NCBI GenBank assembly: GCA_038049695.1
Contig: CP142453.1
Coordinates: 21,802,001-21,866,000 of the forward strand
Origin: Cinnamomum chago
Lineage: Eukaryota; Streptophyta; Magnoliopsida; Laurales; Lauraceae
DNA: 64,000 bases
Reading direction: 5' to 3'
The translations under genes were made by a program, and so were the position numbers. Positions 1 through 64,000 of the stretch are shown here, one piece after another. Position 1 is the first letter of the stretch. Each line of letters begins with the position of its first letter. The notes under the pieces are model-generated. The model was not told the origin of the DNA and ran no database searches. It saw only the letters and a program-made list of their open reading frames with translations.

Positions 1-852
1 TGTGATTCCGTTCATTTATCATTTATGTCTTTCCTTACGTATTTATTTCCTCTTGGCACTAGAGGTGAAAATCTGGGCCAGGCCGCCCAAGCCCAGCACG
101 GCCCGGCACGAAAAAACCATGCTTGGGCACGTTGACTTGGTCAACGGGCCGGCCCGGCAGTCCCGCTGGGCCGTGCTGGGCCAAGGCTGCCAGTGCCCCA
201 GGCAGTCCGGCCCGGCACGAGGCCCTCCCAGGCACGGCCCCAACGGCTCTTTTTTTTAAAAATCCCCCCCCCCCCCCCCACAACACAAAAAAAGGTCAAA
301 AGTGGTTTTTTACATTTTTAACCCCCCCCCCCCCCCCCCCCCCCCCCAAACAGCTATAAACGGTCACATGGGGGGGTATTAGTGTCTTTTGATCATTTTT
401 TACCATTATAACCCCCCAACTGCTATAAAACGGTCATATGAGGGGGTATTTTATGTCATTTTATCACTTAGAAATTCTATAAATAGCCCTCATTCCTCTA
501 CACTCATCTACTCTCTCATTTCTCTACACTCATCTACTCCCTCATTTCTCACACTCCCTCTAAAGTTCTAAGGCTCTAAGCTCTCTTAAGTCTCATTCTA
601 AAGTCTAAGCTCTCTATACAAAGTTTTCTAAGAAGTGAAAAGTGATGGTGACTTCTCTAAAGTGGAGGATTCAACTAAGAAGAACTTCTCCATTAGCTCT
701 CCCTCTCTCATAAAGGTATTTATTATATTTAATTTTGAGTTTTATTTAGTAGTAATATACATAGTAATATTATATATTAAGTCTCATCTTCTCCCCTTTC
801 TTATATAAATTATCACAAAAAACACATTATACATAATTATTTATTTAGAAAA

Positions 853-2948
853 ATGGCTGGACCATCACAACCTTTCAACCTTGACTTCTCTCTAAATGAG
901 GAAGATCCTGGATTTATTCATTTAGATCAAAGTCAGGGCATAGAAGTAGATAGTAATAATCCCCTAAATCCTGCATTTTCGGTTTCTACAAGTAAAAAGA
1001 AGAGAAAATCAAGATTAACTTCTCTTGTATGGACTTATTTTGTTAAAGTTACTGTCCCAAGTCCCATGGGAGGAACAGAGGAAAAGGCACAATGTAATTT
1101 TTGCAAAGATCTCCTCAGTGTCAAATCATCAAGCGGCACTGGCCACCTTAGTAGACACATGAAAAAGTGTATGTTCAAACACACTAATACCGCTAACGAT
1201 GGGGAAAGAGGTGGGAACCCTGGGATGGTTCAAACACAACTTTCTCAAACGGATTCATCTGGCGGTTTAGGAATTTTCAATTATGACCCTACTAATGCTA
1301 GATATCAACTTATTAAGTATATAATTTCTCGCCAATATCCATTTATACTTGCCGAAGACCGATGTTTTGAAAGATTTTTGAGGTCTGCCTTTGTTCCTTC
1401 ATGGCAGAAAATATCTAGAGTTACTGCTAGAAGTGATGCAATAAAAACTTTTTTGAAAGAAAAAGAGAATTTAAAAAATGTTTTTGAAAATTTACCTGGA
1501 AAAGTGGCTTTAACTTCAGATTTATGGACCTCTAAACAAAATGTGGGGTACATTGCAATCACATCACATTATATTGATAGTGATTGGGTGATGCAGAAAA
1601 GAATTATTGCATTTTCTATGATAGAATTTCCACACACTGGTGCTAGGATGGGGTCCACCATCCTTGAAAAACTTAGAGAATATAAAATTGAAAATAAAAT
1701 AATTTCTATAACTTTAGATAATGCAAGCACTAACAATGTCGCAGTAGATTTACTAAAACATTCGATTCAACTTGATTTAAATGGAGATCTATTTCACAAT
1801 AGATGTGCATGCCACGTCATAAATCTTATCGTACAAGTAGGGGTGAAATTAATTAGAGCTGATTTAGATGTTATTAAATGGATTGTAGGATACATTTTCT
1901 GTTCTCCCTCGCGAAAACAATGGTGGAGGGACATATGTGTAAATTTGAATCAAAGACCAAAGAAAATATCATATGATGTAAAGCATAGATGGAATTTTAC
2001 CTATAAAATGTTAAAAGAATCATGTGCCTATAAAATGGCACTAAATCAATATTGTCAACTTTATTTGGAGCATGAAAATATTTTTATAAGTGATGATAAA
2101 TGGACCCTTCTTGAGATAATAAGAGATTTTTTAGAAGTTTTTCATGATGCAACATTGTTTTTTTCCGGGGTATATTATCCCACATCAAATCAAGCTTTAA
2201 CCCATTTTTATGAAATAAGTCTTACTTTTAAAAAGTATAGAGATTTCCCAATTTTTCAACTCATGTGTGCACAAATGGAGGTAAAGTTTTCATCATATTG
2301 GAGAATAGCTCCTTTAACATTTTGTATAGCTGCTGCATTAGACCCTAGATTGAAATTACAAGGTGTAGAAACCCTTCTTGATGAAATAAACTCTAATATG
2401 AATACAACTAATATAAATGACATGACAACAATTAGAAACACTTTATTTGGATTATGCTACCCGATTAGGTAGATCCATAACACCCACGGTCCCAACAGGC
2501 CCTCCCAAGTACATAAAGGAAAAAAAAGGCTATTTGGAGTATTATGAAGAAATCTCATGGAAGTAACTCCTCTTCTTCCAGAGGATCTTACAACCTTAAT
2601 GAATTAACAATGTACTTGGGGAGTGATCCTGTTGAAATTTCAGATGAAGAAGAAGATGATTTTGATATTTTGGCATGGTGGAAATCATTCGAAACTAAGT
2701 TTCCCATGCTTTCCGCCATAGCCCGTGATATACTAACAATACCAGCGTCTACAGTTGCATCAGAGCAGGCATTTAGTGCAAGTGGGCGCCTTATTGACCC
2801 CAGGAGGACTATGCTTACAGAAGAAACCGTTGAGACCTGCATGTGTTTACGGGATTGGTATCAAGCACATGATAGGGAACAACACCTCGATAATGATGAG
2901 ATCGAGATAGAGATAGAAGATGAGCTAGCGGAGTTACATATATCATAG
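853..2948 (+). pseudogene. hAT transposase (RICESLEEPER-like), frameshifted
   Basis: The first open part (853-2472, 539 aa) carries a BED zinc finger at residues about 54-106 (Cys81, Cys84, His98, His102/Cys106), then the RNase H-like hAT transposase core (LTSDLWTSKQNVGY, then a segment with CHVINLIVQVG) and a hAT-like DUF4413-type region before the stop. The second open part (2544-2948, 134 aa) is the hAT C-terminal dimerisation domain, with MLSAIARDILTIPAST and ASEQAFSASGR. Between them, 2473-2543, recognisable coding continues in other frames, for example a GYLEYYEEISWK-type stretch ending in a stop. At least two frame changes therefore separate core and dimerisation domain. An intron across the gap is a weaker alternative. 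In an active element the protein would bind the subterminal repeats and catalyse excision and reinsertion. Confidence 0.9.
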
Positions 2949-2984
2949 TATAATTTTTTTTTAAATGTATATTAGGCTTTCAAC

Positions 2985-3115
2985 TTGTAATTTATTTTTT
3001 AGAATGTATCATAGGTTTTTAAAGTTGTAATTTATTTTTTAGAATGTATCATAGGTTTCTAAACTTGTAATTTATTTTTTAGAATGTATCATAGGTTTTT
3101 AAAGTTGTAATTCTT
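2985..3115 (+). repeat. 40-bp tandem repeat inside the hAT element
   Basis: Three full copies of a 40-bp AT-rich unit begin at 2985, 3025 and 3065, and a partial copy begins at 3105. Each starts TTGTAATTTATTTTTTAGAA. The array lies directly after the transposase stop, in the 3' untranslated part of the element. The function is unknown. Confidence 0.9.
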
Positions 3116-3566
3116 TTTTCATTTATCAGAAGGTTTGAATTTCATTATATATATTGATCCAAGTTCAAACTTGTAATCTTTTTTGAACTTTTGTAACTTA
3201 AATTTCAAGGAAATACAATTTATTTGATGTATTTTTTCAAAACATTATTAGTGTTATTCTACTTGTTATTTCTCTTAATTTCTTTATTTTAATGAAATTG
3301 GTCCAAGACCAAGAGTGAAGAGTCTAAGACTCTAAGACCTAAAGAACTTAAAAAAATTAAAAAAAAATAAAAAAAGGGGGAGGGGGATTGTGGGCCGCCC
3401 ACGGGCTGCACGGGCCAGGCCCTAGACACGACACGACCAGAGCCGTGCTGGGCTGACCCCAGAGGCCCTGGGCCAGGCACGGCACGGCCCGCATAATTAT
3501 CATGGGCCCCGGGCCGGGCCCAGCTTCAGTGCCGGCACGGCCCAGATTTTCACCTCTAGTTGGCAC

Positions 3567-4370
3567 ATGTTATACCTCTTACTCATATTTATTTACCAAT
3601 CAGATTATGTAATCTGATGATGATACATTTGGTGCTTAGGGAGTGGAGCCTTATTGTGTACGGGGCTAAGGCAGTCCCACAGGATTTGCCGGTAGAGGAA
3701 TCACCCTTAATGGGGCGTAGCAGCAGCGTGGTGTTGTTGAGTTGAGCTAGTACCTGAGAGCCTCACTTCACATCTCGGTTATATGGTCATATGAGCATAT
3801 GTGCATCTTGCACAGGTCATTATGGTAGTATTAGACCTTCATTAAAACTCTAATGCATTTTGTAATTGAACTTTAAATAAATGGCTTTCTGTTAATTGTA
3901 TCGGCTCTGATATTGTTACATGTTATATTGGAGACCATCTGCACAGATTGTATGAATCGTGGCTCATCACTCATAACCTCACAATGGACTTCAAACCACC
4001 CGAAATTGAGGTCACAAATGCATTTAGAGGAAAAGATTTTTGGCCCCGATTCTCACGCCCTAGATGCTGTTAGGATCCGATCGGATTTTTGACGCGTGAC
4101 ACTAAACTAAATAAATTGCCACATGTAACAACAATACTATACATAATCAAGCAGAAAAATGGAGGGGAAAAAACAGAAACTAATTGCAAGGCTGAGGATT
4201 CTAAGCATAACACAGTAAATAATACATGTATCTAAAATCATGCAAAAACAAAGCTAACCAATACCCCTTATGCAGAGAATCCAATCCAATAATTCAGTCG
4301 AAGAAACACGTCTAAAACTTCTCTTCAAAATTACAATTAATCATTTGGAAAAATATAAAGAACCCTCAAA
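3567..4370. other. non-coding stretch between hAT element and orphan exon
   Basis: I see no protein I recognise here on either strand. Without the hAT insertion the left flank (1-51) would run directly into this stretch. If the minus-strand exon at 4525-4599 is real, this is its intron 1. A conserved SAC exon 2 is not visible here. Confidence 0.5.
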
Positions 4371-4524
4371 AAACAACTACTGCACGAGAGAATTCAAAAC
4401 AAATCCAAAAAGAAACCACTGATTCAAGCCGAGCTAAAAGCTCCCCTGATGGATCCATAAATCCAAAATAACAACACCAGCAGAGTAAGCAGCAGCAGCA
4501 ACAACAACAAGAGAGAGATCTTAC

Positions 4525-4599
4525 CGATCGAGTCTCGTATAGCCTAAATTTCTGCAAGTAGAAGCTCCTGTGATCAAGCTGGTTCCCTGCTGCGTCCAT
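4525..4599 (-). CDS. First coding exon of a likely SAC-domain phosphoinositide phosphatase (partial gene)
   Basis: An ATG at 4599 opens 25 codons ending LQKFRLYETRS at 4525, followed at once by a strong donor site GTAAG (4524-4520). LQKFRLYETRS is, as I recall the family, the conserved start of plant SAC phosphatases of the SAC1-5 group, which remove phosphate from phosphoinositides on endomembranes and vacuoles. The exon ends on a codon boundary. The next exons, which should begin with a K/N-FY-IG type motif, are not found down to position 1, so they would lie off the left edge beyond a first intron of at least 4.5 kb that includes the hAT transposon. The identification rests on one short motif plus a good splice site. 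An orphaned exon left by rearrangement cannot be excluded. Confidence 0.65.
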
Positions 4600-5300
4600 G
4601 ATTCGGATCCTCGAACCTTTAGGCTCCTTGTATTTAAGATGGACACGCGAAAACGAGCGAGATCACCGAAACTCCAAGCTCCAAAACCCTAAAACAGAGC
4701 TCGGTTGCTTGAGATATAGCATTTTAATCTCCCAATATCAAATCCATAACTTCATCCAGTTCCCTCCCATTCACGTGACCAAGTCTTCTACGCCAGACAA
4801 ACAAAAAACCAAAAAAAATCAAAATCAAGATCAAAATCAAAGATAAAGAAGAGTCTGTGATCTATGAGAAAAGGCGCCTTCGAAAACACTAGATCTGAAA
4901 GCTAAAAAAATAACACATACACGCTCAAAGAGGAGAAGAAAAGGACTTCAAAGGGTGAGAGAGAAAAGGAAGACCACAAACTGAAATGGGGAAGAAAGAG
5001 AGAGTCCCCAGATCCACACAAATACCAAAGTGGGAAAATGAATTTCTCCTTGCTAGACTTTTATTGATAGGAAGACGACGAGAGAGGGACGAGAGGGGGA
5101 AAAATTAAAAAGGAAAGTCGAGAAAACACGGGTCGGTTCGTGGTTTTTTGTTTTTTTTTTTTTTTTTCACAGCGAAACAGATATGGAAGGGGAGACGCAG
5201 CGGAGGATTTGGCGATTGCGTGATGAAAATTTAATAAAAACGTAATAAAGAGTGACAACCAAAATGTCGTAGTAGTAGCTGCATTATTAGACAGATCAAA
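4600..5300 (-). promoter_or_regulatory. Probable 5' UTR and promoter of the SAC-like gene
   Basis: Upstream of the minus-strand ATG at 4599 there is no other coding signal. The stretch is rich in purine runs on the plus strand, so pyrimidine-rich (CT-rich) on the transcribed strand, which is typical of plant 5' leaders. A T-run at about 5149-5167 lies near its far end. I cannot place a transcription start or a TATA box with confidence. Confidence 0.4.
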
Positions 5301-5599
5301 TCAAATTTTTAAAAAAACGTGTAAAATAAGAAACAGCGACCCTAGGGTTTGGACTCGGGTCGTGCCCCTTTCGGAGTTCCACGGCCTTGGCCCGGCCTGC
5401 TTGTTTGACATAAGCATTGAATAGGGTAAAGGAGGATTGAAATAAGAGCGCTGCTATACGGCCCGATTGGACTGGGATCCAACGGTCCTCTTGGGGGGCC
5501 GGGCCAGAAATCGGTCCCCCCAGTCGGACTGTTTACACTTTTTCTTAAAATAAAATACAACGGTTGGATTTTATTTTAATTAAAAATATATATAAAAAT

Positions 5600-6545
5600 T
5601 AGAATTTATTGTACAAGCTTGTTTGGTTGTCAAAAAGTTATCTTTATGTGTCCTTTGCGATCTCTCCAAACATGTATTTTTGAGCGAAATGAAAATGCAA
5701 CTTTCATGTTCTATTTCAACATCTTTATTTCATGACTAACTAACAAGCAATAAAACGTTTGGCAACTAAATCCTCAGGAGCTCCTCACTAATTTTCCTCA
5801 AGAGTTTGAAAAATATACATTTGATCATTAAAAGTTCGGGCCAGTTTGGCAATTTTCTATTAAAGTAAAAGTGACGTAAATAATCAAATCAATAGAAAAT
5901 AAAATATAAGGAGTTATGACAATATTTTTTCTTCAGTGTATTGGTAGGGAATCTTTTGATGCACAAACACGGTTGTGAGAACGATTTTTAGTGTCTGGTT
6001 CATTGTAGATCTCGAGAAATCAAAGAAAAACTTTTGACCATTGATATATCGTCCACTACTTGACTAGGTTTTGGACTTGTATTCACATTGTCTGCCCTTT
6101 TCATTTTTTTTCTAATTATGGGGCCCTAAACTATAATCTAAACCATACAAGTTCTTAATATTACTACGAACAACTACCATATCAAATATAAACCGTTGAT
6201 CATTCATTGATCTTGAGATATATGTAAAAAAGAAAAGAAAATATGAAGTTAATTTATGAACTCTGTGGGCCCCTATACCAAGATCCGAACAATTGATCAT
6301 GTTTAGGAATACTACAAATAGCTATGTGGTCAAATATCAGCCACTAATTCACTGTGTATATCAAAAAAATTATAAAACAAACATCAACCGTCGATTTAAT
6401 GGAATATGTTTCAATCAATTTTAAAGTATTACCAAATAACCGTAATCTTACGACATCTATTTCAAACCTCTCAATTTGAAACAGATCTATATCATACAGA
6501 TCTGTTTTATAAAAAATAAGATTTGCCAAAAAAGCCCTGGCTGAA
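5600..6545 (-). mobile_element. Degenerate inverted-ended repeat, same family as 33357-34395
   Basis: Read on the minus strand, the sequence from about 6535 down (GGCAAATCTTATTTTTTATA, then AGATCTGTATGATATAGATC) matches closely the start of the element at 33371 over about 75 bases. The far end near 5606-5640 carries a GCTTGTTTGGTTGTCAAAAA motif like the element termini. No open reading frame is visible. I read it as an old non-autonomous DNA element. The exact left boundary and target duplication were not resolved. Confidence 0.5.
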
Positions 6546-6873
6546 TTTAAATTTGATAGGTATGTAAATATTAAATATTGTTATAATAGGTTTTGGAGCA
6601 TATTAGATTTGAAAATAGATGATCTTCTGTTTCATAGTTTAATGGCAACAAAATGCAATCTGGGGAAGAGAGAGAGAGAGAGAGGATCAGCAATACCAAT
6701 GGCCTCTTGGCGTAATGTGACCCTTAAGCATGCAGATGAAAAATCTCATTTTGAAAGGCCTTTTTAGTGACCAAAGATGTTTCCAAGAATGATGGCGAGG
6801 ACGATCATTACCCAAGCCATCATTTATTCAAGCGGTCCCATGGAATGAGGAAAACTTTTTAAAATTTCAATCA

Positions 6874-7374
6874 CAGGGGTGCTCATGTGCTGCGCCGGGC
6901 AAAGCCCAATCCGAGCGTAGCTCGCTTTGGGCCAGGCTTGAGCTTTGGAATTTGGTGCACAAACCAGGCTTGGACCTAAAATTTAGGCGCGTTTTCATAT
7001 ATGTGCTAGGCTTGGTTTCAAAGGAAGAGAGCCCGGAGCACGACTCAATCCAAACGAGAGATAGAATTTAAGGAAAAAAACAAACGAGAGATAGAATTTA
7101 AGTAAAAAAACAACTATTTTGTTAAGAACGGGATCCCAAACACATGCCCTTTCACAAATACACACGCAACCTCACCACCTGAATTACAGTTCGATGCCAC
7201 TTGAATGACCATTTTTAATCCCACGTCCACTCGTCCTTGTACTTTAACATTTTACAGCTAGGTTGGGCTCAGGCCATGCACTTAATAAGGCCCGAGTCCA
7301 AGCCAAAGGTATAAAAATAGGCCCAGTCTTATATATTGATTAGCGTGGCCCAACTCGGGTCATGAACATCCCTA
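6874..7374. mobile_element. hAT-like MITE, about 500 bp
   Basis: The left end begins CAGGGGTGCTCATGTGC and the right end, reverse-complemented, begins TAGGGATGTTCATGACC. The shared core AGGGRTGYTCATG is a hAT-type terminus. The flanking 8-mers (6866-6873 and 7375-7382) match at only 5 of 8 positions, so the copy is old. GGCC/GGGCC-rich subterminal sequence is present at both ends. Inside, a 31-bp unit (CAAACGAGAGATAGAATTTA...) is tandemly duplicated at about 7051-7112. No coding capacity. Confidence 0.6.
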
Positions 7375-7689
7375 CTCAATTCCCACATAGATATTTACAT
7401 GATCGCACACAGACGTACTTTCACCCCATTTTTTAAGTTTCCACTTCCCTTCCAGGAAATTATTTGGTGGATCAGCTGTGATATCCACCCGCACGACATA
7501 TATTTTTTTTAATGAACATTCATCCAAGTTTCACTTCAATTAGAGTGAAATCTACGTTATAATGATTTTATGAAAAAATTGCAGTCAAACTTTTGCATGG
7601 GATCATAAACGAATGAGCTAACTTTGTGGGGAAAAAAAAAGAAAAAAACAACTTATGTATGGTCCCCCTACTTCAACAAAAATGGAACA

Positions 7690-8344
7690 TGTAAGTGCTT
7701 AAAATTTACGGACTTGGTTAGGAGAGGGTTATACTCTTGATTTGATGAATTTGGGAAAGGATTGGCCTCCGGGAATCTGAAAGAAAAAACAAAGGTCAGA
7801 GCCCCTGGCTGTAAGCAGCCGAAGGCACTCCGATGCCTGAGTTAGTTTGATAACTGAGGGAAAATAGGGAATGAAGAGTATAGAGGGCAGATTTGTTGCA
7901 TACCTCTTGTAGTTTTTCTTCGTGCATTATATAGACGTGAGAGTCATCATCGGACTGGGCCCCTTAGGGGGAGAGGAAAGCCTCATCGACTTGTACTTTA
8001 TCTCCTAAGTGGGGGTAGGTAAAAAGGGAACGTCCGATTGGGTCATTCCCCTATATCTGCGGATGTGACCTCGAGATAAGGCTTGCCACTTATCTAGGTC
8101 CGGCGCCCACTCTTCTGTCAGTTCGCCGTTTACTGTCATGGCAGTGCATTTATGATCGCATTTATGATTGAATGACAGGAGGGCCGAGATCAAACTAAGG
8201 CCGAGACCGAGGTGAGCACCTACAGATGTGGTCACCGAGATAGGCTTTGTGCTTTCCCGACCTGGGTAACACCGAGGCCAGGGATTATCCCGTCATTGGG
8301 GAACGGCCCCACACAAATCTGTAATTAGGAAGTGATCCCACACA
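7690..8344 (-). repeat. 3' LTR of the gypsy element
   Basis: This is the left copy of the LTR. On the minus strand it begins TGTGTGGGATCACTTCC and ends CTTACA, so it has TG...CA ends. It is preceded on that strand by the polypurine tract GAGAGCTAGGGGCAAT. Confidence 0.9.
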
Positions 8345-8691
8345 ATTGCCCCTAGCTCTCGACCTCTTAGAATTCTCTCTGAGGTTGGGAGCTAAGATTG
8401 AAAGGATGTGTTGGCCCCTTTTTTGACGCCCCTTGTTGACGTGTGATCCTCATTATGATGTCGTTTCGTTTGCCCTAGGCAATAAATGTGATGTCATAAT
8501 TATTTCACCAAGGTGGGCACGCGGATGTCGCTTCGTATGCCTGAGGTGATAAATAATGTACCAGAGTTATGGTGGGAGATGAACTGGTGGTGCCACGTGT
8601 CACCTTTCGTCTGGTTGTTCATTGGGATCGAAGCAACGCGTGGAGAGTCCGAGGCGTCGCCTTGCACGCGTGACATTCAAGAGGTGCGTCC

Positions 8692-8704
8692 CTCTATAAA
8701 ATAG
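8692..8704 (+). promoter_or_regulatory. TATA box for the antisense extra gene in the gypsy element
   Basis: CTCTATAAAATAG, plus strand, stands about 350 bp inside the 3' LTR and is followed by a CT-rich leader (about 8709-8760). It fits a plant core promoter firing opposite to the retroelement's own transcript. The role is inferred from position only. Confidence 0.55.
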
Positions 8705-8949
8705 GGATGCTCTCTCTCTTTTCTTCTATTACCTTTGCTCTTGCTTGGAAGAAGACTCTGCTGAAGAAGTCGCTCTGCTGAGATCAGAACCTCAACAAAC
8801 CCAGAGACTTTCATTCTCGAAACCCTTTACATTCCCTCTGTGAGTTCTCTTCTTCCTTATCCTCCTCTCACCTCTTCTGCCTTCTGTTTAGAGGGTTTCC
8901 GTCCCCTAGGGTTTCTAGGTCTTGTCCCTTCTTCCTTGCTCTCTGCTCC

Positions 8950-11249
8950 TTTCTAGCTTTTTAGGAAATAGGGATTTACAGTCACTGGTTAGAGAACCCC
9001 CAAGCTCTGGAGGGGCTCAGGAAGGTGTATGGGATACCAGACGACATTCTAGTGAAGCCTGACGACCTCCAGGGCCTTTTTGACGGCCTCACCTGATTCA
9101 AAAAATGGATGCCCTTTCCTCTGGTCTCCGTAATCGAAGGCGGGGTTAGGTTCCCTGTTCACCCCCTTCTCCGATCCTGCCTCAGCTCGTGGCGGCTTTA
9201 CCCCTTCCAATTGATGCCAAACGGGTACAAAATAATTATGGGCGTAGCGGAGTTGAACCGAATCCTCGACATTAACCTTGGCGTGCATGATATAGAAGAT
9301 GTATATGACATCTGTAAGTCCGTGGGGGCGAGGATTCTTATTACCTTCGGGTGAAGGCAAGACTCCGGCCCTTGATTAACGCCCTGGAGGACTCGAGCAA
9401 GTATACCGGGGAGGACCACCTGCTAGTCTCGGGGAACTGGGAGTTCGGGGCAAACGAGACCGAGGTGGAGAGGAGAATCCAGGTTCCACGGAGACCTGGG
9501 ACCCCTCCGAGTAAATACTCGCTTTCCCCGGGCTATTTGAGTTGCTTTATTGCGGATTCGCCAAGCTGACGTCTCCTTTCTGTCTTTTATGCAGGTGTTC
9601 AGCGAAGGAGGAAGGACGCCGGCCTCGATCGCTGGAAGAGGAACGACGCTTGGCTCGAGAAAATATACCAGTACCACGGCCACAACGATCGGGCCACCTT
9701 CTCGCTGCTTCAGTACAAATCGCGGTACCAGTCCTATACTAAGAAGACTGTCGAGATCCCTTCTGAACCGGTAGGGCAGATCGTGCTCGCCCTTGTAGAG
9801 ACCGGCGGTCAAGTCCCGGAGCCATCTAGTCCGACCCAGGTCAGTGAAGACAACCCCCCCTCCCAAGATCCAGAAAAAGAAGAAATGGACGGGCAACGTC
9901 CTCCTTTGAAGGACCTGGGAGCCTTGGTCCTTAAAGGCCGAGCTCCTCCTGCTCCAAGGCGTGCCCCAGTGGGTCTGGTGCCGCCCAGGGGTCCTCATCC
10001 AGCGCCCCCTCCAGTCCTTCGGGCACAGCAGGGGCCTCTTCCTCCGCCAAAGACAAAGGCGCACGAGGCCCTCGGCAAGAGAAGAGAGGGAGGTCGGAGG
10101 AGCCGCCCAAGGAAACTCGGCCACGGGTCGCCGAGGCCGAAAAGGAGGGTGAGAGGCCCCCTCCTGAGAAGAGGCTTCGCGTGGGGGGCGAGAAGGAGCA
10201 GACTTCTGGTGCGGTTCCGTAACTCCGGCTTGTCAAACCGCCCCCCCTTCAGGCCCGACCTCAAGGTCAACCCCGGCCAGCCCCTGAACGTGGAGGACTG
10301 AATGGGGGCAGCTGCTGGGACGATCTCGGCAGTTGCCAGGGCTTGCGCTCTCCCTAGGGACATGGAGAAACATAATAAGGCCGGGTAGCTGAGCCTGATC
10401 TACTCAACGATAAAGGCGTCGATTGAGGTAATTCTCAGTTCTCTCGATCTTTTTAAGCATTATGCCTTAGTTGCTTGTTCTGACCCCCCCCCCCCCCCGC
10501 TTTTTTCTTTACAGAACGTGCGAAGGCTTCAAATAATTCCAGAGAGGACGAAGAAGACAGCTTCACGGGTCATTGAGATGGACGCCGAAAAAGGGAGGAT
10601 GGGATAGGCCCTGGAAGCCAGTGCGGGAGAGCTAAAGAAGGCGGAAGAGAAGATCATCGAGCTCGCAACGGAGCAACAAACGACGAAGGCCGAGATCATC
10701 AAGTTGCGGGCTGAAAATAAGCACTTCAAAGGCGCAGCCGAGGCTAAGGCAAAGAGGGTGCACGAATTAGAGACCGTGCTCGCAAAGAAAGAGACTAACC
10801 TGGCAGGGAAAGAAGCCGAGCTCAAATCCTCTAAGAAGGAGCGGGCCGAGGCCAAATGCACTCTGCGAGCCCATGCCGCTAATGCTTATAAAGAAGGAGT
10901 GGGTTGAGCGTCGGCAGAGTATGCGGCTTAGATTAAGGACTTGAGCCCCGTTTTGTACAAAATGGGGTGCAGGGAAGCGCTTAGGGAGTATGGGGTTCCT
11001 GAGGACGACCTCATATTCGCGAACCTCCCCCAGTTCCAATCTGTCATTCCTAGTCCAGAATCAGAGCCCGACTCCAACCCTTTGGAAGCACCTCCTGAAG
11101 CCTCGGGCCTTATTCCTCCGCCCCCGACTCCTGCCGAAGGCGACCAGGCTCAACCTTCATCCGTAGCTCCACCGCTCAAGACCCCAAGCGCTCCTGGCCC
11201 TGCTCCATCCGTCCCTCCAGTCGATAAAGCCGCGGCGCCTGAGAAATAA
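8950..11249 (+). pseudogene. Antisense additional ORF (aORF) of the Tat-like element, degenerate
   Basis: Plus-strand coding remnants run opposite to gag-pol. An opening LRKVYGIPDDILVKPDD segment (about 9018-9062) is followed by RFPVHPLLRSCLSSW (about 9150-9195), YPFQLMPNGYKIIMGVAEL and, further on, VSGNWEF (about 9426-9446). This resembles the 'putative gypsy type transposon' family (PF04195-like) found as extra ORFs in plant Tat elements. A coiled-coil segment rich in Glu, Lys and Ala follows (about 10530-10900), then a Pro/Ser-rich tail ending at 11249. Intron-like boundaries are visible: a TTTTATGCAG acceptor near 9594, and a donor near 10425 (GTAATT) with acceptor CTTTACAG near 10514. 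Stops at several points (for example near 9092 and 9354) show decay. The function of such aORFs is unknown. Confidence 0.65.
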
Positions 11250-11763
11250 TGTAGAAAAATAATGTATCTGTCGATAATGTATTTTTCCCTTTCTTCTAAG
11301 TGTACAGAACTATGTAATTGTTTTCCTCCATTAATGAAAAAAAAATTCTTTTACTTCCTCAGTTGTCTTTCTATCTTTTCTGGCAATAGCATGTGCATGT
11401 TTAATCTTTTAATCCTGAACGAAATTGAGGCCCCCTGTTCCTGTGAACGAAATTAAGGCCCCTTGTCCCCGACCCGTTCTCCAAATCTTTTAAGTGGCTG
11501 AGATAGGTGAATGTCTGGCTATAAGACCGGGACTTAACAACACACTTCCGAGGGAACCACTTCACTAAAAGGCCTTGTAGTCAGCTCGGACTTATACCCC
11601 GGGGTGCGACCTTACTGCTGGAGGCAAGTTTGCTCAATCGAACTGGGGCTGTATTGCCGATTTTGATAACTTAGGGAGTTCGGCTAAGCCTAAAGGTAGA
11701 CCGAGTTCCCGACTTACGAACGAAATAAAACAGCTGATTCTGTTCTTGACCCAAGTGGGGCTA

Positions 11764-12140
11764 GGGAGCTGGTCCAACTACCGAACTCGAGGAGACTGGT
11801 CCTATGACTTGAGTCTTGGGAGCTGGTCCAACGACCAAACTCGAGGAGGCTGGTCCTATGACCGGAGCCTTGGGAGCTTGTCCAACGACCGAACTCGAGG
11901 AGGCTGGTCCTATGACTGGAGCCTTGGGAGCTGGTCCAACGACTGAATTCGGGGAGGCTGGTCCTATGACCGGAACCTTGGGAGCTGGTCCAACGACCGA
12001 ACTCGAGGAGGCTGGTCCTATGACCGGAGCCTTGGGAGCTGGTCCAACGACCGAACTCGAGGAGGCTGGTCCTATGACCGGAGCCTTGGGAGCTGGTCCA
12101 ACGACCGAACTTGGGGAGGCTGGTCCTATGATCGGAGCTT
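11764..12140. repeat. 54-bp tandem repeat array (7 copies) in the gypsy 3' region
   Basis: Units begin GGGAGCTGGTCCAACGACCG at 11764, 11818, 11872, 11926, 11980, 12034 and 12088, a constant 54-bp step, and differ by only a few substitutions. Because 54 is divisible by three, every frame stays open. On the plus strand one frame reads as an 18-residue repeat (GAGPTTELEEAGPMTGAL), which I treat as by-product and not a gene. The array abuts the integrase end at 12140. Tandem arrays in this position are known in Tat/Ogre elements and have been linked to the origin of satellite DNA. Confidence 0.95.
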
Positions 12141-15100
12141 TAATTCACAACTTGAAAGAGACAATGCACACATCTTCCATAAGATCCTTCTTTTATTGAC
12201 TTATCATTTGAGTACATTTTGAAGTAGTATTTCTTGAGGTGCGCGGCATTCCACGGTCGTGGCAATTCTTTACCATCCATGCTCTCAAGTCTATAGGCCG
12301 ATCTCCGGGATGCCAAGATCACAAAAAAAGGTCCAAGCCAGTTTGGCGCGAGCTTGCCTTCGTTAGGATCCTTGTTCACTGGAAGTGCTTTCTTTAAGAC
12401 CAGTTCCCCGATCGAGAACTTTCTTTCTTTGACCCTCTGATTGTATCCCTAGATAACTGTTGCTGGTAGGAAGTCAGGCGGACAAATACTGCTTCCCTCC
12501 ACTCCTCGGCTAAGTCAAGCTCTTTGGCCAAATTTACTTCATTTTGCCTCTGGTCAAAGAGATATGATTTCAAGGTCGGAAAGCCGACCTCAAGAGGGAT
12601 TATAGCTTCCACCCGTAGGGTAGGGAGAAAAGAGTTGTCGAAGTAGATCGTCTCGAAGTGGTTCTGTACGCCAAAATGACACTTGGTAATTCCTCTACCA
12701 ATCTGTTTTTAGCTCTGTCAAGTCTCTTCTTCAGTCCGTCCAGTACCACCTTATTCGAGATCTCTGCTTGTCCGTTGCTCTGTAGGTAGGCCAGGGTTGC
12801 ATAGAGGTTCCTGACACCGAGCTCATGGCAGAAGTTTTTAAAGAAGTTGGAGTCAAACTGGGTCCCCTTGTCCGATACCAGAGCTCGGGGGATCCCAAAT
12901 CTTGTGACAATGTTCTTCCATATAAAATTCTTTGTATCCCGCTCGGTGATGGAGGATAAAGCTTCTACCTCTATCCATTTGGAGAAATAGTCAGTGGCCA
13001 CAATCAGCCACCTCTTGTTTCCTGGAGTTCGGTGAAGAGGTCCCACGATGTCTAGCCCCCATTGAGCGAAGGCCATGGGCTGGAGAGAGGACTCAAGTCT
13101 TGCGCCGGTTGGTGTAGAGAGTGAGAGAACTTCTAACACTTTTTACATTTCCTGGCGTAGAGCTGGGCATCCTTCTGCATGTAGGGCCACCAGTAGCCCT
13201 GACTGATGGCTCTGTATGCTAGTGATCTCCCTCCGATGTGGCTTCCGCAGATTCCTTCGTGAATTTCAAAAAGGAAGTCTTCAACCTTGCTTGGGTGGAC
13301 ACATTGGAGATATAGTCCCGTGAAGGACTTTCTATAGAGCTTCCCATCTGGGGATAGCCAAGAACGAGTTGTTTTCACTTTAATCTTGTGGGCTTCGTTT
13401 TTGTCTTTAGGGAGTTTATCTTCTTTTAAGAATGCTATGATCGGATCTATCCAACTTGGACCGAGATCGACACACAGGACTTGCCGAGATGGAAGCAGCT
13501 CTATACTTGGTTTTTTCAACGTCTCCACGTCAACTGTTCTTCTTTTTCCGGCTTCTACGACAGTGGCTAAGTTGGCTAGGGCGTCTGCATGACAGTTGGA
13601 CTCTCTGCCGATCTGCTTGACTTCTGTTTTCTCAAACTGGGAGAGGAGTTGCTTTGTGTTGGCTAAGTAGGCTGTCATCCTTTCATTACGGGCTTGATAG
13701 TCTCCGCTTAGCTGGTTCGTCACCAACTAGCTAAAGACTACTCACCGACGTGCCCCCAGGATTTTTGCGCTACCGAGACCCACAATCAGCGCCTCATACT
13801 TCGTTTCATTGTTGGAGGCTTTGAAATCAAGAGTCAGGGCTTGCTTAATGACTAGGCCCTCTGGAGATTGGAGGACTATGCTAGCGGTAGCCCTTCTGGA
13901 TGTCGAGAATCCGTCGACGAAGACCTTCCAAGCCGACTCAATGAACTCGCTGTCCTGGGTTGATATTGGATATCGAATTGCCCTAGTTCGACGGCCCATT
14001 TGGAAATTCTTCCGGAAAAGTCCGCCTTTCGAAAAAGACACTTAAGCTGGTGCTCTGTGACAACCACTACCATGTATGTCTGGAAGTAGTGGGAGAGTTT
14101 GCGAGAGGCACTGACGAGTGCCATCGCAAGTTTCTTGAATGGAAGGTACTTGGTCTCGGCGTCGAGTAGGATTTTGCTCGTGTAGTAAATGGGCTGCTGC
14201 TGCTTGCCGTTCTCTTTGACTAATACCGAGTTTATTGCATGGTCCGAGACCGCTAGATAGAAATAAAGGAGGTCACCTTGTATTGGAGTTGACAACAGTA
14301 GTGGTGATGAAAGGTAGTCCTTGAGTTTCTCCAACACTTGATCACACTCAGGGGTCCACTGAAATTTGGAGCACTTTTTTAGGAGTTGAAAGAATGAGCG
14401 ACATTTGTCCGAATCTCGGCTGATGAAGCGATTAAGCGCAGCGGCCATCCCCGTGAGTCTTTGAACTTGCTTTGCCGAGGTCGGGCTCTAAATCACGGGC
14501 TCTGAATCACCTGGATTACTGAAATCTGCTCTAGATTAGCTTTGAGCCCTCTCCGGGTCACCAGACTCCCTAGGAACTTGCCAGATCCGACGCCAAACGC
14601 ACACTTGGAGGCATTCAATTTAAGCTGAAACTTTCTGAGGATGGCGAATGTTTGGCATAGGTTTGCCAAAATGGTCTTGCGACTTTTTGGACTTGACAAC
14701 CATGTCATCGATGTAGACCTCCACCGTCTTCCTGAGCTGTGCTTAAAACATCTTCGCAACCAGTCTTTGGTATGTTGCCCCAGCATTCTTTAACCCAAAG
14801 GGCATCACTTTGTAACAGTAGATGCCTCGAGGTGTTATGAATGCGGTTTTCTCCTCATCATGCTCATTTATGGGGATTTGGTGGTAACCTCGGTAGGCGT
14901 CTAGAAAACTCATCTTATCATTTCCAGCGGTGGCGTCGATCATCTGGTTGATCTTCGGGAGCGAGAAGCTGTCCTTGGGGCAGGCTTTATTAAGGTCAGT
15001 GAAGTCCACGCAGACCCTCCATTTGCCATTCTTCTTCTTGACCACCATTGTGTTGGCTAGCCATTTCGGATAATGCACTTTGTGGATCGCTCCGGCTTCG

Positions 15101-15660
15101 AGGAGCTTGTCCACTTCTTCAACGACCGCATCCGTCTGTGGGACCCTTGTTCTGCGGGCTTTTTGCACTATGGGCTTGTGTCCGGGGTCCGCGTTTAGTT
15201 TGTGGCACATAACTTCAAGGTTGATCTCAGGCATCTCGTATGGGGTCAAGGTGAAGACATCCTTATTCTGCAGTAGGAAGTCGAGCAGGTCGGACCTTTC
15301 GCTGTCCAGGGAGCTGGCTTCCCAGTAGGAAATATCGCTCGGGGTCATCGAAATTGATCCTGACCTCGGTGAGTTCCTCTATGCTCTTCTGCTCTGCCGA
15401 TGGACTGACGTCCTCGAGTTCGGCCATATGCACTTGCTGCGGCTCTATTTCGCCAAGCACTACGGCCGTGAGGCACTGTCTGGCCATCTGCTAATCTCCC
15501 CGTATAGTTACTATCTCGATCACCCCTCCGGCCTTCTCTTGTGGGAACTTGAGCTTCTGGTGAAAGGTAGAAGGTACTGCCTCCATGGCATGCAGCCAAG
15601 TATGCCCCATTATTACATTGTAAGGAGACGGTGAGTCCACCACCATAAAGTCGGCCATCT
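12140..15660 (-). pseudogene. Gypsy pol remnant: protease end, RT, RNase H, integrase
   Basis: Reading right to left on the minus strand: RT begins near 15348, with KWLANTMVVKKKNGKWRVCV, LDAYRGYHQIP and VMPFGLKNAGATYQR. The catalytic YIDD motif lies near 14700-14715, but in a different frame from the preceding RT part. The RNase H-like fold follows (VFVDGFSTSRR near 13930, then HADALANLATVV near 13570). The H2C2 zinc finger, with HEGICGSHIGGRSLAYRAI and ARKCKKC, spans about 13270-13135. The integrase core (13139-12600) has GLDIVGP, VSDKGTQFDS and SNGQAEISNK supplying the D, D and E residues. The chromatin-side C-terminus ends near 12200 with AAHLKKYY. Several frame changes and stops split the polyprotein, so it cannot make a full product. 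Confidence 0.9.
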
Positions 15661-15905
15661 TGGTGGCACCTCCTATTCAGACCTCGAGTGAGACCCTTCC
15701 CTTGGGATACACCGGCTTTGCGCTGAAACCTACCAAGGGGACGCAGGCTTCTTGTAGATTGGATTCTGTCAGGCCGAGCTGCTTGAAACAGTTAAAGTAG
15801 AGGATCTCGGATGAGCTCACTGGGTCCACAAGGACGCGCTTCACAGTGTAGTTGTTCAGCCGCAGGGTGAGGATGAGTGTGTCGTTGTGGGGGAGCTGGA
15901 CTCCT
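15600..15905 (-). pseudogene. Gypsy aspartic protease remnant with damaged active site
   Basis: Minus-strand reading gives VKRVLVDPVSSSEIL near 15845-15805, where Tat-lineage proteases carry an Asp-x-Gly-Ser type catalytic motif. Here the glycine position reads Val. A typical MVVDSPSPYNVIMGHTWLHA segment lies near 15645-15590. Stops fall between the pieces. In an intact element this enzyme would cut the gag-pol polyprotein. Confidence 0.7.
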
Positions 15906-15925
15906 CCCAGGTCCTCGTCCGAGAA

Positions 15926-17488
15926 CTAGATCTTGGGTTTTTCTCTCCGAGCTTTCTTCGATGCAAGCTCTAACTCGGCCGACATCACCTGTTTGCCATG
16001 GGAAGCCCTCCTGGCTTCTGAGCGAGCTTGGGCACTTCCCCTATTGGTAGCAGGGACCAGGTGAATGACGTTGACGATACCCGCCGGCTCATCGCTGTCC
16101 TGATCCGCACTGGGCGGAGCACGCTGCTGAGCTTGGTTGATCCTCCCCCCCTCCTTGATGTATTCCCGAAGGTGCCCGTCTCTGACGAGCTTCTCGAGGT
16201 GGGATTTCAGGGTCATGCAGTCCTCAGTCATGTGTCCGTGCTGCTTATGATAAGAGCATGACTTGCTCAGGTCTCGGGTGGATGGGTCGCCCTTCATTGG
16301 TTGCGGCCACTGGAAGTAGGGTTCTGCTTTGATTTTGCTGAGGAGTCTGTAGATGGACTCCTTGAAGATAGCATTGATGGCCTTGTAGGGGTCACCGTCC
16401 GGCTTGGCAGGCTTGAACTTCGGCATTTTGCTGCTTCCAGAGAAGTAGGTTGAGAAGTTTGTCGAACTGGCGGTGGCCGTCTTTTTGTCTGGTTTTTGTT
16501 TAGGGAACATCCCTTCTTTTCTTGGGGTTTGACCCTTCTGTGGGAGGCCGAACCGCTCGTTTCCTCGAGCTTCGTCTTCCTCTTGCTCAATGTATTGATT
16601 CACCTTAGCCATCAGCGCTTTCATCGTGGTCACGGGGGTTCAGACCAGGTCTTTGCGGAGCTCATTGCCTAGGAGCAAAGCCTGCCGAAAACACATGATT
16701 GCGACGTCATCTTTGGCGTCCGTGATCTGGCTATAGATCGTCCAGAATCTTCTGGCGAATGCAGTGATGCTTTCATCATCCTTCATTCGAATCGCCATGA
16801 GGTTGTCACCCGTCTTTGGGATGACTTGGTGCGCTTGAAACTTCTCAACGAAGAAGCTTTAGAGCTGCTGCCAGCTTGAGATTGACCCTCCAGGGAGCGA
16901 GCAAAATCATCGGAGGGGAAGGTCGCCTAAACTGGAGGAGAAGACCCTGCAGTTCATGTGGCCGACGTCCCCCCAAACCGACATCCGCTGAGTGAAATGC
17001 CGGAGGTGTGCTTCTGGGTCCGAGGTCCCGTCATAGAGGACTAACCTCGGGACGCTGAATCTCTCAGGAAGAGAGAAATCCTTTATTTCTTGGGAGAAGG
17101 GGGACATGCCCTGGTCTTCTGCATCGCAGGCCTCCGATCGGTCTCGGGTGAAACTGATCTCAGCCATTCGGGCCTGGACCTCTTGTTTGACGTCGTGGTC
17201 GAGCAGTTCCCTTAGGCCTGTGATGTTCTCTGGCCTCAGGGAATCTAGCTCGCGACGCGACCCCCCGAGGCTGCTATGCAGATGCCTGCTGCTCGAGCCT
17301 TCTTCTTCACAGCGATTTCTTCTTCTGTTGTTGAGGACTCGCCTCAAGTCTTGGCTATCCGGATGATTCTGCTGTCGCCCAAGAGGTGGAACAAGAGTCC
17401 TTCTTTCCTTTGCCTTAAGCTGCTCTAGGAGATGGTTAATCAATTGATCATCTTTCTCTTGGAGGACCCGATTTTGGGTCTTGAGCAC
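15926..17488 (-). pseudogene. Gypsy gag remnant
   Basis: The 5' part (17488-16907) ends in FSVPRLVLYDGTSDPEAHLR and HFTQRMSVWGDVGHMNCRVF, a retrotransposon gag core in which a DP-x-x-H-L signature is evident. The next part is out of frame. The 3' part (16633-15926) is Lys- and Pro-rich and contains CSYHKQHGHMTEDC, a zinc-knuckle-like Cys/His cluster usual for Tat gag, then LEKLVRDGHLREYIKEGG. The product would be the nucleocapsid/capsid protein. At least one frame break makes this copy non-functional. Confidence 0.85.
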
Positions 17489-18048
17489 TTCAAGCAGAGG
17501 GTCATCTTCTTCATGGGTTCGATGAAATGACTGAGCATCATTGTGAATGTGACGATGAGAGTGATGAGATTTTGCCCTGACAGGGGTTTTGCCTCGTCGT
17601 CGAGGCTCCGACGGGGAAACATTCTGCTGTGGACCCTCGGGTGGCTAAGCATTTAGGGGGTAAGGAGCCATATGGGGGTCGTCACGCCGAGGGAGTGCTG
17701 TCACAGGTCGGGACGAGGAGTTCGACTGGAAAACGCCCTCTGCGTACATGGAACCGGATTTCCCTCCGGATCTTCTCTGGCGGGGAATCGCCTATAGCTC
17801 CTGTAGGACGGAAGGAACCTCCGTTGGACCAGGAGGGGGAAGAATAACAAAGTGAGCGCCGGTGGGCACCACTGGAGGTAATGACTGGAGCGGCTGAGGC
17901 TGCGGCTCTGGTCGCGAAAACGAAGGTAACGGTGGTTCTTCCGGCGGTGGAAAGGACGACGCTTTTCGAGATTTTGACGATCCCTCGCCGCCATTCCTGG
18001 TTTTTGGAGGCATGACTTTTTTAGGTCTGGTCTTGGCAAAGATCATGT

Positions 18049-18067
18049 TCCCACAGACGACGCCAAC
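18049..18067 (-). other. Primer-binding site of the gypsy element
   Basis: On the minus strand, directly after the 5' LTR end (CTTACA), the sequence reads GTTGGCGTCGTCTGTGGGA. This resembles the TGGCGCC-GTCTGTGGG start common after the 5' LTR of Tat/Athila elements, with one substitution in the GCGCC core. Confidence 0.75.
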
Positions 18068-18733
18068 TGTAAGTGCCTAAAATTTACGGACTTGGTTAGG
18101 AGAGGGTTATACTCTTGATTTGATGATTTTGAGAAAGAATCGGCCTTCGGGAATCTGAAAGAAAAATTAAAGGTTAGAGCCCCTGGCTTTAAGCAGCCGA
18201 AGGCACTCCGATGCCTGAGTTAGTTTGATAACTGAGGGAAAATAGGGAAAGAAGAGTATAGAGGGTAGATTTGTTGCATAGCTCCTGTAGTTTTTCTTCG
18301 TGCATTATATAGACGTGAGAGTCATCATCAGACTGGGCCCCTTAAGGGGAGAGGAAAGTCCCATCAGCTTGTACTTACTCTCCTAAGTGGGGGTAGGTAA
18401 AAAGGGAACGTCCCATCGGGTCATTCCCCTATGTCTGCAGATGTGACCTCGAGAAAAAGCTTGCCACTTATCTAGGTCCGGCGCCCACTCTTCTATCAGT
18501 TCGCCGTTTACCGCCATGGCAATGCATTTATGGTCACATTTATGGCTGAATGACAGGAGGGCCGAGATCAAGTTAAGGCCGAGACCGAGGTGGGCACCTA
18601 CAGACATGGTCATCGAGATGGGCTTTGTGCTTTCCCGACCTGGCGCTTCCACCGAACTGGGTAACAGTGAGGCCAGGGATTATCCCGTCATTGGGGAACG
18701 GCCCCACACAAATCTGTAATTAAGAAGTGAACC
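18068..18733 (-). repeat. 5' LTR of the gypsy element
   Basis: The right copy of the LTR is collinear with 7690-8344, with an extra stretch of about 18 bp near 18641-18660. Its outer end diverges: the left copy reads GAAGTGATCCCACACA where this one reads GAAGTGAACCAATGAG. The last about 10 bp are therefore lost or mutated, and the boundary is approximate. Confidence 0.85.
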
Positions 18734-20100
18734 AATGAGTAAGAAAAGTCTACATTCTCACGAGTCCTGGCGTTGGGAGAGACGTGGATGAGAGTATATT
18801 CAGAAAACGGTGGATTTCTTCTCCATAACGTGGGTGTTTATATCTCCAAGCACTATCACACATCGGCAACGGATAAGAATTAGCTTTAAAATTCATGGTA
18901 GAATTTTCTTCATGGGTTTTGGGTCTTTGCACTCATAACCTGCCCAAGCTTGCTACTTGCAGGCTGCATCAAACAAGTTACTTCACGCGATTGAAAAGGA
19001 CAACTTCTTGTCCTTCGGAACAAGCGACGTTGGCATGATAAAGTCACTTGAACTTTTGTTGGGAAACTTGAAGAAACTGATGTATTATTGCTGGTTACTT
19101 GCCGCATGTCACGGATGTCAAAATGCTTCTGTGCCGTGAAAATGTCAGTTGCTTTTAGTTATGAGATTTTAAGATATTTTTTTCTTTCATGTGTCACCCT
19201 CTCTCCCCAAAATCGAAAAGCCTGAGACCTTAGCTGTGAGATGGCCTTAACAGGACTAGCGAGTCTGTGAATGATGGCTTTCTGCCGGGCTTTGCTAAGG
19301 AATTGTCAATTGTAGTTTAGGAAAAAAAAAAGGGAAAACAAAACTACGGTTTAGTAATTTTATACGTAAAATAAAGTGTAGTAGAGCATTAAATTATGAA
19401 AGAATAAAATATAATTAGATTGTGATGGTATTTTATTTTTCGTTATTTGGTATGAAATTTTTTTTACTTTCTTTTTTAGTAAAGTGAAGCCTCTTTTAGT
19501 GGAGAAAACGGTTGTTTTTGACTTTTTTTTTTCTTCAAAGGATAAAAGTATTTTGAATTAAAGTATTATTGATGTGATCCATTTCCTAAAAAATAGAGGT
19601 TTTACTTAACTTCTATTTACTAATCTAATAAAGTGCCAAATGGGCTCTAAAAGAAGTGTCAGCCTCTAATTTATCGCAGCAAACCACTGCATTGCAGAGC
19701 TGAGTTACCCAAGTTCAAAAACACTTTGGATCAAACAGCTAGGGTGGACAAATTTGATTTGACCCACAACCCAACCCAAACTTACACGCATTTGCCCCAC
19801 CAACCTGACCCACGTGACATACAGGTCAGTCATGGATTGAGTTTTACTGACCCACATATCCCCTATATTAGGTTTATCTCCAAAACGTATGTCTTTAAAC
19901 TCAACCTCTAGGATTCTCCACTTCCTCTTCCTCTTCTACTTCCACTTCCACGACCTTCCACTTCAAGTTGCAAGTCTCTCTGCAAATTTTGTTGGGGTTT
20001 CTTTATCTGCACATATTTGTGTATATTGTAGTGGGCTTGGGGTAGGCATTTACAAATAGAGAAGAAACATGTGATTGGACGTGGACCTTATCCCAACATT
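18734..20100. other. Intergenic, no gene recognised
   Basis: Short open frames here (for example 18957-19139 plus and 18910-19107 minus) have no recognisable domain. GACCCA/CAACCC motifs around 19742-19860, after GCTAGGGTGGACAAATTTGA, look like the end of an old hAT-type element, but I found no partner end. AT-rich, low-complexity sequence covers 19320-19640. Confidence 0.4.
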
Positions 20101-20461
20101 TTTCATTAAATAAAAGACTATTTGATTGTCAGTTTTGGACATTCATCTTTATTTCTTCATTTTTTTCATTAGAAATCTTTAGAAATTTAATTACATGAAA
20201 CAAATGGACCCTTGAATTTGAAGGTTATTCAGAACTTGAGATGGGCTCAAGTCCTACATGTTCAAATTGAAATAAATATATGAAATTATAGACACACATT
20301 TTATTGTGAATATACAAAGAAATATCATTGGACTTAAGCTCCATTCTATGCTTCGGCTTGAAACTCAAGCAAGTTATGGGAGGTGGTGAATACTCAAATT
20401 GACTGAGTTTGAAGAATTCCTAAGTTTGATTCCATAGCCTAAAAAGTGAAGTTGCATCCAT

Positions 20462-20684
20462 TCAACCCCAAGGGGTTGACTGAGTGGTAAAGACCACGGT
20501 TTCTCCCTATTTTGGAGTTAAAGGTTTTGATATTGACTCCCAGATTGCCCTTTCTTCCGAAATCAAAGGTTGAGTCCACTATTGCTACCACTTTGGGGTT
20601 ACAGGGGTGTTTACCCGGCTTCCCTTTGGGTATGGAGGGATTAGTCCACCCCTTTCCCACATATAACAAAAAAAAAAAAAAAAA
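20462..20684 (+). mobile_element. tRNA-derived SINE (copy 1)
   Basis: A 223-bp element has a tRNA-like head with an A-box-like TGACTGAGTGGTAAAGACC and a diverged B-box region (GGTTTTGATATTGACTCC). A conserved 3' part (CTACCACTTTGGGGTTACAG, TTTACCCGGCTTCCCTTTGG, GATTAGTCCA) ends in a 17-base A-run. It is flanked by a perfect 13-bp target duplication, AAGTTGCATCCAT, at 20449-20461 and 20685-20697. The same 3' part occurs in the element at 51021-51196. It would be transcribed by RNA polymerase III and mobilised by LINE machinery. Confidence 0.93.
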
Positions 20685-20949
20685 AAGTTGCATCCATCCC
20701 ACTCAGTGGATCTGGATTCGGATCCTTAAGGCCCGCCTAGTTGCAACCCGTGAGCTACCTATACACAGCCTACAAAGTCACCCCCTCTTGAGAACCAGAC
20801 GACTGAAGTGATGGAACCCTAGAACGAAAAAAATTGTAAAATTCGCGGGTTCGCATTGTATCTGTTCTCTTTTCCAATCTTCGATCATTCGCATTGAAAG
20901 GTGAAAATCTCGCCATTCGCATTGAATAAAAGCGAAGGAAGATTCTTCA

Positions 20950-20996
20950 ATGGCGTCCGTAGAGAGACATCACAAGGAGCAGATGATTCGTCGGAA
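20950..20996 (+). other. Duplicated SMU2 first coding exon upstream of the PORR gene
   Basis: The 47-nt exon encodes MASVERHHKEQMIRR plus two bases and is followed by donor GTAGGC, exactly as in SMU2 exon 1 (35814-35860, MASVKKHHKEKMIRR). The two exons differ at four bases (three amino-acid changes, one silent) and have no indel. A candidate acceptor (TTGTAAATTAG) ends at 21338, one base before the PORR ATG at 21340. Splicing would complete a Lys codon and enter the PORR frame, giving a 413-aa chimera. Whether this splice is used is unknown. The exon could otherwise simply be part of the 5' leader. Confidence 0.7.
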
Positions 20997-21339
20997 GTAG
21001 GCATTTCTCACTCGTTTCTCTTTTTTGCTTGGAATCTGGGTTTTCCGTTTCTAGCAATCGGTTTCTGTTCTTTAGGTTATATCCGAATCCACCCTTCCGG
21101 CTTGGTTTTGAAATCGAAACTCCTTCCATCGATTCCCCTACATTGGTTGGTACTGAAATCCCTTGATTTGAATGTCCATAACCCAGGCTCTTTTTGGGTT
21201 TTGCCGAATTCTAGATTACACACCTTACACAGAACAGTGAAAAAGGACAAATCTTTTTTGGTTTCAAGTTGAATACCCGGCGTTGGTCAATTCGCTTTCC
21301 TGGTATTGAACTTAGTGACCCAAACTTTTGTAAATTAGG

Positions 21340-22533
21340 ATGCAGAAAAATCGAATATTGGTTTCTCTTACACACCATCTGTCGCCAATACTACCTGTAT
21401 GTTCTTTATCAGCTGCTTCAATTTCCAGCCTCAAAGTAGAGTGGCGGAAGGACCGGCCGTTGGATGGTGCCATCGAGAATGACAAGCAATGGCGTCTCTG
21501 TGCCAAAGTCGTCAAAGAAGTCCTTAATGAACCCGGGCAAGTAATTCCACTCCGGTATCTAGAGAAACGTCGGGAAAGACTCCGTCTTCCCATCAAAATC
21601 AAGACTTTCCTCAATCGAAACCCCGGGCTATTTGATATCTACCTCGATCGGATCAAGCCCAAAACCCAACCTGTACCATTCCTCCGTGCCAGCGACCGGC
21701 TCCAGCGCTTCCTCGAGGAAGAGAAGCAGATAAAAGCTGAGAATGAGCGTTTTCTCGTTTCGAAGTTGTGTAAATTGTTGATGATGTCCAAGGATAAAGT
21801 CCTGAGTGCTGATAAATTGTTCCATGTGAAGAGGGATTTTGGTTTCCCAGATGACTTCTTGTGTAATTTGGTGCCGAAGTACGAGGAGTATTTTCAGTTG
21901 GTGGGTAGTCCTGGTGAGGGAAAATCGTTCTTGCAATTGCGTTCTTGGGAGCCTAAGTTTGCGAAATCTGTCATAGAGATGAGAGCTGAAGAAGAGTCCC
22001 AATTGACTGGGATTCGTGTCCGGCCGAATTTTAACTATCGTCTACCACCTGGTTTTTTTCTGAAAAAGGAGATGAGGGAATGGGTTCGAGATTGGATGGA
22101 GATGCCGTATATCTCACCTTATGAAGATGTGTCGAGTTTGAGTCAGGCATCGCCAGAGATGGAGAAAAGAAATGTGGGTGTTTTTCATGAGCTTCTTTCG
22201 CTTTCAGTTCTGAAGAGGATGCCTGTCCCGACGCTAGGAAAGTTTTGGGAGGAATATCGATTTTCAAATGCGTTTGGGAATACTTTCACAAGGCACTCAG
22301 GGATCTTTTATGTGTCACTGAAAGGGGGGATTAAGACGGCAATGTTGAGGGAAGCATATGATGGGGAGGAACTGATTGATAAGGACCCTTTGCTTGCTAT
22401 TAAAGAGAAGTTTATTGAGTTGTTGGAAGAGGGGTGGCGGGAGCAGGGAGAGAGGATGAGATTGAACAAGGAAAAGATTCAGAAAGAGATGGAGAGATCA
22501 GCTAGCAGGAATGTGGAAGGGGTTGGTTACTAA
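21340..22533 (+). CDS. PORR-domain protein (WTF9-like), predicted organelle intron splicing factor
   Basis: An uninterrupted 397-codon frame with no intron after its ATG. Residues about 30-390 match the plant organelle RNA recognition (PORR, DUF860) family: KVVKEVLNEPGQVIPLRYLE, FLNRNPGLFDIYLDRI, FLVSKLCKLLMMSKDKVLSA, DFGFPDDFLCNLVPKYEEYF, RLPPGFFLKKEMREW, ALKRMPVPTLGKF-like LSVLKRMPVPTLGKF, and HSGIFYVSLKGGIKTAMLRE. Family members such as WTF1 and WTF9 bind group II introns in plastids or mitochondria and aid their splicing. The length and the basic/hydrophobic N-terminus (MQKNRILVSLTHHL) favour a mitochondrial protein of the WTF9 type, but this is inference. The promoter region is a copy of that of SMU2, 14 kb downstream, and the gene may use the copied first exon (20950-20996) as an alternative N-terminus. 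Confidence 0.9.
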   Translation: MQKNRILVSLTHHLSPILPVCSLSAASISSLKVEWRKDRPLDGAIENDKQWRLCAKVVKEVLNEPGQVIPLRYLEKRRERLRLPIKIKTFLNRNPGLFDIYLDRIKPKTQPVPFLRASDRLQRFLEEEKQIKAENERFLVSKLCKLLMMSKDKVLSADKLFHVKRDFGFPDDFLCNLVPKYEEYFQLVGSPGEGKSFLQLRSWEPKFAKSVIEMRAEEESQLTGIRVRPNFNYRLPPGFFLKKEMREWVRDWMEMPYISPYEDVSSLSQASPEMEKRNVGVFHELLSLSVLKRMPVPTLGKFWEEYRFSNAFGNTFTRHSGIFYVSLKGGIKTAMLREAYDGEELIDKDPLLAIKEKFIELLEEGWREQGERMRLNKEKIQKEMERSASRNVEGVGY

Positions 22534-25500
22534 ATTTGCTCTATCTGACCAATAAACTATGAACATATGTAGAAAACTAATCAGATGTTTGATGTGTTTT
22601 GATTTATCTGAAATAAGGAGCATCTTGGGTATTTCAGCAGAATTGGAATTTGGAATGGCCAACTACTTGTAGGTTATTTTCTTTTTCTTCTTCTTTCTTC
22701 TTCTTCTTTTTTCTTTTTTTGGTAAATGCTTGTAGGTTGTGTTTGGAGCACTGGTTTGAATCTTAATTGTAGTAATAGTTCCTGCCTTCCCCAAATTATT
22801 ATTCAGAATGCTCCAGGTATGCATCTTCATGGGCTGGGCTGCTTTGGCGTTTCCCCAAGCCTGGATCATATAGTATTGGGTAAATATTTAGACCCAGACC
22901 AGCCCATTTGCAAACTTCATATGCCAAATTGTGTTAAATATGTCATGCCTGGCTGGGACCTTAAGCAATATTAAAAAATGAAACTACTCTTTTCTTGAAC
23001 GATTAGTGATTCAAGATTTTTGAGGTACTGAAGATGGAAAACCTTTTTTTTTTTGCTTTGGCGGAGAATGCTTCAGTTGCATTATTTAATCAGTATGCAT
23101 GCTCCAGTTGCATGTGGCAGGCAGTGTCCCGTCATGAAAGAGAGAGTATGTTTGGCAGCATGGAATCTCATTAGAACATTTTGCGGTCATTTGGGTGAAT
23201 AAAAATCGAGAGTTTCACATTTCTCTGGAGAAACCTCTTCATACTCTTTCCTTTCCATTTTTGGACAGTTCCAGAGAAACTTATTCTCTCCTGCTTCAAG
23301 AGGAGAAACTGCCAAGAATATTCTAACTCTCAGTGCAAACCAGTCTCTAAATCAATAGAAAAACCAGCGATAATACCAGTTCTACACTCAGGTAGAGATT
23401 CAGATCTCCACAACAAGACGACTCCAAACCAATCTCAACTACAATCAACAAGAGATGAATGACTTCTAGACTTCTAGTGTTGATTAGTGCAATAGTAAGG
23501 AAGGATTATGCAAGACCAGCACGATCAAGCCCAAGGAAGTCAAGATCCAGGCAGGAAGAAAATTGATTTACTTAATTAAGGTAACTGCTTTTCTTATCAT
23601 TTCAAATTCAATTATGGCTTTCATTATCCTTTCTTTTTCATTGTTTTAATTCATAATACTACCCTGCCAGTTGCATGGCATACACTAGGAATAAAACCCA
23701 TGCGCGAGGCAGAAAAGTACAAATAAGCTTTAAAAGGAAAGAGAATAACCTATACAAATAAGTCATAATCAAGTTCAAGAGCCTACAAAATGGACATATC
23801 TTTTATCAAGTGCCCACAGGCCACATTACCTGTACAGGCTGTACATCTATACGATCTTAATTTTCCATCAATAGCCAACAAAACGAACAGGGTTACTGTC
23901 CTTTTGCATCATCAAACAAAATTGTTATGCATTGCCACCAGTTGGGATTTGTTGTGTGTTTGGTTCTATTAATTCTCAGAGCGTACAATGTTAACAAGTG
24001 TGAATTTAGAGACAATCTAATTTCAAACTTCCCAGTACATTATATTCAACTAGGAAATTATCCAATTATGAGAAACTTAAAAAAAGATCCCATTTAGTCA
24101 CTCTTTTTTATGTAAAAGAAAATAGAATTCATCTCACTTGTGACTGCCATATACCAATGCGGAGTGAATTAATCTTTATATAAAGAAGCCAAAAAGGACA
24201 TTCAAGTGCACGAATAAATCTAAATGAAAAATCAAATCCATCTTAGCCGATTTAAAATATGTAAAAATAATGTATAAACATCATATAATGTAAACAATAG
24301 TAACAATTAACTAAAAAGACTTAAAAATAATGGATAAACATCATATAATGTAAAAAACCATAAAAACAAAAAAAAAGACTAGCCTTTTGACCCATCCAAA
24401 TGGACCATACAAACACAAACCCCCTATTGTCATCGAATCCCATGGATTTGAATGGACTGGACCGTTGGATGGAGGGTCAATTTTCGTTGTTTGATATAAA
24501 GCCATTAACTTGTGGACCACGGATGAAGGGGTTAGAGGTATTAGATTGACATAGAATTTGATATCTAGGTTGGCCCCACTTGAATCTTTTGATCCCCTCT
24601 GTCCCATGATCAGTGGGGTCCCACGGTGGGCCTCACTCGATGGTCCTCACTGTAAGACCCGGAGGACCGTCCTCACAGGACCGGAGGTTCATTTCCTTTG
24701 TGGATTGTATGAATTTTCCTTTGTGGATTGAGGTTTCCCTTTGAGTTTCATTTCCTCTCCATGAAAGTCTCTTTGCAACTTTGTTTTTCCGTGCTTCGAC
24801 ACCTTCATCTAGTTCGATTAAACCCTTCCATAGGGTTTGCATCATGTATATATCGAGCAAATTGTTTTCTTAGAGGCATCATAGAGATATGTTTAAACCT
24901 AATAAAGGGGGTTGTAGAACGCATATGCATGAGATGTTTATTTGTCTGGACAATTTTCTCCTGCCCACTGCGCATTGACGCCATCCATAACGTGGGACCT
25001 GGTGAAATTCAGGGTGGTCCCGCTTTTGTTGACGGCTTGGATGCCCACGTGCGGAGGAGAAGAAGTTCCCAATTTCTCTACGTGATACTTTTAACTTAGT
25101 GGAAAACATGTGAGGACTGAAGGATGACATATAAAGTCCTTTATTGGGAAGAAAAGGCAGGCATGATTTTAACAAAGTGGTCATTTAGGAAGACATAATT
25201 ACATCAGATTTCACGGGATAGTCAGTTGAAATTTGACTTTGCCAACTATGCTAATAGTGCATGGTTGTGGCATTCTCCTGCTTAGGGAGAGGTATCGGGA
25301 TCGATGTGCGTGTGACGGCTGCCATATTGGTTTTGGTCTTGCCTAATTCTTAGAGTTTTTTATGATGCAAATAAAAGTGGCCTTTTCATTGAAGGGGTGT
25401 AGAGTGAAGGACTGGGTGGGGATCTAGAGGAGACCATCAAACTCCAAGGATTTAATTTCATAGGGCGAAGTGTGGGCAATCATTTCTCATTGAAAAGTTA

Positions 25501-26054
25501 TATTTTGATGGTGCCTCACTCTGAGCCCCTTTAATAGAAGTCCATTTCCTAGGAAATCCTAGGAATTCCAAAGAATTAGCAAAATGAACCCTACAAGAAT
25601 TGGCATTAGTAAGATTATCTTTCAGTATTTCACCTCATTGGAAAACTAATTTTAAGTTTATCATGGAAGCTTGACATCATCTCAATTGGCCCAAGCCTTG
25701 GAAGCTTCAGTTCTGCATGAATGAGATTAAGGCTTTGGCTTCTCTTCTTTTGGTGGAGTTTAAGCATCAGCTTAGGTCAACAAGTGGTTTGGCCTATACC
25801 TTAGCTAAACAAGGGGTTGTTAGGTTTTTCCTGGGGAAGGTCTCTATAATTAATTATCTTGTGGGTTGTAAGTCTTTTATACCCAAGGTGTCCTTGAAAT
25901 TGATGATGTATAGGGTTGCTTGAATCTTAATAAAATCCTCACAATTGCTTCTTTTAAAATAATCTAAAGCTTAAAAGTTCGTCTTGGAAAAAGTGATCTT
26001 AATGAGTTGCACCTGAATATGAAACATATGACTCCAAAATACAACTCCATGCCA
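22534..26054. other. Intergenic region between PORR and GDSL genes
   Basis: No intact gene is seen. A pyrimidine tract lies at 22677-22719. The stretch 24335-24700 has GGACCGTTGGATGG-type motifs common in plant dispersed repeats, but I could not resolve its ends. The stretch 23040-24330 is unremarkable AT-rich sequence. Confidence 0.4.
25640..25925 (+). pseudogene. Possible LINE RNase H remnant
   Basis: A plus-strand frame contains LLLVEFKHQLRSTSGLAYTLAKQGVVRFFLG, which resembles the C-terminal end of the RNase H domain of plant L1-type LINEs (...ANGLADALAKxGV...). Only this short end is recognisable and stops surround it, so the call is tentative. Confidence 0.4.
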
Positions 26055-29000
26055 CTAGGCAAAGGTGTTTGAACCAACATCATTTGGATTATCGACAATG
26101 TCTGCAATGGTGAGATTCTCGTTGCTGTAGAAGAGGTCCTCTAGGTTATATGGCCCTACGGAGAATGGTGGTCCGCTCCAAAGTGCCTTTGCAAATTGCT
26201 CGTGGATCCTTTCTGTTGGATGGAAAGAATCCCACCATACATAATCTCCGGCTTTGTCACATACCTTGTAATCACTCACTGCCTTTTTCCCTCCACAACT
26301 GAAGACACCCCCATAGGGTCCTGTCCCACAACAGGCATTGACCCCATCCTTGAAATCTTCAACATCAAATTAGCAAAGTCTTCCATTAATATACTCAGTT
26401 TTTATCAGCAAACAAGAGATTAGAATAAAGCAGCAAAACAAAATACAAGATATATGACCGATCACCATAGAACATGGTAATGAGTACAGCGTATAAATGT
26501 GATGATAATGTTGTTGTTAAGGTGTTGCATCCAGTTTCCTTGAAATTAAGGATTCAAAAGAAGCAGCTATAAGAGAGGCATTAGAAAATTTTAAAGTTTT
26601 TTTCTGGTCAATTAATAGTGGAGAGCGACTCACCAAATGCCACAATGTCAGATTTCAAATGCTGTGATGTGCCCTTGGAGATTTATTACAAATGAGATGA
26701 AGGAAAGCTACAATAGTGGTGGTGATTTTTGGGTATATTTTGAGAAGTGAAAATGAGAAAGCGGATGCACCGATGCATACTTTAAGAAGTGTAAATGAGA
26801 ATTTGGAAACAATAAATTGATAGCATTGATATTTGATATGTATATGTGGCTCATGTTGTAATATTTCTTTTCTTTTCTGTTCCTTTGTTTTGTATGTATC
26901 TTATACTGAGTGAGCCTTTTGTACTTTCTTTTCTTTCTCGTGAAATTTACTGTTTCTGTTTGAGAGATAACTAATTACGTTATATTTATATTTTATATTT
27001 TACTGTTAGAAAGAAAAAGGAAAGTAGGAAACAGTTGCAGTTTTTTTTTTTTTTTTTGGGGGGGGGGGGAGGGGGTGGTGCTTAAGAATTTTGTGGTCTG
27101 AGCTTTAGCAGGCACTGATTCTCTACTTATGGGGCCATAATTAAGCCACCTAGATCGTTAGCTTGATTGCACCATTACTAACGAGGGGTTTTCTATAGAG
27201 TGTCACAGATGTTCTTGCTATTTAGTGGTTTATAAGTGGACAGGCAAACAGTTTAGGGAACTATGTGACAAAAATGAACAGGCCCTCAAATTGAGAATTC
27301 TAGAGAGAGAGAGAGGCTTGCAGTAGTACCATATTTATCTGGGTGGTGCATTCTGTCATTGAGCCAATTGTAAAAATTGGAATTGGAGTATTTGAAGCCT
27401 TTTAAGATATGTTCCAGGTTGGTGAGAACAGCTGAGAGTGCATTGTTATGTGCTAGTGCTAGCGCTGATGCTTCTTCGAGACAACCCCCTTCAGCATTGG
27501 TGTTTAAGGCTCTTAGTGCAGGTAAGCAACCCAAAGGAGACAAGCTTAGAAATCCAAACTTCCTGCCTCCCTTTTGGTATAGTACCTACTACCACATAAC
27601 AAAGCCATATGACTGAGAGTACTTAGAATTAGTTACTCTTTTTTTTTTCAGATTAAAAAATATTGAGATTTCAGTGAATCAATTCATGCAAATGCAAGCT
27701 ATTACAGATTATGAATGATGCACTACACAAAAATAGAGCAGTGTGAGATCACTTACAAAATGCACAGTACCAAACATCAGCAACGTTGCATAGTTAGAAT
27801 TTAGAAATTCAACACTGAGTTTTTTTTTTCTTTTTAAATTTTCCTAATAGTTTTAGGATATTTACTTGATCATTTCCATACATTTATATACTCAATTTAT
27901 GAAACTGTCGATTCTATTTTTTTCTTGTATATAAATATTGAAAGTATTTACCTGCACACCAGTTCAGATAACTATATGCATAGCCGCCCTCCACTCTGTC
28001 TTTCCCCAAGGAAAAAAGGAAAAAACATGCACACACAGAGAAGGAAAAGGGGAGAAAATGAAGAAGAAATGGAAGACAGAAAAAAAAAAATCCTGGCAGT
28101 CTCTCTGAGGTGTCAAATGATATTGGTGTTACTACCCACTGGACACCCCATTTTTTGCAGCTGATTTTGGGGCCTTAAATTAGATATCTATGATAATTTG
28201 ATAAGGCTAGTTTTTGGAACTTCCCTAATCCATGAAAGTCCCCTTGTCGTCTTCCCTTGCCTTAGTGATTGGCATCCATTTAGGGGGATCCCTTGAGGTG
28301 GTTTGCATATAAGTGATTTTCCAATTGGTTTTGTGAGAAAATTCTTCAGGTGTACAGGCTAAAAACTAACTTCAATCCCAGGTTTCATGCACCCTATATC
28401 TACTATGAATAGTGGGGCTCACGTGTCATTGGCTGTACCCTCACATGCACACACTATCCCCATAAATTGGTACTCACCTTAATCTGATATGATCAACCAT
28501 TGTTCATATTAGACTGAACCAAAGGAAATATTGTTCTCAGGGAACCACTGAGTTTTGATGCCCTAAAACCGTTGATTGGAGGGGTATTTGGCCCTTTCCT
28601 AGTCCAATGAAACTGAATGGTATCATGAGGGAACCGGTTCCTTAATTTAAAGTAAAGAAGTTATTGCTGAATTTCACACTAATTTGAACTCATCGAACCT
28701 GTGTTTAATGTTGAATGAAACTTTAAGAAATGGCATATCTGAAAATACATTCTATGGGCAGATTAGTCATTTTATGTTTCATTAACACAGTTTTTAATTT
28801 TTTTTACTCATGTATTTCTGTATTGTTCAGTATTGAGAGATATAGGAGCTTTTAGAAACATAATTTATAGGATCAGTAGTGGCACTTCTTTAATCATTGA
28901 GCAGAAGAAAGATATTTTGGAATCTTCTCCTATGTTTGGATTTCACTTCTGAATACTTTGTTGACATTGAGATTTTTGAAGAATCTGAGCATTCATTTCT

Positions 29001-31045
29001 TTTTTCCAAATTAATAGAACCCAAAATTGTATTTACAGTGACATTACTTGCAAGCACAACACATTTCAGTATTGAGATATTAAGCCATGAAAGAAAAAGG
29101 CTCACCTGGATTGCTTGCGTTAGGTTTCCTATAACCATGCTGATGTACTGTTCTGGAGGGAACAATTCTTGCATTTTAGGATTCCCCAAGTAGCCACCCA
29201 TGTAATCGTTACTTCCAATACTGATGAAATAGACGGCTTCTGATATCAGTTCCCTTGCTTGCACATCTCCCAGCTTTTCTGTTAATGAGTTTTGCACCTC
29301 TTCAAAGTATTTGAGTTGTTTCTGAAGGTCAATAGCCTGAAAATAACAAAGCCCATTTATTTATTTATTTAACAGCTGAAGGATCATTGACTTTAATTAA
29401 TGAACAGAAGTTCAATAAATCAAGAATAGAGCATGATTTCTTCTGTTGGAACTCATCTTTACATGTTTAGATGGCATTTAGTTGCTCTATGAATTTAATT
29501 TGATTATTTTATGTTGTGCAATGAAGTGGTCAGACTATTGTGTTACCATAATTTGTGTAGCGAAGATCTGGCAGCTCTCGATGCAGTTAATTACTTTTGA
29601 ATATTAACTTTGACTCAAAAGAAAGGCAGGTGCAATTTGAGGGCCACATCCTCATTATGATCACTCAGGGATGTCTCCAAAATTTTGTCTTATCAAACTA
29701 GACTATGTTTGCAAAAACAACGGTAAATAGAGCAGTGTTGCAGTTTGTTACTATCGTTACATGGTCTCTCTGTGTGCATGTGCGCGCACGTGTGGCTGGG
29801 GCATTTGCTCTTGCTTTCCTATTCCTTTTAGTATATTTTCACGATACTTGATTGAATACATGTTTTTGAATGGCGTGATAATTGATTGCATAAGGTACAG
29901 TGGAGTTAGTTCCCACGTAAATTACAAAATTGTTTGATTATTATGAAAGGAAGATGAAAATCACTAACCTGGCCTTGATTTGTTTCAGGAAGAACACCTG
30001 CTCCGCCAGATGCGAAGTTAGCGCCATTTAGAAATTCGGCAGATGGTTGTAGAAATGGAGGTATTAATGGAAGTTTTGCATATTCAGCTGTGCATCAATA
30101 GAGGGGAAAAAAGTTCATTAATGTTAAGATTGAGCTGACATCCTCCTTATCCTTACAGAAATACGGCTTGTTTTTCCTACTAGCATTGTAGGGACAATGA
30201 GGGGATGTAGTTTTGGTCTCTTGAGCTCATAACAAGGGCATCTTTGTCATCATGGATGCATAGAAGTATTGAGATATACATGTCTGTGAAACCAAGATGC
30301 CAACATTACTCAACCATAAGGGAGACATTGTTTACAATTAATGAAATGCTAATAAAATCATAAAATTGTATTCATCATATCTTTTTAAATGCAATATGCA
30401 GAATTTGAAATGTGGGTGGACATTATAACCATAATAGATTGTATGTCCTTGAGTGGAGCAGGGGTGGGGTGCGTCAAATTTGGTGTGAATCAAATCGTAC
30501 TTGACTTAGGTTTGAAGCCCCCAAAGCAAGATGGTATTTGAAGTGTCCAGTTTTTTCATCATTCAATCCTATATCAGATGAGCCTGAACAAGGTCAAATT
30601 TGGGTGTAGTGATTGTTGGTGGGACTGGATGCATCATAGTTGGGCCCTAGGTATGAGATCCTCGTGGGTGCTTAAGACAGTGTGGTGCAGGCTACACTCA
30701 GATAAAAAAGGAACTGGATGATGAGCAAGTACATGGAATTAAAAAAAAGAAGGTTCTAATCTGCATTTCATATTTACCAATAAAATCAACAATAACACGT
30801 CCATCAGTGAAGCGTCCAGTGGGGCCTTTGAAGAAACCATTTTGCCCGTATGGTGGGTAATTTGCTTGGTTTTCTGGGATTGTTTGGATGTAATTGTTGT
30901 TGCCAGGATCCACCGTTGAGTCGCCGAATATGAACAAGGCAGGGGTCTTTCTTGACAAGCTCAAATCTGCCCAGGAGCTAATTGCTTTGCTGAAGATGAT
31001 GGCGAGGATGAAGAAGTGGAAATGTGAACTCATTAGCCTTGCCAT
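26055..31045 (-). CDS. GDSL esterase/lipase (GLIP-type), 5 exons, complete
   Basis: Exons on the minus strand: 31045-30778, 30087-29969, 29336-29106, 27585-27330 and 26356-26055. All junctions are GT-AG and keep frame, giving 391 aa, usual for plant GDSL lipases. Residues 1-26 form a signal peptide (hydrophobic FFILAIIF core), pointing to secretion or the cell wall. Block I is [14 protein letters not shown] with nucleophile Ser43. The block II glycine lies in NFASGGAG (113-120), block III is SIGSNDY with Asn172, and block V is [10 protein letters not shown] with Asp334 and His337. A complete SGNH catalytic set is therefore present. The enzyme is expected to hydrolyse ester bonds in lipids or acylated cell-wall components, but the natural substrate cannot be read from sequence. 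A TATA box lies at 31080-31087. Introns 3 (1.5 kb) and 4 (1.0 kb) hold no recognised gene. Confidence 0.96.
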
Positions 31046-31079
31046 TTTAGTTTCAAGGATTCACTGGACTGGGTGGGAC

Positions 31080-31087
31080 TTATATAA
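31080..31087 (-). promoter_or_regulatory. TATA box of the GDSL lipase gene
   Basis: On the minus strand TTATATAAGT lies 35-43 bases upstream of the ATG at 31045. This leaves a very short leader, or indicates transcription starting close to the ATG. Confidence 0.6.
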
Positions 31088-31787
31088 CAATCCAAATGCT
31101 AGAATGGGCGGTTTTCTCAAAGAAAGCGGCTAATTTGTTTCATCGAGCTACACAGCCTATAAAGACTCAGTTATGTGAAATAAACTCTATGTATCACGAC
31201 CAGTAGTTTTGCCCTCAGAGAATAAGACATGGGGCTTTGTTTTCATCGCCAAGTAGACTTGAAGATGTCAATCTGTCCTTGGATTCCTCATAGTTTGTTT
31301 TTTCTTTTCAGATGACGGGTATACAGGACCTCTTACTATTATATATTTAATGAAGAGCAGGCAGGGAGTGTGGGTTTCAAGTTGGCCAGAAAACCAGGTA
31401 CAGATCGTTTTCATATTATTGCTATACTGGATAAATAGAACCTTTCCCAAGAAATGCTTATAATTGTGATTGAACATCTCCCAAGGCCAATAAATGAGAT
31501 TCAAGTCGCTTTTTCTAACGAGCCCTCGTTTAGATTGATTTTGGTTTTAATCAGAAATCAGGATTGACACACTGGGTTTAAGTTTGACCCCATCGGAGAA
31601 GGACCTCCAAAATATATTTAGTGTTCTTGTATTAATGATGAGCAACAAGATATTAAATTTTTGTGGATTTTGAGAAAATTTGTAAAAACATCCATGCACG
31701 TAAAATTGATGTAATCATTTACATACGTTAAAATGGTGATTTTGACAAATAAAGTAATGTATTTCATGTGTATAATATTAGTGTCTA

Positions 31788-32042
31788 TATATATATAGAG
31801 AGAGAGCAACGAGAGAGGGAGAGCTATTAGCGAGAAAGAGAGGGAGAGCTCGACGAGATCGGGAGAGATGAAAAATCGCACGAAGATAAAAGGGGGAAAT
31901 GAAAGGTGCACGAAGATGAAGGGGAGAAATGAAAGGTGTAAATGAGAAGCGCGGGCCCATGTTTTCATTTTGTTTGCTTTTCTCTGTTCTGCCCAAGCCA
32001 CACGAGCAACTCGCACGCGGCAGCTCAGGAGAGCTAATCCCC

Positions 32043-32106
<64 letters not shown>
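31788..32106. repeat. TA/GA-flanked inverted segment
   Basis: This begins TATATATAGAGAGAGAGC and ends in a (TC)n(TA)n tract (32041-32106). Facing GAGAGCTATTAGC and GAGAGCTAATCC motifs give a weak inverted repeat. The inside has short repeats of GGGGAAATGAAAGGTGCACG type. No gene. The long frames seen here come from microsatellite. Confidence 0.5.
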
Positions 32107-32108
<2 letters not shown>

Positions 32109-32221
32109 GAGATGCTCCTATGAGAGATAGGAGTGGGGGCATTTACATTTAAGTAGTTGGCATTGGATATGGATGTGAGGGCCGCCACCTTATCTCTCAT
32201 AGTAAGGTAAGAGCATCTCCC
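32107..32221. mobile_element. Small MITE (115 bp) in TA tract
   Basis: Starts GGGAGATGCTCCTATGAGAG and ends with the facing CTCTCATAGTAAGGTAAGAG plus CATCTCCC. (TA)n lies on both sides. A further half copy, GAGCATCTCC, follows at 32227-32236. Confidence 0.7.
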
Positions 32222-32247
32222 ATATGAGCATCTCCATATATATATAT

Positions 32248-32623
32248 GGGGTCAGCTCTCCTAAGCTCAAGCTTAGGATAAGGTAAGCTCAAGTGTGTGG
32301 TGGGGCCCACCTGGGGATCCACATGGGGATAGGGGTAGGGGGGATTTCAAGAACTTCATGGGATCTTCCTTTCTACAAAAAATCAGCCCCAAATGCAATT
32401 TCTATCATCTCCATATGGGCCCAAAAGTTTAATGGTCAACGGTCCATTTGGATTGATATATAGTTGATCCAACAGTCGAGTAAATTCGGATCTGACCGAA
32501 ACTTAGTGGACATGTTCAATTTAGGGAAGTCATGTATTTGGTCCATTTGGATGGACCAAAGGTGGGCCCCACAAGCATGAGCTTAAATTTTTTTTTCTTA
32601 AGCTTGAGCTTAGGAGAGCCTTG

Positions 32624-32626
<3 letters not shown>
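32248..32626. mobile_element. MITE (about 380 bp) in TA tract
   Basis: Terminal inverted repeats are CTCTCCTAAGCTCAAGCTTA (from 32256) and the facing TAAGCTTGAGCTTAGGAGAG (32599-32618). It is flanked by (TA)n at 32236-32247 and 32626-32659. No coding capacity. Confidence 0.8.
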
Positions 32627-32659
<33 letters not shown>

Positions 32660-32662
<3 letters not shown>

Positions 32663-32915
32663 CAGGGCTCTCTTGGGCTGAGGCTTAGCTTATTCTAAAA
32701 TGGAATTGTGCTGGTCTTACAAATTCAAGTTGATTATATCTATTTTTTGCATGATGAAACTTGAAAATCTAGTTTTGATTGGATTTATATTGATTTTGAA
32801 GACGATCTTGATGTAAAAAACAACAATAATCGACTTTGATTTGTAAGACCAGCACTATTCCATCTTACGATAAGTTAAGTTCCAATTTAGGAGAGTTGAC
32901 TTCTATATATATGCG
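32660..32915. mobile_element. Long-TIR MITE (about 255 bp) in TA tract
   Basis: The two halves are inverted copies over about 80 bp. AATTGTGCTGGTCTTACAAA (from about 32704) faces TTTGTAAGACCAGCACTATT near 32850, and the ends carry CTCTCTTGGG and CCAATTTAGGAGAG. The transcript would fold into a near-complete hairpin. (TA)n borders both ends. Confidence 0.8.
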
Positions 32916-33356
32916 CTAATATTATATACATGAAATACATTACTTTATTTGTCAAAATCACCATTTTGATATAAGTAAATGAGTACATCAATTTTACGTG
33001 TATGGATGTTTTGGATTTTTTACAAATTTTCTCAAAATCCACAAAAAATTAATATCTTGATGCTCATCATTAATACAAGAACACTAAATATATTTTGGAG
33101 GCCCTTCTTCGTTGGGGTCAAACTTAAATCCCGTGTCAATCCTGATTTCTGAATAAAACCCAAAATCAATGTATGAGCGCTCGGATAGAAAAAAGCGACT
33201 TGAGCCTCATTTATTGGCTTTGGGAGATGTTCAATCACATTTATAAGCATTTCTTGCGAGATGTTCTATTTATCCTGTATAGCAATAATATGAAAACGAT
33301 TTGTATATGTAACGTTTACACGTGTTCCCTGTGCAAAAGTCAAATGAGCACTGTAT

Positions 33357-34395
33357 TAGGGCTTGTTTGACAAATCTTATCTTTATGAAGCAGATCTGTA
33401 TGATATAGATCTATTTCAAATGGAGCGGTTTGAAATTGATGTTTTACAAATAGACTGTTTGGTAAGACATAGATATTTTAAAAATAGACTGTTGGTAAGA
33501 CACATGTAAAAATAGATCTAATGGTCTGGGCATTTTGTAAATATCTCAAGATCTGTGATCATCCAACGGTTGAAATTCTATCTCAAACACGTGTTCCACA
33601 TTTTAATGACTATAGGCGGTTTGGATCTTGCATTTAGGAGCCATGATTTAAAAAAAAGTATATATAAATGTCTGTCAATTTTTTGTAAATATCTCAAAAT
33701 CTATGATGATCCAATGGCTAAAATTTGGACCCTTAGTCGTGAATGATCTTTTGAATATATCCAATGGTTTGGATCATGATTTATGGTGCCTGAATTTAAA
33801 AATAAAAATAAAAAACCACACTGCCGTGTACAACTTCAAGACTCAGTCACTAAGGCATGGGACATCAATGGTAAAAAACGTTTTTGTAAATATCTCAAGA
33901 TCCACTTTGAATTAGAGGCTTACTTTTTGGCCCATAGCCGTTTTTGGCCCTCCAAAGAGAACCAACGGATCAGATCGTGATTATGGGGCCCACAATGTTC
34001 AGAATATTAGATCGAATGACTTATAATTTTTTACAAATATCTCGAGATCCGAGATAGATCAACGGTTGAAATTTTGACACATGGCCGTGTTTGACCTTCT
34101 TTATATATCTAGCGGTCCGAATCATGACTCTGGGTCTCATAAATTTAAAAAAAAAAAAATTGAAAAAACAGACTGTGCCATGAGGACGTCCGTTTCAGGC
34201 TACAGTCTTTCTGCTTCAGACAGCTACCATTGATTCAAATCTGCATCTTTTGCTGGCTTCTTGAAATGGAGGCCATTCATCTAAACACCATTGCAAATAG
34301 ACTTAACACTTTGAGTTACCAAACCGTCTTAAAACTGTTATAAACAGTTTTAAAACAAATAGAGGTAATAATAAGAGATGCCAAACGCCACCTTA
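33357..34395. mobile_element. Non-autonomous DNA element, about 1 kb
   Basis: The left end TAGGGCTTGTTTGACAAATC and the reverse complement of the right end, TAAGGTGGCGTTTGGCATCT, are similar imperfect inverted termini, both followed by a TTATT/CTTAT motif. The inside repeats the theme 'ATATCTCAAGATC...CCAACGGTTGAAATT' several times (about 33540, 33690, 33890, 34040). No transposase is present. A related copy lies at 5600-6545. No target duplication was found. Confidence 0.6.
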
Positions 34396-34699
34396 GTGTT
34401 GAAGTTGCTAAATGGGCTAATTTTGTGCCCTATTTGAATTGCTTTAGTTTGAAAATGAAAGGCATTTTGTAGCAGTGCAGCTTGGTGGTGGCCAAAGTGC
34501 AAAATTGCACAAAACCTGATTGGTTCTTGGTTGTTTGGCTCTGCATAGGAATTATATGCATGGAATTTATAGTCAAATGAGTTCAAGTAAATAATTATTA
34601 AATATGTGAGGGACGAAAGATAAATGTGATATTTTCTCGAGATATGAATTATTAAGATAATGGTTGAATATTTATTTTCTATCTCCATTTTATTCTTCT

Positions 34700-35905
34700 T
34701 TTCGTTAAATAAAAGACTATTTAATTGTTATTTTTGGATATTTACATTTATTTCTTCAAATTTTCCATTAGAATTCTTAGAATTTAATTACATGAAATAA
34801 ATGGGCCTTTGGAATCAAAGGTTGTTCAAAACTCAAGCCGGGCTCAGGTCTTTCATGTTCAAATTGAAATAAATATATGAAATTATAGACACATATAATG
34901 TGAACTTATCATCCCATATACGGTAAATTTCGGGAGATCCTATATATGGTAAGCATGTTCACTTTGAGGAGCTCCGATTTTTTTTTTTCCTAGGTGGGGC
35001 TTACTATGGAGTTACACTAAGGAATTCTTCGAACTCGCCTCATTCGAGTATTTACCACCTCCCATGACTTGCCTGAATTTTAGGTGCCGAAGCATAGACT
35101 GGAGCTTTAAGTCCATTGATATTTTTACGGATGTAAATGGGTACTCGATTCTCCAATTACCATAATCCAGAGGTTCCGACCCGTTAAAAAACAGGTCCGG
35201 GTCCTTATTTAGGCCCTGATGAGTAAATGATGCCGGGTTCGGTTCCACCTTGGTTAGGACTCTTGGACTCAATACCCGACATATTACCTCAATTTTTGAA
35301 AATCTCTCATAAAAATCATATTTTTTTAATATCATTTTCTACGTAAACTCAGACTCAGATTCAGACCCATCCCATTTATGGTTCTAGTTCCGGAGCCAAG
35401 AAACCAGTTCTGAAAAAGATCCGGATCCGAATCTGGATCCACCTTCTTTTTAACGGTCTCGGTTTTAGGTCCACGATGGACTTGGACCGGAGCCCACCAG
35501 AGTACCCAACGTGTAGATCTCCACATCCCTGGATCAGGACTCGGATCCTTAATAACTCGAGCCCCACTAGTTGCAACCCGTGAGCTACATATAGCCTACA
35601 AATTCACTTTTTTTTATTTTTTCGAACTTTAAAACCAGACGAGTGAAGTCAAGGAACCCTAACGAGAAAATTTGTAAAATTCGCGGGTTCGCATCGAGAG
35701 GAGTCATCCAATCTTTGATCATTCATTCATATTTCAAGATTCCATTTCGCGACTCAAGATTTTATGAAAATTATCGCCATTCGCATTGAATAAACTCGAA
35801 AGAAGATTCATCAATGGCGTCCGTGAAGAAACATCACAAGGAGAAGATGATTCGTCGGAAGTAGGCATTTCTCACTCATTTCTCCTTCTTGCTTTTGAAT
35901 TTAAG
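34700..35905 (+). repeat. Copy B of the SMU2 5' module (at SMU2 itself)
   Basis: This is the partner of 20100-21035. Block 1 is 34700-34900, the inverted block 2 is about 35015-35125, and block 3 is 35525-35905 with 5' UTR, exon 1 and the start of intron 1. Between blocks 1 and 2 there is an inserted small palindrome (GTGAACTTATCATCCCATAT facing TATATATGGTAAGCATGTTC, about 34901-34968). Between blocks 2 and 3 lie about 400 bp (35130-35520) that are absent from copy A. Confidence 0.88.
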
Positions 35906-38900
35906 AAGTCCTCGTGCAATCGATTCTATAACTATCTGAATCTCTGATGTATGTGACACGGCCATCCAATTGAATGAAAGTAGCTATTTCGTGATTTAGC
36001 TAGTAATTATTATCATCAGCAACTACAACGTGGGCTTATCCCATCTATTTAGGGTCTGCGCGCGCTCTCTAATCTTCCACAGGGCACCAAGGGGACTAGA
36101 AGAAGATGAAGATAATCATGTAGAGATAGCCAAAATGAAAGAGGTGGCCAAGAAAACCCCATACCAAACTCTACTATCTTGGCCTGCCCACCCCCAAAGA
36201 GAGAATGGTTGAAGAGATTCACCAAGAAAACCCCATCCCAAACTCTACTATCTTCGCCTGCCCACCCCCAAAGAGAGAACGGTTGAAAAGATCCAAGAAT
36301 GGAATCTCTTCTGATTCCACAAAATTCCTTCAAAAAATTGGGTTCCATAGAAATCTCAAACAATGTTCTTTTAGTTTTTTCTTCAATTGTTGTTATCTGT
36401 AGGCTGCTTCTAATGTATTAATTTCTAATTGCATAGTTTCCAGTGCCTTTGCATATTCTTTTAAGCACTTACAGCATGAACTTTATCCTTTTCATGTTTT
36501 TTTGGTTGCCCAAATTCAATTCCATACAATGTTGTACTGGGCATAAATGCTGTCCAAGTATTGACAATTGTTGTTGAGTATGCGACGATATTGCAACATA
36601 TCTGCTCATCTGCAAACAAAATTCCTCTCATTTAGAGTGGTGTTATTGATTGAGGCCATCTTAATCTTTTGGGTATGATATTATACCGTCCTTAGTTACA
36701 TATCATTATGGATTAATATGTTTCCCTAGCCAATTTGAGACTGCTTTGCTATGAATTTATTCTGTGAAAAATTCTCTGGTTTTCTTATGTGAGCTTGTGG
36801 TTTTATTTGCTAAAGTTACAAATTTCCTCCACTGGACAGGGAAGAGAAGCAAGAAGAACCAGAATTGCCCAAATATCGAGATCGTGCAAAGGAACGTAGA
36901 GAAGATCAGAATCCAGACTATGAGCCAACTGAACTGGGATCATTTCATTCAGTAGCCCCTCCTGGGACTGTTGATCTAAGGTAAAAGCTGTTTTCTTTGT
37001 CTTAGGTTTCCATTCAGAATTGTGAGGAAATTATGTAATTGGTTACCGTGTTATATATGTAGGACAGCTGATGCACAAAAGATTTCCATTGAGAACAGCA
37101 AATATCTTGGAGGTTGGTGTACTCTTTATCAGTCACTTGTTTGTTAGTCTGACTGAAATCTTAATTTGCTAATATGGTTCATTTGAGACCGGAAAAAACT
37201 ATAGACAAGTTTTTACAATGGTTTTCAATTTTCATCATGTTATATTGTTATCTTGTTCATTAATTGATCTAATATTTGCTTCAACCCAGATCATCCGAAT
37301 GAATGCAGCTTAAACTAGCAAGACTCTTACATATTGATGTTCTTAATTCTGATTTCTTCCGCTAATTTTGATGTCTTCAAATGAGCGTTCTTTTGGTCCT
37401 GCTGTTCCATTTTCATTTGTTTAAACTATAAAATATCTACTTACTTCATTGTGTTTGTCTGTCTAATGTTGAGAGTAATTGGTTGGATTTTCTGCAGGTG
37501 ACGTGGAACACACTCATTTGGTGAAGGGCTTGGATTATGCTTTACTTCATAAAGTACGGAGTGAGATTGACAAGAAACCTGAGGTTGATGATGAGGTGGA
37601 TGGAAAGTCTAGGTAAAGGATTGTTTTTAACAATATGTAATTGACACGAGTGAAACTGATAAAAGAAATCTGAATGCACAGCTGCCTGTGGGGGATCCTT
37701 TTATTTTTATTTAATGGAATTTCTGTTGAATGCTGCATTATATGTTTCATCTCTTGGAGTTCATTGTGGTCATGGTGTTTTGCTCTGTTTTATGATATTG
37801 TGTTTCAAAAAATCTCATTAGCAGTGTGAAAACACAGAACGGCAAGGGCCACTGCTGATTTGTCAGTGCAAGGGCAGACAATTGTTTTCTAAAAATCCTT
37901 GATTTTAGAAAAATCTAGTCCACACACATTCCTGTGTTACACCGTCATTTGCTTTTAATTTTTACATGTGGCACACATCTGTGTGCTTATTTCACAGGAT
38001 CCGTGATAGCTATTATTATTTTGTTGTTTCTGTTTCATTGCTATGATCATTCTGATTCTAGTATCTGATTGTCATCCACTCATCCTTGCTGATATAGATT
38101 TGGTTTTTGCCTCTAGAGTATCCAAGGATGATCAACCTGTGTCATTTCGTACTGCAACTGCAAAGGTACTCTGACTTACAAATTTCTATATGTTCTTTGA
38201 TTTGTAAGTCCTTTGGTTACTCTTACATGCTCTCCAAAAATCATATCTTCCTGCTGCAGTCAGTCTATCAGTGGATTGTCAAGCCTCACAGCGTTATCAA
38301 AACCAATGAAATGTTTCTTCCTGGTCGAATGGCATTTATCTTTAACATGGTAAGATGCTCGTAAGATAATTCTATTACATTTTATACTTCTAAATTGTGA
38401 TTTATTTATTTAAAATACGCATGCGTTCTTCCTCTTTACTGAGAAATATTTATCTGTTACATACTAAGTGATGATTTGCAATGATCTGGATCACCAAGGG
38501 TGTGTTTGGATGTGCCTTAAAATCACATCCATGGCCATTGTCAAAGCTCTGTGTCATCAATATGTGTATGCAAAACGCGACGTTTACCATTTTCTGTGCA
38601 TTTGGTGAGGCACAGGAATCAGATTCACAAATTGTAGGTTACTCTTTCTCCGGCTTTTCCTTCCAGAATCAATTACTGGGTAGGTGTTTATGACCATCTT
38701 GGATGGGAATGGAAGTAAAACTGGACCACTCCTAATATTATAATTTAGTTTCTGATTTCCGCAAATTCAAATGCATAGAGGGATGGATTACCTTCCGTTC
38801 TACAAAAATGTTTTAAGTTTTCAACACCCTTGTGATTGTCGTACTTCTAGAGTGAGAGAGAGGTCCCAAAGTCGATGAATTCGAGGGCATACCTGAGTAA

Positions 38901-41900
38901 TGATACAACAGGGTGGATGGACCACAGGAGCCAAAGAAATTTTCTTTTTGTTGGGCATGTCAATTTCCTCATCCGTGTTATTAGAAATGGTATATATGGA
39001 TTCTTTTTTTTTTTTTTTCAAAAATATCTTTTAGTACTTTTGGTAAACTACATGTATTTTGGTGTTGATGGAAGACAACCTAACCTTCTTGATTCCATAG
39101 GTCTCCTTTTGAGTGTTCTTTCTCTGTGTGGCTAACCTAATTATGAAAATTTATAAGGGCACTGGAGTAGGCTAACATGATATGAAAAGAGTATCTTTCT
39201 GAAGCTTAAGGACTTAGAAGTTTGATCGAGAGGGTGTGTTGATGAAAGTATGATTATGAATATCAATTCATCAATAAAATGTGTTCTCCCACTTTTGAGC
39301 TGTTGAAGTGAGAACTTCATGTGAGAGTAGAAGCCCTAAAGCGAGAAGAAAGTTTTGATTGGTTATAGTAGTGTTTTTCTTTTGAGATTGAATATTCATT
39401 GAAAAGGTTTTCATCAATTTACAAATTCTTCTTAATTTTTCTTTCTTTCAAAATGGTGAAAGTGCTGATTTTATTATGAACAGAGAATATACAACAAGGA
39501 TCTTCTGATAATTCATTAGGTAAGGAGATGGCCGAGGTGGCTGTTTCCAACCAAGAAAAGATGAAAAACAAATACCTACAGTACAGACAAACAATCACAG
39601 TTAACGGACTGCATCACAAAAAGACAAAGACTACCATTGTACTCCCTATTCCACAAGATGTTCTGCTACTGCATTTGCTGCTCTTGAAACATGGTCAGCT
39701 ACTTCCAAATCTAGTTAAATGAATGAAAACAACAAATCCAAGTATATTATTGTTTATTACGTGTTCTTTGCTTTAGGAAAATCTTTTAGTCACTATGTGC
39801 CTCTCTCCTATTTTCTACTGCAATGCTGCTTTAAGTGATTTTTTTTTTTTCATATCTGAAACGATCTTTTTGGTTCATTTTAGGAGGATGGGTTTGCTCA
39901 TGATATTCCTACTACATTGCATAGAAGTAGAGCTGACTGCCCTGTTCCAGAGGTTTGCATTTCTGCTGTTTCACTTGTATGCTCTTCTCCTTTCTGTTGT
40001 GCAACTTAACTGATTTATATATGATCCTCTTAACAGGAAATGGTTACTGTAAGCGTCGATGGTTCTGTGCTCGAACGAATTACTAAAATTATGTCATATC
40101 TCCGCCTTGGATCGTCTGGCAAGGTTTTGAAGAAAAAGAAAAAAGATTCAAAAGGTGTGCATTTACCTTGAAGGAATTTATTACATCCATTTGTAGGCTT
40201 GTAGCCATTGAAATTCTTGAATAGGATAATAACGCTGTCAATTCTCAAAGTTTGAAATGCCCACACAACCAACCGTCCATATTGACGAATTAATGAAATC
40301 TCTGTAATTCTTGATGAGCACTGAGAACATTAGAGATCAATCAGGATTTTTTGGGTCTTGAACCCAAGTATGTTAACATCGTCCCATTGTTTCACGATCC
40401 TGATTATTGATCTGATAAGTCCCATGAGTACTGAGTAGGCATGCCCCAAAAACCTTGGAAGATTGTAGAACTTTAAAATGTTGACTTCTTAGAGATCAAC
40501 GTTGACATCATCATCATAAGCGAAGCCGTATACCATCTATTTGGGATTGGAGTTGTGGTTCTACTTTCCCACTCAATCCTTACTGATGCCATGTTCTATT
40601 TAACTCCACAATTTAGCACTTCTTCTCTCTACTACATTCAGCCTGACCATCTCGAGTTGCATATTTTATTTTCTCTTCTATTGGAGCCACCCCTAGATTT
40701 CTTCTAATATATTCATTACTACTTTTATGATTTCTTATATTACATATCCAACTTATTACTGTATGCATCTCTACCTCATGGTAGACTCTCTGGCAAAATG
40801 GCGTGTTTAGAGTTTCTCCTTCAGCGCACTGCTCTGACGTTATAATGTTTAGTTGTCATTAGTGTTGAGTGTAATGCTTTTATAGCTGCACAGTGCTTTG
40901 TTCTTTGGCTTTGTTTTGTCCCTTTTGCACTTCCTTCTCTTTTCTTAACATAATTTACCCATAACAGTAGTTTGTGTGACCTCAGGGATACCCATGTCAT
41001 AAAAGAAAGTAGGTAGGGTGGGGGTGGGGGAAGAAAATGCATCTGTGCCTCTTTTGCTAAGTTTCTTCTTGTTATTTTGATCTTTGTTACTCAACACTCA
41101 GCTCGACAAGACAAAGCAGATCTAAATGTGCCATCTTAGAACAATGCCCTTTATCCAAAGTGGCAGTTGACGATCATGAAAAACTTCACTAGCTTGTCTC
41201 CACTATGCCTACCTTGTGCCGATCCTCTTTGCATTATCCAACTCAAACCCTCTGTTCTGTTCTCTTCTGAAGTTGCTCTAGAGCATGGATGGAATAAAAT
41301 AGAGTCTGTAAAAGAGGCTTAGGGCTCGATTTATAGGATCTTCCTGAGAAGTTCAGGGCACTCCTATTTACAAAGGCCCATCAGGTGAATGGTCTGGATC
41401 ACCTAATCGTGTTCTCTATATGTATAGATATGGATGCCTCAGGACACTTGCGCACATTGTGAAGCTCAGGATCTGATAATTTTTTGATATAATTCAAGAT
41501 TTTCAATCTAAAATTCTTCTCTATTAGCTGAATTAATGTATCTTAGATTTTACTAATCCCCACAAAAGCAGGGTTACCGGTAATTATCCTACAATAATAG
41601 TATTGTTCTTCAACCAGGAGTCATCAAAATACAGGTGGTCTGTTTTCTACATATGTACTGTCATTCGATTATGTCTGCAATATATGCATGTGCGTCTGTG
41701 GCTTGTATAAACTGTTCAAATTAGAAAATGCAATTGCATCTTGAAATATGCCTTGTGGGCTTTACATCCGTCCTAATTTTTTAGTTGATCAACCAAGAAC
41801 AGCATGCGATATGGCTGTAAAATAAATGTAAGGAACTCTCCAACCAAACAGGAGGTGTAGACTGATAGAACCAGAGCAGTCCATGTCTATAATGCCCCAG

Positions 41901-43799
41901 AAGCAACAGATTTCTCAGACATTAATCCTGTTGTAGCTGTGTTGACAATTTAAACGAGGCTCTTCCCTTACCTGTAGTTAATCAATAAATCTCTAAGGGA
42001 GTTAAATGTTGGGCAGTAGGAAAATAGAAACTGCAGCCTCAATCCTAATAGAGCCAAGAAATGCTACACCAGTAGTTAAGGGAGATGATGGCCAAAAGGA
42101 GATAAGAACTATGGCCTCAACGCCTGTAGTCATCGAATACGGAAGGGATGAAGTTTTCAATTTGAAAATTGCAAAAGGAAGTTCCATAAAAAAGTTGCAA
42201 AAACTACTTGGTCGACTTTTGAATCCTAGCCTTGCACCAAACACATCTCAACCTTCAAAATGCTTTATAAATAAAATTCTTAATAAAAAAAATCTTGAAA
42301 CTTCCACTGAAAGAGTCATAAATGTACTGAAGATCAGCCAAAGGGGATAACCACCCCCGACTTAATAGGAAACACTGGTGTGTCTAATGAATTTGCACAT
42401 GCAAAGACTTGTGATTCCCCTTAGAAATTTTAAGTTATGCTCCATCTATGTGGGGTCCATGTGGCTGTCAGAACTCTCTTTCTCATCATTTCTCACATGT
42501 AAATCCAACATATGTTGATACTTGCCTACTTGGGACAATGCCTATTTTTCATCCTGTAGTTGCTTCTGATATCGAAGTGGAACTTTTTAATCTGGAAAAT
42601 CAAGGATCCAGAGCATTGATTGAAAGTCAGGGAAACATCTATAATTTTCGCATTATGGAATTTTAATCGTTGCAGGTAAGACTTCTGCTATCAACAATGA
42701 ATATGAAGAAGATGAGAAGCCTTCACAACCTGATGGTCGTCCATTGAAACATCAAGCTGAGAGAGAAGCCCTACCTCCACCTCCACGCAAAAACCATCTC
42801 GACCTAAGAGATAAACAAGTCCCATCAGTTGCTAGAGCAGAAGACAACGACATATTTGTAGGGGATGGCATTGACTATGAAGTTCCTGGTAAAGACATAA
42901 GTCCTGTTTCTGAGGACATGGAAGAGTCCCCTCGAAACAGAGAACGACCATCATATTTCAGCGAACCTGTTTATGGTCCAGTCCCGCCTCCTGAGCCATC
43001 TCAGGATTGGCAACAAACAGTGAGTTGATATTGCAATTCATTTAGTTTTTATGCTTACTCGTTCTGAATTGTAGATTAGCATGATAACAAAAACACATTG
43101 TCGATTTTTTCAGTTGCATTATGGACAAACTGATTTTCCAAGAATTGAACTTATTAAAGAATCATACACAGGCAATAAGTGAAAATCAAATAGTAAAATC
43201 AGATTAGTTGTAAGATATATTTAATGCTTGATTTGTAAAAATGTCCAGTCTGTATTTTGTACAAGTAGGACCTACATTTTAGCTATCCTTTTTGTTAATG
43301 TGGGTCCCACTGTCAACGTCCCTTGCATATGAAATATCCCAGATTGCAAAGATTCATCATAGCCATCCAACTGTTGGCCTGTTTTATGTTAAATATGGAC
43401 AGTTACCATATTTTCTTTGTTTACCCTTTTTTTTTTTTGGCAACCAAATTTTTTTTAAAAAAAGCTTACCAACATAAGAGACTTATATTGCAAAGCAAAA
43501 ACAAAGAAAGCCAAACAAAAGAGAACAAAGAAGACTACAACAAGGGACCCTCAAAAAGAACAAAACATGCACAGATCAAGAGGGGAACAAATCCACAGCT
43601 AGGGCTGGCCTCCCTACACCCTTCTTGGCTAAAGAATCTGCCATTACATTGGCCCTTCACAACACATAAACATAAGAAACATTCAACTTCATAGCAAGGT
43701 TTAAAACCTCCTCCGCTGAATCAGCCATATGCCAAGGAAATCTGTAAGACCTCGACACCCAATGAAAGACGCACAAAGAATCACCCTCCAATATGAAAG

Positions 43800-43833
<34 letters not shown>

Positions 43834-46800
43834 GCCTTGTCCTAACTGTGTTGGGGTTGGCTACGCGAATTCTGTTTCTCAATTCCGATCTATCTTTATC
43901 CAAATCCTCGGGTAAGTTGCACTTCTTCAAATCAATTTTTACTACCTCCATCTACGTCCTCTTTGGCCTACCCCTTCCCCTTGGTGGGCCATCAACCTTC
44001 ATACTCAAACTTTTCCTTACCGGCGCCGTTGCTGACCTGCATTGGACGTACCCAGGCCATCTCAAACGGGTTTCTCTAATTTTATCCCTTATTGATGCTA
44101 CCCCTAAATGCTCTCGAAAATACTCATTTCTAATTTTATCCTTCCTAGTTTTACCACACATCCACATCAATATTCTCATCTTTGCTATATTATTATCTCC
44201 ACTATGAAAGAATGTAAGCCCAATTTTGTTGCTTCTTGAAGACCTATCCTCATAGGAATCAACTCTACCTCATTAACTGTACATATCCCTGCTGGACCGA
44301 GAAAGAGAGGATGCATAATTGTAGAACTGTACCTAAAAAGACCTTCGATGCCCAAAGGCCCTGGATTGCCAATTACACTCCTATCGAAATTGAGTGGGAG
44401 AAGGAGACCACATGGGGAAAGAGATTGTCGGAGAAGAGAATGTCGCCTCAAACCAGCTCCTCAACATGGTGTCAATGGGGCAACCTCTGAACTCAGGAAG
44501 AATAGACACCCAGGTAGCTCCACAAAATTTAACTCATCCTTCTAGATCTTCCTCCCTAGAGCCAACACCTTCAAAATACCTCTTGTTCCATTCCTTCCAT
44601 AACACTCAAATCACAACTTGGAAACAAACTTTCCACATGACATGACTCTCCCCCAAACTGAGCCCACCCCCAATCTCCAAGCCAGAAACAAACTAGACAA
44701 AGAACTAGGCATCACCCAACTACAATCAGATCAACCAAGGATGGCATTCCAAAGAGCTTGAGCTACATGGCAGGATTCGAAGAGATGGTCCACTGATTCA
44801 ACACCATTTAGACACATGGGGCAGCCGTTGACGATGATCATCCTACACTTCCTTTGGTTGTTGAAAGTTAGAATGCGACCCAAAATAGACAACCACCCAA
44901 AAGCTACCACTCTTTTAGGAGCCTTGATCTTCCATATGCCTGAAAAAGGGGAGGGACAACCGAAAGAGCCTCAAAGAATGAACCCACAGAGAAGCACCCA
45001 TCCATCGTGATACCCCACACCCTCCTATAAAAATCGCCCCCTAGGATGAACACACTGCTCAAGAGTGAAGACAAACCCAAGAACTGAATCTCCTTCGTGA
45101 TGCAGAACGGATGACCCAAGTATGGGGCCCAGCAAAGTAGTTTAGGAATTATTTTAAATTGCTTGTTATTTAGGATGGTTTCTAATTTAATCTCTTTTCT
45201 AGGTGATTAGGTTTCTTTGTCATCAAGTTCGTTTCTTATTTATATTACATTGTACAAATGAAAATCTTAGAGTTTGATTATTGGAATAATATTGTTGTGA
45301 ATTTTCCATCCCTTGAGGTGCGTCCTCGTGTTGAGGTCTATGTGGAAACGTGTTTGAGGTGTCTGCGGACATGTACTTCGGCACCCCCGTAAGCCCCAAC
45401 CCTAGGGTTGCATCCATTCGACTCCTAGAGGTTTCTTCTGAAAATCGGGCCCCATGAGACTTGACTCCCTATCCTGGAAAATAACTAGTCACCAGCCGTT
45501 CTATCAGAAGCACAATGAATAAGAGAAGGGAACTGAGAAACCAATGGAGAAGTGCCCACCCAAGTGTCAAGCCCCAATAGCGAAGCATGGACTCAAAAGC
45601 AACTCTGACAGACAAGACACCTCTCCAAATATTCGACTGATGAGGATTAGCTGGCGAGAGATCCCACTCTTCTTTGAAGAGCCCATACTTAGCAATGAGG
45701 ATACTCCTTCATAAATTGTGATTCTCCTCTCCAACTCTCCACGGCCATTTCCCTAAAAGAGCTTTGTTCATTGTCTCCAAATGTCTTATGCCAAGACCCC
45801 CCTTCTTAATCAGTAAGCAGATTTTGTCCCACTTAAGAAGGTGAAATTTCTTCTTATCCCTTGCCAAAGGAAGTCTTGTTGGAGCCTCTCAATATGCTTC
45901 AAAACTGAAGAAGGGCATTTAAGCAAAGACATTTAATAAATAGGCAAATTAGCAAGAGCAGATTTCAATAGAGTAATATAACCTCTCAAAGAGTGATAAA
46001 TACGTAAATTAGCAAGTTAGCCTTCCAAATAATGGGAGGTCATATCTTTGGGTTGATGATCAGGCTGTTATTTATTTATTTATTTATTTTAATTATTTTG
46101 ATCAGTAATGATCTGAGCTTTTCGGGTAAAACTCAATTTTCAGCTGTAAATACATACCCTACATTGCCCAAGAAAATTTGGGCCCGTTCATGGGCCAGCC
46201 TTTGGTAGCTTGTCCAATCTTAGTTGCTTAGCTAGTGGACGCCAGTGTTCCAAATATGATTATAAGGATAATATCAGGATAGTTTCAAATGTTGTGGTTT
46301 TCTTGAGATATTATCAGATAATAATTATTAAAATAAATAAAAAGATTTAAATAAACTTTATGAAGTAAGACAATAGTTTTTAAAACCTTAGGAATTGGGA
46401 TGATTACCTGCTTGTTGGTTGAGTGGTAGGGATTTCTCTCACTTCATGTCTCGAGTTCGAAACCCCTTGACATAAAACTATTTTTTTTCTGCATTTAATA
46501 TCATGATAATATCATTTATTGGATAATATTGAATTTATCGGGATAATGTTGTGATAAATTAAGATATGCTCATAATGAGATGATCGCAGTGAGTTAAAAA
46601 ATATTGGTGATATTCACAACATTGGGGGTTGAGATGTCAGCAAGTCTACCTGGCTCAGGCTCAAGCTTGAGCTTGGCTTGTTGTTTCTTGAGTCAAGCTG
46701 AAGCTAGGGTCAGCACGGTCTGGCTCAAGCTTGAGGCATCTTTTTGAAATTGTTCCAGCCAAGGGTCAAGGTAGGCTGAGCTCAGCTCCTTCACATCCCT

Positions 46801-49800
46801 AGTTGGTGGGCATAACATTCATGTCCAGTTTCCAGACCTAATAATTCATGCCTAAAGTTTCTTGGGTGTCTGTGTTTTGCAAAATATTAAGCCTGTTTTG
46901 ATGTAGCACAGACCCATGGTTCCCATTGGTCGACCCGCCAATGGGCCCAACCCATCCATCTCGACCAGTTCTTTGGGCCTAGCCCACCTGTCTTAGCATG
47001 CTCAGAGTTTATTTATTTATGTCTTAAGTTGTATTTAGGTGGATGTTTTAATCTTGGCCCTCATTGCATTTGAATGGTCCAGATTAGTTTTAGGGTAGTC
47101 TTTTATCTATTTAAGCATTGTAATGCCTCATTTGGCTTTAGTTATTGATATGTGAAATTTCTTACGAGTGATTTTGGGTCTTCCCAAGTTGTCTCTTCTT
47201 CCTCGCCCGTGATGGGGAGTTTGGCATGAGGCCAATTTTCAGGCGAAAGCCTAACATATCCTTTCCACCCTCCATATCTCGTCTCTCCGCCTCTACCCAC
47301 CCCGCACCTGGTACCTCGCTTCGCATCATGTTTGCATTGAATATGTTGGGCTGGACAATGCCATCTGGTTTGTGTGGGTCTAAAAGGGTCAGGTTGGGTT
47401 GACCTGCATGCATTGTGGGTAAATGCGGGTTGAGTCGGGTTTATCCTCACCTGGTGTGGCTGGAAAATCTCGCCCATTTCAAAAATAGATTGGATGTAGA
47501 TTGGGGTCCAAACGGTGGACCGACCTGTTTACCTCACCTGTTTTGACCCAAGCTGACCCATTTGCCACCCCTGATCTAGTTAGGCTTTTTTGATGATGAT
47601 GACGATGATTGGGCCAGAAAATAGGCCCAGACCGAGTTCACAGGCTTGAAACTCAGCCACAGTCTGAAGAGGTGAGGTGCTTGGCCCACAGATAGACTTT
47701 TTTTTAAGCCACACCTTTCTTTTTGTCTGCTCTATTGCAAAGTAATTTATGCCCAAGATATCTCATTAAGTGGAAATATAGAGTTCTTCTCAGGCTTTGT
47801 AACTGTAACTGGTCATATGGGGGGTTTATTGACCCTTTTCCCCCTTGAAATGGTAAAAATGAAGTGCACTTTTTGGTCAGTGCCACCATGCCCGCAGAGC
47901 TCAAACCCCTTTCCTCTGTATGGGATGTTATGTTGAATAACCCTATATTTTCACTTCCAGCTCCCAATGAACAGTGAATGATTGGACTTATTTATTGTAC
48001 ATGTTTTTATTATTCATGACGTATTATATTACTGGGGATTACCTTTTGAGGATTATAAGTTCTAATTTATCACAAGATGGAACCTACTATGTCCAATGCA
48101 AAGCAAGGAGGACCCTATCGTGGATTGGATTTGGAATACCTAGAGTCTTCTATGGATGACCCTAGTTGTCTTATTTTTCCCTCATTAAATTTGGAACATA
48201 GGATGTAATTGCTTATTTCCAAACCACCGATATATCCAGGATAATCAGAGAAGGGAAGGACACAACCTTTTCTTGATTAGACCTGCCACAGTGAGTGGCT
48301 TGGATTATGAAATGGTGAACCCTTCCTGCATCATTGATGGTCTAATATACTTGATCTAATGTCATATAATGGCTCCTGCGGAGTTTGATGCTCCCTTATT
48401 ATTTCAACAAAATGTTACTTGAAACCAGTTTGATTGATTGGACATGACTTCCACTTTGCAGAATGTATTTGATGCTATGCAAGCTCAAGCTGTGGCTGCT
48501 GGCTACCAAGGAGAATGGCAAGATTATCAGTATGCTGAGCAATTAGCTTATCCTGAACAGTATCTTCAACCGAATTTGCATGAATATGATCTACAAGCAG
48601 GGACAAATGTACCTCTGGATCCCCGTTTTATGACTCAAGAAGACAAGGACCGTGGCTTGGGGTCTGTTTTCAAGCGTGATGACCAGAGGCTTCAACAACT
48701 AAGGGAAAAAGATGCTCGCGAGAAGGATCCAAATTTCATATCAGAGAGTTACTCAGAATGCTATCCTGGGTATCAAGAGTACAATCGTGAGGTTGTAGAT
48801 AGTGATGATGAAGCTGACTTATCTAAAATGGATATGGGTGGTCGAGTACGTGCTCCTTCCTTTGAAAATTAATTCTCTGTTTTTTTTTGCAAATTTTGGC
48901 CTTCTGTTAGGAACTGCTAGAACATGCTCAATGCTCGTGTCCTCTTTTCTTTATTTAGTTGAAAACTGCATGGACTTTTTGACTGGCCATACTAGTAGAC
49001 ATTTGGATCAATCCCAAATTTCATCTGGTGTAAATGTTTTGGCCGAAGAGCTAGTTTTTCGTTCATCGGTGCATTAGGTGGAATATATGTTCCCCAATTT
49101 TTTGACCCCAAATTGATAACAAGGGTTCAACACTGAATGATATTGGGTGAGAATGGCAGAAAACCTCTGAACTGGGTTGGATGTCCCATGAAAAGAAAAG
49201 TCAACAGATTATTTTCCACATGCTATGCTGCAATTCTGGACCTACCTGAAACACAGAAAATGTTGATTTGGGGTGGAATGGAGGGAATTTAGAAGGAATG
49301 CCTTGTCTGCTTTTCACGGTGCTTGAAACTTAATACAGAGCATGCTTCCAAAATTTTGGCATTATGTCAGTAAGGCATCTAGGAGACAAGACCCTTGGAA
49401 CTTACAACCTCTCCTCCTTTAATGGACACTTAAAGCACTTATAATTTCTGCTTTGTTAAGCCACGTCCTAATTCATCCAAGGAACATGACTTAATCTTCT
49501 CTTCCTATTTTGTTTGTAAATATTGTAATATTGATATTCTAAAATAGTCTGCTGTTCATGTTCCCCATGATCCTTGTTTTAGATGTGTAATATTCTAAAT
49601 ATCCAATGTCTGTGTATAGCCTGATGCAGTTGACTTGAACATTATCTGTTCTGCTCTACATTTGGGGTGGCTTTGGACTTTAAAATTGCATTAGTTCGGA
49701 TCCTGTATCCAAATTTTCCACCCCAAATCATTCAACTGATGGGAAATCATATGTGGTGAAAAGGAGAGAAATTCCCTGCCTTCTGTGGTTCCCAGTTTCT

Positions 49801-50304
49801 GTGCCACACAAACCACAGTGCAATGGATAACCCCTTGTTCCATGGAAATCTTAGAAATGTTATGATTTTCCTTTTGTCCAAATGCACCTACATAAGTCTG
49901 TTTTTGAGTTTTCTTATCTGTATTGGATGATTTCAGAATGACAGTTTTGAGTTTAAACCGTATCTTTGAATTCTTTTGTGGCTAATGCCATCAATCCTGG
50001 TTACTTCCACAAAATATTCCTCCAGGCAAAGGGCCGCCTTCACAGGTGGGACTTTGAGACAGAAGAAGAGTGGGCAACGTACAATGAGCAGAAGGAGGCA
50101 ATGCCAAAAGCTGCTTTCCAGTTTGGGGTGAAGATGCAGGATGGTCGTAAGACAAGGAAACAGAACAAGGATCAGAAGCTCACCAATGAGCTTCACAAGA
50201 TCAACAAGATTCTTGCCAGGAAGAAGATGGAGAAGGGAGAGGGTTATGAAGATGGTGGGCATTATGATGAAGACATGCAGCCTGGGAAGAAGCTGCGTAT
50301 ATGA
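35814..50304 (+). CDS. SMU2: SMU2 (RED/IK homolog), spliceosome component, 11 exons, complete
   Basis: Exons: 35814-35860, 36840-36980, 37063-37112, 37498-37612, 38117-38165, 38260-38349, 39884-39952, 40037-40154, 42676-43019, 48462-48845 and 50026-50304. Every junction is GT-AG and keeps frame, giving 561 aa, close to plant SMU2 length. RED_N motifs are LPKYRDRAKERR (25-36), SKYLGGDVEHTHLVKGLDYA, SVYQWIVKPHSVIKTNEMFL and MSYLRLGSSGKVLKKKKK. The RED_C part has RLHRWDFETEEEWATYNEQK (473-492) and RKTRKQNKDQKL before a basic tail (PGKKLRI). SMU2/RED partners SMU1 in the spliceosomal B complex in the nucleus and helps recognition of selected introns. The human protein has long RE/RD repeats. Here only a short REKDAREKD is seen, as I expect for plants. 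Introns 8 (2.5 kb) and 9 (5.4 kb) are swollen by LINE sequence. The promoter and first exon are duplicated upstream of the PORR gene. Confidence 0.96.
35995..36080 (-). repeat. Possible RTE-LINE 3' tail fragment
   Basis: ATTATTATCATCAG followed by GGGCTTATCCCATCTATTTAGGGTC resembles the end of RTE elements (ATC repeats, then a conserved AGCC-TTATCCCAACTATTTGGG motif). It lies in SMU2 intron 1 and is very short. Confidence 0.35.
36150..36297. repeat. 74-bp tandem duplication in SMU2 intron 1
   Basis: Two adjacent copies, starting at 36150 and 36224, share AAGAAAACCCCAT.CCAAACT, CTACTATCTT and GCCTGCCCACCCCCAAAGAG. They differ at only a few bases. Confidence 0.88.
40505..40780 (-). pseudogene. 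Degenerate RTE-type LINE 3' end in SMU2 intron 8
   Basis: CATCATCATAAGCGAAGCCG, then ATCTATTTGGGATTGG, matches the layout of the better-preserved RTE end at 43803-44202: (ATC)n, AAGCC, then a GTTGGGGTTGG-like motif. The following TTCATTACTACTTTTATGAT...CCAACTTATTACTGTATGCAT aligns with the second half of that element. It is heavily mutated and untranslatable. Confidence 0.55.
40800..42675 (+). other. Rest of SMU2 intron 8, nothing recognised
   Basis: The 114-codon open frame at 42006-42350 has no known domain and no splice context. I regard it as chance. The intron ends with acceptor TTGCAG at 42670-42675. Confidence 0.5.
43426..46005 (-). pseudogene. L1-type LINE remnant in SMU2 intron 9
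   Basis: On the minus strand, 5' to 3': a C-terminal RT region (SALANLPIYLMSLLKCPSSV and RLQQDFLW near 45985-45850, KGGLGIRHLETMNKALLGKW near 45815-45755), a zf-RVT motif (CPMCLNGVESVDHLFESC near 44822-44769), and RNase H in two pieces. The first is LNFDRSVIGNPGPLGIEGLF near 44395-44330, the second EGDSLCVFHW to MADSLAKKGVGRPA, 43790-43600. A poly-T run at 43427-43439 (poly-A on the minus strand) marks the 3' end. The RNase H part is split by an RTE insertion. The stretch 45115-45460 looks foreign to the LINE and is unidentified. Stops are frequent, so this is a dead copy. Confidence 0.85.
43803..44202 (-). mobile_element. RTE-type LINE 3' fragment inserted in the L1 remnant
   Basis: The minus-strand reading includes LMWMCGKTRKDKIRNEYFRE, HLGVASIRDKIRETRLRWPG and RGRGRPKRT, the typical C-terminal end of RTE-like reverse transcriptase ORFs. 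It finishes with AAGGCTTTGATGATGATGAT, the (TGA)n tail of plant RTE elements. A perfect 11-bp target duplication, TATGAAAGAAT, flanks it (43792-43802 and 44203-44213). It is 5'-truncated, as usual for LINE copies. Confidence 0.92.
46410..46490 (+). repeat. tRNA-like SINE head (candidate)
   Basis: TGGTTGAGTGGTAGGGA (A-box-like) and GAGTTCGAAACCCC (good B box) are spaced as in a tRNA-derived SINE, and an ATTTTTTTT run follows. No target duplication or 3' body was recognised. Confidence 0.45.
46620..48461. other. Rest of SMU2 intron 9 with possible hAT-type MITE ends
   Basis: GGCTCAAGCTTGAGCTTGG-type sequence at 46660-46800 ending CACATCCCTAG, and CCCATTTGCCACCCCTGATC at about 47556-47575, look like hAT termini. 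I could not pair them into whole elements. The intron ends with acceptor TTTGCAG at 48455-48461. Confidence 0.35.
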
Positions 50305-52690
50305 AGCAGTTATGTACGACATGAGTTATTATTTATGCTTTGTACCATTTCATCAGGGAAATGTTTTGGTTGTTTTTTAAACTTTGGCAGGTAATGATCA
50401 TAGCATTAAATTCTAAAAAAAGGGGTTTCTTCCCCTTTGTGTATCCTTCATGTTGTTCTTGCTCCTCTTCCAAAGTGCATGGTAGCTGCTGATTAAGAAG
50501 AATGATGTGGTCTATGCCATGCTTGATGCCTTACCAAATTTGATTTGGCTACAAATTCTAAAAGGGCTCCTACGCTTATTGGTTATTGAAGTGTTAAAGA
50601 TCTGATAAGTGTCTGAGGTGGAAATTTGGATGAGACTGTCCCTGGTGTGATAGATGGGTAATTCTCTCTTAAAGAGGAAATCCCTTGCTTTTAGTTCTTC
50701 TGACAGAGAGAAAGGCATTAGTTGGAATTGGTCCCTAAAAGGGAATGTGTGGAGTTCAAAGAACCACTGAGGGCAAGCTGATCAATCTGATAATGAGCAA
50801 GGATTACCAAAATGTTGAACATTTAAAGATTGGTTCTCTTTCCTATTAGATTAGACAACAGGAATGTTAGCTTGTTTGGGTGTCTTTTATGGTATTTGTA
50901 CTGTACAATTTTCTATTGACATGAACAAAGTTGATACAGATCAAAGTGTACTTTGGTCACATTTGGATGTAGAGACAGAAAGCAAGTCGGCTGTGTTATG
51001 AATTTGATTTTAGATTAGGCCTTTTTTTTTTCCTTGCTATCGGAGGGTTCCCAACCCATTGAGCTGGACTAATCATTCCAGGCCCAGAGGGAAGTCGGGT
51101 AAACTCTCTTGTAGCCCCAGTGTGGTAGTGTAATTTCGAATCTATAACTTCCGGGTGCAAATCATAGTCTTAAGTCAACCGAGCTATCCCTTGGGATTAG
51201 ATTAGGCTTCTCCTCTTTTATATTCCCAAAAGTTTCACACGTTCAAATGGGTCCCTTACTTTGTTTGGACGAGGAGGTTTAGGAAATGGGTCCTGCCTTC
51301 CCTGTGGAAGAGGCAAATAACATATCAAGAGACTCTGATGCCTTTTTTAATGTTTATCATAACTATTCACAAATTTGAGGGTCAAAGCCTCTCCTTGCTG
51401 TAATATAGAAAACCCAGATGGTCTTATTTTTGTTGTTTGTTTCTTTTATGCACATGCACACGTCTTAAATGGATAAGAATACTAATTTATGTAAACTTAG
51501 TGGTTTCATCATCAAATGGAAATTTTCACTCTGAATATGTTTTGGGCCCCTGTTGTGAGATTTATGAAGTACTACAAACTTCAATAAATTGTTAGTGTTT
51601 TATTGATACTGGGTCTCACTCACCTATATCTAATATTCTAATGTGACTTGCTCTCAAAAAAAAAAAAAAAAAAAACCTGTGATATTATAAATTCCAACAT
51701 AATATATTTAGGTATGCCGTAATATTTATTAAGTATAATATAGTTTTACCAAAAAAAAAAAAAGAGGAAGTATAATATAGTTAAATAAAATATTATATTA
51801 AATTTGTGGGTACTATACTTGATGAGTTTCTTTCCAACCGAAGAAAAATTTGACAAAGCCCATTCAAGTGGAGGGCATTTAATTTGCATAGCCTCACTAA
51901 TGTTTCATTAGTTTGAAGGCTTAAATAATATTTCTTTAATTTTCCTCAAAAGGAAATACAACAATATTTATATATAGAGGAGATGGGATTCATCTTGCAT
52001 TGTTTGGATTATCTGTGTGTGTGGGACCCACGATTGAGTTCTTATATGGTTCTGTGTAATAGTATAATAGCTGTGTGATAAAGGATCCAGACTCCCTAAT
52101 GCATTTGCAGAGAAGTAAATGGGTTTGGTATTGAGGGTAACCATACTGGATCCAGAATGGGACCGTATCTAAATGACAGATTGGGTTCTAACTTGGAATC
52201 TATTTTGTATGCTCTAACTCCAGTTTTATTAAGAGGACCTAGATCCGGCTTCAAGATTGACTCCAACCAGAGGACTAGGATTTAGTTCTGAAATTGTTTT
52301 TACTTTTTTTTTTCTTTCATATATTTACTTTAAATAAAGGTGTCATTCAACTTCTAATAATGCATCAATCGACTATCTCAAAGATTAACCATAAAAATGA
52401 CCAACTAAGATTGATTTTGAACTATTATTTACGACATTAAAAAATGGTATGACACGTCTTAGTTAATGGATGGAAACCTACATGGACCCAAAATCAGATG
52501 CGTTTGTCATTTGGAACTAAATTAGATCCTCACTAGACTCAAAACTGTGTAGAGAATTGGATACCATTTTACATCCACGCTGCTGGTTAAGCCGTCCGTC
52601 CGTCTCCTCGGAAGTGTGAGCCGAGTCGAGCCATTCCATATCACCCATCTTCCGCGCGAGGACCAATGAAATCCTTCCCCGCCATTCCAA
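50305..52690. other. Intergenic between SMU2 and the hydrolase gene
   Basis: Apart from the SINE at 51021-51196 I see no gene or resolved repeat. The first about 200 bp should be the SMU2 3' UTR. A-runs lie at 51655-51675 and 51750-51763. Confidence 0.5.
51021..51196 (-). mobile_element. tRNA-derived SINE (copy 2)
   Basis: A minus-strand copy of the family at 20462-20684. The head has TAGCTCGGTTGAC (A-box-like) and AGATTCGAAATTAC (B-box-like), the 3' part shares TTTACCCGACTTCCCTCTGG and GATTAGTCCA, and the tail is A-rich (T-run 51022-51032). An 11-bp perfect target duplication, TTAGATTAGGC, lies at 51010-51020 and 51197-51207. Confidence 0.9.
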
Positions 52691-52694
52691 GCCT

Positions 52695-52700
52695 TATAAA
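52695..52700 (+). promoter_or_regulatory. Candidate TATA box of the hydrolase gene
   Basis: CCTTATAAAGG stands about 280 bp before the ATG at 52979 and is followed by a CT-rich leader. It fits a plant core promoter with a leader of about 250 nt. Confidence 0.5.
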
Positions 52701-52978
52701 GGACACTATAGTCAATTTGAATGTCTCCTCCTCGCTCCTTTGACGTTGCCAGGTGCCAACCTCCTTTGTCCATTTCCGGACGCTGCTGCAAGTGCAACCA
52801 TTTCATTTCTCTTCTTCTCGTTTCTTCTTCTTCTGCCCTCAACCCCACCACATGTCATCTCCTCTCTTTTCATTTCATCTTTTAACTCTTCCACTTCCTC
52901 CACCATCCATAACAAACCCTACTTTTTCCCAAATACCTCTCTCTCTATTCATTCATACACTCTCGTGCATGCTGCAAA

Positions 52979-55900
52979 ATGAGTCTCAGATCAAATTCCT
53001 CCTCTCATCTCCAACTCTATTCCCTTCTCCTCCCTCCCCAAAACCCTAAATTCCTCTCCACGACCCTCCAATTCCCCCGTCTCCGCTTCCGCAAACGCCG
53101 GCGCCTCAAAGTCTCCTCCTTCTTCACCGACTTCTTCTCCAATCTCCCCTCCCCCAATCCCCTCGATCTAATCGCTCCCGCCCTCGGCGCTGCCTCCGGC
53201 GTCGCCCTCTACTTATCCCGTCGCCACCGCCGGCCACCTGATGAGGAATCGTTCCACACGCCCTGCGACGTCGGCAGCTGGATTCTCGTCTCGAGCCCCA
53301 CGCCTTTCAATCGCTTCGTCCTCCTTCGCTGCCCTTCGATCTCGTTCGAGGACAGCGATCTTTTAGAAGGCGTGAACGAGAGGCTGTTGAAGGAGGACAC
53401 GCATTTCGTCAATTTGGATAGAGGGAGGATTCCAGCTGCAGCTTGCAGCGACGAAGCTGGTTTGCAGGAGAAGCTTTCTTATCAGCGTGTTTGTATTGGG
53501 GCGGGCGATGGAGGAGTGTTATCGCTGGATTGGCCGGCGAATTTGGAGCTGGCAAAGGAGCGCGGACTGGATACAACGGTGTTGATTGTTCCGGGGACGA
53601 CGGAGGGGAGTATGGAGTCGAGTATTCAGTCGTTTGTCTGCGAAGCGCTGGTGCACGGGTGCTTCCCTGTTGTTATGAACCCTAGAGGCTGTGCTGGTTC
53701 GCCTCTCACCACTGCGCGGTAAGAGCTTTGAATTCTATTGCAACTCAAATTATCTCTCAGAGAGTCAATTTCGCACAATGAAAAGTTTAATAGGTACTGC
53801 TGGATACTTGAAAAAGTGTGCTCCCTTTACTTAATCCTCAGGACTGAAATAACTTCTGGATTGAATTATCATCATGTGTCCAATACCAGGTTTATTTGAA
53901 GACTCTTACTTTTATGAAGAACTAAGAATCTTTTTTAATGAGCAAATCGTAATGTGAACTTGGATAGATGTTTAGAAGGATTTTTGGCCTTTTGAGTGCA
54001 CTACAACTTCCAGTCAAGGTGTTAAAATATTTGATTTCAAATAGGGTACACATTTGGGTGTGAATACTTTGAATGGTAAACAACCAGAAAAAGGAAAAAA
54101 AAAAAAAAAAAAGAGACTTTGGCTGAATGGTTTATGTGGAGTGTTGACTCAAGAAGCTTATATGCATTCTTATGTATTCTGAGGGGTTGCCTCGCCTCTT
54201 CTCTCTTTCAACCATTAAGACACTTTATTTTAAGCATATGACTGATGGACAATAGAGAAATTAATCAAGGATTGAATAAATTAAATACCGCTCAATTTGT
54301 TAGGAGGGGGTGTTGAGTGGACAATTTGTTTCTTTCTAATAGAGTTTGATCCTTACTGAGCTTGAATGATGTGATGTTTTCATTGGGGCTATGTTCAAGT
54401 GCATAACAATATTTTCGATGAAAGCCGGATTGAGTCTGTTCATTATATTATTAAAATTTGAGATAGTTGTTCAAATGGATCTGGCCTATCATCATTGCAA
54501 TCAGGTTCACATTGGTGATTGGACGTTTTGCTTTTGCCTCATCAACCTTAAATTGAATGACTTACGTGTTAGATTGAGAAGAATGAGAAGAAAGAGATTT
54601 GGAGAAACCGTGATGCATCCTTGGATGATCCAGTGTTCTATTTATAATCATGTTAGGCCTTAATCAAGGCACTCATTATGTCAAGTGTACAAATTAGAAT
54701 ATATAAAAGAATAGAAAGAATCAATCCTAATCTATACAAGGAATACAATCAGCAAGAAATCTGGAGTACACAATATACACAATCTTTGACACAGTCAACC
54801 CACGTGAGTGGGATGCTGTAATGGGCCTTGGGCCTTGGCTGTAATGGGCCTTGTTATCTTCTACACTCCCCCTCAAATTGATGTGGGAGGACAGAAAACA
54901 TCAATTTGCTAGTAAGATCCTGATGACGGGTTCTGGGGAGGGCTTTTGTGAATATATCTGCCAATTGGTTAAGAGTAGAGACGTGAGGCAGAGTGATCTT
55001 CTCAGTAACAACATGTTGGCGGATGAAGTGACAATCAATCTCGATGTGCTTTGTTCTTTCATGAAAGACTGGATTGTTAGCAATCCTAGTAGCACTGGTA
55101 TTGTCCCCATGAAGAGGTGTAGAACTACCAACATGGACACCGAATTCACAGAGAAGACGGCGTAGCCAGATGATTTCAGCACTAGCAGACGACATCGCGC
55201 GATATTCAGCCTCCGCAGAAGACTTGGAAACTGTAGTTTGCTTCTTGCACTTCCACGAAATCAGAGAATCCCCAAGAAACATACACCAGCCAGTGGTGGA
55301 TCGCCGAGAATCAGGGCAACCAGCCCAGTCGGCATCCGCATAAGCCGAGAGGCGCAAAGAAGAGCCAGAAGGGTAGAAGAGACCATGGTGAAGAGTGCCT
55401 TTAACATATCGGAGTATGCGCAAAGCAGCAGCAAGGTGGGGTTTGTGAGGATTGCTCATAAACTGGCTAACCGTATGAACTGCATGAGAAATATCAGGCC
55501 GAGTCATAGTTAAGTAGAGCAAACTCCCAACTATCCGCCTGAACACAGAGGGATCTTCCAGAGGAGGACCATCATCCATACTAAGTTTGCTGTTAAGTTC
55601 CATAGGCGTATCAACCGAGTGAGCAGCGCCAAGTCTTGTCGAAGTGATCAAATCGGTAGCATATTTACGCTGATGAACCCTAATGCCTGATTTGTTACGT
55701 AAAAACTCAAGCCCCAGAAAGTAGGTGAGAGGACCAAGATCCTTCATCCGGAAGTGGCGAGTGAGATGATGTTTGAGATCTGTAATGCCAGTAGTATCAT
55801 TGCCACTGATGATCATATCATCAACATAGACCAAAAGGAATGTGTAGCCCTTTGGTGTCCATCGAAGAAATAGGGAGCTATCAGAATGACTCTGATGAAA

Positions 55901-58900
55901 GCCGGCTTGAAGTATGGCAGCCCGAAATTTATCAAACCAAGCTCTGGGAGCCTGCTTGAGGCCATAAAGAGATTTCCGCAATTTGCAAACATGCTGAGGG
56001 GGACAAGCATATCCCGGAGGGGGTTTTAAGTAGACCGTTTCTTTCAACTCACCATGAAGAAAGGCATTTTTGACATCCATTTGCCATAGAGGCCAGTTGC
56101 GGGCTGCAGCAACACAAAGAAGAGTACGAACAGTGGTCATTTTGGCCACTGGTGCAAATGTCTCTTCATAGTCAATGCCATACTCCTGCTTGTAACCCTG
56201 CGCAACCAATCTGGCTTGTAGCGGTCAAGACTCCCATCCGAGTTAACTTTTACAGAGTAGATCCATTTGCTGCCAATCACAGAGGCTTTTGCTGGAGTCG
56301 GTGCCAAGTCCCATGTTTGGTTTGCTTCAAGAGCAAGCAATTCCTCATTCATAGCATCCTGCCAGTAAGCTATTTTGGAGGCCTGTGAATATGAGGTGGG
56401 GATAGGAGTACTATCTAAAGATGAAAAGAGAGCAGGAAAGCCATAACGGTCAGGGGCAACAGATGGACGACTAGAGCGTCGCAGAGAGATGGTATTGTCA
56501 AGAGGAGCATTATTACCTGCCGGTTCAGAAGACGTCACTGGGGGGGGATCAGGAGAGGGAGTCACCACAGGAGGAACCGTGTTGCGCCGGACATAGACTT
56601 TGGGAACAGAGGATGAAGAAGCCGATTCCTGAAAATGTGGTAAATAAGACATAGCAATAGGATGATGATCTAAGCGTAAAGAAAAGAAAGGAATCTGTTC
56701 CAAGAAGATCACATTGCGAGATATACGCATGCGTTTCTCGAACTGATCATAACACAGAAAACCTTTGTGCTCATTACTGTAGCCAAGAAAAACGCACTTG
56801 GCCGCCTGTGGTGATAACTTAGAGCGCTCATTAGGAGGAAGGTGAACAAAGCACAAGCAACCAAAAACACGTAAGTGAGAGTATGAAGGGGTACTACCAA
56901 AAAGAACTCCGTAAGGAGTAGTCTTTCCTAGAACAGTGCTGGGAAGACGGTTAATAAGATACACAGCAGTTTGAGCAGCATCACACCAAAATTTGGGAGG
57001 GACTAAGGATGCAATTAAAAGAGTACGAACAGTGCCAAGGATATGTCGGTTCTTCCTTTCTGCAATTCCATTTTGCTGAGGGGTATGTGGACAAGATTTT
57101 TGATGAAGAATGCCTTTATCAGAAAGAAAGGCAGAGAATTCATGAGACATATATTCTCCACCAGAATCTGATCGAAGAATCTTGATAGCTCTCTGAAATT
57201 GGGTTTGGACCATGTTATAAAATTTTTGAAAAATAGAGAAGACTTCAGATTTCAAGCGCATAAAGTAAATCCACGTGTATCGAGAATGGTCATCTATAAA
57301 GGTCACATAGTACTGAAATCCCGTCCTACTCAAGGTAGGAGCAATACCCCAAACATCAGAATGAATAATGTCAAATGATGCTAATGCACGAGAATTATGA
57401 ACAGGAAAAGGCAAAATGTGACTTTTACTTAAGCAACAAGTTTCACACTTTGATTGAGAGAAAGAAGACATCATTTTATTATCAATTTTAGAATCCAAAC
57501 AACCAATCTGAAATAATGAAAGCAAATGGGCATTGTTTACATGACCAAGACGGTTATGCCAAACAGTCCACAATTTATTGAAAGTTTGAGAAGAAGAGGA
57601 AGCAATGAAAGAATGATGTCCAATGTCCAGCAAGAACAGGCGTCCATGTTTACTCCCCGTCGCGATCACCTTCCCAGTTTGTCGCCCCTGTATAACACAA
57701 CCAGAAGAAGAGAAGTGAACAAGATAGCCATCATCAATAAGTTGTCCTACAGAAAGTAAATTGGCTGATAATTTTGGAACAAAGTAAACATTGGGAAGGG
57801 TGATGGATTGGCCAGAGACACTAGCTAAGGTAATCGTACCAACTCCAGAAATGAGTAGTTGATCACCATTAGCAGTGGTTATTTTCTCTTTTCCAACATA
57901 AGGGTGGGAATCTGTAAAGCTATGTTCTACAGATGTCATGTGATTGGAAGCTCCTGAATCTAAGAACCATGTGGATGAGGTGATAGGAGAAGAAAGAGAG
58001 GCAGAAGAATGGAATGCAGGAAAAGCTATAGAGGAATGAGTTTGATACCGACCACCAGAAAAGCCCATAGACGCATAAGCAGAAGTAACTGTGTTTTGGA
58101 TCAGCTCTTGAATCTGGGCTGGAGTCATGGACATAGCCCCGGATGACGTGCTACCTGTATCAGATAAGGGTGCTTGAGCCTGAAATGCTGCAGGAATGTT
58201 CTGTCGGGGCATATTAGAGGGAGGCTTCTTAGGCTGTGTCTCATTCCGTCGCTGTAGGCTGCGACAGTCCTCAATAAGGTGACCAGTCCGTTTGCAATAT
58301 CTACACACCAATTTCTTGCGGCAATTTTTGGCAATATGTCCGAAGCCTTTGCATTCGTAACATTGAGTCTGCTTCTGAGTTGGGGTTGCCAGAAGAGCCG
58401 AGTCAGCGGGAAGAGGTGCAAGGAAGGCTTTTGGTTCTTCCAGAATAGTACGCTGGGAGGTGAGACGAAGTTCTTCGCAAAGGACCTCTTGAAAGCAGGT
58501 ATCAAGATTAGCAGAATTTTCTCTATTCATGAGAGCTGACCTTACAGATTCAAATTCGGGTCGTAGATTCATAAGAAACTGGCTAATATGAGTTTATTCT
58601 TGCAACTTGAGAGCTTCAGATAGAAATCCGGGAGAGACTGTTTGGATCAACATGGAATCTCTTTTAGTCCATAAGGTGAGGAAACCATTAAAGTATTCCT
58701 GCACAGATTTATCCCCTTGATTATACTTTGCAATTTCACTGTCCAAGTGAAATTTCCGGGCCTTATTTGTTTGATGATAGACTTTCTTGAGATGAGCCCA
58801 CATATCAGCAGCAGTGGTGTAGGCTTGAAGAGCCACAGCAAGAGATGGATCAATGGAGTTAAGGATCCATGTGATCACTTTAGCATTTTCTTTGGACCAA

Positions 58901-61900
58901 GTGGCTACATTTTTGGAATCAGTGGTACTTGTAGGTTTTGGTTTAGTGATCGACCCATCAAGATAACCAAAAAGCCCTTGTCCTTCAACAAAGTTCTTTA
59001 AATGGAAAGACCAGGACATATAATTCTGCCCGTTAAATTTTATCGGGATAACATCATATTTTTCCATAGCACAGTGTAGACAAGAACAAAGACAGTAGCT
59101 ATTCGATGAAGAAGGCAACCAGCAGCAGGTCAGTAGGAGTGAGTAAGGAGTTCAAACAACCCCCAAATCCAAGACAGCACTTCAATAGTAGTGGATGATG
59201 CTTCCAGTCATACACAGCACACACAGGTGCAATTTCCAACAAAAAATCAACCCAGAAATAGTCCAGACGAACTGGATTTGAGTGTCTGGATCCCTTCGTG
59301 GGACCCACAGATAGATCTGATGGATAATCAGATGAGAGGCTAGAATCCAGGATGAAAATCCCTTTCCAGCAGTGAAGGTCGCATCAAAATCTAGTCAGAA
59401 TCAAGGATTTTGTGCGGCTGTGATGAAAACTATTCCAGAAAGTTAAATAATCACAAGATTGATCAAACGACCTACCTCTGATCTCTGAAAAATTCTGGAA
59501 AAATCTCCAAAAAGATAAGAGGAGATGGGCGACCAAGGCTGGAGGGAGACTTGTGGATTTTGTGATGATCGCAGGTGGGCCACTATGATCACGTTGAGAA
59601 AACAGTGAGTTTTCACCCACGTTTTGCTTCTGAATGATACAGATATGTGATCTGTATTGCTGTAGGTGATGTCTCCAAGAGATTATGGCTCTGATACCAT
59701 GTTAGATTGAGAAGAATGAGAAGAAAGAGATTTGGAGAAACCGTGATGCATCCTTGGATGATCCAGTGTTCTATTTATAATCATGTTAGGCCTTAATCAA
59801 GGCACTCATTATGTCAAGTGTACAAATTAGAATATATAAAAGAATAGAAAGAATCAATCCTAATCTATACAAGGAATACAATCAGCAAGAAATCAGGAGT
59901 ACACAATATACACAATCTTTGACACAGTCAACCCACGTGAGTGGGATGCTGTAATGGGCCTTGGGCCTTGGCTGTAATGGGCCTTGTTATCTTCTACATT
60001 ACGCTTCAGTTGGACTTAGTTTAACACATGAAACATGAAGTTAACCTAAAATGTAACTCTACAAAGTCACTGCGTCAATTAGCAAGGTCGCTAGTTTTTC
60101 TCTTTACTTGGAGTGGAGCAGCAGATAAGAAGTTCTGTTTCTTGTGTTGGAGGTATGAGAGCATTTGAGGCATGTGAAGGAAAGCTAAGCCACCCCATAG
60201 TTTTGCATAATTTTACAGAGCACCGTATTCAATATTGCAATGTACCATATCCTAGGTTTAGGATTGCAATGTTTGTCTACAGTCCCCGATTCAGTTTCGG
60301 ATTTAGAGATTTAATCAGGGATTTCAGTTGAGCAAACCGAAATTTGACAAAGCGAGGATTTTTTTAGTTGGTTTTTGACCAATATGCTCCTGTAAGTCTG
60401 AGTATGGTTTTTTTTTTTTTTGTCCTTTTTTCATTCAACGTGTGGGATTATTGCTCTTTTAAGGCCTTATGTTGGAAGTGGGAACTCCATTTGGTCACTT
60501 CTTTATTTACTTCCTCATTTGGGTCCTCCTAAGTTCCTAACCTAAAAGAAGGTTGGCTTCTTCTTCATGTGCAACATAGGTGGACACAGTTTTCTTCTTA
60601 ATTCTTTCCTTTTGTCCCTCCTTTTTCTTTCTTCACATAACAAGGAGTGAGATTCATTTATTTGGCATGTAGATATAGCATGTTACGGGTAATATTCAAG
60701 TGAGGGATTCCCTCACCATAGGGTGAGGGACACTCCCCTTTTTGAGAATTTTCAAGTACAAAAGAGAATTTTCAAGTACAAGAACACTTCTCTTTTGTAC
60801 TTGAAAATTCCCAAAAATAGAAGTGTCCCTCACTTGAATATCCCCCAGCATGTTACATTGTTTATTTTGTAGAATTATTAATATATAGTTTGCATGCAAT
60901 TGTCATTTAGATATAGCATATTAGCTGTTGATTTTGTAGAATGAAATTCAATATATAGTCTATGAAATTTCACTTTTTTTTAAAAATATTTTTCTAAATT
61001 TATATATGTTTTTAATTTTTTATTTGTTTCCAAAGCTTCAAATTGGAAAAAACATTTCAGTTTGTATCCAAATTGAAATGGGGTCTAAAATGAGGCTAAG
61101 AACTATGGTGTACATGCATATTATGTGGGTGTGCGCACAAATCAGCAGAGCCTTATCCCACCTATATGGATAAACCTTGTGAGGAGCTACTTTTCCATTC
61201 AAATCCATGCTACTTTTAACTCCATGATATATCATGTGCTTCCCTATTGCTTTATCTAGAGCCTTTTATTGGTTTCCCCTACCCTCCCTTCCCCTAGTTC
61301 CTTGAACTTGGAAGCCTTCAATCGTCATAAGTTTTGTTTGTGTTAATATCTAGCAGGGACAAACATGGATCATGGGTGTGGTGACATACTAATATGGTGA
61401 CCAGATTTTATTTTTGGTGTTCTTTTCTTCTTTTTACACTTGCTATTTACTTCATGTATATTTTTTGTTTAAAATAAATTGAGAACTCCTTTCCATAGTT
61501 GCCTTTTGCACTTGGGCCTTGTCCAAAACATGATTTGTTATTATAGTACCTTTTCTCTCGGGCACACTTTTTTTTTTCTGAAAAGAAATGGGTGGGAGGG
61601 GGTTGTTGAAGAATGTGATATATTGTCCTGAATTTCCAAGGTAACTGATGCCATAGTATAGCATCGAGTTTTAATCACTCTCTCCATTTTAGAGGGGGTT
61701 TTTTATTTTATTTTTATTTTATTTTATTTTTATTTTTAACGAGGAAATCTGCTTCACCGCTACTACAATATATTTGCGGCAAAAAAAAAAAAGTATATGC
61801 ATTTGATTGATTTTAGGGGTTTTTAACTACTTTATGTAGGTTATTTACAGCTGCTGACAGCGATGATATCCGCACAGCTATCCAGTTTATCAATAAATCA

Positions 61901-62558
61901 AGGCCATGGGCAACATTGATGAGTATTGGCTGGGGATATGGTGCAAATATGCTGACAAAATACCTTGGTGAAGTGGGAGAGAGAACTCCTCTTACAGCTG
62001 CTGTTTGCATAGATAACCCCTTTGATTTAAAGGAAGCAACAAGGTCATTTCCTCATCATATTGCTTTGGACCAAAGGCTCACTGGTGGATTGATTGATAT
62101 TCTACGAACTAACAAGGTTGATGATTGTTTCATTATGAGCTTTACATCTATATTGTTTATAGAAAACCTATTTCTAGCCATAAGAAAGGGAGAAATGCTT
62201 ACTCCCTCTCTGTCAGAGCATTCCCAAATGAACAAAAAGGAACTTGATTACCATTTCTTTGTGGGAACAGTCCAGCAACATTTCATCTGACCTTTATGTG
62301 ATCTGCATACATGAACATATTTGAAATGTTTGGACTGCTAACTGTTAGCTTAATACTCTTTTCGTTTTGCAGGAACTCTTTCAGGGCCGAAGAAAAGAGT
62401 TCAAAGTTGCAGAGGGTCTATCAGCGACGACACTGCGTGACTTTGAGAAAGCTATTTCTATGATTTCTTATGGGTTTGAGGACATTGAAGAGTTCTACTC
62501 GAAGTCTAGTACAAGGCAGTTGGTTGGCAGGCTGAAAATTCCTGTTCTATTCATGCAG
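52979..62558 (+). CDS. Large EMB8-like alpha/beta-hydrolase family protein, exons 1-3 (gene continues off the right edge)
   Basis: Exons: 52979-53718, 61840-62116 and 62373-62558, with phase-compatible GT-AG sites, giving 401 residues so far. Residues 1-50 are Ser/Arg/Leu-rich without acidic residues, a plastid transit peptide in appearance. Then come NPLDLIAPALGAASGVALYL, DVGSWILVSSPTPFNRFVLL, VLIVPGTTEGSMESSI, FPVVMNPRGCAGSPLTT and MSIGWGYGANMLTKYL. This matches the plant family of very long proteins (Arabidopsis At2g03140 type, as I recall) with an EMB8-like hydrolase fold near the N-terminus and a CAAX-protease-like part further on, which is not in this window. The usual nucleophile elbow G-x-S-x-G reads GWGYG, with Gly279 in place of Ser, so ordinary esterase chemistry is doubtful. 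Intron 1 is 8.1 kb and carries a copia element. Confidence 0.85.
54567..54865 (-). repeat. 3' LTR of the copia element
   Basis: On the minus strand it begins TGTAGAAGATAACAAGG and ends TTCTCAATCTAACA. The sequence is the same as 59700-59998 except for one base. Confidence 0.97.
54854..59118 (-). pseudogene. Copia gag-pol polyprotein with one nonsense codon and one frameshift
   Basis: Gag begins at 59118, with NGQNYMSWSFHLKNFVEGQG, and runs to a TAA at 58596-58594. The same frame continues past it to 56137. It carries two CCHC knuckles (CYECKGFGHIAKNC, CRYCKRTGHLIEDC), the protease motif WFLDSGASNHM, the GAG-pre-integrase HNRLGHVNNAHLL segment, and the integrase DD35E core (IIHSDVWG, ILRSDSGGEY, NGIAERKNRH). 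At about 56211-56213 a one-base loss shifts the frame. RT and RNase H continue to 54854 with LVYVDDMIISG, SSAEAEYRAM and LHGDNTSATRIA. All catalytic motifs are visible. The two lesions should stop this copy from making the full polyprotein unless read-through and frameshifting occur. Confidence 0.93.
59700..59998 (-). repeat. 5' LTR of the copia element
   Basis: The promoter-bearing LTR for the minus-strand transcript. TATATAAAAG-like sequence occurs on the plus strand only, so I assign no TATA box. It differs from the 3' LTR by one base. Confidence 0.95.
60687..60846. mobile_element. Mutator-like MITE (160 bp) with 10-bp target duplication
   Basis: The left end is GGGTAATATTCAAGTGAGGGA. The reverse complement of the right end is GGGGGATATTCAAGTGAGGG. 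Inside, AATTTTCAAGTACAAAAGAG faces its complement CTCTTTTGTACTTGAAAATT, so most of the element folds into a hairpin. A perfect 10-bp duplication, AGCATGTTAC, flanks it (60677-60686 and 60847-60856), a length typical of Mutator-type insertions. It lies in intron 1 of the hydrolase gene. Confidence 0.9.
60857..61839. other. 3' part of hydrolase intron 1, nothing recognised
   Basis: AT-rich sequence with a (TTTTA)n-like tract at 61699-61738. It ends with acceptor TTATGTAG at 61832-61839. Confidence 0.6.
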
Positions 62559-63071
62559 GTATGCATTCCATGGCCTTCATAGTCATACAGGATCCTGTAT
62601 TTGCAATGTTTCATGATTTCTCAAGTGAACATGCTTAATTTTATTTGATATTGTATTAGGTGCTACTGTGATAATTATAACTCGTTTGCTCATTCTAGTG
62701 TTTTTCCTAGTTTGCAGGGCGAGCAACACTTTTTGCGACTAGTATAGAATCAGGAATGAATGCATAATTGGAAAACTTCCACTGTTTTAATAGAAAAGAA
62801 AATGAAGGAAGCAATTAGAAATGGTTTGTGCATGCACACAGCAGATTAAGAAACAGCCTCTGTACGAAGAGACATGGTTTAATTTAAGATTTTCGATCTA
62901 AGAAGTTAAAGATTGCTAAATTGAGGAGTTAGTGGGAACTTGGCATCAAATAGCGTTGAGTGAAAATTGAAAAAGTGAATCAGGCAGATGCAAAGGCTTC
63001 AATGGTGATGATTCCACACATCCTTATGGAAATCCTTTTCTATGTCCTTTTAGCATGAGTGCAAATCATAA

Positions 63072-63602
63072 TGTTGTGGGACCCAAAAGCATCTTTGAAG
63101 ACTTATGAAAGAAAGCCCAAGAAGATTAGCGTAGGCCTCATCCATTAAGAGGGTCCATAACTTAAGTTTGAATTACTCACATGTAGAATAAGGGCATTGT
63201 GGTCATGCACATCCCCAATTTTGTATTTTAGGAAGCTTTATCTAGAAAAAATTAAGTTATTTATAATTTTCTAGAAGTTAGAAAGATGAGCAAGCCAAGA
63301 TCCTTGAGATCCTTGATTGGAAATTGCCAATCTCTAATTAGGAGTCAAAGATTATTGACTGCCCTAATTAGAAGGGTAATCTTTCTAATCGAGAGCTAAG
63401 ATTGTGGCCTACTACTCTATATAAAGGTTGTAATGCTCTTCAAAGAAATCAATGAACATCTTTCTCTACTCTTATCTTGAGTCGGTGAAAAATCCTCTCT
63501 TAATGTTGTGTAAAGACTCCTTGACATCTCCAATGTGTGAAGATTCCATCGGCATGGTTCCAAGATGTGTATGAAGAGCCCACATCAATCCACTCTCCAT
63601 TA
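63072..63602 (+). repeat. Possible solo LTR in hydrolase intron 3
   Basis: Begins TGTTGTGGGACCC, has a TATA box (CTCTATATAAAGG near 63414) followed by AAATCAATGAACATC, a layout common in copia LTRs, and is flanked by the 5-mer CATAA at 63067-63071 and 63603-63607. With these limits it would end in TA and not CA, so boundary or identity may be off. Confidence 0.4.
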
Positions 63603-63607
63603 CATAA

Positions 63608-64000
63608 TTTAAAAATCAAATTTATAGCTAGTAACATTCATCTCATTATCCAAACTAAAAGAAGTATTATTTGCAGGACTTAGGGTGTTTAAAGTAGAAA
63701 TTAGAATTGGTACTTGACATTACACGATAGTCAGGAATTTTGTTTTGGACCCCCTTTTTGTTTGGCCTCCAAATCGAAATGTTTTGGCTGGTTTGGAATT
63801 TCAGCAAAACATTTTGGAGTTATGTATTCGGAAAAAAATAGAAAAATAGAATAAATTAATACATATGTAGAAAATATGAAAAGTGTTAAAACATGAAAAT
63901 AACATATAAATTGTATACATTTAATTTGTTCTACGAAATCAATAATGCAATATGTTATTTCTACATCCAGAATGAGTAATTTTTAGTGCTTTAGATCTTC
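63608..64000. other. AT-rich end of window, inside hydrolase intron 3
   Basis: No exon of the hydrolase gene and no other gene was seen up to the window edge. Confidence 0.5.

Follow-up and report, generated by a model that had tools for sequence, protein, structure and literature searches.

The 5′ end of the SMU2/RED gene of Cinnamomum chago has been duplicated in front of a single-exon PORR gene, and the copied first exon, exon 1′, is probably a relic of this partial duplication with no coding role. The duplication has definable limits on both sides within the stretch of 64,000 nucleotides analysed here (the window), and the reading frames of both SMU2 and PORR are intact. Events of this kind are ordinary. 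The sequence lends no support to a coding use of exon 1′, and the duplicate, referred to below as copy A to distinguish it from the source at SMU2 (copy B), appears from its divergence to have evolved neutrally and to have gone unused.

Extent and limits of the duplication

Comparison of positions 19000–24000 with all 64 kb by blastn matched 20100–21030 to the 5′ end of SMU2 (34699–35894) in three blocks, with identities of 84.5, 81.8 and 72.5% (Table 1). The E-values of 1e-56, 3e-26 and 2e-59 are not those of a chance match, and the duplication in front of PORR is confirmed as real. The proximal blastn block pairs 20707–21030 with 35530–35894 (272/375 identical, including 61 gap columns, E 2e-59). 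Identity in the middle and proximal blocks varies with gap costs, being 99/121 and 272/375 in blastn with gaps and 102/116 and 273/304 without gap columns. The original prediction that SMU2 promoter-side DNA, 5′ UTR, the 47-nt exon 1 and its donor site had been copied upstream of PORR is borne out by both blastn and alignment.

Table 1. Features of the duplicated region and of the two genes, in window coordinates.
Feature	Position	Strand	Description
Copy A, distal upstream block	20100..20299	+	Homologous to 34699–34896; 169/200 identical, 84.5%, E 1e-56, blastn
Copy A, middle upstream block	20320..20437	-	Inverted relative to 35004–35124; 99/121, 81.8%, E 3e-26, blastn plus/minus
SINE-like insert (20462–20684) with poly(A) tail	20449..20697, including flanking repeats	+	Between two copies of AAGTTGCATCCAT; labelled SINE by eye
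Copy A, proximal promoter side and 5′ UTR	20707..20949	+	Homologous to 35530–35813; 199/223 aligned bases identical, 13 gap openings
Exon 1′	20950..20996	+	Copy of SMU2 exon 1 (35814–35860), MASVERHHKEQMIRRK; 43/47 identical
Start of SMU2 intron 1 as copied, 34 nt, with donor GTAGGC	20997..21030	+	31/34 identical; detected homology ends here
Proposed acceptor AG	21337..21338	+	One base before PORR ATG; weak
PORR gene	21340..22533	+	Single exon, 397 aa; complete PF11955 domain, E 1.9e-110, residues 37–366
Copy B, duplication source	34699..35894	+	SMU2 upstream DNA, 5′ UTR, exon 1 and start of intron 1; blastn
SMU2/RED gene (copy B)	35814..50304	+	Predicted 11 exons and 561 aa, based on splice signals and continuity of the protein

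Copy A takes in about 850 nt of upstream DNA and UTR, counting the insert, together with 34 nt of intron, while some 400 nt of copy B (35125–35529) are absent from it. Since promoter side and intron start are both present, it counts as non-processed. In a tblastn search with the SMU2 protein, residues 1–16 alone match at copy A and no other SMU2 exon was found nearby, so copy A is a truncated copy; as copy B alone is part of a full gene, we infer that A was derived from B. Significant homology with the 5′ portion of a gene that is itself intact, absence of the remaining exons and a non-processed character together place it among partial 5′ gene duplicates.

On neither side does the homology extend further. 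Sequence 21031–21340 shows no similarity to the rest of SMU2 intron 1 (score 22, equalled by 128 of 200 shuffles), nor does 19701–20100 to 34301–34700 (score 20, equalled by 120 of 200). With the flanks at shuffle level, the homology ends 34 nt into intron 1, leaving the edge of copy A 309 bp upstream of the PORR ATG. An insertion of PORR into a copied intron 1, with homology running up to the ATG, was rejected since no similarity rises above that of shuffles.

Within copy A, the SINE-like insert is flanked by a 13-nt target duplication, AAGTTGCATCCAT, at 20449 and 20685, has an A run at 20668–20686 and is not seen in copy B. Its segment 20585–20648 is 81% like 51128–51065 by blastn. No tRNA genes or Rfam families were found in the window at default thresholds, which leaves a tRNA origin of the insert unsupported. 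Neither this insert nor the inversion of the middle block had been mentioned in the original prediction. Capture by a transposable element of Pack-MULE or Helitron type was also considered; it found no convincing support in a search for terminal inverted repeats, in which two pairs bracket the whole copy, both of them short and imperfect (17 nt at 76%, 19732/21088; 13 nt at 85%, 19711/21301).

The SMU2 and PORR genes

The assembled SMU2 product of 561 aa is without internal stop and contains RED_N (2.6e-84, residues 5–222) and RED_C (2.5e-44), neither of which is present in copy A. It matches “Protein Red” in the PDB at 2e-73, the solved entries that contain this protein being spliceosomal. 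PORR is a plant family according to its Pfam description. No second PORR copy was found near SMU2, tblastn returning 21340–22530 only. Acidic residues are absent from the native PORR N terminus ahead of position 34, and it includes an amphipathic stretch; an AATAAA follows the gene at 22551, and a TATA-like stretch lies upstream at 21078, inside 21031–21340. The mitochondrial PORR gene Fse5 of rice is also single-exon and encodes 399 aa (PMC7947098); on that example it is normal for a PORR gene to lack introns and to have a start of its own, and no leader exon is needed.

Conservation of exon 1′

Exon 1′ differs from SMU2 exon 1 by K5E, K6R and K11Q and one synonymous change, i.e. three nonsynonymous differences to one synonymous. 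Its identity of 43/47 is indistinguishable from the 501/571 in the rest of the copy (Fisher p = 0.64). If copy A were neutral and SMU2 constrained, 3.7 differences would be expected in the exon, and four are observed. At least three nonsynonymous changes would arise with a probability of 0.017 if both copies evolved at an omega of 0.1, and of 0.09 at 0.2. Coding constraint on exon 1′ is not detected as an excess of conservation over the rest of the copy, a comparison that involves four changes only. For comparison with RED relatives, the PDB alignment starts at residue 8; in it, K11 is opposite a lysine in Protein Red, with a low posterior.

The exon is indeed free of indels, as had been pointed out, but this was over-read. 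An absence of indels in 47 nt has a probability of 0.16–0.19 when all divergence is charged to copy A and of 0.40–0.44 when half is; two of the 22 gap openings are end gaps, with block ends set at 20300 and 21031, and dropping them gives 0.19 instead of 0.16. The gap-free run to which exon 1′ belongs spans 123 nt (20908–21030) and includes UTR and intron, and the non-coding distal block has a comparable run of 115 nt (20184–20298). A point against a relic is that ATG, frame, GT donor and freedom from indels have all been retained. Jointly this has a probability of 0.07–0.08 with the full A–B divergence placed on copy A, which mildly favours use of the exon, and of 0.26–0.28 with half of it, which is unremarkable. 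Four differences in 47 nt are also compatible with weak constraint, and a leader need not keep the lysines of SMU2. As the exon has diverged like the rest of the copy and carries about as many differences as neutrality predicts, these apparent signs of use are also what drift would produce.

Possible splicing of exon 1′ into PORR

With 20996 joined to 21339, a single open frame of 413 aa results, in which MASVERHHKEQMIRRK contributes 16 additional residues, so that the in-frame splice proposed originally is possible on paper. Its acceptor had been called usable. An AG does end at 21338 with the ATG at 21340, but the tract before it is weak and its scores are low. Acceptors were scanned over 21047–21699, the 13 rows comprising the AGs up to 21340 and the in-frame ones beyond. 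Among the ten AGs of 21047–21340, 21338 alone opens a frame into PORR. On a general matrix of rounded values it scores 4.50, ranking third of ten and below all ten SMU2 acceptors (4.71–10.74). On a matrix built from ten inferred SMU2 introns it scores −2.73 and ranks ninth of ten, while the SMU2 acceptors range from −3.03 to 7.84 with a mean of 3.25, a single one (−3.03) falling below it. The acceptors at 21075 and 21186 surpass it on either matrix, but the frames they open run into stops after 45 and 24 codons, respectively. Within PORR itself, an in-frame AG that ends at 21428 lies slightly above 21338 on both as well (4.75 on the general and 5.84 on the SMU2 matrix).

A frame-keeping acceptor is, on its own, no evidence of splicing, because such entries are common: 42.6% of 2000 block shuffles contain one or more in-frame entries no later than the ATG, and one is available at 17 of the 29 window ORFs of at least 100 codons, PORR itself and transposon ORFs on both strands included. 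The claim that the exon was kept for use is not supported: it has diverged no less than other parts of the copy, amino-acid changes account for three of its four differences, as many as expected if copy A drifts and SMU2 alone is constrained, the 21338 acceptor is weak, and in-frame entries arise readily. The composition of the candidate intron (59% A+T, 37% T) is within the range of the SMU2 introns (59–68% and 30–46%) and does not speak against splicing. Left unspliced, exon 1′ forms an upstream ORF of 16 codons ending with TAG at 20998–21000, followed by a 22-codon ORF from 21172. The 20996/21339 fusion would place E5 and E10 ahead of the native PORR N terminus, and this leader might either weaken PORR targeting or leave it in place; a 20996/21429 join, using the acceptor that ends at 21428, would remove PORR residues 1–29.

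Alternative readings

The main competitor of the relic is a use of the copy outside the coding sequence, in which the copied SMU2 promoter would drive PORR, still translated from 21340, with exon 1′ in the 5′ UTR, its ATG that of an upstream ORF, and the exon either unspliced or joined to one of the higher-scoring acceptors, for instance 21075 or 21186. We consider this unlikely, yet the least unlikely of the uses considered. The short distance between the copy edge and the PORR ATG argues for it, and against a mere relic, since the copy may well lie in the PORR promoter or leader. The superior scores of 21075 and 21186 and the small ORFs, of 16 codons ending at 21000 and of 22 codons from 21172, are also in its favour, and a precedent is found in rice rpl6, which acquired a 5′ UTR with intron borne by a transposable element (PMC2631504). 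Against it, the promoter-side block (199/223, 13 gap openings) is not visibly above the distal block (169/198) in conservation, and the TATA-like stretch at 21078 means that PORR may have a start of its own. A chimeric protein, with exon 1′ spliced from 20996 to 21339 and 16 residues added to PORR, is improbable. It would be in frame over 413 aa, its donor is identical to that of SMU2, and presequences copied from other genes are described for rice rps11-1, Arabidopsis sdh3 and carrot rps10 (PMC2631504); however, the 21338 acceptor is weak on general and SMU2 matrices alike, a glutamate at leader residue 5 would precede an N terminus without acidic residues before 34, and exon 1′ gives no sign of constraint.

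More improbable still is a role of exon 1′ as an alternative first exon of SMU2, spliced from 20996 over PORR to exon 2 at 36840. Exon 1′ with exons 2–11 does read through 561 aa with no internal stop, the exon 2 acceptor would be the one predicted for SMU2 itself, and in PEP1 of Arabis alpina both exons 1 are joined to the same exon 2 (PMC3527215). Such splicing would nevertheless require an intron of 15,843 nt holding PORR with its AATAAA at 22551 and, on the other strand, a probable GDSL lipase gene, and three lysines are changed at the start of RED_N, which begins at residue 5. Equally slim are the prospects of alternative PORR N termini supplied by the copied SMU2 promoter and exon 1′, whereby the 20996/21339 junction would prefix the targeting sequence with a basic leader and 20996/21429 would replace residues 1–29. 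Were they real, a single duplication would have linked an organelle intron factor to a gene of the nuclear spliceosome in its expression and perhaps also in its location.

The relic reading is favoured by the three homologous blocks, of which the coding part matches SMU2 residues 1–16 only, by the lack of extra conservation in the exon and the similar gap-free run in a non-coding block. It is likewise favoured by the weak acceptor, the in-frame entries expected by chance and the single-exon state of Fse5 (PMC7947098), as well as by two changes in copy A: the TATA-like stretch is altered, and AACCCTAA of the SMU2 leader has been lost. An old, partial, non-processed duplication would have placed about 1 kb of the SMU2 5′ end ahead of a PORR gene that was already there with its single exon, at a distance of 14.6 kb from the source and in unchanged orientation. 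Copy A would then have drifted through substitutions, indels and the SINE-like insertion, with the inversion occurring in A or B, while PORR would be translated from its own ATG at 21340. If transcription starts within the copy, exon 1′ would most likely be an upstream ORF of 16 codons within the 5′ leader of PORR, and less likely the start of a fusion protein.

Relation to known systems and significance

The closest parallel is PEP1 of Arabis alpina, in which exon 1 and parts of the promoter and intron 1 are duplicated 6.3 kb apart (PMC3527215). Here too, part of the promoter, exon 1 and part of intron 1 have been copied a few kb upstream with orientation kept and the remaining exons absent. 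The cases differ in that both PEP1 exons 1 have been shown to be transcribed and spliced to one exon 2, whereas the present copy is known from sequence and has an unrelated gene directly downstream. As in rice rps11-1, Arabidopsis sdh3, carrot rps10 and rice rpl6, a leader of another gene or transposable element stands ahead of a gene for an organelle protein. Those leaders provide targeting or UTR to newly transferred genes (PMC2631504), whereas the N terminus of PORR is by itself plausible for targeting, and what the copied exon encodes is the N terminus of a nuclear protein. A truncated gene copy beside foreign sequence also resembles the class of partial duplication with recruitment in a review of gene duplication (PMC3449122), in which new exons are gained, while for the SMU2 copy recruitment is only putative.

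As a relic, copy A adds one more partial duplicate which carries a promoter ahead of a foreign gene, and it is from such duplicates that promoter capture and exon shuffling can start. Should PORR make use of the copy, this would be a natural case of a promoter shared by descent between a component of the nuclear spliceosome and a factor for intron splicing in an organelle.

Probable neighbouring gene and repetitive elements

The minus-strand pieces between PORR and SMU2 probably belong to a GDSL esterase/lipase gene. The last piece (26055-26369) matches PF00657 at 16.5 bits, which is below the cut-off. The first, near 30698-31060, contains a 13-residue stretch identified by eye.

Features of the window surrounding the duplication
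Feature	Position	Strand	Remarks
hAT-type transposase with BED zinc finger	853-2948		PF14372 and PF02892 matches in 853-2469
LTR retrotransposon ORFs	12600-16624	minus	Integrase core PF00665 at 12603-13076
Probable GDSL esterase/lipase gene, pieces	26055-31060	minus	PORR on one side, SMU2 on the other
Large inverted repeat	31399-33305		AT-rich centre flanked by arms
LTR retrotransposon ORFs	54854-59067	minus	Of copia type, with RVT_2 and gag in 54857-56140 and 58597-59067

Judged by eye, the ORF at 2544-2948 resembles the end of this hAT-type transposase. The large inverted repeat, with arms of 120, 116 and 109 nt that are 91-94% complementary, looks like a foldback or MITE-type element. A second stretch resembling the SINE-like insert of copy A, the partial SMU2 duplicate, lies at 51065-51128, being 81% like part of that insert and oppositely oriented.

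A short foldback, GTGAAC...GTTCAC, was seen by eye at 34896-34963, adjoining the inverted block of copy B, the source of the duplication, and it might have aided inversion of this middle block.
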